The notes under the pieces: model-generated
Seen by the model: only the letters and a program-made list of their open reading frames with translations
Told to the model about the DNA's origin: nothing
Database searches by the model: none
Program-made: the position numbers and the translations under genes
In this document: piece by piece, positions 1 through 42,495 of the stretch
How positions within the stretch are numbered: position 1 is the stretch's first letter
Layout: every line of letters begins with the position of its first letter
IMG/VR virus record: IMGVR_UViG_3300025325_000052
Coordinates: 1 to 42,495 of that record
DNA: 42,495 nucleotides
Origin: a virus
Direction: 5' to 3' (one strand)

Positions 1-909
1 AGTCGAGAAGACACTTGTTGTGAGTGTTTAGGGGAGGCTGAGCCCTGGTGTCACGAGCTACACATTGTGAGAGATGGAGAAATTGTTTGGCTAGGACCTA
101 TCTATGAAGTTCTCTACGGATTTGAGCAGGTAACCATCCGGGCCAGAGATCTTATGAGTTGGACAACCGTTCGGATCGCAGATGATGATATCGACTTCAC
201 TACACCAGCCGATATCGTGACTATTGCTGAGGCTGTGCTTACCGAAGCTTTCAATGAGGATGACCCCTGCATTTTGGAATTTATTTCGTCCACCCCAGCA
301 GGTGGAGATCCGACTGGTTACTTCTCGGAGGCTTTTTCGGCTACAGCTTTTGATCAAATAGAGCAGCTGTCCAACATCAAACTCAATTACACTACGATTG
401 GACGGACCATAATCTTGGGAGGTGAAGATCTGCCTTTGGCTCCGGTTGCGACATTAACGGATGATATGATTCTCTCGGATGTAACTCTAACAAAAGCGGG
501 GCTGCTGCAAGGTAACAGATGGTTTGTTCATTATGAGGGCGATGGAGGGATTCCAGGCGTGGGCCAAGTAGACCCGCAATGTTACGGGCTGATCGAACGT
601 CTCCGCCAGAACGATGACGGCATCCAGGACGCCACCACAGCTAACGAAGTCGCCCAAGCCTACGCAGAGGCCCTGGGAACGGCCCCTCGGCTCCTAGAGC
701 TTCAGGAGGGTGCCCGGTTGAGCCCCGAAACGCCTTGGACGATTGACAAGATGATCCCTGGGGCTAGGGTAGATGTAGCCTTGGCCAGGCTTTGTGTTTC
801 GGCCTCTCAGTCATTTCGTCTTGAGAGCGTCCAAATTAAACAGGACGTAGAAGGGGAGGCGGTATCCTTGAGCCTGAGCCCTGTAAATCTATCAAGCGGG
901 GGGCTATAA
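1..909 (+). CDS. minor tail protein (5' end outside window)
   Basis: The reading frame is open from base 1, so the start lies upstream; the GTG at 67 is only the first visible start codon. The first visible residues contain W-C-H-E-L-H followed by a V-R-D-G-E-x-V-W-L-G-P stretch, a pattern typical of siphovirus minor tail proteins of actinophages (family knowledge). The rest is a mixed alpha/beta protein ending in a beta-rich segment. It is the first gene of the tail module and its stop TAA shares a base with the ATG of the next gene (TAATG), so the two are coupled. Role inferred: part of the tail tip or baseplate complex. A homology search over the full-length gene would settle the exact tail class. 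Confidence 0.75.
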   Translation, partial: SREDTCCECLGEAEPWCHELHIVRDGEIVWLGPIYEVLYGFEQVTIRARDLMSWTTVRIADDDIDFTTPADIVTIAEAVLTEAFNEDDPCILEFISSTPAGGDPTGYFSEAFSATAFDQIEQLSNIKLNYTTIGRTIILGGEDLPLAPVATLTDDMILSDVTLTKAGLLQGNRWFVHYEGDGGIPGVGQVDPQCYGLIERLRQNDDGIQDATTANEVAQAYAEALGTAPRLLELQEGARLSPETPWTIDKMIPGARVDVALARLCVSASQSFRLESVQIKQDVEGEAVSLSLSPVNLSSGGL

Positions 910-1091
910 TGGCCGTAGTCCGACAGCCCGCCTTGCATCGCACTATCAGACAGCTTCGTCGGGCCGGAAGGCAGCAATCTTCTAAAGTTTTGGTAATAGG
1001 GAACTGGCAGATAATTGAAGAGGATGGGGATCTAGTGGCAGTTGATCTGAAAACAGGATCAAAAACAGTTTTAGTGGTAGGAGAAGATTAA
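909..1091 (+). CDS. small tail-module protein, unknown function
   Basis: A 60-residue protein with a very basic N-terminal third (many R, H and K) followed by a beta-rich, more acidic end. The start ATG overlaps the stop of the upstream minor tail gene and the next gene begins two bases after its stop, so it is embedded in the tail operon. No catalytic motif or membrane segment is visible. Position and tight packing support a real gene; function is unknown. Confidence 0.6.
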   Translation: MAVVRQPALHRTIRQLRRAGRQQSSKVLVIGNWQIIEEDGDLVAVDLKTGSKTVLVVGED

Positions 1092-1092
1092 A

Positions 1093-1683
1093 ATGCCGAG
1101 ATGCGGATGTGAATCGACTTGCGCCTGCGTGCTGACTGGCGCAAACACTGAATGCATAGAAACAACTGTCACTGGTACGGGATCAGTTGCCAATCCCTAT
1201 GTGATCACGTCTGAGTTTATTTGTGAAACGGCTGATAGCCTTAATCCTGCTGTACGAGCTTTTCATAGTGTTGACCAATCTATCGCTGACAATACTGAGA
1301 CAGTTGTTGCTCTGGACTCTGAACGATTTGATAATGATACTATGCACGATTTGGTGGTGACGAATAGCCGAATTACATTTAATACGGCTGGTGTCTATAT
1401 TGTGGCATTTAGTGGTGCCTTCGCTCCATCAGGTGATTATGTGGCTACTTATGCTGACTTGAGGCTAAATGGGGCAACGAAAATCACTTTTGGACCGTCT
1501 GGAGGAACTTGGACGATAGCTGGGGCACCTCGTATCGGTTTCTCTATGCCGTATAAATTTATTATAGGCGATTACGTAGAGGCGATTGTATTCCAAGACA
1601 ATACGGCTGACGCAGCCAGAAATCTAATTAACAATGCCCAAGCATCTCCCGAATTCTCCGCTGTATGGGTTAGCGCAGGATAA
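1093..1683 (+). CDS. tail fibre-like protein with C1q/TNF-like C-terminal domain
   Basis: 196 residues. The N-terminus carries a cysteine cluster (CGCESTCAC) followed by a TGTGSVANPYVI stretch, a head domain recurring in actinophage tail-tip proteins (family knowledge). From about residue 75 to the end the sequence alternates short beta strands (HDLVVTNSRITFNTAGVYIV, then ADLRLNG, GDYVEAIVFQ, EFSAVWV), the pattern of a C1q/TNF-type jelly roll. Such trimeric domains commonly sit at fibre tips and bind host surface sugars or proteins; receptor binding here is inferred. ATG at 1093 has a GGAG upstream (near 1080). Confidence 0.7.
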   Translation: MPRCGCESTCACVLTGANTECIETTVTGTGSVANPYVITSEFICETADSLNPAVRAFHSVDQSIADNTETVVALDSERFDNDTMHDLVVTNSRITFNTAGVYIVAFSGAFAPSGDYVATYADLRLNGATKITFGPSGGTWTIAGAPRIGFSMPYKFIIGDYVEAIVFQDNTADAARNLINNAQASPEFSAVWVSAG

Positions 1684-1691
1684 AGGATAAA

Positions 1692-1748
1692 ATGAAGAAG
1701 TCCTTGCTACAAAGAGCAATGGCATATTTGGAGGTTCACAATCGCTAA
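1692..1748 (+). CDS. 18-codon leader ORF upstream of the fibre gene (uncertain)
   Basis: A mini-ORF starting ATG at 1692, preceded by AGGATAAA, runs 18 codons and stops 10 bases before the GTG start of the next gene. It is basic at the start and helical in composition. The downstream gene lacks a ribosome binding site at its GTG, while GGAGG lies inside this mini-ORF (1730-1734). It could be a leader enabling re-initiation, a piece of a frameshifted larger protein, or noise. Confidence 0.25.
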   Translation: MKKSLLQRAMAYLEVHNR

Positions 1749-1758
1749 CGAACGGCGT

Positions 1759-2556
1759 GTGAGAGAAAATCAACGGCACGGAGTTTTAACGGATAATCCC
1801 CTCCTAGCAGCTTCTCTTTCCGTTAACTCAGCCGAATTCGCCACCGAACTCCCTGCCATTGATGCAACAGAACACTGCATCCTTGTTCTGGATCCAGCAG
1901 GCGTTAACGGCGACCCGGAAATCATCACCGTTATCTCCCACACCGCTGCGACAACCACAGCTACGGTTACCAGAGGGGATGAAGGAAGCGTTGCTAGGGA
2001 TCACCCGCAGGGAACTAAGTGGATCCTGGCTCCTACGACTTATGACTACATTGGGCAATTTACTTCGGGGACTAGACCTACAGTAGATATTTTTGAAGGA
2101 CAAACTATTCATGAAATTGATACTAATAAACTTTATGTTTTTAATGGAACAGACTGGGCGCCTTACGGTGCTGGCGGACAACTTGGTTATGCACAGGTTG
2201 TGGCAGACCAGACTGACATTACCACAGTTACAGATTTAACCGGTTTGTCTGTGGTCGTAATTGTGGCAACGAGTCGGCGTATCAAGATTAGCGGACATGT
2301 GTTCGTTCTTCAGAACACGAGCACTGGGATTCCGGATGGAAATTTTCAAGAAGGAGCAACTGTTCTTGGTCGATTGGGAAGTGATGATCTTTCAGCCGGA
2401 CAGCGAACAGTTTGGGATACCAGTGTTGTTCTAACTCCTAGTGCTGGTTCTCATACTTATAAGCTGACTGCTTCTACTAGTGCAGGTACTCTTGATGTCA
2501 AAGCTTCAGCAACTAATCCCGCTTATATTCTAGTCGAAGACATCGGAGCAGCATAG
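1759..2556 (+). CDS. tail fibre/tail-tip protein
   Basis: About 265 residues. The N-terminal ~95 residues include TRGDEGSVARDHPQGTKW and ATTTATVTRG, an adaptor-like segment common in phage tail-tip proteins. A middle DTNKLYVFNGTDWAPYG motif is a typical linker in phage fibres. The C-terminal ~130 residues form a beta-rich domain (VVVIVATSRRIKISGHVFV, then SHTYKLTAS and AYILVEDIG) resembling fibre head domains. The annotated start is GTG 1759, but the frame is open from 1696 and GGAGG at 1730-1734 is spaced for an ATC at 1741, so the true N-terminus may include a few more residues or arise by frameshift from the upstream mini-ORF. Confidence 0.65.
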   Translation: MRENQRHGVLTDNPLLAASLSVNSAEFATELPAIDATEHCILVLDPAGVNGDPEIITVISHTAATTTATVTRGDEGSVARDHPQGTKWILAPTTYDYIGQFTSGTRPTVDIFEGQTIHEIDTNKLYVFNGTDWAPYGAGGQLGYAQVVADQTDITTVTDLTGLSVVVIVATSRRIKISGHVFVLQNTSTGIPDGNFQEGATVLGRLGSDDLSAGQRTVWDTSVVLTPSAGSHTYKLTASTSAGTLDVKASATNPAYILVEDIGAA

Positions 2557-3047
2557 TGCCGACGTGTGTGGGGTGCGGGCTAACTGAAGAGGACAATGTC
2601 ATTGAGGTGCAGCCACGCACTAATGGCGGTATTATCTGTTCAGATGCAGATGGATTATCTTTAAGTCTGGCTCAATCCTCCGGGCAAGCACTCGTCACTA
2701 CTCAAGAGAGTACTACATCTACTTCTTACACTGACTTAGCAACATTTGGCCCAAGTGTATCGATTGTTACTGGAACCAAAGCTTTAGTCATGTTCTCAGC
2801 GGATCATGATATTGTAGCTGGAGGAGAAGCAGCCAGAATGAGTGTTGCAGTAAGCGGTGCAACAATTATTCCGGCTGATGATCAATATGCATTTCATAAT
2901 CCAACAGTAGTGAATATTCAAATAAGTTATGCTCTTCTATTTACAAATCTCACTCCAGGTACCAATGTTTTTACTGCTAAATATAAAGCGAAAGCTGCAG
3001 GAACAGTTCAATTCGCTAATAGACGAATTGTTGTAACTCCAGGTTAA
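2556..3047 (+). CDS. tail-tip-like paralogue 1 of 3 (CxxCG head, beta domain)
   Basis: 163 residues, GTG start overlapping the stop of the upstream gene (TAGTG). The N-terminus is M-P-T-C-V-G-C-G-L, a CxxCG head, followed by a linker and a ~110-residue beta-rich domain containing TSYTDLATFGPSVSIVTGT, ARMSVAVSGA and a C-terminal FTAKYKAKAAGTVQF. The same architecture is repeated in the next two genes, so this is the first of three tandem duplicates. Position between fibre gene and endolysin suggests a virion tail-tip or host-recognition protein; the exact role is inferred only. Confidence 0.65.
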   Translation: MPTCVGCGLTEEDNVIEVQPRTNGGIICSDADGLSLSLAQSSGQALVTTQESTTSTSYTDLATFGPSVSIVTGTKALVMFSADHDIVAGGEAARMSVAVSGATIIPADDQYAFHNPTVVNIQISYALLFTNLTPGTNVFTAKYKAKAAGTVQFANRRIVVTPG

Positions 3048-3054
3048 GGAAATT

Positions 3055-3549
3055 ATGCCTGATTGCTTAGGATGCGGACTAGAAGTTGAGGGGGGTCTTC
3101 TTAAGATTAAACTTGACCCTGCTGATCATATTTTTTGTGACTCCTCTGCAGGGGTAACCAATGGCCTTTTTTATTCTAATAGCCAAACAGCCATTATTCC
3201 CACTAGCGAAACTACAACGTCTGGGACTTTTACAGATCTTGCAACAGTTGGACCTTCAGTTAGTATTCAAACTGGGACAATTGCCTTAGCTTTATTCGAT
3301 GCGGAACTTACTACCAGCGATTCTAGTTTTGGCGCATATATGAGTGTTGCAGTAAGTGGTGCCTCAACGGTTGCTGCTAGTGTAACGTATGCGCTTTTCA
3401 GTTTCTTACAAGATAATTTTTGGACTCTTGGATACGGTGTTCTTTTGACGGGATTGAATGCAGGATTAAACACATTTACTGCGAAATATGCGACAGATAG
3501 TGGGGCCACCGGAACATTCCGCAATAGGCGACTTACGGTGATGGCATAA
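3055..3549 (+). CDS. tail-tip-like paralogue 2 of 3
   Basis: 164 residues. M-P-D-C-L-G-C-G-L head, then the repeated domain: GTFTDLATVGPSVSIQTGT, YMSVAVSGAS, and NTFTAKYATDSGATGTF near the end. It is the most diverged of the three paralogues in the middle portion (residues ~95-135), consistent with variation in a ligand-contacting region. The last base of its stop is the first base of the next gene's ATG (TAATG). Confidence 0.65.
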   Translation: MPDCLGCGLEVEGGLLKIKLDPADHIFCDSSAGVTNGLFYSNSQTAIIPTSETTTSGTFTDLATVGPSVSIQTGTIALALFDAELTTSDSSFGAYMSVAVSGASTVAASVTYALFSFLQDNFWTLGYGVLLTGLNAGLNTFTAKYATDSGATGTFRNRRLTVMA

Positions 3550-4025
3550 TGGCTGTTTGTGTAAATTGTGGACTGCAAGTTACTGCTGGTCAGTTAAATC
3601 TCCACCTCAAAGCTGGAGGAGGTTTATCTTGCTCTGATGCAGGTTTAGCAGCCACTTTCGCAGCTAGTACTGCTTACGTTGATGCAGGAGAAACAACCAC
3701 ATCTACTGCTTATACAGATCTAGCAACAGTCGGTCCTAGTGTAACAATAGTAACTGGAACAAGCGCTTTAGTTATAATAGATGCTGAACTCTTTATCTCC
3801 TCTGGCGGCCCAGCAAAGATGAGCGTAGAAGTTTCCGGCGCCAGTGCTATTGGGGCAGATGATAATAGAGCGCTTTCAAACCCATCGGTAACTACTTTTG
3901 CTGCTGGATTTATGGCGCTTTATGAAGGATTAACAGCAGGTTCCAATACATTTACTGCGAAGTATAAAACACAAGCTGCAGGAACAGTTCAATTCGGTCG
4001 AAGACGACTGGTTGTGGTGCCTTAA
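3549..4025 (+). CDS. tail-tip-like paralogue 3 of 3
   Basis: 158 residues. M-A-V-C-V-N-C-G-L head followed by TAYTDLATVGPSVTIVTGT, AKMSVEVSGAS and FTAKYKTQAAGTVQFGRRR. It is closer to paralogue 1 than to paralogue 2 by eye, with the same ADD...SNP-type segment (ADDNRALSNPSV here, ADDQYAFHNPTV in copy 1). It ends directly at the endolysin start (stop 4023-4025, ATG 4026). Confidence 0.65.
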   Translation: MAVCVNCGLQVTAGQLNLHLKAGGGLSCSDAGLAATFAASTAYVDAGETTTSTAYTDLATVGPSVTIVTGTSALVIIDAELFISSGGPAKMSVEVSGASAIGADDNRALSNPSVTTFAAGFMALYEGLTAGSNTFTAKYKTQAAGTVQFGRRRLVVVP

Positions 4026-4793
4026 ATGCCTTATCAACTTTGGATCGCTGACGTAGCACGAGCAGCAGGACTGAAGGTTGCCGAGCAACCTGGGTGGAAG
4101 ACAAGAGGATCCAGTGTTTTCAATCCTAAAGCAGTTCTCGCTCATCACACAGCAATAGACGATGATGCCATTTCTGTCCGGGTGGTTACTAAAGGGCGCC
4201 CTGATTTACCAGGGCCTCTCTCCCAATTTGTGTTAGGCAAAGACGGCACAGTTTATGTAATCGCAGCTGGCAAGGCCAACCATACAGGAGAGGGCTCTTG
4301 GGCAGGGCTGTCTGGGAACCTCTATTTCTTCGGTATTGAAGCGGTGAACAAGGGCGACGGCACACCGTGGCCGCAAGTGCAGTTGGATGCGTATTACAAG
4401 CTAGCGGCGGCTCTTGTGAAGAGCCTGGGTGTTGGTGCTGATAAGGTAGCAAGTCACGCCGAATATGCAACGCCCCCAGGGAGGAAGATAGATCCCAAGG
4501 GGATCGATATGTCAGATTTCCGGGCTAAAGTTGCTACTCTACTGGAGGCAAAGCCGATGTACGATCCGCCCTTCAATATTCCGGGTGGTGTGGCCGCACA
4601 CCTGAAGGCCCCAGGAGGTGGGGTCTGGGTGCTAGGGTATGAGGGTCACATCTACGCCTTCGATTCCCAACACAAAGGTCAACCTGCAGGTCAGAGCTAC
4701 TGGGGCACCCGGAAGGCTGCTAGACTAGAGCCGTTTGGAGAGGGGTACACCGTTGTAGCGGTGGGCTCAGGCGAAAGGTACGACTACGGATGA
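4026..4793 (+). CDS. endolysin, N-acetylmuramoyl-L-alanine amidase (Amidase_2 fold)
   Basis: 255 residues. An Amidase_2/PGRP-type catalytic domain spans about residues 10-175. Likely zinc ligands are H40 or H41 (LAHHTA), H144 (ASHAEY) and D156 (KIDP), with the family's GKDGTVYVIA and FGIEAVN strands between. The enzyme cleaves the bond between N-acetylmuramic acid and L-alanine of peptidoglycan at the end of infection. Residues 180-255 form a separate beta-rich module with WVLGYEGHIYAFD, likely a cell-wall-binding domain. No signal peptide is visible, so it depends on a holin; the next gene overlaps its stop by four bases and encodes a holin-like protein. Confidence 0.88.
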   Translation: MPYQLWIADVARAAGLKVAEQPGWKTRGSSVFNPKAVLAHHTAIDDDAISVRVVTKGRPDLPGPLSQFVLGKDGTVYVIAAGKANHTGEGSWAGLSGNLYFFGIEAVNKGDGTPWPQVQLDAYYKLAAALVKSLGVGADKVASHAEYATPPGRKIDPKGIDMSDFRAKVATLLEAKPMYDPPFNIPGGVAAHLKAPGGGVWVLGYEGHIYAFDSQHKGQPAGQSYWGTRKAARLEPFGEGYTVVAVGSGERYDYG

Positions 4794-4981
4794 TGGAGCC
4801 CAACGGAACCTCAGTCCTAAGACTGACAGTCAAGGTAGTGGGTCTAGCTGTTTGTCTATCCATCATCGCTACTGCACTTTTGGCTTACATGGGGAAGGAT
4901 GTCCCGGAAGGATTGATTGCACTTGGAGCAGCCGGTGCAGGAGGGTTGGCTACTTTGCTTAATGGAAGCGTGCATAAATAG
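4790..4981 (+). CDS. holin-like small membrane protein
   Basis: 63 residues. Two hydrophobic segments, about residues 12-33 (LTVKVVGLAVCLSIIATALL) and 39-58 (EGLIALGAAGAGGLATLL), are separated by a short charged turn (GKDVPEG), and the C-terminus is basic. The ATGATG start overlaps the endolysin stop, so translation is coupled. Size, two membrane spans and adjacency fit a class II-like holin. Function is inferred from context. Confidence 0.65.
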   Translation: MMEPNGTSVLRLTVKVVGLAVCLSIIATALLAYMGKDVPEGLIALGAAGAGGLATLLNGSVHK

Positions 4982-5003
4982 TTCATAGAGAAAGAGGAAA
5001 CCA

Positions 5004-5252
5004 ATGACAAAGCCGAAAATAAGCCTAGAGCAGTTTGCATCTGATAATCAGTTCAAACGTTCGCAAAGATGTTTTTACTGCGAACTACCAGAGCGGGAGG
5101 AAATCGAGAAGGCTGCAGCGAATGGAGTTAGCCGCCGGATTATCAATAACTGGTTGGTTCAAGAAATGGGATATGGTGAGAAGGAAGCCACAGAGAATCG
5201 TTTAGACCGCCACTTCCAGAAATTTCACCACAAGGAGGGCCGGTCTGAATGA
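5004..5252 (+). CDS. small Cys/His protein, possible zinc-binding DNA-associated protein
   Basis: 82 residues, ATG at 5004 after GAAAGAGGAAACC. It has a CFYC pair near residue 23 and a histidine-rich end (H-F-Q-K-F-H-H), which could form one zinc site, plus a helical stretch with SRRIINNWL that resembles a helix-turn-helix. Its stop overlaps the start of the metallophosphoesterase gene by four bases, so the two are co-translated. Function unknown. Confidence 0.55.
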   Translation: MTKPKISLEQFASDNQFKRSQRCFYCELPEREEIEKAAANGVSRRIINNWLVQEMGYGEKEATENRLDRHFQKFHHKEGRSE

Positions 5253-6271
5253 CTGAGTCGCTGGAAAATTATGCTGAAGTCGATGCCTTGCGGGCAGCGA
5301 ACCAGAGGTTACAGCAGCAGCTAAGGAAGGCAACTGCGAAGACAGACGATTTGGTCGAAGCTGTCACTAAGGCTGCTTATGATGCTGCTTTGATTGCAGG
5401 CCCGCTACCTTTAACTCCTGTTCCATCAAAAGATAATAGGCGCAAGGAAGAAGTTGCTTTATGGGATTTAGGTGACTGGCAGGGAGCTAAACTTACCTCG
5501 ACTTATAATTCGCAAGTAATGCGTGATCGAGTCATGCAGTTCTGTACTAAAGCCCAACGAATTACGATGATTCAACGAGCAGATCATCCAGTAAAACGTT
5601 GTGTTATTATTTTTGGAGGGGATCAAGTTGAGGGTTTATTTAATTTTCCTCAGCAACCCTTTGAGGTTGATTCTTCACTTTTTGAACAATACGTCAATGT
5701 TAGCCGACTTCTAGTTGATGTCGTTCGTTTTGCTCTTTCAGTATATGACAAAGTAACTGTTGTTAGTGAATGGGGCAACCACGGAAGAATTGGTTCAAAA
5801 CGTTCGGCTGTACCTCGATCCGACAATGTTGACCGTATGTGCTATGAGCTTGCTCGTCAACTTTTGGCTGGAGAATGGCGTTTAACCTGGCAAGATTGCC
5901 CAGAAGATATTCAGCGCTTGGAAGTTGGAAGCTATCGAGCCCTTGTCATTCATGGGGATGAATTTGGTAGGAATGGCTTCGCTTCTCGGAGCACAATCGT
6001 CCAGCATGTGAATCGCTGGCGCTCTGGTGCCTATCGGGTTGATGGTCTGGCATGGGAATTTCGGGACTGCTACGTTCACCATTACCATCTCCATGCCGAG
6101 GATCCTCTGGCCAATGGGGAAGGTGCAGTTTATTGGACTGGATCAACGGAATCAGACAATCGCTACGCACAAAACGCTCTATCGTCTGCTGGTATCCCAT
6201 CTCAGAGGCTCCACTTCGTTGATCCGGTCAAAGGACGCGTGACCTCGGCCTATAAAATCTGGCTCGACTGA
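5249..6271 (+). CDS. calcineurin-like metallophosphoesterase (SbcD/Mre11-like)
   Basis: 340 residues. The N-terminal ~40 residues are a coiled coil (LRAANQRLQQQLRKA). Metallophosphoesterase motifs follow in order: DLGDWQGAKL (usually D-x-H), GGDQVEG (GDxx[DE]), EWGNHGRIG (GNH[DE]), VIHGDE, and VHHYHLHAE (GHxH-like). The first motif has Q and the third G where H and D are usual, so the metal site may be altered. Members cut DNA ends or hydrolyse phosphodiesters; a role in phage DNA processing is inferred. It overlaps the next gene (stop TGA and ATG share bases at 6269-6273). Confidence 0.7.
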   Translation: MTESLENYAEVDALRAANQRLQQQLRKATAKTDDLVEAVTKAAYDAALIAGPLPLTPVPSKDNRRKEEVALWDLGDWQGAKLTSTYNSQVMRDRVMQFCTKAQRITMIQRADHPVKRCVIIFGGDQVEGLFNFPQQPFEVDSSLFEQYVNVSRLLVDVVRFALSVYDKVTVVSEWGNHGRIGSKRSAVPRSDNVDRMCYELARQLLAGEWRLTWQDCPEDIQRLEVGSYRALVIHGDEFGRNGFASRSTIVQHVNRWRSGAYRVDGLAWEFRDCYVHHYHLHAEDPLANGEGAVYWTGSTESDNRYAQNALSSAGIPSQRLHFVDPVKGRVTSAYKIWLD

Positions 6272-6807
6272 TGCCTCCTGGGATTTATAAACGCAAACCT
6301 CGTCCTGCTAGACCAATTGAATGGCTTAAGGAGTGCATTAAGTGTGAAGTAATGAAAACGCTTAATGATTACTATCCTGACCCGCGCAAATTCGATCATG
6401 TTCATTCGGTTTGCAAAGAATGTACGAAGGCAGATCGAAAACAAAGATATGAAGAAGATCCAGCGAAATATAATGCTCAAAGTTCGGCTTACGCAGCTGA
6501 TCCTATTAATCGGCAAAAAATGAAAGCTCATCGTTATGGGATAACATTTGAAGAGCTTACTACTTTAATTGAAAAACAAAATAATTCTTGTGCTGCTTGT
6601 TTTACTTCATTTGAAGATATCCCTGATAGAAATATCCATATTGACCATGATCATGAATGTTGCCCCAGCAATAAGGGATGTAGAAAATGTATACGAGGCA
6701 TTTTATGTTGGAATTGTAATGCTGCTCTTGGGATGTTAAAAGATGATATCATCCGGGTTCATGCCATAGGCAAATATCTGATGACTAGACAACGTGCTAT
6801 AATATAA
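6271..6807 (+). CDS. HNH endonuclease, recombination endonuclease VII family
   Basis: 178 residues. The Endonuclease VII signature is clear: an N-terminal zinc ribbon-like CIKC...C-K-E-C, then YGITFEEL, CAACF, IHIDHDHECC, and RGILCWNCNAALGML. The HIDHDH and CWNCN elements form the beta-beta-alpha-metal active site and zinc site. Family members resolve branched DNA or act as free-standing homing-type nucleases. Codons are strongly A/T-rich compared with flanking genes, a sign of separate acquisition. ATG overlaps the stop of the metallophosphoesterase gene. Confidence 0.85.
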   Translation: MPPGIYKRKPRPARPIEWLKECIKCEVMKTLNDYYPDPRKFDHVHSVCKECTKADRKQRYEEDPAKYNAQSSAYAADPINRQKMKAHRYGITFEELTTLIEKQNNSCAACFTSFEDIPDRNIHIDHDHECCPSNKGCRKCIRGILCWNCNAALGMLKDDIIRVHAIGKYLMTRQRAII

Positions 6808-6814
6808 GCTGCCA

Positions 6815-6843
6815 CGGGCCAGGGGTCATAGACCCCTGACCCG
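6815..6843 (+). terminator. strong hairpin between endonuclease and next gene
   Basis: A 29-base stem-loop: CGGG, one mismatch, CAGGGGTC, loop ATA, GACCCCTG, CCCG. No T-tract follows, so it is not a classic intrinsic terminator; it may be an RNA stabiliser or processing site. A TATAAT box at 6798-6803 lies just upstream without a recognisable -35. Confidence 0.4.
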
Positions 6844-6866
6844 GATGGAAGGAAGGAAAGTGGAAA

Positions 6867-7193
6867 ATGGCTTTGGAAACCTTGTTTTTCCAGAACAACA
6901 CAGGTACAGTTACTCAGTTCTTAGGTGAACGTGTAGCTTATGTCAGTAGTGAATTGCCATCGAAAGAGCGGCACACTGAGTTCAGTTATTTTATCAGTGA
7001 GCATGGGGAGCATATTCTCCAAGGTGTTGGGCGAACAAAAGTAGAAGGCGAACGGGATAGATATTGGTGTATTGTCTCCGAGGATCCGGGGGATCTTCTG
7101 CAAGGAATTTTAGGCACTGATGTGAGCAGATTAGCCAAACGTCTTTTAGTCGAAGTTATTACCTATCTTGCTGATTGTGTGTGCGACGAATGA
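6867..7193 (+). CDS. hypothetical protein
   Basis: 108 residues with a good ribosome binding site (GGAAGGAAGGAAAG upstream of ATG 6867). Mixed alpha/beta, with a helical C-terminal segment (RLAKRLLVEVITYLADCV). No recognised motif. It overlaps the following endonuclease gene by four bases (ATGA), so it is co-translated with it. Confidence 0.55.
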   Translation: MALETLFFQNNTGTVTQFLGERVAYVSSELPSKERHTEFSYFISEHGEHILQGVGRTKVEGERDRYWCIVSEDPGDLLQGILGTDVSRLAKRLLVEVITYLADCVCDE

Positions 7194-7747
7194 CTGACTC
7201 TACCTGCTGTAACTGCGGCCACACAGACCCCCATTCCGGGGGCGGGATCGGTGTATGCCTGTCTAAGGGCTGCGGCTGTGATGGTCAGGGGCCGGAAGAG
7301 GTCTGGAAGAAAAGTTGTTCTCGTTGTGGTGAATGGAAAATTCGTGAAGAATTTTATACTAGACTAGAACGTGGCGGTAATGCCGATAGTTATTGTAAAT
7401 CTTGTCGTACAGAAATAAGGCGCGAAACTCGTGAAAGGAATCCGGAACCCGCAATAAAGGCGAAAGAGACTTTCAATCAACGAAAGTCCCATGAAAGAAA
7501 AGAAATTAAAAAAGACCTTCTGCTTCTACAAGGCGGAAGATGTGCTCTTTGCGGAACTATTCTGACTCCAGAAACTGGAGAATTGGACCATGATCATACT
7601 TGTTGTGCTAAAGGATGTATACCTTGTGTGGACTGTCGTAGATCAGTCTTGTGTCATCTTTGCAACCATGGTTTAGGATTCTTTAAGGAAGATATCAATC
7701 TTCTTATTAAAGCTGTTCATTATTTAGATGTCTATGGAAACAGATGA
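7190..7747 (+). CDS. HNH endonuclease, recombination endonuclease VII family (second copy)
   Basis: 185 residues from ATG 7190, chosen because it overlaps the upstream stop (ATGA); an earlier in-frame start at 7175 would lie inside the previous gene. The N-terminal ~40 residues hold an extra Cys-rich module (CCNCGHTDPH, GCGCDG), then CSRCGEWK...CKSC, RCALCG, ELDHDHTCC and SVLCHLCNHGLGFF, the endonuclease VII core. The core from residue ~45 on resembles the 6271-6807 protein in layout, suggesting two related insertions two genes apart. Confidence 0.83.
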   Translation: MTDSTCCNCGHTDPHSGGGIGVCLSKGCGCDGQGPEEVWKKSCSRCGEWKIREEFYTRLERGGNADSYCKSCRTEIRRETRERNPEPAIKAKETFNQRKSHERKEIKKDLLLLQGGRCALCGTILTPETGELDHDHTCCAKGCIPCVDCRRSVLCHLCNHGLGFFKEDINLLIKAVHYLDVYGNR

Positions 7748-7750
7748 ACT

Positions 7751-7942
7751 TTGATAGAACCAATAGAAAGTGCAGATGGCTGGGATATTACAATCTGGGT
7801 CGGAGAATCTTATACGAAGGCTAACGAGATCTTCGATGCGGTAGCGGAATTCATACAGAAGAACTTTGATGGGCATGATGAAGAAGGATACTGCACCCTA
7901 GATTGGGGACTGGGGATGAGCCCTGCTAAGTTTGATGACTAG
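7751..7942 (+). CDS. small acidic hypothetical protein
   Basis: 63 residues starting with TTG at 7751, three bases after the previous stop. Acidic, with WDITIWVGESYTKANEIFD and aromatic residues; no motif recognised. An ATG in another frame at 7744 gives only a short peptide, so the TTG start is preferred. Confidence 0.5.
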   Translation: MIEPIESADGWDITIWVGESYTKANEIFDAVAEFIQKNFDGHDEEGYCTLDWGLGMSPAKFDD

Positions 7943-7957
7943 AACAAGGAAGAGGAA

Positions 7958-9694
7958 ATGTTACCAATTGAAGAAACACAGATAAATGTTGTCGATTCAC
8001 ACGAAGAAGTTGAAGAATTTTTTAGATGGCTTAGTCAATCACGCCAATTTTTGGCTTTTGACACCGAAACCGCTGGATTGTCCCCTCAAAGAGATGCTCT
8101 TCGTTTAGTGCAGTTTGGGGACGTAGATACAGCTTATGTCTTCCGGGCTGACCGTTGGTTGGGTGTAGCCGAGGAAGTCTTCCAAAAGTATATTGGACTA
8201 CTGGTTGGTCAAAACTCTGGTTTCGACGTGCGTTTTTTGAAGGTTCAAGGAAATATTGATGTTTCGTGGGCTAATATGCATGATACTCGAATTATGGCTC
8301 ACATCTTGAATCCCAACCGCTCCACTTCCCTGAAGGCCTTAGGAGCCCAGTTTCTCACACCCCAGGCTAAACGGTTGCAGGGGGCGCTTCAAGGAGCCAT
8401 GGCGGCACAAGGATGGTCTTGGGGGACGATCCCTTTTTCGTTCAGTACGTACACAGCCTACGCTGGGCTCGATTGCATACTAACTGCCCGAATAGCTGAA
8501 AAGTTCTATCCTGAAGTCGAAGCGAACTACAAAGACGTTTATGAACTAGAACTACAGGTTGCGAGAATTTGCTCCAATATGGAAGTAAAAGGCGTTTCCA
8601 TCGATCTGCCATACTGTAAGGAAAAATATGCTCAAATCCTTGATTACTGTGCAGACGTGGAGTTCTGGTGCCTGGAAAATTACGGCGTTAGGCCTAGTGA
8701 AGCGCAACAAGTGGCGACAAAACTCGTCTCAGAAGGTGTTGATTTATCGAAGACCACTCCCACTGGAATGTGGGCGATGGACAAGGATGTCCTTGAGGGG
8801 CTGGAGCATCCACTCGCTAAGGCTGTCCTCGAACATCGTCAGAAGACCAAGATAGGATCAAGCTACTTTCAGAATTTCTTACAGTTACATGACAACGGAG
8901 TGTTACATCCATCGATAAATACGCTTGGAGCACGGACCGGAAGGATGGCGGTCAACACCCCAGCCTTGCAAACTATCCCTCGGGGATCGATTGTACGAGA
9001 TGCTTTTCTACCACGTTCTGACGAGCATCTACTATCCGTAGACTATGCTGGTATTGAGGCCCGGCTTTTTGCGCACTTCGCCGCAGAAGAAGAACTAATC
9101 CGTGTGTTCCATGAAGGCTTCGATCCTCATAGTTACACTGCACAACAAGTCTTTAATGTGGAAACTCCCACTAAAGAACAGCGTCAAGTGGCCAAAGGTT
9201 GTACCTTCGCATTACTCTTTGGAGCGGGACCAGAAAAGATGGGTATAACTGCTGGAATCACGTCTGAAGAAGCTAAATTCTTTATGGACTCGTATAAAGA
9301 ACGTTTTCCTGGTGTGCCTCGATTCATGAAATCCGTTGATAATGTCGCCAAGCAGCGACTCGCCGCTGAGGGTACCGGATATGTTAAAACACCTCTCGGA
9401 CGGCGACAAGTTGGCGAGAAGGAAAAGTTATATGCTCTGGTGAATGCTCTCATTCAGGGCACGGCCGCCGATGTTTTTAAGCAAGCTCTAGTTAATCTAG
9501 ATAATGCAGGATATGGGTCTAATATGCTCCTCCCCCTTCATGATGAAATTTTGCTCTCAGTTCCTTCTGATATTGATATACAGGAGGTGATCACTACTAT
9601 GGAAGATCGAACAAGTTTCCGGGTGCCTTTGATCTGCGAAGCATCTGGCCTATTAGAAAGATGGGGTGATAAGGCTCGTGCCGTGGTGGGCTGA
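7958..9694 (+). CDS. DNA polymerase I-like (family A) with 3'-5' exonuclease domain
   Basis: 578 residues. Residues ~30-190 form a DnaQ-type proofreading exonuclease: FDTETAGL (D35, E37), HDTRIMAHIL, and YAGLDCILTARI. The family A polymerase domain follows with motif A SVDYAGIEARL (near residue 361), motif B RQVAKGCTFALLFGAG (near 410-425) and motif C LLPLHDEILLSV (near 528). Motif A has A-G-I-E where S-Q-I-E is usual, keeping the catalytic D and E. No 5'-3' exonuclease domain. It is the probable phage replicative polymerase. The SD-like GGAAGAGGAA precedes ATG 7958. Confidence 0.92.
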   Translation: MLPIEETQINVVDSHEEVEEFFRWLSQSRQFLAFDTETAGLSPQRDALRLVQFGDVDTAYVFRADRWLGVAEEVFQKYIGLLVGQNSGFDVRFLKVQGNIDVSWANMHDTRIMAHILNPNRSTSLKALGAQFLTPQAKRLQGALQGAMAAQGWSWGTIPFSFSTYTAYAGLDCILTARIAEKFYPEVEANYKDVYELELQVARICSNMEVKGVSIDLPYCKEKYAQILDYCADVEFWCLENYGVRPSEAQQVATKLVSEGVDLSKTTPTGMWAMDKDVLEGLEHPLAKAVLEHRQKTKIGSSYFQNFLQLHDNGVLHPSINTLGARTGRMAVNTPALQTIPRGSIVRDAFLPRSDEHLLSVDYAGIEARLFAHFAAEEELIRVFHEGFDPHSYTAQQVFNVETPTKEQRQVAKGCTFALLFGAGPEKMGITAGITSEEAKFFMDSYKERFPGVPRFMKSVDNVAKQRLAAEGTGYVKTPLGRRQVGEKEKLYALVNALIQGTAADVFKQALVNLDNAGYGSNMLLPLHDEILLSVPSDIDIQEVITTMEDRTSFRVPLICEASGLLERWGDKARAVVG

Positions 9695-9791
9695 AGAAAT
9701 CCAAGTCGCTATTGAATATCTGGAAACAGGACAAATCCAAGCCGCTCTAATGCTCTTGAAAGACATGATCAACTATGACGAATCGGAATGA
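9678..9791 (+). CDS. 37-residue helical protein
   Basis: GTG at 9678 lies inside the 3' end of the polymerase gene. The product is 37 residues, amphipathic helical (AIEYLETGQIQAALMLLKDM) with an acidic end. Its end overlaps the start of the next small gene by 17 bases. It is the first of four overlapping tiny genes between polymerase and dNMP kinase. Function unknown. Confidence 0.5.
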   Translation: MPWWAEEIQVAIEYLETGQIQAALMLLKDMINYDESE

Positions 9792-9942
9792 TAATTATCT
9801 AGAGAAACATATCCAATGCAAAGTACAATTTACAACTAGCGCCCCGGACCCTCAAAGCCTCATGGACGACTTTGAAATGTGGGTGAATCTACGGTACCCC
9901 AAAGTCATATTCAAGTGGCGGGACCAGAAGAAAAATGACTGA
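9775..9942 (+). CDS. 55-residue hypothetical protein
   Basis: ATG 9775 to TGA 9942. Predicted alpha/beta, ending MWVNLRYPKVIFKWRDQKKN. Overlaps both neighbouring small genes, which supports translation-coupled genes filling the whole interval. No motif recognised. Confidence 0.5.
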   Translation: MTNRNDNYLEKHIQCKVQFTTSAPDPQSLMDDFEMWVNLRYPKVIFKWRDQKKND

Positions 9943-10114
9943 GCCCCCTTGCGGTCGGTGTGGGAAGCCTGCCACAGGCTTTGCAGCGATCAATGACCAG
10001 CGGTACTGCCACGGCGATGACGACGAGACTCCGACCTGTTACGAAGTGGCTCAGTGGCAGGACAAATGGAAGAGCGTCGGACTACACACTTCTAACTTGA
10101 AAAAGGAACACTAA
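9935..10114 (+). CDS. 59-residue zinc-ribbon-like protein
   Basis: ATG 9935 overlaps the previous stop. Contains CGRCGKPATGF near the N-terminus and two further cysteines (YCHGDD, TCYE), enough for one four-cysteine zinc site. The stop TAA overlaps the next ATG (TAATG). Function unknown; small zinc ribbons of this kind are common in actinophage replication regions. Confidence 0.55.
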   Translation: MTEPPCGRCGKPATGFAAINDQRYCHGDDDETPTCYEVAQWQDKWKSVGLHTSNLKKEH

Positions 10115-10272
10115 TGAATGAAGCGGCCTGTGCTACCGAAAGAAGTAAAACTCCCACCAACAATAGTTGTTGCACCAAATGCGATGCTCAGATCAAGGAA
10201 CTGGAAGACCGGATTGAACAGATCCGGGCCTGCCTTATTGAACTGGAACATTTGACTAGGAGAAGCTCATGA
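10114..10272 (+). CDS. 52-residue coiled-coil protein with Cys cluster
   Basis: ATG 10114 to TGA 10272. A CCTKC cluster is followed by a heptad-like helix (IKELEDRIEQIRACLIELEH). Overlaps the kinase start by four bases (ATGA). Function unknown. Confidence 0.5.
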   Translation: MNEAACATERSKTPTNNSCCTKCDAQIKELEDRIEQIRACLIELEHLTRRSS

Positions 10273-10784
10273 TTGTGGGCCTGTCAGGACTCTCACGCAG
10301 CGGCAAGGATTCCGTTGCTCAAATCCTTCAGAAGGAAGAAGGCTATGAATGGCGGAGTTTTGCTTCCAATCTTCGTGCTATTCTGCTGGCTATCAATCCT
10401 TATCTAATTGAAATAGATATGCGTCTGCAGCCTGCTGTTGCAGATTACGGATGGGATTGGGTAAAAGAATATGCTTATGAATCCGTTGAACAAATGATTA
10501 CTCTTGGGCAAAGTGTCCGAGATATCGATCCAAATTTCTGGGTTACGCCGGTCCTCAAAGATCTAACCAAAGACTCAAAGGTAGTGATAAGCGATGTACG
10601 CCAAAGAAACGAAGCAATGGGAATCCATCACCGACAAGGCCAACTCTGGAAAGTGTTGCGATCTGGAACAATTGCCCGTGGTATGGATAATATGCTTGAT
10701 GATTGGAAGTTTGATCGCATTATCTACAACAATGGTGGTTTGGATGATCTTGCAGTAGCAGTAAGAGCGGCTCTCAATGCCTAG
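10269..10784 (+). CDS. deoxynucleoside monophosphate kinase
   Basis: 171 residues. The P-loop GLSRSGKD (G7 to D14) opens the protein, followed by the family segments RSFASNLRAIL, LGQSVRDIDPNFWV and VVISDVRQRNEAMGI. This is the layout of phage dNMP kinases, which phosphorylate dNMPs to dNDPs to feed phage DNA synthesis. Context between the DNA polymerase and a resolvase agrees. It overlaps the resolvase start by eight bases. Confidence 0.8.
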   Translation: MIVGLSGLSRSGKDSVAQILQKEEGYEWRSFASNLRAILLAINPYLIEIDMRLQPAVADYGWDWVKEYAYESVEQMITLGQSVRDIDPNFWVTPVLKDLTKDSKVVISDVRQRNEAMGIHHRQGQLWKVLRSGTIARGMDNMLDDWKFDRIIYNNGGLDDLAVAVRAALNA

Positions 10785-11265
10785 GGTAATCGGAATAGAC
10801 CCAGGCAAAACCACGGGCATTTGCTCATTCTATGTCGAAGACCCAAAAGATCACCCAGCTTGTTTGGAAAGCTATGAACTGGGGTTCCAAGGAGCAGGAC
10901 AATATCTAGAAAATCATCTAGGGAGTTATCAAACAATTGTAATATGTGAGGCCTTTTTGATAACGACCGCCACGGCGAAGAAATCTTTTGCGCCGTGGAG
11001 TCTTGAGGTCATTGGGCTCACTAAGTTTTTCTGTGCTAAAGTTGGCGTTCCTTTATTTATGTATGCTCCAGCTACGCACAAACGATTAGTAAGCAATGAT
11101 GTGCTGAAACGGGTTCATCTATTCGTGCCTGGGGAACATGCCCGTGACGCCGCCCGGATAGGGGTCTATCATTGTCTTACGCAGCTTAGTCTGCTGCAAT
11201 ACGCGCTGAAGGAGGAGGATCCTAATGGCGCAGGTAACGAAGGAGAAGGCCAAGGAGATCGCTGA
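10777..11265 (+). CDS. RuvC-like Holliday junction resolvase
   Basis: 162 residues with an RNase H-like fold signature: IGIDPGKTTG (D8), IVICEAF (E58) and HARDAARIGVYH (D124), matching the acidic triad of RuvC-like phage resolvases. It probably cuts branched replication or recombination intermediates before packaging. The 3' end carries GGAGGAGG (11213-11220), the ribosome binding site of the downstream Pup gene, which overlaps this gene by 41 bases. Confidence 0.82.
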   Translation: MPRVIGIDPGKTTGICSFYVEDPKDHPACLESYELGFQGAGQYLENHLGSYQTIVICEAFLITTATAKKSFAPWSLEVIGLTKFFCAKVGVPLFMYAPATHKRLVSNDVLKRVHLFVPGEHARDAARIGVYHCLTQLSLLQYALKEEDPNGAGNEGEGQGDR

Positions 11266-11428
11266 GAAGGACGCTGAGCAGCAGGACACCGCTCAGAAGA
11301 CCCGTGACGCCAAGGTCCAGAAGCGCCAAGACAAGATTCAGGAAATTGATGATTTAATTGATTCAATAGACGAAATTCTAGAAAACCAAGAAGCTTTGAT
11401 TCAATACCGCCAGAGAGGCGGCCAATGA
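11225..11428 (+). CDS. pup: Pup, prokaryotic ubiquitin-like protein (phage-encoded)
   Basis: 67 residues, close to the usual ~64. The C-terminal half, IDDLIDSIDEILEN followed by IQYRQRGGQ, matches the Pup pattern (in mycobacterial Pup, TDDLLDEIDDVLEEN then AYVQKGGQ), including the terminal Gly-Gly-Gln. Pup is the small modifier that actinobacteria attach to lysines; the host deamidase Dop converts the final Gln to Glu, PafA ligates it, and Mpa feeds tagged proteins to the proteasome (established knowledge). Here the N-terminal half is lysine-rich and charged instead of Gly/Asp-rich. The strong SD GGAGGAGG sits just upstream. No dop, pafA, mpa or proteasome gene is in the window, so host enzymes would be needed. 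The stop overlaps the next ATG by four bases. Confidence 0.85.
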   Translation: MAQVTKEKAKEIAEKDAEQQDTAQKTRDAKVQKRQDKIQEIDDLIDSIDEILENQEALIQYRQRGGQ

Positions 11429-11715
11429 CCTATATCTCCCATGACGGTAAAGGCACCGTCGCTCTCCAAGCAACTTTGGCGGCGGCCACATCTGAGCAAA
11501 GCTTGCATGGTGAGATTCAAGGTCCACATCATCCAGTGGCATGCCTAGGACAACTAGGTCTAGATGAAGATGGAACGATGTGGTGTGATCACTCAAAGGC
11601 CGGTCCCGAGAATCTTCGCAATCAAGCGATAATTGATGCCACCACGGCTATTTTATTGATTGAATTACTGTGGGAAAAGGAAAATAAAAAAGCGCCCAGC
11701 CCCAAAAAGGACTGA
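11425..11715 (+). CDS. unknown protein translationally coupled to Pup
   Basis: 96 residues. The ATG overlaps the Pup stop (ATGA), so the two are co-translated. N-terminal half: ISHDGKGTVALQATL and HHPVACLGQLGLDEDGTMWC; C-terminal half is helical (NQAIIDATTAILLIELLWEKE), ending in a lysine-rich tail (KKAPSPKKD). No recognised family. Coupling to Pup makes a shared function possible, such as a partner or target, but this is inference only. Last gene of the left rightward unit. Confidence 0.55.
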   Translation: MTYISHDGKGTVALQATLAAATSEQSLHGEIQGPHHPVACLGQLGLDEDGTMWCDHSKAGPENLRNQAIIDATTAILLIELLWEKENKKAPSPKKD

Positions 11716-11720
11716 GCGCT
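11691..11720 (-). terminator. intrinsic terminator of the long leftward operon
   Basis: Read on the minus strand: stem AGCGCTCAGTCC, T-rich loop, GGGCTGGGCGCT, then TTTTTTATTTT. This is a textbook Rho-independent terminator for leftward transcription, placed just after the last minus-strand gene (11733) and overlapping the 3' end of the last plus-strand gene. It marks the convergence of the two transcription units. Confidence 0.85.
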
Positions 11721-11732
11721 TAGTAATTGGAA

Positions 11733-11888
11733 TCAGTCGGCTAGGTTGGCAGCACCAAGTAGGGCTAGACCCAGAGCAACCTGGTTATCGCCAACTCCTA
11801 CATCCACGCCAAAAGCGGCGAGACCTAGGGTAGCAACAGCAGCTAGGGTTAGGGTATGTCCAGACACTACGTTATCCAGGATAGACAT
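11733..11888 (-). CDS. 51-residue hydrophobic protein
   Basis: ATG at 11888 preceded by a very strong ribosome binding site (GGAGGAGGTGAAT) that lies in the last codons of the upstream HNH gene. Two hydrophobic stretches (LTLAAVATLGLAAFGVDVGV and QVALGLALLGAANL) suggest a small membrane protein. It is the terminal gene of the leftward operon, immediately before the terminator; the SD implies high expression. Function unknown. Confidence 0.6.
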   Translation of the reverse strand: MSILDNVVSGHTLTLAAVATLGLAAFGVDVGVGDNQVALGLALLGAANLAD

Positions 11889-11890
11889 AT

Positions 11891-12352
11891 TCACCTCCTC
11901 CATCTTTTCTTAGACTCCTGACGAAGTCTACGTTTGCAAATGCGACATTCTCTGTGTCCATCTGGACGGATATAAACATTATCAGTTATAAGTGAATGTC
12001 CCCATTTACACTCTGATTTAGGAGGTGTCCTACTAATCAAAATATTAGGATTAGGTTTATAATTTCCAACCCTATTTTGGAGAGGGGGCACAGAACGAAG
12101 ATGATCAGGGCGCACACAATGGCGTACTCGGCAAATATGATCTATTTCTTCTCCATTAGGGATAGAGCCTACAAATAATTGATATAAAATACGATGAGCT
12201 GTTGTTCCTGTCCATTTTCCATTTTTATCCCAAAAAGTTATCATACCATAGCCATCTGGACTTATTGTTCCTGTCCAGGGCCAACATCCATCTCCCACTA
12301 AAAATTTTTTGCTTATTCGGTCCAGTAAGTAGTCACTCATTTGTTCGCTCAC
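11891..12352 (-). CDS. HNH endonuclease (HNH_3 type)
   Basis: 153 residues, GTG start at 12352 (an ATG lies four codons on). Features: GCWPWTGTISPDGYG, TAHRILYQLFVG, then the HNH core EIDHICRVRHCVRPDHLRSV, followed by a C-terminal Cys2-Cys2 module (CKWGHS...CRICKRR). The same plan occurs in the 31202 and 40849 genes. Likely a free-standing homing nuclease. A/T-rich relative to the upstream G/C-rich genes. Confidence 0.83.
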   Translation of the reverse strand: MSEQMSDYLLDRISKKFLVGDGCWPWTGTISPDGYGMITFWDKNGKWTGTTAHRILYQLFVGSIPNGEEIDHICRVRHCVRPDHLRSVPPLQNRVGNYKPNPNILISRTPPKSECKWGHSLITDNVYIRPDGHRECRICKRRLRQESKKRWRR

Positions 12353-12426
12353 GGCGGGCAGGCTCCCTCATATCCTTCAGGGGCTGTCAGTAGCCAGAGG
12401 AAGAACTCATAAATTTTATCTAGCAC
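12349..12426 (-). CDS. 25-residue ORF (uncertain)
   Basis: GTG 12426 to TGA 12349, product with a short hydrophobic stretch (IYEFFLWLL). It starts inside the end of the preceding small gene and overlaps the HNH start by four bases (GTGA), the coupling style of this operon. No other support. Confidence 0.3.
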   Translation of the reverse strand: MLDKIYEFFLWLLTAPEGYEGACPP

Positions 12427-12580
12427 GCCTGCGTTCCTTTCTGTTCTTCAGTTTAATTGGTTCATCTTGGATGACTGGCGGTTCCTGTGAGACTGCATGC
12501 AGGAAGGCGGTGCGTTCAGCTTGTTCTGCACGGTTAGCCCTGCGTCTCTGCTTCGATTGCAAGCTGTTCCTGCGACTCAT
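12416..12580 (-). CDS. 54-residue very basic protein
   Basis: Start ATG 12580 chosen for its SD (GGAGGCCCGCC before ATG); the longer frame back to 12784 overlaps the coiled-coil gene and is not supported. Lysine/arginine-rich at both ends (SRRNSLQSKQRRRANRAE, and NRKERRRAR), with a short acidic middle. Possibly nucleic-acid binding. Overlaps the upstream gene's 3' end by 47 bases. Confidence 0.5.
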   Translation of the reverse strand: MSRRNSLQSKQRRRANRAEQAERTAFLHAVSQEPPVIQDEPIKLKNRKERRRAR

Positions 12581-12962
12581 GGCGGGCCTCCTTCCAGGCA
12601 GCGAGGACCGGTCCCACACAAACACCACATCGACAGTTATGTCTCCGTAATGCCTCAGCCAGGCGGTCAGCGAGAAGCCGGTTTGCTTCATACAACTCAA
12701 ACCAGTGCATGGCAGTCTTTCGGTTCCGCTCCACCTCGGCCTCGGCCCGCTCCACCTCCGTCTCGGCGGCGACTCTTTTGACACAGTGATGGCGGGCTTC
12801 GGCCTCAGCCAGCACGGCCCGCTGCTCTAGTGTCTCCCAGTAGCGGTCGCAGGTCGCCCGGTGCGGATCTAGATGCGGGGCCGCTGCCTCGACGACGAGT
12901 CTTGCTTGTTCCTCAGGAATGCCTGCTTCCATGGCTGCTTGGATTGCCTGTTCTAGTTCCAT
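12534..12962 (-). CDS. coiled-coil hypothetical protein
   Basis: 142 residues. The N-terminus MELEQAIQAAMEAGIPEEQA looks like a small helical (UBA-like) segment. Residues ~45-110 are a continuous charged coiled coil (AETEVERAEAEVERNRK). A CRCGVC pair lies near residue 112. The N-terminus resembles that of the adjacent HNH gene (MSLEKAIEAATEALP), discussed separately. G/C-rich. Confidence 0.55.
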   Translation of the reverse strand: MELEQAIQAAMEAGIPEEQARLVVEAAAPHLDPHRATCDRYWETLEQRAVLAEAEARHHCVKRVAAETEVERAEAEVERNRKTAMHWFELYEANRLLADRLAEALRRHNCRCGVCVGPVLAAWKEARHESQEQLAIEAETQG

Positions 12963-13417
12963 CGCTTACCATTCCTGACTCGTTGGATTGTTGTTGGATG
13001 AACCCCATAGATCTGAGCTAAAACACGGCTACTTTCAGGACGGCTCTTTATCTCTTTTACTTGGATAGCAGTAAGCCTTGCTCGCCCATTATCCTCGCCT
13101 CGGGCTCTCTGTGCCTCTGTGGGCTGCTGAGGAAGCACGTAACGATGACGACCCTTAGCTTTGGCATCATTGAGGTTGTCGCTTTGCGTACCAAGGAAGA
13201 GATGCTCCAATCGGATGCAAGGCGGATTGTCACAGTGATGACAAACGAGCATGTCTTCGGGTATCGGACCATGCGTCCTGATCCAGGCGACCCGGTGAGC
13301 GGCCTGGCGGCGTCCCTCAAACATGACTCGTCGGTACCCACCTCCGCCACGGCTACCAGCACCTTCAATGCAAGGCAGTGCCTCAGTTGCTGCTTCGATA
13401 GCCTTTTCAAGACTCAT
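12953..13417 (-). CDS. HNH endonuclease with C-terminal helix-turn-helix
   Basis: 154 residues. HNH_3-type core AAHRVAWIRTHGPIPEDM, LVCHHCDNPPCIRLEHLFLG, TQSDNLNDAKAKGRH, then a C-terminal DNA-binding HTH (LTAIQVKEIKSR, RVLAQIYGVHPTTIQRVRNG). The first 14 residues do not look like HNH sequence and resemble the N-terminus of the neighbouring coiled-coil protein. The usual G-C-W-x-W motif is changed to L-P-C-I-E-G. ATG overlaps the cupin gene's stop (TGATG). Confidence 0.82.
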   Translation of the reverse strand: MSLEKAIEAATEALPCIEGAGSRGGGGYRRVMFEGRRQAAHRVAWIRTHGPIPEDMLVCHHCDNPPCIRLEHLFLGTQSDNLNDAKAKGRHRYVLPQQPTEAQRARGEDNGRARLTAIQVKEIKSRPESSRVLAQIYGVHPTTIQRVRNGKRWN

Positions 13418-13887
13418 CAGTAATTATACCTTTCATCCGGGAGTTTATTCTCATATTCCTTATAGTTAACGAATCCCTCTTGAGTCATGAATCCCCAAGT
13501 TGTTGTTCTTCGACCGCAAAAGAATAAGGTCCAAGCTGGTTTATCTTTGATCAATTCTAGCGCATGAAAATCTTTGATACTCTTTCTATTGATCATCAAA
13601 GGCCAGTAACGTCGCACCTTTTGAGGCATTCCATGCATTTGGATATCTTCAAAGGTATGTTCTTTATACCCACCCCATAAGATTATAGAAATGAAACCCC
13701 ATGGGTGTGAATGGAGATCTCGTAGCCCATCAGACATTTTTATCTTGTGAATGCGAATTGAAGGGCGAAGATCATCCTCGCCTTTACTGCCCCAAATGAA
13801 AAACCGTACTAGGTATTCTTTGTCTGGATCTTCAGCGATACGGATGATCTTGAAGGGCATCAACTTGCGGAGCAATCGTTCTATCAT
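13417..13887 (-). CDS. cupin-like (RmlC-fold) protein
   Basis: 156 residues. LHSHPWGFISIILWGGYKEH in the middle and TLFFCGRRTTTWGFMTQEGF near the end are the two paired motifs of a beta-barrel cupin, with histidines H78 and H80 (approximate) placed as possible metal ligands. Small cupins of this type occur in many phage and bacterial genomes; substrate unknown. The start overlaps closely with the 44-residue membrane gene (stop 13888). Confidence 0.6.
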   Translation of the reverse strand: MIERLLRKLMPFKIIRIAEDPDKEYLVRFFIWGSKGEDDLRPSIRIHKIKMSDGLRDLHSHPWGFISIILWGGYKEHTFEDIQMHGMPQKVRRYWPLMINRKSIKDFHALELIKDKPAWTLFFCGRRTTTWGFMTQEGFVNYKEYENKLPDERYNY

Positions 13888-14022
13888 TCAAAGTCCTGTG
13901 CCAGTCCCCCAGATCAATATTCCCAAAGCCAAAAACAAACTCAAACCCCTAGTTAAAGTGTTATCACCCCTAACAACCGCATAACTGAACATAACTGTGA
14001 GTAGCCAGCCGAACGTTGTCAA
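13888..14022 (-). CDS. 44-residue two-span membrane protein
   Basis: TTG at 14022 overlaps the upstream stop (TTGA). The product has two hydrophobic segments (TTFGWLLTVMFSYAVV and LSLFLALGILIWGTG) around a short charged turn (RGDNTLTRG). An internal ATG gives a one-span 34-residue version. Function unknown. Confidence 0.45.
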   Translation of the reverse strand: MTTFGWLLTVMFSYAVVRGDNTLTRGLSLFLALGILIWGTGTGL

Positions 14023-14282
14023 GGCATCACCAGTCCCGCTTTTACGGCAGCACCCATTCTAATCAGATTCTCCCCGAGGCCTTCAGCAGAGGCGCCGTCT
14101 AGGAAATAGACAGCTTGCCCGGCTGGAGTCGAAACCTGCAGCATCACAAAATTCTTTCCTCCTCCTTGGGCCTGCCCAAGATTGAAGATAGTCGGCAAGG
14201 GAGCAGGTTGTACGCCTTGAACCTGAGCAATGTTCTTGGCCGCCGCTCTAGCTGCCAACTCGTCAATTCTTTGGTCTTCCAT
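14019..14282 (-). CDS. hypothetical protein
   Basis: 87 residues. A helical N-terminus (IDELAARAAAKNIAQVQG), a proline-containing linker, then beta strands (NFVMLQVSTPAGQAVYFLD) and a final helix. No recognised motif. ATG overlaps the upstream stop. Confidence 0.55.
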   Translation of the reverse strand: MEDQRIDELAARAAAKNIAQVQGVQPAPLPTIFNLGQAQGGGKNFVMLQVSTPAGQAVYFLDGASAEGLGENLIRMGAAVKAGLVMP

Positions 14283-14485
14283 CAGAAGATCTCGGCCATG
14301 CTACGATCCCAGAGCCTAGCCGAGGGGAGCCTACGTTGATTCGTACAGAAACCAAGGTTCCAGCAAATAAACCCTCCTTCTATGGATTCAATCACCCGAA
14401 CGCCTTGTGTACCACAACGTCCACACTGGCCTTCTAGTTTCATCTTACGTTGGTCATAGGGTATGAGAGGCAGGATGTCAGGCAT
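14282..14485 (-). CDS. 67-residue Cys-containing protein
   Basis: Start ATG 14485 chosen because GGAAGG lies eight bases upstream and the ATG overlaps the previous stop (TAATG); a TTG five codons earlier is less likely. CGRCGTQG followed by CWNLGFC suggests a four-cysteine zinc site. Function unknown. Confidence 0.55.
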   Translation of the reverse strand: MPDILPLIPYDQRKMKLEGQCGRCGTQGVRVIESIEGGFICWNLGFCTNQRRLPSARLWDRSMAEIF

Positions 14486-14664
14486 TAATGTACCTTCCAA
14501 GGAGCAATCGCTTCTGCAACGATGCGGGGTAAATCTTCTTGATAATATTGAATGTCATATCCTATCGGATCTGCTGCCCATTCTTCATGTGCAAGAATTG
14601 CTAAAATGGCTGCTTGAACAATAGAAGAACAAGAACGAAATCTTTCTTCTATTGAAGCACTCAT
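14485..14664 (-). CDS. 59-residue hypothetical protein
   Basis: ATG 14664 to TAA 14485. Helical (EERFRSCSSIVQAAILAILA), then EEWAADPIGYDIQYYQEDLP. Overlaps both neighbours by one to four bases, as typical of this operon. Function unknown. Confidence 0.55.
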   Translation of the reverse strand: MSASIEERFRSCSSIVQAAILAILAHEEWAADPIGYDIQYYQEDLPRIVAEAIAPWKVH

Positions 14665-14810
14665 CTGAGTTGTTCCTTGTACGTTTGTAAAAATTCAACC
14701 ACTCGGAGAGCAAGCTCTCCATTCTCATATCGGATGCAAGGGATAGCCCGCTCCAATAATTCTACTGCTTCTGCTAGGAAGGCACTACAAACCCAAAAAT
14801 CTTCAGACAT
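14661..14810 (-). CDS. 49-residue helical protein
   Basis: ATG 14810 with SD AAGGAGGAAA. Helical throughout (FLAEAVELLERAIPCIRY, LALRVVEFLQTYKEQL). Stop overlaps the next start (ATGA). Function unknown. Confidence 0.55.
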   Translation of the reverse strand: MSEDFWVCSAFLAEAVELLERAIPCIRYENGELALRVVEFLQTYKEQLR

Positions 14811-14883
14811 TTTCCTCCTTCAGTTCTCGCCAGGACCCAAAGTACAGCGGGTTAGACTGCACCGATCCCACCACCCGGATCAT
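14803..14883 (-). CDS. 26-residue ORF (uncertain)
   Basis: ATG 14883 behind GGAGCGGAGAA, ending across the start of the next gene (ATGTCTGA). It lies between inverted segments CTCGCCAGG (near 14826) and CCTTGGCGAG (near 14895), so the interval could instead be an RNA hairpin element. Weak gene candidate. Confidence 0.35.
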   Translation of the reverse strand: MIRVVGSVQSNPLYFGSWRELKEENV

Positions 14884-14910
14884 TTCTCCGCTCCTTGGCG
14901 AGGAACCTTC

Positions 14911-15567
14911 TTAAAACTCGACGCTTAGAGTCGCTTCAGTGGCCTCAGAAACTGCCCCAATAGTAACGGGCAGTCGAACGACACCACGTCCGACCTTCGT
15001 TAGCTTCCCGGCCTTCACCAAGGCCGCTACAGTGCGGCTCATCAAGGCGTTGTCCCGACTCAGAGTGAAAGCCAAAGCGCCAACAGCATGGGGCTGAGCG
15101 GGATGCGCCTGGATGTACGCCATAACTTCTGCGGCATACTGCCCGCCCCCACCCCTAGTCCTAGTCTCAAACATCGCAGCGTTCTCGACAGGCGGAAGAG
15201 CGGTAGGAGCGATGAGGCGCACCCGGCTAGCAGTAAATGAGCGAAAGTTCTGGCCAAAGACCGTGATGGAACCATCCTCGTTTACCGAGACCAGGCTGAA
15301 CTCACCCTTCTCGCCAGCCACAACTACAGGGGCGCCCTTCTCGACGGTAGCCCAGTCAATCTCAGCGAAGTCGCCAAAGCCGAGAATGCTCATTAGCCAA
15401 TCGGCGGCCTGCTCACTGAGACCACGGGTGCCGATGATTTTCTCGCCTTCAGATTCAAACTTCGTAATCGTCACGGCTGAGATGTTGAACCCAGCCCTAC
15501 GAGCGAGACCAGAGAGCTTCTCCCTCGACAGACCCAAAGACTTCCTCGCAGCTAGATAGCTTTCCAT
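14911..15567 (-). CDS. DNA-binding regulator with N- and C-terminal HTH-like domains
   Basis: 218 residues. The N-terminus (AARKSLGLSREKLSGLARRA, then AVTITKFESEG) reads as an XRE-like helix-turn-helix. The middle (about 80-120) is beta-rich (GEFSLVSVNEDGSITVFG). The C-terminus (AEVMAYIQAHPAQPHAVGAL, SRTVAALVKAGKLTKVG) looks like a winged helix. A strong SD (AGGAGGAACAA) and a 160-base gap with a possible promoter precede it. Probably a phage transcription regulator; exact targets unknown. Confidence 0.6.
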   Translation of the reverse strand: MESYLAARKSLGLSREKLSGLARRAGFNISAVTITKFESEGEKIIGTRGLSEQAADWLMSILGFGDFAEIDWATVEKGAPVVVAGEKGEFSLVSVNEDGSITVFGQNFRSFTASRVRLIAPTALPPVENAAMFETRTRGGGGQYAAEVMAYIQAHPAQPHAVGALAFTLSRDNALMSRTVAALVKAGKLTKVGRGVVRLPVTIGAVSEATEATLSVEF

Positions 15568-15608
15568 TTGTTCCTCCTCGCCCCGCAGGGCTATTCGTTG
15601 GTTGTGTG

Positions 15609-15614
15609 ATTGTA
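15609..15614 (-). promoter_or_regulatory. possible promoter upstream of the HTH regulator
   Basis: On the minus strand TACAAT lies about 40 bases before the regulator's ATG in a 160-base non-coding gap, one of the few gaps in this operon. No good -35 hexamer is visible at 16-18 bases; TTGACG occurs closer, at 8 bases. Tentative. Confidence 0.25.
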
Positions 15615-15729
15615 ACAGATCTCGTCAAGAGCGGCGCTCGTTGGTAGGTGAGCAGCCAGCCCTTGACGCCAGCCGATTACCTTAATGCAGGCAATCCCGT
15701 GCGAAAGGAGAAGGCCACGGTGCTGGGGA

Positions 15730-15906
15730 TTACTTTTGTTTCCAAGCTAACTCATGAATAAAATAGGCAATGATCTTAATGAATCTATCGGTTAAACCAA
15801 TACCAGTTGCAACTAAGATTGAATCTGTAAATATATATGAAACTAAGGCTGTCAACCCAAAAGCTAAGAGTGACCAAGAAAAAGTCTTAGCTACTATTCG
15901 ATTCAT
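15730..15906 (-). CDS. DUF2061-like small membrane protein
   Basis: 58 residues, ATG 15906 to TAA 15730. AKTFSWSLLAFGLTALVSYI, then ILVATGIGLTDRFIKIIAYF and IHELAW reproduce the DUF2061 pattern (K-x-x-S-W, two membrane spans, K-x-x-x-Y-F-x-H-E-x-x-W). Function of the family is unknown. ATG overlaps the upstream zinc-ribbon gene's stop (ATGA). Confidence 0.7.
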   Translation of the reverse strand: MNRIVAKTFSWSLLAFGLTALVSYIFTDSILVATGIGLTDRFIKIIAYFIHELAWKQK

Positions 15907-16082
15907 ATTCTTTCTTGTCTATCATAAATATCGTCCATTGGAGTATTCATTCGCCAAGAATGATGGCATTCGTTACAGTATAGAAACCGCAACCAGTGAT
16001 TGGTTCTAAGAAGATCTTGAAAGTCATTACTAAAACAATAGGGACAGCTTATCTCTTGCCCTTTAAACCTTACTTTCTTCAT
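15903..16082 (-). CDS. 59-residue zinc-ribbon protein
   Basis: ATG 16082 to TGA 15903. CPYCFSNDF and CNECHHSW give a clear two-knuckle zinc ribbon, 23 residues apart. Overlaps the 3' end of the upstream gene by 20 bases and the DUF2061 start by four. Function unknown; may bind nucleic acid. Confidence 0.6.
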   Translation of the reverse strand: MKKVRFKGQEISCPYCFSNDFQDLLRTNHWLRFLYCNECHHSWRMNTPMDDIYDRQERI

Positions 16083-16341
16083 AGATGCGTCCGTTATACG
16101 TACGAGGGACAGGCATATTACTTATGGAACCCAAGGTATACACCCAACCTCGGTGCTGGCAACTCTTGCAGGTGATTTCTGCGCCATCCGGGATGATTGC
16201 TCCGTTTGTCAATGGTTGTCTATTACAGACACCCTTTGTTGTGGGACCATCAACCATGACAAGATGGGTTAAGCAGATGGTTGTTGCCTTGCTATGGGGA
16301 CCTCTGATTGATCGGAATGTGGCGATGCGAGGTAAAACCAT
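16063..16341 (-). CDS. hypothetical protein with CxxC motif
   Basis: 92 residues, ATG 16341 behind GGAAGACTGAAG. It has THLVMVDGPTTKGVC, ITCKSCQHRGWVYTL and a C-terminal VPRTYNGRIY. The cysteines could form a zinc site. No known family recognised. Confidence 0.5.
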   Translation of the reverse strand: MVLPRIATFRSIRGPHSKATTICLTHLVMVDGPTTKGVCNRQPLTNGAIIPDGAEITCKSCQHRGWVYTLGSISNMPVPRTYNGRIYEESKV

Positions 16342-16347
16342 CAGTCT

Positions 16348-16497
16348 TCAGTCTTCCTTTGTGTCGCTTATGAAGCACGAACAATTTTGGAGCACGCAGA
16401 AAGAAAACATGCCCTTGGAATCCATATCAGTGAAGTGAGTCTGCAATCCATGCCCGCAGTTTTGGCAGGTTTCTCTGTCAGGTAGAGGAGCAATCAT
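16348..16497 (-). CDS. 49-residue Cys-rich protein
   Basis: ATG 16497 with SD GGAGG six bases upstream, overlapping the previous stop (ATGA). CQNCGHGLQTHF, FCVLQNCSCF: a probable zinc-binding fold. The longer frame back to 16596 overlaps another gene and lacks support. Confidence 0.5.
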   Translation of the reverse strand: MIAPLPDRETCQNCGHGLQTHFTDMDSKGMFSFCVLQNCSCFISDTKED

Positions 16498-16748
16498 CCG
16501 GGTCCTCCACTGCCGTGCCAATGCCTTAAAATGAAATTGTTTACGGCATCCTTCGCTTGACGCAATAGGAGGACGGCAACGGAAGAGGGGTACCATGTCT
16601 GTCCGAGTTCTAGCGGGCCAACCGGAACCAAGTCCAAGGCCGAACTGCAGCGTTCAAGAGCTTCTTCAGCTTCCAGACATCGGGCCTTCCAATCAACTCT
16701 CTTAGTTCCTGCCACGAGATCTCCCTTTGGTAGATAGGGTACCGCCAT
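16494..16748 (-). CDS. hypothetical helical protein
   Basis: 84 residues from ATG 16748. Contains DWKARCLEAEEALERCSSAL and SSVAVLLLRQAKDAVNNF. The interval 16494-16842 has competing frames: 16610-16768 (52 residues, basic) and 16765-16842 (25 residues, overlapping the previous stop). This frame was preferred because its stop couples to the next gene's start with a good SD. Confidence is limited. Confidence 0.4.
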   Translation of the reverse strand: MAVPYLPKGDLVAGTKRVDWKARCLEAEEALERCSSALDLVPVGPLELGQTWYPSSVAVLLLRQAKDAVNNFILRHWHGSGGPG

Positions 16749-16838
16749 CTGACAATCGCCTCTCTCATCCAGTCCGGGCCTTCGTTCTCCCGCTGGACGG
16801 CACCAGCTGTGCGCCATCCACATTCTGATCTGTCGTAT

Positions 16839-17027
16839 TCATACTGTGGCCCCGGTTTCACCCTTAATTTCCTCCATAATGGCATAGATTAGCTTGCACC
16901 CGGAACATATAGAGTCCTTTCGGGCTGTGTGGGTAGGCAACTCAGCAACGGCTTGTACGAGCAACTTCTTGAGACGTTCTATTTGTACATCTCGTATATC
17001 CACGGAGTTCGATGGGAACCACATCAC
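16839..17027 (-). CDS. 62-residue helical protein with CxxC
   Basis: ATG 17027 (ATGATG). Amphipathic helix (DVQIERLKKLLVQAVAELPT) then SICSGCKLIYAIMEEI. Could bind zinc as a dimer. Function unknown. Confidence 0.5.
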   Translation of the reverse strand: MMWFPSNSVDIRDVQIERLKKLLVQAVAELPTHTARKDSICSGCKLIYAIMEEIKGETGATV

Positions 17028-17215
17028 ACACCTGGTACATCAACCAGAGGCTCAGGCACAGGTTCCCAGGTCTGCAAGGAGGTTACCCAAACGATGGTGT
17101 CCCCGCAGACCCAACAGCGGTCCAACCCGGTCCAGCATACGTCGCAAGCCTCGCAGCGATAAAAGCCGAACCAGTCACCCACGGCATAACTTCCTTCGTC
17201 CTCGTTGGTGAGCAT
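17024..17215 (-). CDS. 63-residue rubredoxin-like zinc ribbon
   Basis: Start ATG 17215 preferred over an earlier one at 17263 deeper inside the sigma factor gene. YRCEACDVCW and DRCWVCGD form two CxxC knuckles about 9 residues apart, a rubredoxin-like zinc ribbon. The 3' end overlaps the next gene (TGATG). Function unknown. Confidence 0.55.
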   Translation of the reverse strand: MLTNEDEGSYAVGDWFGFYRCEACDVCWTGLDRCWVCGDTIVWVTSLQTWEPVPEPLVDVPGV

Positions 17216-17723
17216 TATCAACGGACTTCGGGTTTCGTCCCCAGCGAGTTGCAATTTCGTCATATGAAAATCCAGCCATTTGACCCATCAGAGCTTCCAT
17301 CTCCAAATCTGTTAGGCCTGCCTGTCTCCATTCACAGATAAGCTCTTCTATCGCCATAATTTCTTCGACAATTGCCTCGGGCTCGTCGCCACCAGCTATA
17401 TCCATCCACGGTTCCAAGAATACGGCGTTCCGCAGTGCTTGCTGGCGAAGACGGGTACTCGACTTCACGAAGGTGAGTATCTGGCGACGAACCACTAGTT
17501 TGAAAAAATGAATGAAGCTTGCCTTAGCAGGATCCCACGTACGTACTGCGGACAGAAACCCTATCCTTGCCTCTTGCCAGATGTCCTCGATGGTAGCTCC
17601 GATAACGTAGTAGTCTCGTATCACAACGTAGAGCAGCGGTGTGTATTGTTTCAGTAGTTGTTCAAAAGCAATCTCATCTCCTGTGCGATACCGTTGCACA
17701 AGATCAAGGTCAGTAGTCGTCAT
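17175..17723 (-). CDS. sigma-70 family RNA polymerase sigma factor
   Basis: 182 residues. Region 2: FEQLLKQYTPLLYVVIRDYY, TIEDIWQEARIGFLSAVRTW, then SFIHFFKLVVRRQILTFVK. Region 4 near the C-terminus: LTDLEMEALMGQMAGFSYDE, IATRWGRNPKSVDNAHQRGR. No region 1 or 3, so it belongs to the short alternative (SigH/ECF-like) sigma factors. It should redirect host RNA polymerase to phage promoters; which promoters is unknown. Confidence 0.85.
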   Translation of the reverse strand: MTTTDLDLVQRYRTGDEIAFEQLLKQYTPLLYVVIRDYYVIGATIEDIWQEARIGFLSAVRTWDPAKASFIHFFKLVVRRQILTFVKSSTRLRQQALRNAVFLEPWMDIAGGDEPEAIVEEIMAIEELICEWRQAGLTDLEMEALMGQMAGFSYDEIATRWGRNPKSVDNAHQRGRRKLCRG

Positions 17724-17808
17724 CTTCGTTGTAGTCCCCTATCCCAGCTAGGTACCCAAATATATACCCAATCAATCCGCAACCTGCTGCGATAAGGAAG
17801 TTTTTCAT
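17710..17808 (-). CDS. 32-residue membrane peptide
   Basis: ATG 17808 to TGA 17710, overlapping the sigma factor start. One glycine-rich membrane span (FLIAAGCGLIGYIFGYLAG) with an acidic C-terminus (DYNEDDDY). Lies between the tRNA and sigma factor. Could be a small membrane protein or chance ORF. Confidence 0.4.
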   Translation of the reverse strand: MKNFLIAAGCGLIGYIFGYLAGIGDYNEDDDY

Positions 17809-17813
17809 AATTG

Positions 17814-17887
17814 TGGGCCCGGCAGGGATCGAACCTGCGACCTTCCCGTTATGAGCGGGGCGCTCTAACCAACTGAGCTACAGGCCC
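17814..17887 (-). tRNA. tRNA with CAU anticodon (Met or lysidine-type Ile)
   Basis: The full cloverleaf folds on the minus strand: acceptor GGGCCTG/CGGGCCC, D-arm GCTC...GAGC, anticodon stem CCCCG/CGGGA with loop CTCATAA, variable AGGTC, T-arm GCAGG...CCTGC with TTCGATC loop, discriminator A. The anticodon is CAU. The first anticodon-stem pair is C-A (mismatch). No CCA is encoded. The body resembles bacterial tRNA-Ile; a CAU anticodon could be elongator Met or Ile2 read as AUA after lysidine modification. Confidence 0.9.
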
Positions 17888-17966
17888 GGTACTAGGGGGT
17901 ACTTTCCCAGAGAACACACTGGAGTACTCATGACACATGCCTGTATCTGCCCCTAGAACTTGGTTG

Positions 17967-18668
17967 CTAGGCCTTGTGAGCCGTCTTCATCCAGAGCCGC
18001 AGACAAAGACCGCCGAAGACCGCCAAGCTACCGACAAGGAACAGCCAAGCTGCGCCGCTACCCGTCCTTGGCAGAGTCTGCAAAGGGACAGGAGTTACGG
18101 CAGGCGGGGTGTTTGCTGGCGGGCAAGGCCCTGGGTCTGTCTTGAAGGTGAACCCGCCGCCGTCTGAGCAGACGGTGTGTGCCGCCTCCCCAGGAGCGCC
18201 AGTCTCGCCCGTGTCTCCTCTAGGCCCAGCGGATCCCGCAGGGCCCGTAGGCCCAGCGGATCCCGTTGCACCATCAGTGCCATTCAATCCCTCCTCGCCC
18301 TGAGGACCAGCCGGTCCAGTAGGCCCAGCGGGCCCCTGCGGACCCTCGGGACCAGCATTACCTTGAGGTCCAACAGGTCCGGTAGATCCAAACGAGATAG
18401 AGCAACGGAACTGGTTCGCATCGCCACTTCCTTCGGTCAGTGTATTGGGGACGAACACCTCATCATTATCACCAGGAGGAAGTGAGGTCCAATCACCCCA
18501 AGACTGGTTGGAAAGAACCACGAAGAGCGGCTCACCAGACTCCTCATCGAAGCCCTGGAAATCACAGATGTCATACTTGTTGTGCTGGTTATTGCCTGTA
18601 GCACCAGCAACAGTTGTAGGAGCAAGAACCGCCAGCATGACGGCCAAGCTCAGGATCAACTTCCTCAT
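17967..18668 (-). CDS. secreted collagen-like surface protein with LPxTG sorting signal
   Basis: 233 residues. Residues 1-23 are a signal peptide (KK-type start [20 protein letters not shown], cleavage near AGA). Residues ~24-93 form a small globular domain with two cysteines. Residues ~94-162 are about 23 uninterrupted collagen Gly-X-Y triplets ([16 protein letters not shown] and similar). Then a Cys-containing segment, a Pro-rich spacer, and a complete sortase signal: LPRTG at 199-203, a hydrophobic span ([18 protein letters not shown]) and a basic tail. Sortase would anchor it to the peptidoglycan of a Gram-positive host (established knowledge). In a phage it would be displayed on the infected cell surface. 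Confidence 0.85.
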
Positions 18669-18674
18669 TATTTC

Positions 18675-18872
18675 CTAACCTTCCTGTTTCGGTTTGCGCC
18701 AGGGCGCCAAGTGTACATACAATCCTGCCATCAAGGCAAGAGTTATTATTGGGTGTTCCCGAGCATAGTCCGTTACGAATTTTCCTCGTTTCCTTCGCTT
18801 AGTAATTAAATCCCAAGCGACGATACCTCCACCGATCCAGAGCCAAAACTCACCCTCGGTCGGGGGCTTCAC
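18675..18872 (-). CDS. small membrane protein
   Basis: 65 residues, GTG 18872 behind AAGGAGGATGAGAC. Two hydrophobic spans (EFWLWIGGGIVAWDLI, then PIITLALMAGLYVHLAPW) separated by a basic loop (TKRRKRGK). This type of small FWLW...AWD membrane protein recurs in actinophages. Function unknown. Confidence 0.6.
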   Translation of the reverse strand: MKPPTEGEFWLWIGGGIVAWDLITKRRKRGKFVTDYAREHPIITLALMAGLYVHLAPWRKPKQEG

Positions 18873-18897
18873 GTCTCATCCTCCTTCTCTCTGTAGC

Positions 18898-19020
18898 TCA
18901 TTCCATACAGCCTTCGGCGGTCATCTCCACTAAATAGAGTGGCTTTGGTAGTCTTGCCCGTAAGAGATTATTGCATCCTTCTATTTCGCAAAGATGTTCG
19001 TTTTTAGTCAGAGATTTCAC
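18898..19020 (-). CDS. 40-residue ORF following WhiB
   Basis: GTG 19020 overlaps the WhiB stop region; product 40 residues with C-E-I-E-G-C-N-N and a later Cys. Weak evidence beyond operon-style overlap. Function unknown. Confidence 0.35.
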   Translation of the reverse strand: MKSLTKNEHLCEIEGCNNLLRARLPKPLYLVEMTAEGCME

Positions 19021-19309
19021 GCCTCATTCGTCTCCTTTCTCTTTCGCTTTTATTACCCCAATAGCCGATTGTCTCCTTAGCTTTTAAAGCATGATCAAGG
19101 CAATCCGGTTGCACCGGACATTCAGAGCAGATTGCTCTTGCCTCCTCGGTGCTTCCTCCCCTGGATGGGAAGAAGGCATCGGGATTGGGATAGTCCCGAC
19201 AAGCTGCCTGGACTACCCAATCCGCATCTATGAATAGCTTGGTGATGTTTGGAACGGTTTCGTCATAGGCTCGCTGGTGCGGACCGTACGCTCCCTTACG
19301 TCTTGTCAT
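19004..19309 (-). CDS. WhiB-family transcriptional regulator
   Basis: 101 residues. Four conserved cysteines C37, C61, C64, C70 (AACRDYPNPDAFFP; ICSECPVQPDCLDHAL) ligate a [4Fe-4S] cluster in this family. The turn motif is GYWG at 82-85, followed by the basic DNA-binding tail (KSERERRRMRR). WhiB-like (Wbl) proteins are restricted to Actinobacteria and their phages, making this the best host marker. Phage WhiB proteins can dampen host whiB expression or remodel sigma factor use (known for a mycobacteriophage example); effect here inferred. Confidence 0.92.
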   Translation of the reverse strand: MTRRKGAYGPHQRAYDETVPNITKLFIDADWVVQAACRDYPNPDAFFPSRGGSTEEARAICSECPVQPDCLDHALKAKETIGYWGNKSERERRRMRREISD

Positions 19310-19311
19310 GC

Positions 19312-19872
19312 TCAGAATGGCGGCGGAGGAACGGCTGGGGTCTCAGTAGCGGCAACCGGAGCAGGGGCAGTAGAGACCACGGGGGCCGCCGTAGCGGCAG
19401 TGGCGAAAGGGTCTGCGGCGAGGGTAGGAAGACCAATGGCAGCTTCTGGGGATACAGGATTGATGCGTTCTATCTTGTTATTTTGGTATTCAGTATCCAC
19501 CTTGACCTTAATCTGAGCAACCTGTCCAAGCAGCGCCCCAGAGATATGCTTCATAGCCGTCTCAGGATCAACAGTAGACAATGAGGCAAAGAACTCCTGG
19601 GTGATGCCGAGAGCGCTCATCTGACGGTAAAAAATACTCAAGGCGTTGGGATTGTCGGTAGTAAGGGTAAAATAATTCCATAAGTTTTTAAAGCCAGCCT
19701 TAGGACCAACTACTACTTCCCACCTTGTTTTAATCTGCGGCTTACCTGTAGAAGAGGTCTTGTATTCTGATTCGATAACCTTAGCGGTATATGTATTAGC
19801 TTCCAGAACCTCAAAAGTTGCACCAGACTCAGCGGCCTTCTTCATGAGATCACCAAACGTGCTACTTGTCAC
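19312..19872 (-). CDS. single-stranded DNA-binding-like protein (DUF669 type)
   Basis: 186 residues. The N-terminal ~120 residues fit the phage DUF669/SSB-like family (YTAKVIESEYKTSSTGKPQI, KTRWEVVVGPKAGFKNLWNY). The C-terminus is a disordered Ala/Pro-rich tail ending PPPPF, in place of the usual acidic SSB tip but retaining the terminal Phe. It is directly downstream of the Sak4-like recombinase, the usual pairing. It likely coats ssDNA for the recombinase. Confidence 0.65.
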   Translation of the reverse strand: MTSSTFGDLMKKAAESGATFEVLEANTYTAKVIESEYKTSSTGKPQIKTRWEVVVGPKAGFKNLWNYFTLTTDNPNALSIFYRQMSALGITQEFFASLSTVDPETAMKHISGALLGQVAQIKVKVDTEYQNNKIERINPVSPEAAIGLPTLAADPFATAATAAPVVSTAPAPVAATETPAVPPPPF

Positions 19873-19876
19873 GTAA

Positions 19877-21604
19877 TTACCTGCTTTCTTGTTCAGGGTT
19901 ACAAATCATGTTGACCATGTCATCTAGTCGAGGGTTAGTGATGATCGTAGGGAAGACACCTGATCTATCACCTGCCTCATATTGAGCGTGGGGCTTAGTT
20001 AATAGGAAATTTGTGAACTCTCCCTCATCGCTAATCTGTGCCTTAAGGAAGCCTATCGTATCGATGTAGTAAGGAAGCGCAGTTGCTAGCTGACCTTGAA
20101 CATATGGGTACCATTTGCCGTCTTGGTTCTGTTTTGTCATCGCCGTTAGAATCACTGCATCCAGCGGCACTGTCGGGTGGGTTAGTAAATCTCTATACTG
20201 CCTAACAAGTTGGGCAACTTTTCGATAAACTTCCCCCCACTGCTGCAGCTTTAACTGCTCATCGCCAGCTATTGCATCAATACAACGTTGCTGGGCCTCA
20301 GAGATTGAATCGATGATGACCGAACGAAATGAGTGTTTTCCGGCTGCCAACCAAGCATATGCCTGACTCAGAGAACTGAAATCTCTTACGTAGGTCACGC
20401 ACGTTTCCCAAGAACCGTCATACTCCGGGGGAGGCACAGTTGGTACCCAAGAGATTTTCTTAGATTTCAAAAACCGTGAATTGCCTTCTGAATCTAAAAG
20501 AAGACGAGGTCCCGGTGCTGAATCAGCAAGAGTTGTGTTATGAGTGACTATAAATTTATCCACGACAAATAAACCATCAAAATTAGCAACTGCAATACAA
20601 CGAGTTGGTTGCTGGGCGGATGGCGCCACCGAAGCAATCCTCCTAAGAGGATGACGGATTCTATTCCGATCTTCGTAGTAATGACGACGAGACCCTCGGA
20701 AGGCCACCATATCAATAGGCAAACGTAGAGCTGTTCTGTAAGCTCGTTTACCCATCTTGCGTTCTTTCTTATATGTATAGGTAGGCGATCTATCTGTTAT
20801 TTTCTTTGTGCAGCCTCCTACTGACCAGATCAATTCTCTAAAATCTTTGCACAGCTGGAGGCTAGTCGTCACAAAATTCAGCATTTTCCCGTCATTAAAC
20901 CCATCAGAATCCATAATGCCTTGAAGAAGGGCAACCCGGTCTGCAATAGGGGCTTTAAGGTATATTTTCGGAATGAATTTCTCGTGTGAGTACAGCCCCC
21001 AAAGATCTAGGGATCTCAAAGCTTCGGTGAGTGGATTTTTTTCATTCTTCTTGTTTACAAAAAAGAATTCAATACCAGTATGACGGACTGTTGTTCCTTC
21101 TGGTGCTTCAATACAAATTTCAGGGTCTGCGCAAGTAAGCCTAGGGGTTGAACTTCTAAATGATCCATCACCAAGCATTAGCCCCAGAAGATATGGCTCA
21201 ACCGGCAACGGATTGTCTGATTTAATTCCCTGCCAAGCGACAGTTGGTATGTATAGGGGCTCACCAACTGGTCCAGTAGATACACCGATCTGACGATAAA
21301 TATCTTCAGTAGATAGAATGGCCCATCGATCAGTGTTGCGCCTGCGAGTCCTCCATAAGTGACTAGAATCAGTGATGATGGATTCACCATCATCAAATTC
21401 AATCCGATAACATTCTTGGGGGCCTCGTTCAAAAATAGCTAAAACAATTGTTGGATGTCCGTCCGATCCGATAACCTCATCACCTATTGATAGCGAACCA
21501 AAATCTTGCCACCCGGTCGGAGTAAGAGTAGGTGTTGAATAAGGCAGCCCCTTCCCGCTTTTTGAGGCTCCATGTAGGAGGAATGAAATTCCACATTCGC
21601 TCAT
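19877..21604 (-). CDS. Sak4-like RecA-family recombinase containing an intein
   Basis: 575 residues from ATG 21604 (overlaps the previous stop; an earlier in-frame start at 21655 is less likely). The extein is about 237 residues. The Walker A is GASKSGK joined to TTLADSAPG, then LLLDSEGNSRF, SVIIDSISEAQQ (Walker B-like) and ILTAMTKQNQDGKWYPYVQG, the Sak4/AAA_24 pattern. An intein of 338 residues splits the P-loop between K18 and the following Thr. After splicing the protein would be a single-strand annealing/exchange recombinase acting with the SSB-like partner. Without splicing the ATPase site is disrupted, so activity depends on the intein. Confidence 0.82.
   Translation of the reverse strand: MSECGISFLLHGASKSGKGLPYSTPTLTPTGWQDFGSLSIGDEVIGSDGHPTIVLAIFERGPQECYRIEFDDGESIITDSSHLWRTRRRNTDRWAILSTEDIYRQIGVSTGPVGEPLYIPTVAWQGIKSDNPLPVEPYLLGLMLGDGSFRSSTPRLTCADPEICIEAPEGTTVRHTGIEFFFVNKKNEKNPLTEALRSLDLWGLYSHEKFIPKIYLKAPIADRVALLQGIMDSDGFNDGKMLNFVTTSLQLCKDFRELIWSVGGCTKKITDRSPTYTYKKERKMGKRAYRTALRLPIDMVAFRGSRRHYYEDRNRIRHPLRRIASVAPSAQQPTRCIAVANFDGLFVVDKFIVTHNTTLADSAPGPRLLLDSEGNSRFLKSKKISWVPTVPPPEYDGSWETCVTYVRDFSSLSQAYAWLAAGKHSFRSVIIDSISEAQQRCIDAIAGDEQLKLQQWGEVYRKVAQLVRQYRDLLTHPTVPLDAVILTAMTKQNQDGKWYPYVQGQLATALPYYIDTIGFLKAQISDEGEFTNFLLTKPHAQYEAGDRSGVFPTIITNPRLDDMVNMICNPEQESR
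20537..21550 (-). mobile_element. intein with LAGLIDADG homing endonuclease, class 3 features
   Basis: 338 residues. Block A is GLPYSTPTLTPTGW, with Gly in place of the usual Cys/Ser at position 1. Block B is GESIITDSSHLW (T-x-x-H, followed by W66). Two LAGLIDADG motifs, LLGLMLGDGS (121-130) and LLQGIMDSDGF (208-218), keep their acidic residues. Block F is RCIAVANFDGLFVV (C318) and block G is FIVTHN, followed by Thr. Gly1 with W66, C318 and T336 matches the WCT signature of class 3 inteins, which splice without an N-terminal nucleophile (family knowledge). Confidence 0.85.
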
Positions 21605-21807
21605 ACTTCCTCTTTCCATAACATTCGCACTGCATCGTGGTCTGGTGACGGGCAATCGAGGATGTAGCCCGCCTCCACCACGTTGAGGTCTTTCATCATA
21701 ACCTGTCCGGTGTGCCCGTCAACCATCTGACAAAGCTGGCTGTGCTTGACTGTGGGCATGACGGCTGTGAGGGCATCTAAGTCAGCTTGGGTTATACCGA
21801 AGATCAT
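21601..21807 (-). CDS. hypothetical protein upstream of the recombinase
   Basis: 68 residues, ATG 21807. Helical N-terminus (TQADLDALTAVMPTVKHSQL), then QMVDGHTGQVMMKDLNVVEA and an acidic end. Coupled to the recombinase by ATGA overlap. Function unknown; could modulate it. Confidence 0.55.
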   Translation of the reverse strand: MIFGITQADLDALTAVMPTVKHSQLCQMVDGHTGQVMMKDLNVVEAGYILDCPSPDHDAVRMLWKEEV

Positions 21808-21816
21808 TTTTCCCTT

Positions 21817-22815
21817 TCAAATGCTGTCGAGATCAGATCTAGATTCTGCATATCTTTCGTATGGATTAGATACCCTGAAGTTATTTGTGAGAAACTCCTC
21901 AGCGTAGTCATCCATATCAAACATCGGGCATGCGGTGCGAAAGTCGCAACCCCAAGAGCACCGAGAACTGGGTCGAGGGTAACAAACAGCCCTGTGGTCT
22001 GTGTTCCGGTTTAACTCGTCTCTGGCTTGGATGATATCAGAGATCGTCCCGGTCAGCCTTATGTAGAAGTTCCTTAGCATTTTATCTGAAACTTCGACGC
22101 TTTCCCTCGCATAAAAAGGTGGTGTTGCTTTAGCAGTGCGAAGTGTTTTTCTGAGAAGATTCCACATTGCATATGACGGCATCTTATCTGGATTATTAAG
22201 CCGATAAAGAAGAGCATAAGTGAAAAGCTGCTCGTTCAGATCAAGCAACGGATCAATGAGACTCTGACACGACTTGTGGTCTAGGAAAAAGAAACGTTCT
22301 AATTTGTCAATACCAATAGCGTCTCGCTTACCCAGGATAGTTACATCTGTCCCACTAATATGTAAAGTATGCTCAATTTCAGATTCAGCTTCGATGATCT
22401 CAAAGTCTGAATCAATTCCTGTTTCTTCTATCCAATCAAAGTAGCCCTCTAACATAGTGCGAGCCATCTTATGATCTTTATCCACAGCTGTTAGATCATT
22501 AGGAGTATTCTTTCTAACTTCTTCATAAATTGATGTAAGGACACCTAAAGCTAACCCCTTAGAACCGCTAGGAGAATAATACGAAGCTAGTGAAGAGTGA
22601 ATATTAGTTCCTAGAGCGAGGGCACCAGTAGTTTTTTCTGGTGCTTTTAACCCTCTAAAATATTGGAGCCACCAGCGTCTGCGACAATCTTTCCAAGTTT
22701 GAATTTCACTATTACTGATTTGTAATGTAGGGACTGATTTAACTAGCTTCATTTCCTTTTCCCATAAATTACTGGGGCTACCCGTAAATGGTATTATCTG
22801 CCCCATTTCAGTCAT
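21817..22815 (-). CDS. PD-(D/E)XK nuclease, Cas4/RecB-like with probable Fe-S cluster
   Basis: 332 residues from ATG 22815 (SD GGGAGG). QISNSEIQTWKDCRRRWWLQ (first cluster Cys), LGTNIHSSLASYY (motif I His), ILGKRDAIGIDK (catalytic D), and FFLDHKSCQS (D-x-K) are followed by a Gln-containing helix. The C-terminal cysteines CSWGCDFRTAC complete a Cas4/AddB-type four-cysteine 4Fe-4S site. In phages such nucleases process DNA ends next to Sak4-type recombinases. It lies in the same operon as Sak4 and SSB-like genes. Confidence 0.75.
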   Translation of the reverse strand: MTEMGQIIPFTGSPSNLWEKEMKLVKSVPTLQISNSEIQTWKDCRRRWWLQYFRGLKAPEKTTGALALGTNIHSSLASYYSPSGSKGLALGVLTSIYEEVRKNTPNDLTAVDKDHKMARTMLEGYFDWIEETGIDSDFEIIEAESEIEHTLHISGTDVTILGKRDAIGIDKLERFFFLDHKSCQSLIDPLLDLNEQLFTYALLYRLNNPDKMPSYAMWNLLRKTLRTAKATPPFYARESVEVSDKMLRNFYIRLTGTISDIIQARDELNRNTDHRAVCYPRPSSRCSWGCDFRTACPMFDMDDYAEEFLTNNFRVSNPYERYAESRSDLDSI

Positions 22816-23008
22816 CAAATCCTCCCATAAGCTGTTTCCTCATCAAAACCCAATGGAACTCAAGGGTCATATGAGTAGCTGCATGCTCTTGGAATCCGGC
22901 TTCCATCAGCTTATTGTGATAGCCCGCCACGATTGCCACGAGCATGTCCAAGTTCTTCGTCAACTCCTCAAATTCTTCAGGAGTAATGAGGGGATCTTCT
23001 TCACTCAT
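22808..23008 (-). CDS. hypothetical small helical protein
   Basis: 66 residues. Acidic N-terminus (SEEDPLITPEEFEELTKNLD) and helix LVAIVAGYHNKLMEAGFQEH. A short protein of this type is common near replication genes in actinophages. Overlaps the nuclease start and abuts the upstream gene. Confidence 0.55.
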   Translation of the reverse strand: MSEEDPLITPEEFEELTKNLDMLVAIVAGYHNKLMEAGFQEHAATHMTLEFHWVLMRKQLMGGFDD

Positions 23009-23184
23009 CAGTTCCAGGCCGCTTTGTACGAGACGGGGGCTGTTGTAACGAGCATCTTGTAAGAGTGCCGCAGGTAGGGGTCGATGTCTGGGTCCTCCAT
23101 CCTATCCGCTAGGGCTTGGCGCCCGTGTACGGTGAGCGAGAGAAGGACAACCTCTCTCCAAGCCTGCATCTGTCTCTGTTCCAT
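23008..23184 (-). CDS. hypothetical small protein
   Basis: 58 residues from ATG 23184 (MEQRQMQAWREVV); an upstream ATG at 23229 would give a 73-residue form with a strongly basic start overlapping the deaminase by 17 bases. Helical (VVLLSLTVHGRQALADRME). Function unknown; the start is uncertain. Confidence 0.45.
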   Translation of the reverse strand: MEQRQMQAWREVVLLSLTVHGRQALADRMEDPDIDPYLRHSYKMLVTTAPVSYKAAWN

Positions 23185-23212
23185 CTTCCGTTTTCTCCGC
23201 TTCCTAAGGAAT

Positions 23213-23548
23213 CTATGTGTGAACCACACGGCAGTCTAGTTGCTCCAAAAGCTGGGCGCAAGAGAGGCAGGGCTGCGAAGGTCGAGGCTCTTCTTCCATT
23301 CGTCCTACTCTAGCGACATAGACAGTGGCCCGTCGAGGGTATCCCGCCCGGCGAAGCGCTCGTGCTTCCGCATGGACTGAGACAAGGGCGAGGGGGACAC
23401 CTGCGACGGTGGGGGAGTTCTTCGTAAGGTTGACCGCACGTCCTAGAGTCTTCCCATTCTTGATGACTATTGCACCATGACGGAATCTTTCACGGCTCTC
23501 GCCTGCTAGAGCGAGAGCCTGGCGCAAATGATGGTTGTCCTTGGTCAC
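23213..23548 (-). CDS. cytidine/dCMP deaminase-fold protein
   Basis: 111 residues, GTG start overlapping the previous stop. Zinc-binding motifs are SVHAEARAL (H59, E61) and QPCLSCAQLL (C94, C97), the HxE and PCxxC sites of the cytidine deaminase superfamily. GAIVIKNGKTLGRAVN is the substrate-binding strand region. It may act on dCMP or free cytidine to supply dUMP; it is shorter than typical dCMP deaminases (about 150 residues), so the substrate is uncertain. Confidence 0.75.
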   Translation of the reverse strand: MTKDNHHLRQALALAGESRERFRHGAIVIKNGKTLGRAVNLTKNSPTVAGVPLALVSVHAEARALRRAGYPRRATVYVARVGRMEEEPRPSQPCLSCAQLLEQLDCRVVHT

Positions 23549-23673
23549 AGATCAACTCTTCGGTCAACAGAACTAAGGGTCCGGGCTCTCTCAAAGGCTA
23601 ACCAAGCTTCTAGGGAGGAAATCATCTGCTTAAGCTTTTCAACCTCAGCTTCCAATTCTTCTATTCGGCTCAT
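23545..23673 (-). CDS. 42-residue coiled-coil protein
   Basis: ATG 23673 to TGA 23545. Clear heptads (RIEELEAEVEKLKQMISSLE), then AWLAFERARTL. Stop overlaps the deaminase start (GTGA). Upstream GGACC gives only a weak SD. Function unknown. Confidence 0.5.
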   Translation of the reverse strand: MSRIEELEAEVEKLKQMISSLEAWLAFERARTLSSVDRRVDL

Positions 23674-23688
23674 AGGGTCCTTTCTTCT

Positions 23689-24153
23689 TCATATATGTTT
23701 CCAGTTTCTCCCAGTGACAATCATTGAAATTAATGCCCTACTTACATCAAACATTTCAGCTAAATCCTTTTGAAAAAATGTGCCAGTTGCATACAACTTT
23801 CGTATTGCTAAGACTTCCTCATCCGAAAGTTTGGACATACCGTGATCCGTTCCGACCCGTGCAGATTTAAATCGACCTTTATTTAGAGCATCTCTACAAT
23901 TATCGGCTGGAGTGCCCAAGAAAAGATGATCGGGGCGAAAACAAGGCGGATTGTCACAATGATGGAGAACCCATAGACCTTCTGGAATTGGTCCATTAAT
24001 AGCTTCCCAAACTAATCTATGAACTGATTGTAATTTTCCATTAAATGAAACTCGCCCATATCCAAATGGGACTTTATATCCAGTCCATTCCCAGCAACCA
24101 GCATAGGGCCCACGAAAATTGCTTGGGCGATCTTCTAATTTTTTACCTGGCAT
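23689..24153 (-). CDS. HNH endonuclease with C-terminal helix-turn-helix
   Basis: 154 residues from ATG 24153, overlapping the helicase stop by 11 bases; an upstream ATG at 24189 adds 12 residues. GCWEWTGYKVPFGYGRVSF, SVHRLVWEAINGPIPEG, VLHHCDNPPCFRPDHLFLG, TPADNCRDALNKGRF, then HTH KLSDEEVLAIRKLYATGTF, DVSRALISMIVTGRNW. This is the complete HNH plus HTH layout of homing-type nucleases. A/T-rich. Confidence 0.85.
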   Translation of the reverse strand: MPGKKLEDRPSNFRGPYAGCWEWTGYKVPFGYGRVSFNGKLQSVHRLVWEAINGPIPEGLWVLHHCDNPPCFRPDHLFLGTPADNCRDALNKGRFKSARVGTDHGMSKLSDEEVLAIRKLYATGTFFQKDLAEMFDVSRALISMIVTGRNWKHI

Positions 24154-25861
24154 ATAATAACCTTTTAAGAGCGACTTTATCTTTGACAACTTCTTCTAAC
24201 ATTTCTGCTTTTCCAGCAAGAATCTCAAGTTGAGCAGATTCTATAGAATTTTCAGTCACATAGTCAATAACTACAACTGACTCGTGATGTTCGCTACCAA
24301 TTCTATGAATGCGTCCGATAGCCTGCTGCTGGTCCACGTTTGAAAATGAACGCTGAAGAAAAATTCCTATGCGGGCTCTATTTAATGTAACTCCCACGCC
24401 TCCTGCGCTGATGACCACTAAACAAACATCTACCTTGGCTTCTTGGAAAGAATCAATTTGATTTTGTCTGACATCTGTTGTTTGACCGCCCTTGATAATC
24501 GAGTAAGAGATGTCCGCTTTTTCAAGGCGGTTAGCCGCCATCTCAATAAGCTGCCGGGACTGGGCAAAGACCACCACCGGCTCGTTAAAGTCCGCCAAGT
24601 CTTCCATAAGAGCATCAAGCTTGCAAGAGGGATCGGACAATCTTACTCCATCCTCAGTGAGTTCTGCATAGGACGAAGCAAATTGTACCATGCGTGTGAG
24701 CTGAGCCAAAGCCGATGAGGCAATCACCATTGAGCCGTCGTCAGTAGTGGCCCACAAACTCTCCGCCATCGTGTTATATGCTTTGGCTTGCTTGGGGTTC
24801 ATCTGCACGTCACGGCGCTCATAGATGATGGGAGGCAACTGGGGGAGGATAGCTTCTTTCACGCAACGTCGGAAGCGGGGATGGAAGATATCTTCAAATT
24901 CGGTCTGCATCTCTGGTCTGATTCCAAAGACATCCAATCCACCAAATGGATTGAATCCTGTCAAACAGTAGCGGGAAATGAATTGAGTTTTGGAGGGCCA
25001 CTCTTGAGGATTTAAAAAATGCAAGATAGGAAAAAGTGTATCGGGGGCATTAGTTAGGGGGGTGCCAGTTAAAGCCCATCTAAATCGCACTGAAGGGCCA
25101 TGTCCTACAGCCCACACTGCTCTTGTCCATTTAGTACGGGGGGAAGACAATTTGTGACTCTCGTCGCTTATTACAATTTTCCATGGAATAAAGTTCAATT
25201 CCTTCGGAGTCTTCTCCGCATCTGTTAAAGCAATGCTTCCATATGGAGCGAGCCTTGAGTGAAGACGGACGCTCTCGTAGTTGATTATGACGACCCCAGG
25301 GTTGTCTCCTGCTTCAGCGAGAATCTTCTGGCGCTTTGGGGCTGTTCCATCAACAACATAGACAGGGATGCCCGGCCACCACTTCTCCACCTCCCTCGCC
25401 CATGAGCGTTTACAACTATTCGGGGCAATTACTAGCATAGGAAGTTCATTGACTGCTTTAGCTGCAGCGATTACTTGAATTGTCTTGCCTGATCCCATCT
25501 CATCGGCGCAGAGTGCTTGCTTTGCGGTAATGAGGAAAAGTGCCCCAACTTCTTGAAAGTTGTACAACCCGTGTGGGAGGCCCCCCGGATCTTGGATTGA
25601 CAACTCGTTGCGGAGAGCCAAGGAGGGAGCCACCCGGAGGTCGAGTTCACTCTTCGCCCATTTCCAAAGTTCCGGTCCTATTTCCAACCGGTCTCCGAAC
25701 ACGGCTCGGAGTTGGCGACAAGCGGACCATGAGAGGGGGGTGTGCCATTTCTTAACCTCAGAATTCCATCTACTACCGGGGATTGATTTAACGCCCTCTC
25801 GGTCTTGCATTCCAGACTCTATGAAAATTCTTTGGCCTTGAATTTCGACCTTTACCTGCAT
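24143..25861 (-). CDS. SNF2-family DNA helicase/translocase
   Basis: 572 residues. The N-terminal ~85 residues (RIFIESGMQDREGVKSIPGS, KWHTPLSWSACRQL) resemble the HARP-like domain found before phage SNF2 helicases. Walker A is DEMGSGKTIQVI (near 118-129). The DExH box reads VISDESHKL (near 230). ALTGTPLTNAPDTLF is motif III. Helicase C motifs include VVVFAQSRQLIEM, VVISAGGVGVTLN and QQAIGRIHRIGSEH. Likely remodels replication forks or recombination intermediates. Lies in the same operon as the recombination genes. Confidence 0.88.
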   Translation of the reverse strand: MQVKVEIQGQRIFIESGMQDREGVKSIPGSRWNSEVKKWHTPLSWSACRQLRAVFGDRLEIGPELWKWAKSELDLRVAPSLALRNELSIQDPGGLPHGLYNFQEVGALFLITAKQALCADEMGSGKTIQVIAAAKAVNELPMLVIAPNSCKRSWAREVEKWWPGIPVYVVDGTAPKRQKILAEAGDNPGVVIINYESVRLHSRLAPYGSIALTDAEKTPKELNFIPWKIVISDESHKLSSPRTKWTRAVWAVGHGPSVRFRWALTGTPLTNAPDTLFPILHFLNPQEWPSKTQFISRYCLTGFNPFGGLDVFGIRPEMQTEFEDIFHPRFRRCVKEAILPQLPPIIYERRDVQMNPKQAKAYNTMAESLWATTDDGSMVIASSALAQLTRMVQFASSYAELTEDGVRLSDPSCKLDALMEDLADFNEPVVVFAQSRQLIEMAANRLEKADISYSIIKGGQTTDVRQNQIDSFQEAKVDVCLVVISAGGVGVTLNRARIGIFLQRSFSNVDQQQAIGRIHRIGSEHHESVVVIDYVTENSIESAQLEILAGKAEMLEEVVKDKVALKRLLYAR

Positions 25862-25899
25862 TTCGGGTTTCGCCTTCTTCCTAATTACAAAAATTTTCA

Positions 25900-26212
25900 G
25901 CCCTTAATGCTGTTCCCTCCAGGGTGGAGTACAGGAGCTACCTGTCAAGCACCCTGGAGGGGGGACAGCGCAGTGCCGGAACGGCCTGCATCCAATCCGG
26001 TCTTCACCGATGGTACTAGGCTTCCCTGCACACTGCACGCCACGGGACATTCGATGACGTTTTTCCTCTCTGCTAGGCTCGGAGAGGCTTGAGCGGTACT
26101 GGCCCGGCTAGCACCCAGCCGCCCTGTTATCCGATCAGGGAACGGTCTCCAGGATGCCGCCTCGGAGAACTTGTTACTAAGCGACAGGTTTTGCTCTTTA
26201 CCCGGTATTATA
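25900..26212 (-). ncRNA. candidate structured non-coding RNA in a gene-free gap
   Basis: 346 bases (25862-26207) without a convincing ORF between two leftward genes. It is dense in stems: a perfect 12-bp inverted repeat CCCTCCAGGGTG/CACCCTGGAGGG (25914-25961) enclosing ACAGG/CCTGT; GCAG-GCCG/CGGC-CTGC near 25970-25989; TGCTAG/CTAGCA (near 26071-26112); CCCTG/CAGGG near 26122-26140; TCTCC/GGAGA near 26145-26168. A TATAAT box on the minus strand at 26212-26207 could start the RNA, and the 12-bp hairpin could end it. No match to tmRNA, RNase P or group I intron core was recognised. Confidence 0.4.
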
Positions 26213-26822
26213 TGGTGCTCATGGCTGCTATGCGATGCTCCGTATCATCGCCATGACAAATGTCGCAACACTCTTCGTGAACATCTTCCCCGTTAGCATC
26301 GGAATGGCGTTGATCCCACTCTTCTTCTGAAAAGGAACACAGACAACCGTAACAAGTTTCTAACGATTCCATTATACTCTCCCAAGAGCCCCGGTTAACA
26401 AGGACAAGCTCAATATCCTTCCAAGTCGTGTCATCAATATCCTGGATATCCTGAGCAGTGGCGAGAAGCTCACAAACAGCCACACTGAACGGGTTAGTCT
26501 CACGTTTGTAACTACAAGACCTGAGAGTTGCATTACGAAACAGAAGTGACCTAATAAGGTCATTCTCCTTGAACTCCGGGTGGAAGTCTTCAATCCACTG
26601 ACCGACAATGCAGACAGGAGTCACAAGCAGTGGCTCCTCGTCCTCAATGTTAAAGTGGTCGAAATCGACATGGACACCCTTATCGTCCGTGTAATACACG
26701 CATGTATCCTCCTCATCCAATCCACCGTCAATCACTATTCTTCCCCGGCGATCCGGGTATCGAGTGATCAGGGAGGAAAGTTCCGCACGAACAACTTCAA
26801 CAGTCAGTTCCGAAGGTTTCAT
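26208..26822 (-). CDS. hypothetical protein with Cys/His C-terminus
   Basis: 204 residues, ATG 26822 with SD GAAAGGAAAGAA. Acidic; N-terminal ~100 residues alternate beta strands (GRIVIDGGLDEEDTCVYYTD) and helices. The C-terminal 60 residues contain CYGCLCSFSEEEW and EECCDICHGDDTEH, a probable zinc site. It precedes the structured gap. Function unknown. Confidence 0.6.
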   Translation of the reverse strand: MKPSELTVEVVRAELSSLITRYPDRRGRIVIDGGLDEEDTCVYYTDDKGVHVDFDHFNIEDEEPLLVTPVCIVGQWIEDFHPEFKENDLIRSLLFRNATLRSCSYKRETNPFSVAVCELLATAQDIQDIDDTTWKDIELVLVNRGSWESIMESLETCYGCLCSFSEEEWDQRHSDANGEDVHEECCDICHGDDTEHRIAAMSTI

Positions 26823-26932
26823 TTCTTTCCTTTCGTTAAGTTAAATCCTTCTATGGATCGGGAAAAGGGTTCAGAGAAAAATAGTTTCTCCTCATACTTA
26901 GTGCACAGAACCGACAGAAACTAATTCTGAAT

Positions 26933-26960
26933 GGGTGCAGGAGACTAGTCTCCTGCACCC
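26933..26960. repeat. 28-bp perfect palindrome
   Basis: A perfect inverted repeat with no loop: GGGTGCAGGAGACT followed directly by its reverse complement. It lies in a 166-base gap downstream (leftward) of the lipoprotein gene. A second hairpin CACCAG/CTGGTG (26971-26985) sits between it and the lipoprotein stop. It may be a terminator pair without T-tract, or a protein-binding site. Confidence 0.6.
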
Positions 26961-26988
26961 ACGTTAGGGGACCACCAGCCTCTGGTGA

Positions 26989-27372
26989 TTAAAGGTTTAG
27001 GGACTCAAGAGTGTCCAGAGAGTCCTCAAGCTCGTCCAAGGTGCTAGCAGCCTGGGCCGCCTGAGCCGGGGCAAATTTACCACAAGTATTAAGCAACAGC
27101 CTACCAGTATTCACGGCCTCACGTCCGGTGGCAATAGCAGCATCCACACCAGCTTGAGTAGTCACGTATTCCACAGCCTCAGCATACTCCCCGAGAAGAT
27201 CAGCAAACTTGCCAGCCTTCTCGGAACACTGGGCGGCAGTGGGACCGGAACTAGGGGTCTGGGAACTAGGGGTCTGGGAACTAGGACTCTGAGTGCTAGT
27301 CTCATTGGTGCAGGCACTGGTTAGAAGGATCGAAGACAAGGACAGGACGGTAATGGAAACGAACTTCTTCAC
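26989..27372 (-). CDS. secreted lipoprotein
   Basis: 127 residues from GTG 27372 (GAAAGGAATTGAA upstream; a TTG five codons earlier is less likely). Signal peptide MKKFVSITVLSLSSILLTSAC with a lipobox ending at C21; the -3 residue is Thr, slightly unusual. A low-complexity spacer of PSSQT repeats follows, then a helical mature domain with two cysteines (AAQCSEKAGKFADLLGEYAE ... LLNTCGKF). Phage-encoded lipoproteins are often superinfection-exclusion factors; that role is inferred here. Confidence 0.7.
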   Translation of the reverse strand: MKKFVSITVLSLSSILLTSACTNETSTQSPSSQTPSSQTPSSGPTAAQCSEKAGKFADLLGEYAEAVEYVTTQAGVDAAIATGREAVNTGRLLLNTCGKFAPAQAAQAASTLDELEDSLDTLESLNL

Positions 27373-27475
27373 TTCAATTCCTTTCAAGGATTTTTGGTGG
27401 AGAGATGATTTATTTTTAAATTTAATATAGGTTTAACCGTGTAACATTCCCATTAGCTTTCCTTTCTGAGCCTAA

Positions 27476-27631
27476 TTACTCAAGGTAATCCACATCTAAG
27501 CCATAATCGGAGACGTTGATGCCTGTCTTAACTGCACGAATCATTTTGTGCATGGCAGTTTCGACTTCAGACATTAACACGTCTTCTTCCTCTTCAACAA
27601 TAATTTCTAGGGTAACTAGAAATGTGGTCAT
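27476..27631 (-). CDS. 51-residue acidic protein
   Basis: ATG 27631 with SD GGAGG two bases off the ideal spacing, overlapping the ParB-like gene's stop (ATGA). Beta strand FLVTLEIIVEEEEDV then a helix (SEVETAMHKMIRAVKTG). Function unknown. Confidence 0.55.
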   Translation of the reverse strand: MTTFLVTLEIIVEEEEDVLMSEVETAMHKMIRAVKTGINVSDYGLDVDYLE

Positions 27632-28086
27632 TCAACCTCCTCCTTGTTTTCGTTTTCGGGTACAGAACCTTCAAAGTGTGCGGGGCGGTCGCCACACACC
27701 CTGTCATCCCAGGAGACATGGCCATGGTCCCGCACGTACCTCGCTTTGGCGTCGGACCTCGACTCCAAGGGAATACGCTCGATCCCGAGCCGGTGGGCAG
27801 CGATCACCCGGTGGTGCCCGTCCTTCACCTTTCCCTCGCCGAGGTAGACGCCTTGATCCAAGCCATTCTCAGCGAGGAAGGCTTCAAGCTTCTGCTGGTG
27901 ATGACCGACCCTGCCGCAGCAGAGGCACTCTCTACTGAGGATGTGCCGTTCTTCCTCATCCCAGGTCTGGCCCGAGGCGGGGGTGTAGTTCGCCAGCAGG
28001 TCGGCCGCCGCCATCGAACCCCGCATGGTCTCAGCGTGCTGCACCGGCAACAATCTAGCTGGATTGAACGTTTTCCATTGTCGCAT
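27628..28086 (-). CDS. ParB/sulfiredoxin-like nuclease-domain protein
   Basis: 152 residues from ATG 28086, overlapping the upstream gene by 32 bases; a longer frame back to 28176 reads through the upstream gene. Motif KVKDGHHRVIAAHRLGIERI is the ParB N-terminal domain signature (G-H-H-R). ECLCCGRVGHHQQKLEAFL supplies a Cys/His cluster. Related phage proteins bind or nick DNA; a role in replication or host DNA attack is possible. Confidence 0.65.
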   Translation of the reverse strand: MRQWKTFNPARLLPVQHAETMRGSMAAADLLANYTPASGQTWDEEERHILSRECLCCGRVGHHQQKLEAFLAENGLDQGVYLGEGKVKDGHHRVIAAHRLGIERIPLESRSDAKARYVRDHGHVSWDDRVCGDRPAHFEGSVPENENKEEVE

Positions 28087-28969
28087 CCAGTACGGAAGCT
28101 TCAACCCTCTTGATGAACTCGATAGCCTCCTCCACCCGGTCCTCCACCTCTCCAGCGGTGAGCCCTGAGGCAACAACGTTGGAGAAGGTGATGGGCTTTC
28201 GGGAGAGTAGGTGGTTAGTGTCTACCAGGACGGCGTAGGCGTCAAGGAAAAGCTTGAGAGCGCTGTCCTCGTACTCCTGGCTAGCCCTCCGGGCAGCGTT
28301 GTTGGCGTCTTGCTCAGCTTGACGGGCTCTGGAGGCAGCCTGCCGGGCACGGGCGTCCTGCTGGTTGCGGGCGTCCTGCTCGACACGGTGCTTGCCGTAC
28401 GCTTCTGCCATTCGGGAGACGATGTCCGGGTCTGAGGAGGTGAGGGCCCGCTTCGCCATCTCAGCTAGAACCTCTGGAGTGGGGAGTTCGGCCTTGATCT
28501 CTGCACGAAGCTTAGCCTCGACATCCTGTAGCTTGACAACGTTCTTCGCAGCCTCTTCCTTCGCTACCCGCTTACGCTCAGCCTCAAGCTCTTGCTGGTG
28601 CTTCAGGTTAGCCTCCCGCTCCTTCTGAGCAGTGGCCTTAGCTTGGGCAGCCAGAGCGGCATCTAGACGCTTCTGAGCAGCTGCTTCAGCCTTGGCTGTG
28701 GCCTCGGCGGCAGCCTTCTTCTCACGGTCAGTCCAGCTACCTGCTCGCTCCGAGCGGCTGGCCGCCGCTCCCTCGGACTTGCGAACCCACTCACCAAAAG
28801 TAGACTCAGCGATGCCCATATGACGAGCAAAACTCCTAGCTGTGACCTTGACAACATGGTCCTGAGCCGTGCGCTCATCAGTATCCATGCCTTCATATTT
28901 CCGATACACAGAGACGAGCCCCTGACGAAACTCTGTGCATTCCGCCTCAATATCTGACCAACTGATCAT
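28055..28969 (-). CDS. coiled-coil protein with N-terminal HTH
   Basis: 304 residues. An N-terminal domain of about 70 residues includes SFARHMGIAESTFGEWVRKS, a helix-turn-helix. Residues ~80-240 are a very long Ala/Lys/Glu/Arg-rich coiled coil. The C-terminal part is mixed (FSNVVASGLTAGEVEDRVEE). Likely a DNA-binding structural or partition-like protein; it precedes the ParB-like gene, which would fit a segregation or replication pair, but this is inference. Confidence 0.55.
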   Translation of the reverse strand: MISWSDIEAECTEFRQGLVSVYRKYEGMDTDERTAQDHVVKVTARSFARHMGIAESTFGEWVRKSEGAAASRSERAGSWTDREKKAAAEATAKAEAAAQKRLDAALAAQAKATAQKEREANLKHQQELEAERKRVAKEEAAKNVVKLQDVEAKLRAEIKAELPTPEVLAEMAKRALTSSDPDIVSRMAEAYGKHRVEQDARNQQDARARQAASRARQAEQDANNAARRASQEYEDSALKLFLDAYAVLVDTNHLLSRKPITFSNVVASGLTAGEVEDRVEEAIEFIKRVEASVLDATMENVQSS

Positions 28970-28978
28970 TTTTCCTCC

Positions 28979-29419
28979 TTACATCCACAAGGATGTCTTG
29001 ATAGTAGATTTATGGGTATTGTACCAATCAATCTTTTCTTGATTAGTACGTTTGAAGTGGTTAGAGGGCCTTGGAGTTACCTGAGGGCCGTGCTTGTCGG
29101 CTTCGGGGTCTACGTAGCCGTGGGGGATGATCCAGGCCTCATCGTGCGTGACTACCTCGCCTGTAGGGTTTCTGGTGATTCTTTGGCCCTTGAATGAACG
29201 GTGGAGCCAACCTTTGGTGGTGGACTGGCGGCCTGCTCGGAGGACCAGTACGTTCTGGTGGCCCTCTGAGCGTAGCCGGGTGGCGTGGGCGGTGGCTAGT
29301 CGGAGGGACTGGGTGAGGAGGTAGTCGGCACGTTCCTTATTGTAAGCGTGAAGTAAGGCGTGATCGAGGCCCTCGACTGGGAAGGCAACCGAACCCTCAG
29401 AGTACTGGACAACGTACAT
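28979..29419 (-). CDS. hypothetical protein
   Basis: 146 residues. Helical middle (YLLTQSLRLATAHATRLRSE), then VLVLRAGRQSTTKGWLHRSF, EAWIIPHGYVDPEADKHGP and a basic C-terminus. No recognised motif. Two bases separate it from the next gene on the right. Confidence 0.5.
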   Translation of the reverse strand: MYVVQYSEGSVAFPVEGLDHALLHAYNKERADYLLTQSLRLATAHATRLRSEGHQNVLVLRAGRQSTTKGWLHRSFKGQRITRNPTGEVVTHDEAWIIPHGYVDPEADKHGPQVTPRPSNHFKRTNQEKIDWYNTHKSTIKTSLWM

Positions 29420-29420
29420 A

Positions 29421-29864
29421 TCAGCTTACCACCGCTTGTTCGATGTGGCGCAGCCAAGGGGTATTGGCAGAACGCATGTTCGACTTGCCGTTACCTCTGT
29501 TGCCATTAGGACGATCCTTTCTCACGCCCATCTTCATACTGGCTGGGGCGGGCAGAAGCTTGACGATAACGCCGGACGGGTAAAAACCTGCTGCATCATA
29601 GGCCTTGATCAGTGCCTTAGTTTCCCGAGAAATTACGTAACGCTCAATGTGTGCCCCACGATGAACGTAAGCAACACTGGCACCAATCTTTACAGCCTTA
29701 ACATTTCCGTTCAGAACTCGTCTGACGCCACGAGCCGCCACACATTCCTCAGGATTACGAGTAACTGCGCCCTTGATGTCACGAGGTCGTACTTTGAATT
29801 CAATCGGCTTAACAGCATCAACAATGGGCACATTGTTAGCTAGGGTTTCATCTGACCACTGCAT
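29421..29864 (-). CDS. hypothetical basic protein
   Basis: 147 residues. KPIEFKVRPRDIKGAVTRNP, AYVHRGAHIERYVISRETKA, FYPSGVIVKLLPAPASMKMG, then an Asn/Arg/Gly-rich basic tail (DRPNGNRGNGKSNMRS). Could bind nucleic acid. No family recognised. Confidence 0.5.
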   Translation of the reverse strand: MQWSDETLANNVPIVDAVKPIEFKVRPRDIKGAVTRNPEECVAARGVRRVLNGNVKAVKIGASVAYVHRGAHIERYVISRETKALIKAYDAAGFYPSGVIVKLLPAPASMKMGVRKDRPNGNRGNGKSNMRSANTPWLRHIEQAVVS

Positions 29865-29866
29865 TT

Positions 29867-30472
29867 TTATAGACCAACTTTCAAATTCGCTTTAATCTCT
29901 GCGATCAAGCGTTCGGTTTCCTGAATATCTTCGGCAATAAGGCTGTGGGTGTCTTCACTAAGATGTTGCATAAGGGAAAGCCCCTCACGCAGACGATCAT
30001 TTGCATCCCTGACAAATCCTTGTCGGGGGGGCACCTGTGAGTTTACACAGGATGCGTTGTCGTCGCTAGGAGTTTCAGTCTCAGTAGTTTCGGTTTCAAT
30101 TTCAGTTTTCGTAGTTTTCTTCTTTCTAGGTGTGTAGATGGCATTCCAAGAGGGCAGTTTATCTGTGTCCAGATATTCAGGCTCCTCTCCAGGAGAAAGC
30201 AGGCTAGACGGTTGAACCAAGCCCTTGTCGGCTGCTCGGTTCCAGGCGTCGAGGTACTTCTTGACAGTGTTTTTGTCGATACCAGCTTGCTCGGCAAAGG
30301 AACTGAGACTCACCTTAATCGGTGAATCTTCACCGATTTTTGGACGTCCTGCTGTTCCTAACTCTACGTTCCGGGCAACTAGCAGCCCCATCCTCCAGCC
30401 ACCCTGCTTAACACAAAGGCCGAATTCTTGGGCGTCCTGTTGGATTGATTCGTTTTGATCTATGGTTTCCAT
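29867..30472 (-). CDS. HTH-containing protein
   Basis: 201 residues. KVSLSSFAEQAGIDKNTVKK forms a helix-turn-helix near residues 53-75, preceded by GLLVARNVELGTAGRPK. A Thr/Glu/Lys-rich linker (about 117-140, KKTTKTEIETETTETETP) separates it from a C-terminal coiled coil. Likely an early DNA-binding regulator, close to the start of the leftward operon. Confidence 0.6.
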   Translation of the reverse strand: METIDQNESIQQDAQEFGLCVKQGGWRMGLLVARNVELGTAGRPKIGEDSPIKVSLSSFAEQAGIDKNTVKKYLDAWNRAADKGLVQPSSLLSPGEEPEYLDTDKLPSWNAIYTPRKKKTTKTEIETETTETETPSDDNASCVNSQVPPRQGFVRDANDRLREGLSLMQHLSEDTHSLIAEDIQETERLIAEIKANLKVGL

Positions 30473-30481
30473 TAATTTTCC

Positions 30482-30817
30482 TTAATTGTCGGCTGGCCAC
30501 AGGCCAGGCGTAGTGGGTAGGGGGGCGGAGAGAAGGCGTCTTTCCCACCAGTGCGTTTTTTGGCTCTTGTCTCTCCAGAACCAGTACCGGTGGGTCTTGT
30601 CTTCAATGATAGTAAGGGTGAACTGTGCTAGGTACTCCAACCGGAGTGCCTTCCAAACTTCGTGGGCGGCTGGGTTGAGGGGCGGGTTGTTACTGTAGCT
30701 GGCGGCTATGGCGGTTGTCCAGCGGTAATCTGCTGGTGGGGCGGTAGTTGTCATTGAGAGGGAGCGTTGATCGGAAAACTGTCTTCCATCAACGTCCCAA
30801 CCGTGCAAGAGGCCCAT
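30482..30817 (-). CDS. hypothetical protein
   Basis: 111 residues from ATG 30817, which overlaps the upstream stop (TAATG); an internal Met (MTTTAPP) would give 90 residues. A longer frame back to 31183 overlaps another gene and is rejected. Contains AIAASYSNNPPLNPAAHEVW and an aromatic/basic C-terminus (HRYWFWRDKSQKTHWWERR). Function unknown. Confidence 0.5.
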   Translation of the reverse strand: MGLLHGWDVDGRQFSDQRSLSMTTTAPPADYRWTTAIAASYSNNPPLNPAAHEVWKALRLEYLAQFTLTIIEDKTHRYWFWRDKSQKTHWWERRLLSAPLPTTPGLWPADN

Positions 30818-31050
30818 TACCAATCTTCTCCTGTTTGAGCAACGTGATCTTTGTGGTAGAAGGGGTGGGAGGTGAACTGCGGGGCAACCATCCGCTCCCG
30901 GATGTTCAATAGGTGAACGGCAAGGGCTCGGGCGGCGTCTGAGTTGAGGATGACCAAGGCTGTGGATCCGATGTGGATCATGTTGAGCGTAGGGTGGGGG
31001 CGGATGTCTTCGGGGGTGTCGAGCCCGATCTGGATGGATGTGATGTTCAT
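30817..31050 (-). CDS. first gene of the leftward operon, hypothetical
   Basis: 77 residues, ATG 31050 with SD AAAGGAGCCAACC. Contains NMIHIGSTALVILNSDAARA and ALAVHLLNIRERM. Directly downstream of the operator-bearing divergent region, so it would be the first leftward gene expressed. Function unknown. Confidence 0.6.
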   Translation of the reverse strand: MNITSIQIGLDTPEDIRPHPTLNMIHIGSTALVILNSDAARALAVHLLNIRERMVAPQFTSHPFYHKDHVAQTGEDW

Positions 31051-31107
31051 GGTTGGCTCCTTTCGGGTTGTAGGTCTTCATAAGTAGGGGAACCGATTCC
31101 TGTGCTG

Positions 31108-31130
31108 TATCTGTCGAAATTTGACACAGG
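31108..31130. promoter_or_regulatory. operator-like inverted repeat, site 1
   Basis: TATCTGTC, seven-base centre GAAATTT, then GACACAGG. The TGTC-N7-GACA core is the same as at 37.65 kb and 38.73 kb. It lies in the 151-base region between the divergent leftward and rightward units, where a repressor or early regulator would act. A core promoter is not clear. Confidence 0.55.
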
Positions 31131-31201
31131 TGGGTGGTGGGTGGCGGTGGGGGGCTGGGGAGGAGTATCATCGAGGTTTCCACCCCTGCTGAGTTGCATC
31201 C

Positions 31202-31684
31202 ATGTTGGAGTTAGGATACCATAGATTCATGACTCCACTGGAAAGATTTTTGCAAAAATATCAGATTGATGAGAACGGATGTTGGCTCTGGACAGGATCA
31301 AAAAGTGTCTGGGGGTATGGCAAAGTCAAAATTGAAGGAAAAATGGAGACAGCTCATCGTATGGCTTGGCGATTTTTCAAAGGAGATATCCCAGATGGGT
31401 TACTGGTTTTACACAAATGTGATATTCGGCATTGTGTGAATCCTGATCATCTATGGCTTGGTACATACAAAGACAACATGGCTGATTGTGTCGTCAAAGG
31501 AAGATTCTCATCAGGTGAGCGCCACTACAAACGAGCCAGTACCCACTGCAAAAACGGGCATATATTCGATGAATCAAATACATGGTGGTACCGCAATGAA
31601 AGAAAATGTCGTATCTGTCGAAGGAATCAAAGAAGAGCCTGGAGGGCTCGTCGTCGCCAAGAAGCTGGTGGAGTGGGGGGCTAA
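31202..31684 (+). CDS. HNH endonuclease (HNH_3 type with Cys4 tail)
   Basis: 160 residues from ATG 31202, or 151 from ATG 31229. GCWLWTGSKSVWGYGKVKI, TAHRMAWRFFKGDIPDG, VLHKCDIRHCVNPDHLWLG, TYKDNMADCVVKGRF, then CKNGHIFDESNTWWY and CRICRRNQ. Same plan as the genes at 11891 and 40849. Its 3' end overlaps the prim-pol start by about 89 bases, so it sits against the replication genes as a free-standing insertion. Confidence 0.83.
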   Translation: MLELGYHRFMTPLERFLQKYQIDENGCWLWTGSKSVWGYGKVKIEGKMETAHRMAWRFFKGDIPDGLLVLHKCDIRHCVNPDHLWLGTYKDNMADCVVKGRFSSGERHYKRASTHCKNGHIFDESNTWWYRNERKCRICRRNQRRAWRARRRQEAGGVGG

Positions 31685-32513
31685 GGTTGTTCCGGCGTTT
31701 TGCAGTCGAGATGGTGAAAAAGTTCCTCTGGCCGGAAACTGGGTCGTTAACGCTACAAAGGATGTCGATCAACTTGAACGATGGTGGGCAGAAAGACCTT
31801 GGTGTTGGCCTGGAATTGTTGGTGGAGTGGGTTCATTCATCTTGTTTGATGTTGATGGATCCGAAGGAATCGAATGGTTTCGAGCATTCTGTGCTCGTGA
31901 GGGCTGGCCTGGGGGGTCATGCACTTACTCAACACCGGGACGATCCGGGGGGCTGCATTCGGTGTTCAGGTGGCCTAAATGGGGATTGGGCACAGACTTT
32001 CGTCAGGCTAAGGTTTGTGGAGAAGGATGGGAAGTCCAACTTAGAGGAAACGGTCATTTTACCCTCTTTTGTGGGGCTAGACGGCCAGACTGTCCAGGGC
32101 GAAATTATGAGTTGATCGAAGAACCAGGAGAGGGTGGGCCAATTGAGTTGCCTGAGAAATTCGGGCGTGCCTTCTTGCGAGAGAGTGTTGTGTCGGTTGG
32201 ACCGGCTGGTTCGTTCGGTATTGGGGAGTTGGTGGAGATTTCTGAAGAGGATGCCTGGAGTGGTGCGCCGTATGCAGATGGGCGAAAGAATGTGGTTGCT
32301 GGTCTTGCTTGGTATAACGCTATTCGGGGCGCCTCTGTGGCTTCGGTTGTTGCTTTATGCGAGCGTTTTGGAGCTGAGTGTTGTGTTCCTGCGCTCTCGG
32401 CGGAAACGTGCAGGAAGAAGGCGGAGTATGCAGTAGAGCGGGCTGAACGGTACCGGATGAAGGCTGCTGCTGAGGCTGAACGGGTTGTCGGGCATTTAAG
32501 GTGGGATAAATGA
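31596..32513 (+). CDS. prim-pol type DNA primase/polymerase (N-terminal bifunctional)
   Basis: 305 residues from ATG 31596; upstream in-frame codons belong to the HNH overlap. AKKLVEWGAKVVPAF, QLERWWAERP, SFILFDVDGSEGIEWF (catalytic D-x-D), STPGRSGGLHSVFRWP (S-x-G and H) and GNGHFTLFCGAR match the archaeo-eukaryotic prim-pol fold of phages. The C-terminus is helical. It pairs with the D5-type helicase downstream to form the replication initiation pair. Start uncertain by a few codons. Confidence 0.75.
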   Translation: MKENVVSVEGIKEEPGGLVVAKKLVEWGAKVVPAFCSRDGEKVPLAGNWVVNATKDVDQLERWWAERPWCWPGIVGGVGSFILFDVDGSEGIEWFRAFCAREGWPGGSCTYSTPGRSGGLHSVFRWPKWGLGTDFRQAKVCGEGWEVQLRGNGHFTLFCGARRPDCPGRNYELIEEPGEGGPIELPEKFGRAFLRESVVSVGPAGSFGIGELVEISEEDAWSGAPYADGRKNVVAGLAWYNAIRGASVASVVALCERFGAECCVPALSAETCRKKAEYAVERAERYRMKAAAEAERVVGHLRWDK

Positions 32514-32547
32514 TGAAGATAGCAGTTGATAAGGCCCGTGCAAACAG

Positions 32548-33987
32548 ATGACCTATCGGGAAGATCACATATCTAATGGGCGGCGATTTGTAGATAAGTT
32601 TGAAAAACTTGTCCTCTTCATGCGAGATGCTGGTTGCTGGGCGGAATGGAACGAGGATCTTGGTGTTTGGCGGTTGGATGAATTTGAAGTTTTTGAGTGG
32701 GGTAAAACGGTTGTTGAGGACATCTACGCAGATGGGATAGTTCTTCTACGTCAAGCTGAACTAGAAACTGATCCTGCTCAACAAGAGTTACTCACCCAAA
32801 GAGGACGAGCTTTAATGCAGTGGGGAAAGATTTCTGCTGGGGCTGGGCATCTTACTGGAACTCTCAAACATGCTGGCTCAGACCCTAGGGTTGCCTGTTC
32901 TATGGCTGAAATGGACCCTGGACGGGCTCTGTTAAACTCATTGTCCGGGGTTATTGATCTCGCAACAGGAGGAGATCTTGGTAAAAATCCCGAGTTCCGA
33001 TGTACGAAGCGCTGTGGAGCAGAATTTAAGGGGACAGCGTGGCAAGGAGGGCTTTGGGAAAATTTTTTAAAGTTTGTAGTTCCAGACGAAGGGCTGCGTC
33101 GGTATCTACAATTAATTGTGGGATATGCAGCTGTTGCTGGTGTAGATGAGAGGCTGATCTGTTTTCTTCTGGGGCCACCAGGAACTGGTAAAAGTATTTT
33201 TGTCACTGCAGTTGAGGCGGCACTTGGTGAGTACTCAATTTCAATGGCTACTGATCAGTTTTTGGTGAATGCGAAAGATACGTACGGATTAGCACAGCTT
33301 CCAGGGGCACGATTGATTGTTGCTTCGGAGTTTGATGAAAACCAAAAAATCAACGTAGCGTTGATTAAACGAATCACAGGTGGGGACACAGTAACCGTAC
33401 GGATGATTCGTGGCAAACCCTTTGCTTATTCTCCTGTTGGTACTCTTTTAATCCCTACCAATCACATTCCATTTTTTGGTTCGGATGCTGCTGCTTGGGC
33501 TCGGTTAGTTATCGTGCCTTTTGAGCAGGTTTTGGTCCCAGAAAGTTTTGGTTCGGTAGATTTAAAGGAACAGTTCAGGGATCCGGGTGTTGCTTCTTCT
33601 GTGCTTGGTTGGATTGTCGAAGGAGCACAGCGGTGGTTGGACGGTGAACGAGTTTGGGGGTCCATGCCTCAATTAGTAGCTGATATTGTTGGCGAAGCTA
33701 GAGAGGATCAACGCCACCCAATTGAAGAGTTTGTTGTGGATTGTTGGGATTGGGAAAAATACACACCAGAATACAAAGATGCTCCAACCGATTTTAATAG
33801 TTCGGAGCAGATCCACATGGCATTAGTCTTTTGGATGGCCCAACAAGGGTATAAAGATGTTCCACCTATAAAAAGGATGGGTCGGTGGCTTAGACAATCC
33901 GGGCTGGAACCTCGTCGTAATGCATCTAAGCGAGGTTGGGGGCCAGGCGGAGTACGAGAAGGTGCTTTAATGTTTGGGGGGCTGTGA
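32548..33987 (+). CDS. D5-type primase C-terminal / SF3 helicase
   Basis: 479 residues. The N-terminal ~190 residues form a D5_N domain (VFEWGKTVVEDIYADG, HAGSDPRVACSMAEMDPGRA). SF3 helicase: Walker A FLLGPPGTGKSIFVTAVEAA (near 209-216), LPGARLIVASEFDENQKIN (Walker B), then GGDTVTVRMIRGKPFAYSP and TLLIPTNHIPFFGSD (motif C). The C-terminus includes FVVDCWDWEK and a winged-helix-like end. Unwinds the origin with the prim-pol. A 13-codon mini-ORF (32510-32551) lies between the two. Confidence 0.85.
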   Translation: MTYREDHISNGRRFVDKFEKLVLFMRDAGCWAEWNEDLGVWRLDEFEVFEWGKTVVEDIYADGIVLLRQAELETDPAQQELLTQRGRALMQWGKISAGAGHLTGTLKHAGSDPRVACSMAEMDPGRALLNSLSGVIDLATGGDLGKNPEFRCTKRCGAEFKGTAWQGGLWENFLKFVVPDEGLRRYLQLIVGYAAVAGVDERLICFLLGPPGTGKSIFVTAVEAALGEYSISMATDQFLVNAKDTYGLAQLPGARLIVASEFDENQKINVALIKRITGGDTVTVRMIRGKPFAYSPVGTLLIPTNHIPFFGSDAAAWARLVIVPFEQVLVPESFGSVDLKEQFRDPGVASSVLGWIVEGAQRWLDGERVWGSMPQLVADIVGEAREDQRHPIEEFVVDCWDWEKYTPEYKDAPTDFNSSEQIHMALVFWMAQQGYKDVPPIKRMGRWLRQSGLEPRRNASKRGWGPGGVREGALMFGGL

Positions 33988-33995
33988 CATGTGGA

Positions 33996-34243
33996 GATGT
34001 CATTGGGGATGGGAACAAATGTTTGATGTCATAGCGCTGACCAGCTAAAATGACATCATGACAACTGATGACATCTAATTTAGTATATCTATGTGAGGGG
34101 ACTGTAACTTACCCTAGTCATAGCTCTCGCATAGAGCTACTATAGAAAGTGATGTCATTAATGTCATCAGATGTCATTGCGCAGGTCAGAGGCACTTTTT
34201 AGATGTCATCGTAGATGTCATCGGAAGCTCTTGGAGATGTCAT
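33996..34243. repeat. iteron-like array of GATGTCAT repeats (candidate origin or operator)
   Basis: Eight-base motif GATGTCAT or its complement ATGACATC. Direct copies start at 33996, 34025, 34151, 34170, 34202, 34214 and 34236; 34160 is a one-mismatch copy (AATGTCAT). Inverted copies start at 34050 and 34068, with a degenerate one at 34058. Copies at 34151/34160/34170 are about one helical turn apart. Between the two clusters lie an A+T-rich stretch and a perfect hairpin TAGCTCT-CGCAT-AGAGCTA (34121-34139). The array follows the helicase gene. The last copies overlap the start of the next gene, so it may also be its operator. Confidence 0.7.
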
Positions 34244-34595
34244 GAGCATGGAACCGACGTATGGTAAACGAACTGAGGAAGAGATGGCTATAATTTTGTC
34301 TATTCATGACACACCCCAAGGAGAACCTGAAAAGGCTAAGAAAATAGCCAAAATGGCCCTAGATATAGCTACTCCAGAAGTTGTGAAATTTTGGCTTGAA
34401 ATCATGCGAGATCCAGAACAAGACATCAATGCTAGATTACGAGCTTCCGATCTTTTAGGTGCTAGACAAATACCAAAAGTGGCCGCTCAACACGTTTCCC
34501 TAGATGAAGATGGAGTTATAGACTCAGTAGACATTCAAGGCCTCCGAGAATCAATTCTTGAGCAGTTTAATAAAAGGGAAGGAAATGGCCGATAA
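34242..34595 (+). CDS. hypothetical protein, possible small terminase-type
   Basis: 117 residues from ATG 34242, or 115 from 34248. An earlier in-frame ATG at 34215 lies inside the repeat array and has no SD. Helical: GEPEKAKKIAKMALDIATPE, FWLEIMRDPEQDINARLRAS, and DVL-like L-G-A-R. The middle (MRDPEQDINARLRASDLLGA) resembles helical phage proteins sometimes annotated as small terminase subunits. This is weak; no large terminase is in the window. Confidence 0.5.
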   Translation: MSMEPTYGKRTEEEMAIILSIHDTPQGEPEKAKKIAKMALDIATPEVVKFWLEIMRDPEQDINARLRASDLLGARQIPKVAAQHVSLDEDGVIDSVDIQGLRESILEQFNKREGNGR

Positions 34596-34773
34596 CACAT
34601 ATGATCGCAGTAAAAAGGTAATTTGTGGCTCATGTCACGCAACAGCTACAAGTTATGGAAATCCAAGACTCAACACCAAAGGGCAGTGGCTAATCGCAAT
34701 CAAGCCACATTGGCGAGCAGGAGAAGTGGGGGGCATGATGTGTAGTGCCCGGATAGGAGTTGTTGCTAAATGA
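34585..34773 (+). CDS. 62-residue CxxC protein
   Basis: ATG 34585 with SD AAGGGAAGGAA; overlaps the previous stop. VICGSCHATATSYGNPRL and a later Cys suggest zinc binding. Function unknown. Confidence 0.5.
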   Translation: MADNTYDRSKKVICGSCHATATSYGNPRLNTKGQWLIAIKPHWRAGEVGGMMCSARIGVVAK

Positions 34774-34922
34774 ATATCTTTGATGAACAGAATCAAGACT
34801 ACAAAGCCTACTATTTACCAGAAGGCATTGTTTTAGTTGGTTCTGTTGGTGAAGAATTATATGTTTCGTTTTCTGCTCTACCTTGGTTGATTGAACAGTT
34901 AAGGGGGGTTGCCCCCAAATGA
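34770..34922 (+). CDS. 50-residue hypothetical protein
   Basis: ATG 34770 to TGA 34922, overlapping both neighbours by four bases. Beta-hairpin-like (EGIVLVGSVGEELYVSFS) followed by a short helix. Function unknown. Confidence 0.5.
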   Translation: MNIFDEQNQDYKAYYLPEGIVLVGSVGEELYVSFSALPWLIEQLRGVAPK

Positions 34923-35173
34923 CACAGAACGCCGAGACTGTCGTTTGCCATTACTGCGGAACAGCCGATGACATCCGCCCCTATGGGCCTGGTGGATCGT
35001 GGACCTGTTTCCCGTGCATGAAGGCCAGTCCTGAGCGAGGGGCCGTGGTGCAGGCTGCCTTCGGGGCACTTCTCGACGCCAACGAGGCGGTTAGCAAGAC
35101 CGGGGCCGTGCTGCTCACCAGCGATGGTCCTGTTCCGTTTGAACCCGAACAGTCCGACGGTTTTGTGACGTGA
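34919..35173 (+). CDS. 84-residue zinc-ribbon protein
   Basis: CHYCGTADDIRPYGPGGSW then CFPC gives a zinc ribbon; a helix (RGAVVQAAFGALLDANEAV) follows. G/C-rich compared with the previous genes. Coupled to both neighbours by ATGA and GTGA overlaps. Function unknown. Confidence 0.55.
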   Translation: MTQNAETVVCHYCGTADDIRPYGPGGSWTCFPCMKASPERGAVVQAAFGALLDANEAVSKTGAVLLTSDGPVPFEPEQSDGFVT

Positions 35174-35325
35174 GGCGCCGTGAATGGATTTCCAGGGTAG
35201 ATCTTGAAGATTTCATTGAATCCGTTTCCCATGCGTGTACCTATTGTCTTCGACTGGATGAACGTGAATGGGTTATTCGTGTCGAAGACCTAGAGGAATT
35301 CATTAAAAAGGACGATCATGAGTGA
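35170..35325 (+). CDS. 51-residue hypothetical protein
   Basis: GTG 35170 overlapping the previous stop. A repeated-looking pattern: RVDLEDFIES and RVEDLEEFIKK flank a CTYC pair. Function unknown. Confidence 0.5.
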   Translation: MRRREWISRVDLEDFIESVSHACTYCLRLDEREWVIRVEDLEEFIKKDDHE

Positions 35326-35482
35326 CGAAGATATTAAACGATTAGTTAGAGAATTTAGGTCGGCACTCTCCTCTGACCTAGAAACAGTTCATATTCGTCT
35401 GGATAAGATTGATGCGAAGCTGGGCGCTATCGAACGGCAATTGGGCCTACACACTGAGCTTATTCTTACGCACCAACATTAG
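35318..35482 (+). CDS. 54-residue coiled-coil protein
   Basis: ATG 35318 to TAG 35480-35482. A continuous amphipathic helix (KRLVREFRSALSSDLETVHI, RLDKIDAKLGAIERQLGLH). The end resembles that of the membrane-anchored protein at 42134 (V-D-R-I-D-A-S-I), possibly a soluble relative. Confidence 0.5.
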   Translation: MSDEDIKRLVREFRSALSSDLETVHIRLDKIDAKLGAIERQLGLHTELILTHQH

Positions 35483-35495
35483 GAGCGGCTGCCAA

Positions 35496-36041
35496 ATGAG
35501 AGTTTTAGTAGCTTGTGAGTTCTCTGGACGAGTGCGGGATTCTTTCACTGCTCGTGGACATTTTGCGATGTCTTGTGATTTATTGCCTTCGGAGACAGAC
35601 GGGTACCATTACGAAGGGGATGTGCGAGATTTAATTCCAGCTGATTGGGAGCTGATGATTGCCCACCCTCCTTGTACTCACCTCGCTGTTAGTGGTGCTC
35701 GGTGGTTCAAAGATAAAGAGAAGGAGCAGCAAGAGGCCCTAGATTTTGTGCGTCTGTTATTAAAAACTGATATTCCCTACATCGCTCTAGAAAATCCTAT
35801 TTCTATCATCTCCACGAAAATCCGTAAACCTGATCAAATCATCCAGCCTTGGCAGTTCGGGCATGGTGAAACGAAGGCTACTTGTCTTTGGCTGAAAAAC
35901 CTCCCTTTGCTTCAACCAACTCAGATTGTCGAAGGACGAGAGGCTAAAGTACATCACATGGCACCAGGGCCGAGACGCTGGAAAGAGAGATCGAGAACCT
36001 ACCAAGGCATTGCCGACGCCATGGCCGAACAGTGGGGGTAA
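35496..36041 (+). CDS. DNA cytosine methyltransferase-like protein, short form
   Basis: 181 residues from ATG 35496 (SD AGGAGCGG). RVLVACEFSGRVRDSFTARG is the AdoMet-binding motif I region. AHPPCTHLAVSGA contains the Pro-Cys of motif IV. ALENPISIIS carries an E-N-P like motif VI of C5 cytosine methyltransferases. No target recognition domain or motif IX is evident and the length is about half of a full enzyme. It may methylate DNA with altered specificity, or be a degenerate relative. Confidence 0.6.
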   Translation: MRVLVACEFSGRVRDSFTARGHFAMSCDLLPSETDGYHYEGDVRDLIPADWELMIAHPPCTHLAVSGARWFKDKEKEQQEALDFVRLLLKTDIPYIALENPISIISTKIRKPDQIIQPWQFGHGETKATCLWLKNLPLLQPTQIVEGREAKVHHMAPGPRRWKERSRTYQGIADAMAEQWG

Positions 36042-36043
36042 CT

Positions 36044-36721
36044 ATGAGCTACACCGAGGATTTAGAACCCACACACCAGAGCCCGGACGAGGAGGAATCG
36101 AATCTAGGCCGCTGGCTACTCATGGGGCTCCTTCTCGCTAATCTAGCTTCAGATCTCAACCCGGATGATTGGGACGGCACAACCTTCGCCCAGTTCCGAC
36201 GCCAACTTGAAGTGGTTTATGGTCCCACCATACGAGATTGGCTCCGCACCGAATACATCCCTTGGCTGGAGGCTAGGGGCATCCCAGTTGGCGTCTCAGG
36301 AACACCTGCCAGTATTGATCGAGCTATAGAGGCTGCTTTCGCCAACACCCGTGACCTGCACCGTTCAATGCAGTCATCCTTTTCAGCTGGAGAGTTTTCT
36401 CGCTGGGGTGGAGCCACTCATCAGGGGCTCGTACTTAGGGATGTGGCTAGGATAGCGGGTGATAATTTAGAGCGAGGTGTCGCTACCAGATTAGAAGAGG
36501 CCGGGTTCTTTACCGGGCAACGGCGTTGGGAAACGAGCGGACCAGGCTCCAGACATGCTATATTAAATGGGAGCGTCACCTCCAATGGAAGGTGGCAGTT
36601 TAAAGGCGGTGTAGTTAATGGACCAAGACAAAACCCTCAAGATCCAAGAGAGTGGAGCGGCTGTTCTTGTCGAGTTTCTTACGCTTGGGTCGATTCTCGT
36701 GGAAATACTGGATGGTTATAA
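36044..36721 (+). CDS. MuF-like head morphogenesis / minor capsid protein
   Basis: 225 residues from ATG 36044. Helical N-terminal 140 residues (FAQFRRQLEVVYGPTIRDWL, HQGLVLRDVARIAGDNLER), then RRWETSGPGSRHAILNGSV, QFKGGVVNGPRQNPQDP and WSGCSCRVSY near the C-terminus, the fold end seen in MuF-type minor capsid proteins (H-x-x-L-N-G ... C-x-C). Normally adjacent to the portal gene; here it stands alone among accessory genes. Coupled to the HNH gene by TAATG. Confidence 0.6.
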   Translation: MSYTEDLEPTHQSPDEEESNLGRWLLMGLLLANLASDLNPDDWDGTTFAQFRRQLEVVYGPTIRDWLRTEYIPWLEARGIPVGVSGTPASIDRAIEAAFANTRDLHRSMQSSFSAGEFSRWGGATHQGLVLRDVARIAGDNLERGVATRLEEAGFFTGQRRWETSGPGSRHAILNGSVTSNGRWQFKGGVVNGPRQNPQDPREWSGCSCRVSYAWVDSRGNTGWL

Positions 36722-37383
36722 TGAGTAGTTTACCGTCATTCAATGTGCAAAAAGCATTTGAGCTTTATCAAACAGGGCTAACTGTTCATCAAGTTGCTGA
36801 AGTAATTGGAGCTGCTTCTAATAATATTTATTATCAATTTAGAGTAAATGGTATTAAGCTTCGGAAAAGAGTTGATCTGCACCGTCGTAAAGGATTATTG
36901 CCTTGGCTTGAAGATGCTCTAGTTAATAGAAGTCGGTTGGAGTGTTGGTTGTGGCCTTTCGGCCACGATTCGGGTGGCTATCCAGTTATGAGCGGATTTG
37001 GTGGTAGAGCAACATATGCTTCTCTTATTTTGTCTGGGTTTCCAAAACCTCGTCCTCCTAACCATTTTTGTCTTCATTCATGTGACAATCGGTCTTGTGT
37101 TAATCCAGACCATCTCCGTTGGGGTTCCACTCAAAACAACATGGATGACATGAATAGTCGCAATCGAGGTAATGTTGATTCTGCTCATGCTGCTGCTAGA
37201 AAATTCACTGACGACGAAGTACGTGAAATTCGTCAACGATTAGCGGCCCTCCCACCAGGCCGACCAGGAGGAGGATGTCTTCGTCTTGATTCTGTGAGAC
37301 AGATTGCTAGAGATTATGGTGTATATCATTCTAATATCAGTAATATTAAGCTAGGGAAAACTTACTCTCATGTTGTGGATTGA
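36721..37383 (+). CDS. HNH endonuclease with N- and C-terminal HTH domains
   Basis: 220 residues. N-terminal HTH: KAFELYQTGLTVHQVAEVIG. The HNH core: CWLWPFGHDSGGYPVM, FCLHSCDNRSCVNPDHLRWG, STQNNMDDMNSRNRG. C-terminal HTH: FTDDEVREIRQRLAAL, IARDYGVYHSNISNIKLGK. This is a two-HTH version, unlike the others. Its core (C-L-H-S-C-D-N-R-S-C) is closest to the one at 41374. Ends at the start of the repeat-rich gap. Confidence 0.83.
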   Translation: MSSLPSFNVQKAFELYQTGLTVHQVAEVIGAASNNIYYQFRVNGIKLRKRVDLHRRKGLLPWLEDALVNRSRLECWLWPFGHDSGGYPVMSGFGGRATYASLILSGFPKPRPPNHFCLHSCDNRSCVNPDHLRWGSTQNNMDDMNSRNRGNVDSAHAAARKFTDDEVREIRQRLAALPPGRPGGGCLRLDSVRQIARDYGVYHSNISNIKLGKTYSHVVD

Positions 37384-37399
37384 ATCGTAGAAAACCGAT

Positions 37400-37531
37400 T
37401 ACCAGTACGAACTTTTTCCATAGAGCGAATTTTCTGGCGAAATTTTTACCAGTATGAGAATTTTCCATAGAACGGATTAGTCGTACGAACGGCCCCATAG
37501 AAGTTAGTCGTACGGACCCTTCCATAGAGGG
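37400..37531 (+). repeat. four imperfect repeats (GTACGA...CCATAGA)
   Basis: Units start at 37400, 37447, 37478 and 37505. Each has TA-x-x-x-GTACGA (copy 2 GTATGA, copy 4 GTACGG), about eight variable bases, then CCATAGA. Copies 1-2 start TACCAG and copies 3-4 start TAGTCG. Spacing shortens (47, 31, 27). They lie in the 544-base gap 37384-37927, which also has an operator-like site and shows no convincing gene. Confidence 0.7.
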
Positions 37532-37643
37532 GGTCCAACCCTCCACCTGAGGTTTAGTGTGGTCCCTACGGAATTCACAAAGACACAAGCGTGAGATCGC
37601 CCGCCGCCACTTACTGCGAACCTTCGCAATAAAACCGTCGATA

Positions 37644-37658
37644 TGTCAAAATTTGACG
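37644..37658. promoter_or_regulatory. operator-like inverted repeat, site 2
   Basis: TGTC-AAAATTT-GACG, matching sites 1 and 3 in arms and 7-base spacing. It precedes the 37928 gene by about 270 bases. The TTGACG formed by its right half could be a -35, but no clear -10 is visible. The surrounding 37660-37927 stretch appears non-coding. Confidence 0.5.
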
Positions 37659-37927
37659 AACACCTGTTCTTTTGTGTAGCAGATGAGCAGATACTGTGTA
37701 ACCCCCACGACACAGCAACACCATCGCCGATACTCATCACCGATCCCCCCTCTCGCCGTTCACCTGCCGTTCATCTCACATCCTTGTGTTTCCGCAGGTC
37801 AACTCCCATTCAACCAATGGTCGAGAGAATTTCTCACAACCCCCGCAGATATCGATTCAACCCCTCTTCTGTACGTGCGATAAGGGGAGAGCGCACGGGC
37901 CCCCGTGCCGAACGAAGGGAAACGAAC

Positions 37928-38611
37928 ATGCTGCCCGCAAACTTCCTCTCCTCCGTTGTCCGCTGGCACTCCACCACTACCCAAGACCTGTTCGCTCTTG
38001 AATCCCGTTCAACCCACGAACCTCGCCTTGCCTCCGAACTCGCTGCTCACCGTGACCTTGACTCCCAAGCATCCGACTTGACCAGCATCCCGGCTGACTT
38101 CGACACTCATCCCATCCGATCCGGGCTTACTCCTCTCTCCCGGGCTCAAATCAAAGAAACCGTCACTACCTGGGGACGGTTGCCGTTCGGACTTGATGAT
38201 CTAGTTGCACTCTCCCGCACCGTGAACGTCGATGCTGTTCCTCGTAATGGTGGTCGCCCTAAAACACAGAAGATCACAGCATGGAACGCCTACCCTCACG
38301 AATTCGACATTCCAGCCGCTTCGGGCATCCTGCGAGGTTCCGAGATTCGGCGAAACCAATTCATCACTACTCCCCGGCCGGGCATTGACAAGCGAGGCAC
38401 CTACACCGTCGGCAACGATGCTGCCATCGGGTCCCTTCCCCAGAAGGTGAGCGGTTGTATTTGTAACGGGATGGATTGCTCCGGTCACGGTTACCGGCAG
38501 TCCCGCCCCGTGAATGTGCAGGCCATCGGCGAGACGGTCACACAGCCCTACTCAGAGGCTACGGTCGCATGGGCCCTAGCCGGGCTCCTGCTTGGCAATT
38601 CAAACGCTTAG
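37928..38611 (+). CDS. hypothetical phage protein
   Basis: 227 residues from ATG 37928 (SD AAGGGA); a long upstream frame from 37643 is low-complexity and overlaps the regulatory gap. Contains LPFGLDDLVALSRTVNVDAV, AASGILRGSEIRRNQFI and CICNGMDCSGHGYRQ (Cys/His cluster). No family recognised. Followed by a strong intrinsic terminator, so it is likely a separately regulated monocistronic gene. Confidence 0.55.
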   Translation: MLPANFLSSVVRWHSTTTQDLFALESRSTHEPRLASELAAHRDLDSQASDLTSIPADFDTHPIRSGLTPLSRAQIKETVTTWGRLPFGLDDLVALSRTVNVDAVPRNGGRPKTQKITAWNAYPHEFDIPAASGILRGSEIRRNQFITTPRPGIDKRGTYTVGNDAAIGSLPQKVSGCICNGMDCSGHGYRQSRPVNVQAIGETVTQPYSEATVAWALAGLLLGNSNA

Positions 38612-38627
38612 AAACCAACGTAGGCGT

Positions 38628-38660
38628 CCCCCAGGTCTCCGGACCTGGGGGATTCTTTTC
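38628..38660 (+). terminator. intrinsic terminator
   Basis: A perfect 10-bp stem CCCCCAGGTC/GACCTGGGGG with loop TCCG, followed by ATTCTTTT. Ends the transcript of the 37928 gene. Confidence 0.9.
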
Positions 38661-38669
38661 GCCCTAATA

Positions 38670-38687
38670 AATCACAGGCCTGTGATT
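38670..38687. repeat. 18-bp perfect palindrome
   Basis: AATCACAGG followed directly by its reverse complement, in the short non-coding gap between the terminator and operator-like site 3. Possible binding site. Confidence 0.5.
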
Positions 38688-38722
38688 CCCCCTCACTACT
38701 AGGCCAGTCGATTAACCTCTCG

Positions 38723-38745
38723 TATCTGTCAATTTTCGACAGATA
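38723..38745. promoter_or_regulatory. operator-like inverted repeat, site 3
   Basis: TATCTGTC, centre AATTTTC, GACAGATA: 8-bp arms perfectly symmetric, the best of the three related sites. It precedes the small-gene cluster beginning at 38810. Confidence 0.6.
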
Positions 38746-38809
38746 GGGGCCAACAATCGGTTCTCCTAGTTGTGAAGAAACAATTCAGCCCAACAGAAAG
38801 GTGTTCACC

Positions 38810-38953
38810 ATGCTGCTCCCCTACTACTCCCTGGCCCGGATCGTTTCCCTCCTCCTGCGAGGTGAGAAGCCGAACCGTCCCTTCTCCGCTCCCGCCCTTC
38901 CCGTTCCTGTCATCGATCGGGATGCTCGCCTAGAGCCTGGACAGGCCTTCTGA
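38810..38953 (+). CDS. 47-residue hypothetical protein
   Basis: ATG 38810, SD AGAAAGG; hydrophobic start (LLPYYSLARIVSLLLRG), then proline-rich (FSAPALPVPVIDRDARLEPG). G/C-rich. Ends two bases before the next gene. Function unknown. Confidence 0.5.
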   Translation: MLLPYYSLARIVSLLLRGEKPNRPFSAPALPVPVIDRDARLEPGQAF

Positions 38954-38954
38954 G

Positions 38955-39275
38955 ATGCGCCTCCCCCGATGGGCCCAGGTTCTCCTTTGTCTGCCCCTTC
39001 CTATCCTGTTCGTCATCGGAGCCCTTCTCGGCCCCGAAAACGCCTCTCCCGCCCCTACAGGCCCCTCTCAGAGCTGCCTGGCCGCACAGCGCATGTACGG
39101 CGTTGCTCTGGCCCAGCTAAGCCTCAACGCCCAGCTGCAGGCCTATCAGCGAATGCTCTTCCTCTGCGACAACATCCTTCCCGTTAAGCGAAAGGCTACA
39201 AATCCCTTGCTGTTGCTTGGTTGTGCTACCTATCCCTGCTCTTGTGCTTGGGGGCGGAGCTATACGGCCGAGTAA
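38955..39275 (+). CDS. membrane or secreted protein, unknown
   Basis: 106 residues. A hydrophobic signal/anchor (WAQVLLCLPLPILFVIGALL) then an extracytoplasmic-looking part with Cys residues. The last ~30 residues overlap another candidate gene (39221) in a different frame, so the true end is uncertain. Function unknown. Confidence 0.4.
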   Translation: MRLPRWAQVLLCLPLPILFVIGALLGPENASPAPTGPSQSCLAAQRMYGVALAQLSLNAQLQAYQRMLFLCDNILPVKRKATNPLLLLGCATYPCSCAWGRSYTAE

Positions 39276-39388
39276 CTGTCCCCGCCTCTACTCCAGGTTC
39301 CGCTGACTTCCAAATGCAACTCTATCCCGCATACGAACCCGGTGATTGGCCCCCGTGCCAATTCTCCGAATGTCTAGACGAAAGGTAA
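39221..39388 (+). CDS. possible small membrane protein (uncertain start)
   Basis: TTG 39221 to TAA 39388, 55 residues. One hydrophobic segment (CYLSLLLCLGAELYG) then a Pro/Cys-containing outside portion (GDWPPCQFSECLDER). The frame is open from 39188, so a non-standard or frameshift start is possible. It overlaps the end of the 38955 gene. Confidence 0.35.
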   Translation: MCYLSLLLCLGAELYGRVTVPASTPGSADFQMQLYPAYEPGDWPPCQFSECLDER

Positions 39389-39397
39389 TCTCATCCA

Positions 39398-39691
39398 ATG
39401 ATCGTTAACTTCGGTATCCATGCCATCCTCCTTCTGTCCCCCGTCCAGGCCACTCCCCCACCCCCTCCCCCTCCCCCCGTCCAGGTTGTCAGCATCGATG
39501 CCGTTGTCATCGAGCGTCCCACCATCAACGGTGCCGTTGACCCGAGTCTGCAGGGCCCGGAAGATGCCGTTCAGTGCAGTTACGTCAGTGATGGGACCCC
39601 CGGAACCGGCGAAGAGGGCGTTGAATATCCCTTTGAGACCGGTCAGGCCGAGGCGGGCACTAACGCTTTGGATTGTGAGCCCGCATCATGA
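39398..39691 (+). CDS. secreted-like acidic protein with polyproline
   Basis: 97 residues, ATG 39398. Short hydrophobic N-terminus (FGIHAILLLSPVQA), an eight-proline run, then an acidic Gly/Glu-rich region. Could be a signal peptide followed by a surface-exposed tail. Overlaps the next gene (ATGA). Confidence 0.4.
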   Translation: MIVNFGIHAILLLSPVQATPPPPPPPPVQVVSIDAVVIERPTINGAVDPSLQGPEDAVQCSYVSDGTPGTGEEGVEYPFETGQAEAGTNALDCEPAS

Positions 39692-39843
39692 ATCTTCGTT
39701 ATGAGATTATTGATACGCAGTATCCTGATTGGCGGGGTCAGCGGTTCACTGATTTGCAACGGGCCCGCAACTACGTACGGAAATCTACTAATCCTGATCG
39801 ATTTATCATCAAGGACCGATTTACGAAGGAGATTGTCAAATGA
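39688..39843 (+). CDS. 51-residue basic protein
   Basis: ATG 39688 overlaps the previous stop. Contains YPDWRGQRFTDLQRARNYVR and DRFIIKDRFTKEIV. Overlaps the next gene by four bases. Function unknown. Confidence 0.5.
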   Translation: MNLRYEIIDTQYPDWRGQRFTDLQRARNYVRKSTNPDRFIIKDRFTKEIVK

Positions 39844-39932
39844 ATCAACCCCCCAGCACCGCCAACACAACCCTCATTCTTGAATCCATCGACCGTGCGC
39901 TAGCCGCATGGGAAATCCGAAAGGCAATCTAA
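39840..39932 (+). CDS. 30-residue helical peptide
   Basis: ATG 39840 to TAA 39932; a helix (LILESIDRALAAWEIRKA). Its stop overlaps the DUF932 start (TAATG), arguing for translation. Confidence 0.45.
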   Translation: MNQPPSTANTTLILESIDRALAAWEIRKAI

Positions 39933-40843
39933 TGACCGCATCAATCAATGGTTTCTCCGCCCGTAGCGTCCCTTTCTACGGCCTGCCCAAGTCCCGCATC
40001 GTTTCCGATGCCCCGACTGCCCACGACGCCATGGTTCTCGCCGGGCTTGACTGGCACGTTTCTGTTGAGCCCACTTACCAAACTCTTCGGGACGGTACCG
40101 TCCGGCAGGTCCCGAATCGTTTCCTCACCGTCCGCCAGGATACCGAATCCGTTCTCGGTTCAGTCGGTAAGGTTTACGCGCCATTCCAGAACGCCGATTC
40201 ATTTTCATTCGCCGATCGCCTTTTGGGTTACGGTGTCGAATTCGACGCTGCAGCTTCGTATGCGAATGATTCAAAGGTCTTTCTCACGGCGAAGCTTCCG
40301 GAGGGGATCACCGTTCCAGGTACTGACGACTCACTCGACCTGTATCTGCTTTTTAAGAATAGCCACGATGGCTCTAGCGCCATCTCGGCCATGATCACAC
40401 CCATCCGCCTCTCCTGTACAAACATGATGAATCTCGCTGCTAAGAAGATGCTTTCCAGCTGGAATTGCCGACACACTGCAACGGCCAGCGAGAAGATTGA
40501 TGAAGCTGCCCGGACCCTAGGCCTAGTTGACGCCTACCGAACCGCCTTCGCCGATATCGCAACCCAGCTGCGTGAGACTGAGGTCAACCTGGAGGGGTTC
40601 ACCAAGCTCATTCAAGAGGTGACCGATTCCGAGCGTAATCAGGCGGGTGCCATCTCCGTTTGGCAGACATCCCCCACCGTCGATCGTCAGACCGGGTGGG
40701 GAAGTGTTAATGCGATTGGTGAGTACTTTGAACACGAAAGAGGAGGGAAAGGTAATGTTGAATCTAGGTTTGACGCTAATCTCTCTGGTCAAACGGCTCA
40801 GGCACGTAATCGTGCTGTTCAATTGCTTTTGAATCGGAGGTAG
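39932..40843 (+). CDS. DUF932 / phage-plasmid-like protein (TIGR03299 family)
   Basis: 303 residues from ATG 39932, TAATG-coupled to the upstream gene. Family segments include LDWHVSVEPTYQTLRDG, FLTVRQDTESVLGSVGKVYA, PFQNADSFSFADRLLGYGVE, LTAKLPEGITVPGTDDSLDL, FKNSHDGSSAISAMITPIRL, SCTNMMNLA. DUF932 proteins are common in actinophages and plasmids; function not settled. Confidence 0.8.
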   Translation: MTASINGFSARSVPFYGLPKSRIVSDAPTAHDAMVLAGLDWHVSVEPTYQTLRDGTVRQVPNRFLTVRQDTESVLGSVGKVYAPFQNADSFSFADRLLGYGVEFDAAASYANDSKVFLTAKLPEGITVPGTDDSLDLYLLFKNSHDGSSAISAMITPIRLSCTNMMNLAAKKMLSSWNCRHTATASEKIDEAARTLGLVDAYRTAFADIATQLRETEVNLEGFTKLIQEVTDSERNQAGAISVWQTSPTVDRQTGWGSVNAIGEYFEHERGGKGNVESRFDANLSGQTAQARNRAVQLLLNRR

Positions 40844-40848
40844 GCAGA

Positions 40849-41277
40849 TTGTTTAGTCAGTCTGTGGTAGATCGTTTCTGGTCGAAGGTTGTCATTCCCA
40901 GCATCGAAGGGTGCTGGGAATGGCAGGCTTCCACTAGTGGTGATGGGTATGGTGCTTTTAAAGTGTCTGGTCGACAGTTTGCTTCCCATCGTGTTTCTTG
41001 GATTATCGCTTATGGTGAGATTCCCGCTGGTGCTTGGGTACTTCACACTTGTGACAATATCTTGTGTGTGAATCCTGCGCATTTGTTTATGGGTGGGAAT
41101 AGTCTTAATCAACTAGACTCATCACGCAAAGGCAGACAGCACGAACGACGTAAGACTCATTGTCCACAAGGTCACGAATATACAGAAGAGAATACTTACA
41201 CTTATCGAACGAAAACAGGGTATGGCCGCCAATGCCGAACCTGTCGGGCTATCGTCTCCCGCACTAGGGTTCGTTAG
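40849..41277 (+). CDS. HNH endonuclease (HNH_3 type with Cys4 tail)
   Basis: 142 residues, TTG 40849 behind CGGAGG. GCWEWQASTSGDGYGAFKVS, SHRVSWIIAYGEIPAGAW, VLHTCDNILCVNPAHLFMG, then CPQGHEYTEENTYTYRTKTG and CRTCRAIV. Immediately downstream of DUF932 and followed by the 66-base hairpin. Confidence 0.83.
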   Translation: MFSQSVVDRFWSKVVIPSIEGCWEWQASTSGDGYGAFKVSGRQFASHRVSWIIAYGEIPAGAWVLHTCDNILCVNPAHLFMGGNSLNQLDSSRKGRQHERRKTHCPQGHEYTEENTYTYRTKTGYGRQCRTCRAIVSRTRVR

Positions 41278-41289
41278 CCCCCACAGTCC

Positions 41290-41355
41290 CGCCTAAGCCT
41301 TCCCTGCCGCTTTCCGGTGTCCTATTACGGGCCGGACGGCAGGGAGGCTTAGGCG
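41290..41355 (+). terminator. 66-base imperfect hairpin between two HNH genes
   Basis: Left arm CGCCTAAGCCTTCCCTGCCG (41290-41309), right arm CGGCAGGGAGGCTTAGGCG (41337-41355), with one unpaired base, about 19 bp. An inner CCGG/CCGG pair lies in the loop. No T-tract. It may act as a terminator, RNA processing signal or element boundary. Confidence 0.55.
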
Positions 41356-41373
41356 CCAAGAGAGGCCTTTCAA

Positions 41374-41913
41374 ATGGGAAATCCTTACTATGGAGTTTGT
41401 CTCTACTGTAATGTAGCCTTCACAAGAGTGGATAAACAGAAGAAATTCTGCTCTAAACACTGTCGTGAACAGTTTCGTCATAAGACGAACTATCATCCCA
41501 CCTCTCCCAGGGTGCTTGCTTGTGCCATATGTGGCTCCTCGTTTGAGGCTAAACAGGGACGGAAGGTCTATTGTTCTGCTGAGTGTAAGCGGATAGCTAC
41601 GAATATCTCAAAGCGTAAGCCAGCCACTTTGTCCCGAGGAGAGTGGCTTATCATCCAAGTGTGTACAATTGGAGATTCTGATTCTTGTTTGTCTTGGCCT
41701 TATGGACGGGATAGATATGGGTATCCTTGTAGTATTTTGGTGGGCGGTGTCCAGCTTAAACCCATACATGCTTCACTTATTTTGAGCGGTCAACCTAGGC
41801 CAGCACCCCCTAAACATCACGCTTTGCATTCGTGTCACAATCCTAGTTGCGTAAATCCGAATCACCTTAGGTGGGGATCACACAAGGACAACATGCGTGA
41901 TAAGTGGGGATGA
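41374..41913 (+). CDS. HNH endonuclease with two N-terminal zinc fingers
   Basis: 179 residues. Two Cys2-Cys2 modules come first (CLYCNVAF...FCSKHC; CAICGSSFEAKQ...YCSAEC), then SCLSWPYGRDRYGYPC, LHSCHNPSCVNPNHLRWGS and HKDNMRDKWG, where it ends. Other HNH genes here continue past this point; the C-terminal HTH is missing, so this may be a shortened copy. The core is most like the 36721 gene. Confidence 0.8.
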   Translation: MGNPYYGVCLYCNVAFTRVDKQKKFCSKHCREQFRHKTNYHPTSPRVLACAICGSSFEAKQGRKVYCSAECKRIATNISKRKPATLSRGEWLIIQVCTIGDSDSCLSWPYGRDRYGYPCSILVGGVQLKPIHASLILSGQPRPAPPKHHALHSCHNPSCVNPNHLRWGSHKDNMRDKWG

Positions 41914-42133
41914 TTCTCCACTTTTCGCACAGTCTAAAAAACAATCAGCATCCCACATATTTGTAAAAGATTCGCCTATCCACATCCCAACAAACTTTCA
42001 ACCCTCCCCACATTTCAATCAAGAAAGGCCCTTTAATGTCCATTGAATCGAACACACAAGGATTCTGTCCTAGGCATGGATGACCATTGCCCACATTGAG
42101 TGATACCTTAGATGAGGAAAGAAGGGACGATAT
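41914..42133. other. non-coding gap with a tiny ORF
   Basis: Contains only a 15-residue ORF at 42036-42083 preceded by AAGAAAGGCC (includes F-C-P-R-H). A/C-rich stretch at 41930-42020. No promoter recognised with confidence. Confidence 0.4.
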
Positions 42134-42277
42134 ATGGAAGCCTTGATAGCTCTTGCAGGTGCTGTGTGCCTAGGGGCATTCGGTTATCTGTGGGTGAAGG
42201 TAGATCGCATTGACGCATCGATCTGTGAGGTCCGTATAACCCTAGGCCGCATGGAAGAGCGTCTGCACACTCATTAG
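42134..42277 (+). CDS. 47-residue membrane-anchored coiled-coil protein
   Basis: ATG 42134 with SD AGGGA. One membrane span (ALIALAGAVCLGAFGYLWV) followed by a helix (DRIDASICEVRITLGRMEER). The cytoplasmic part resembles the end of the 35318 protein. The rest of the window (42278-42495) shows no gene. Confidence 0.5.
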   Translation: MEALIALAGAVCLGAFGYLWVKVDRIDASICEVRITLGRMEERLHTH

Positions 42278-42495
42278 GCCTGATATACCATGCACAAGTG
42301 CGCTCAACTTCTCAAGCGCTAGCCCTAGAGAGCAGCAGCCGGGGCTGTCTGTCATTAGTGAGGATTCTGCTCTTACCTGCGTATGAGTGCACATCAATGA
42401 GGTTCAAGGCCCATATCCCTCATTATGTCTACTTGAGAGCTAGTTGACTAGTTTAAGTTACACGTTGGGGATTTGGGGCGTTTTTGGATCAGCGC

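Follow-up and report, generated by a model that had tools for sequence, protein, structure and literature searches.

A phage gene on the minus strand of a 42,495-nt stretch of viral DNA (IMG/VR record IMGVR_UViG_3300025325_000052, positions 1 to 42,495; hereafter the window) encodes a collagen-like protein with the layout of a sortase-anchored surface protein. Judged from its sequence, this protein is probably displayed on the infected cell. Superinfection exclusion is our leading guess at the use of that display, and a tentative one. Taken whole, the account that best explains the observations, a collagen stalk displayed by the host with exclusion as its leading use, stands in our view evenly poised between right and wrong.

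Layout of the collagen-like protein

The gene specifies 233 residues in an intact reading frame, and the plus strand over the same interval is interrupted by stops (Table 1). An earlier note on this DNA had described here a signal peptide, about 23 Gly-X-Y triplets, a Pro spacer and LPRTG followed by a membrane span and a basic tail. Every element was confirmed and the coordinates given were exact; the gene lies on the minus strand. Shuffled sequences rarely match this layout. The 23 triplets run unbroken, with Pro at the X position in 11 of them, and the longest run in 5,000 protein shuffles was 7. Shuffling the last 60 residues gave LPxTG with a span and a basic tail in 78 of 200,000 trials, and shuffling the whole protein did so in 7 of 200,000. 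Two hydrophobic segments are present, at about residues 1-24 and 203-225; the signal peptide was called by eye.

Pfam Collagen (PF01391) scored 41.2 bits on the protein, above its cut-off of 27.2. The LPXTG model TIGR01167 scored 14.1 bits on the annotated protein, below its cut-off of 15.9, and 17.8 bits, above it, in a six-frame search of the window, so the HMM evidence for the anchor is borderline when taken alone. Assignment to the Scl proteins was rejected: the NCBIfam SclA and SclB models matched the repeat only, at 46.5 and 41.4 bits, far below their cut-offs of 325 and 400.

The N-terminal domain matched no known binding domain in Pfam or the PDB, where nothing was better than E 0.3, and an AlphaFold model of residues 26-93 from single-sequence input was uninformative (pLDDT 46). 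Searches by tblastn against phages gave no credible homologue, whether for the whole protein, for its anchor or for its N-terminal part, nor did the plasmids and genome contigs searched, and no diverged relative was found by which to gauge conservation of the N-terminal domain. An identical protein is encoded on a sister contig (IMGVR_UViG_3300025313_000035), which is 100% identical over window positions 17000-19800 and may not be an independent sample.

Table 1. Features of the collagen-like gene and of the genes discussed with it (window coordinates).
Feature	Position	Strand	Basis
Helicase	24143-25861	-	
Exonuclease	21817-22818	-	
AAA_24 protein with LAGLIDADG-like insert	19877-21655	-	Pfam
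DUF669 protein	19312-19872	-	Pfam
WhiB-family regulator	19004-19309	-	PF02467, E=1.1e-19
Small membrane protein, 65 aa, upstream	18675-18872	-	PF24202 (DUF7427), E=1e-4, 22.8 bits, under 27-bit cut-off
Likely ribosome-binding site (AGGAAGG / AGGAAA), overlapping end of upstream gene	18671-18685	-	sequence; inference
Predicted exported collagen-like LPXTG-type surface protein, whole gene	17967-18668	-	translation; PF01391; 23 triplets
Predicted signal peptide, residues 1-23 (MRK, hydrophobic core, AGA/TG)	18600-18668	-	by eye; hydrophobic windows up to 2.41
N-terminal non-collagen domain, residues 24-93, acidic, Cys35 and Cys89	18390-18599	-	sequence
Collagen-like stalk, residues 94-162, 23 Gly-X-Y triplets	18183-18389	-	triplet count; PF01391
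Linker, residues 163-198, Cys167 and Cys182, Pro-rich wall spacer	18075-18182	-	sequence
Sorting motif LPRTG, residues 199-203	18060-18074	-	sequence; TIGR01167
C-terminal membrane span, residues 206-223	18000-18053	-	hydrophobicity up to 2.35
Basic C-terminal tail	17970-17999	-	sequence
tRNA, CAT anticodon, directly downstream	17813-17887	-	ARAGORN; Rfam tRNA
Sigma-70-family factor	17175-17723	-	PF04542 and PF08281
Minor tail protein gene	left end of window		
Amidase	4026-4793		Pfam

Position of the gene and nature of the host

On the minus strand the order of genes is helicase, exonuclease, AAA_24, DUF669, WhiB, DUF7427-like, collagen gene, tRNA and sigma factor. The collagen gene thus lies within a replication and regulation set, away from the head and tail genes and outside a structural module. 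Beyond the position of the window's right end, the sister contig carries large plus-strand ORFs that are terminase-, portal-, protease- and capsid-like, identities read from the ORF sequences without a family-library search. Only 6 bases separate the collagen gene from the end of the small membrane protein gene upstream, and the likely ribosome-binding site overlaps that end, which suggests coupled translation. Counts of promoters and terminators near the collagen gene showed no excess over shuffles, and PADLOC gave no match. The idea that DUF7427 regularly accompanies the anchored gene was rejected, with 0 matches in 21 other records.

Phage collagen-like proteins are mostly taken to be virion components, and a fibre or tail-tip part would agree with the PHROGs matches of the triplet stretch, which fall mainly in tail-fibre families. 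Those matches centre on the repeat, however, which is compositionally generic. The signal peptide, the anchor and the position of the gene fit poorly with a virion part. DSL-LC01, the nearest relative by helicase, carries two collagen-type ORFs (starting MAVLKYFDS and MAVRRLGLA) with Gly-X-Y repeats like those of the window protein, and these have neither an N-terminal signal nor a C-terminal span or anchor. We consider a virion component highly improbable. The earlier note had read the layout as that of a host surface protein and not of a virion protein, a reading supported by the architecture, by the location of the gene on the strand that carries the replication genes, and by the contrast with the unanchored collagens of DSL-LC01. 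Its mention of a lysogenic cell found no support, as neither integrase nor serine recombinase was detected in the recovered, incomplete sequence.

The nearest relatives by helicase or polymerase are Actinomycetia, Micrococcus, Microbacterium, Arthrobacter and Gordonia phages. Together with the WhiB gene, these actinobacterial phages point to an actinobacterium as the host. A search with the helicase profile gave no locus among genome contigs, and hence no prophage by which to name the host. Neither PF00589 integrase nor PF00239 resolvase was found in the window, the sister contig, a second phage contig described below (G002) or four cultured phage records. None of the ten records searched contained a sortase gene, so a host enzyme would be needed for anchoring. 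Because the window and the sister contig are incomplete, these absences of integrase, recombinase and sortase are provisional.

Several other features of the window were observed. The AAA_24 recombination-type ATPase seems to be interrupted in its N-terminal part by an intein-like insert, in which the LAGLIDADG match is weak (16.7 bits, below cut-off). The CAT-anticodon tRNA could be tRNA-Ile2, which reads ATA, instead of tRNA-Met; ATA makes up 28 of the 184 Ile codons in eleven sampled genes. The window is heavily loaded with genes of the mobile endonuclease type: over 42 kb, nine ORFs match HNH or endonuclease VII families (6271-6807, 7175-7747, 11891-12352, 12953-13417, 23689-24189, 31202-31684, 36652-37383, 40849-41277 and 41374-41913). 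HNH_3 accounts for seven of these places, in one case below cut-off, and Endonuclease_7 for two. In 31202-32513 a Prim-Pol domain ORF overlaps an HNH ORF, and a primase/helicase ORF follows (32548-33987); the primase gene may be split around a homing endonuclease.

A second collagen with a predicted anchor among phage contigs

A full anchor was found in 2 collagen-like ORFs among at least 256 distinct complete ones, that of the window and that of contig G002. The survey drew on 506 loci (4.87 Mb), mainly viral contigs plus phage records, and retained complete frames, 60 residues or longer, in which ten G-X-Y triplets included at least three with Pro. It was fed by four pattern scans, which favoured LPXTG-like sequence downstream of the repeat; the anchored cases therefore number at least two among the matches listed, in a sample and not a census. 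An anchored collagen-like phage protein is rare but not unique, and the window protein is by its predicted layout atypical of phage collagens.

Contig G002 (127.5 kb) belongs to an unrelated phage with portal, major head, terminase, tape-measure and primase genes. Its anchored ORF (locus L184, 1554-2588, 344 aa) shows, behind an internal start, a stretch resembling a signal peptide (MRKIIIAVIAAFGLLMLGTISAQA), followed by a short collagen region, an Excalibur-like stretch, LPKTG and a terminal span. The LPKTG scored above the TIGR01167 cut-off, and the Excalibur-like stretch reached 20.1 of 22 bits, just under the Pfam cut-off. A second collagen ORF on the same contig (L347 9759-10454) has an N-terminal hydrophobic stretch and lies less than 1 kb from an amidase-like ORF; its product is perhaps a membrane-tethered collagen near lysis genes.

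This second ORF counts in favour of another reading of the window protein, that it is exported yet unsorted, its span retaining it in the membrane, and acts at the envelope late in infection. The small membrane protein gene immediately upstream in the window counts likewise. In the window protein, however, LPxTG, the Pro spacer and the basic tail are all present, and its gene does not adjoin the phage's own amidase gene. Membrane retention of this kind is in our judgement improbable, and we return to anchoring by sortase.

LAxTG-ended proteins in cultured actinophages

The search among actinophages for the same domain order, which the earlier note had proposed, yielded one more protein with collagen and LPXTG, that of G002, and otherwise a separate set with LAxTG ends. 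A sorting-signal scan of the loci detected a protein of Micrococcus phage Kurnik that ends in LAQTG, a span and a basic tail. Six homologues were found by tblastn and their ends read: Zooman 245, A3Wally 278, Big4 260, FuzzBuster 74, Pumpernickel 243 and Magritte 249. In all six, LA(A/Q/T)TG is followed at the C-terminus by a hydrophobic span and then a basic stretch, bringing the set to seven proteins from Micrococcus (Kurnik) and Microbacterium phages. They are 458-877 aa long, are labelled 'membrane protein' or 'hypothetical protein' in the records, and form a family separate from the window protein, with the C-terminal layout alone in common. An N-terminal signal-peptide-like stretch is visible in six of the seven. 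Pumpernickel 243 as annotated starts MVTDTGVHTAP with no visible signal peptide; its start may be misplaced, or the protein may not be exported by a signal peptide.

The Kurnik gene adjoins replication genes, and by helicase or polymerase the nearest relatives of the window phage include Kurnik, Pumpernickel, A3Wally, Zooman and Big4. Pfam Collagen did not match the Kurnik protein; PF01391 matched the Kurnik record once, below threshold, and on the strand opposite to that gene. In the A3Wally (L328 2107-4311) and Big4 (L332 2065-4320) proteins an Excalibur-like calcium-binding stretch (DGDKDGIACE) precedes the anchor. Such a stretch is common to these Microbacterium phage proteins (by eye) and the G002 collagen protein (sub-threshold Pfam).

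An anchor profile was built from nine C-termini, the window's included. Run on 42 records, it found the window, G002 and four phages that had contributed sequences to the profile. The 36 others, with DSL-LC01, Arthrobacter phage Mimi and Gordonia phage Mareelih among them, gave no match; of the other metagenomic contigs with a related helicase, 0 of the 33 searched matched. The independent TIGR01167 model scored above cut-off in the window, G002, Pumpernickel and FuzzBuster. The failure to match any of the 33 contigs would suit a host surface-protein gene captured by the phage and without a selected role in it, as would the GC content of the gene, 60% where the window has 49%. The Gly, Pro and Ala codons of a collagen raise GC by themselves, however, and the intact reading frame and the recurrence of sorting-signal proteins in related cultured phages argue against such a passenger, which we think rather improbable.

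Probable display of the protein and its possible role

Export of the protein, its trimerisation, its attachment to the wall, the timing of its expression and its function are inferred from the sequence, as follows. The gene would be an accessory (moron-type) gene, probably expressed together with the replication genes. Its precursor would be exported by host Sec, and a host sortase would cleave LPRTG between Thr and Gly and join the protein to peptidoglycan. The 23-triplet stretches of three chains would coil together as a short, stiff stalk and hold the acidic 70-aa N-terminal domain, at its tip, clear of the infected cell's wall. With the surface altered in this way, a second phage might adsorb or inject less well.

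We favour exclusion on two grounds: the gene keeps company with replication genes, and a protein anchored in the wall can block phage DNA entry, as the host-coded surface protein CwpV of C. difficile does (PMC4737114). The phage-coded exclusion proteins Sie2009 and T4 Imm are membrane proteins that act on DNA entry. The window protein, also phage-coded, has a predicted envelope location, and its likeness to Sie2009, T4 Imm and their host analogue CwpV lies in the proposed use only. Several points count against our account. A phage without detected lysogeny genes would gain less from exclusion than a prophage. LPRTG would have to be accepted by a host sortase, and the class E sortases of soil and freshwater actinobacteria prefer LAXTG (PMC5148588). 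The sub-cut-off TIGR01167 score of the annotated protein, the failure to find a diverged relative and the missing signal peptide of Pumpernickel 243 as annotated weigh on the same side.

The same display on the infected cell could instead serve adhesion or aggregation, through which progeny would meet fresh hosts or clumps would resist grazing. Bacterial LPXTG collagen-like proteins of such a layout are named adhesins (Scl models), and prophage-encoded SasX promotes intercellular aggregation (PMC10232760). Against this, the collagen part is short and the N-terminal domain matches no known binding domain; we hold adhesion or aggregation to be an unlikely use, and prefer superinfection exclusion, which itself falls short of even odds.

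Comparison with known proteins

To our knowledge SasX is not collagen-like. Its resemblance to the window protein is that a phage-borne gene specifies a protein anchored to the host wall, in that case from a PhiSPbeta-like S. aureus prophage (PMC10232760); SasX belongs to a firmicute prophage, whereas the window phage has no integrase or recombinase that we could find. Scl1/SclA and Scl2/SclB share with the window protein the order of N-terminal non-collagen domain, Gly-X-Y stalk and C-terminal wall anchor (PMC8968730). Unlike the LPXTG-anchored Scl and PclA proteins of Gram-positive bacteria, the window protein is phage-encoded, has just 23 triplets and carries an unmatched N-terminal domain. 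The collagen-like fibres of E. coli prophages have Gly-X-Y repeats in common with it (PMC3368898). The LAxTG-ended actinophage proteins resemble it in their sorting-signal-like C-terminus, with class E-type LAxTG in place of LPRTG.

Implications

LPXTG-anchored bacterial collagens are known, as is a prophage-borne wall-anchored protein. In the open-access literature searched we found no description of an anchored collagen in a phage, of the LAxTG proteins in cultured actinophages, or of a change to the infected cell surface made through a host sortase; subscription journals may differ. Where Gly-X-Y repeats occur in a phage gene, the ends of the protein should be checked before a tail fibre is annotated. 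It is conceivable, if somewhat short of probable, that actinobacterial phages without detected lysogeny genes repeatedly use host sortases to re-cover the wall of the dying cell, and, within the same judgement, that such remodelling, collagen-stalked here and LAxTG-ended elsewhere, lies hidden under the labels of membrane or hypothetical protein. Testable examples exist in cultured phages, namely Kurnik, and Zooman and its relatives on Microbacterium foliorum. If this reading is true, phages lysing actinobacteria would borrow the host sortase to alter the surface of the infected cell.
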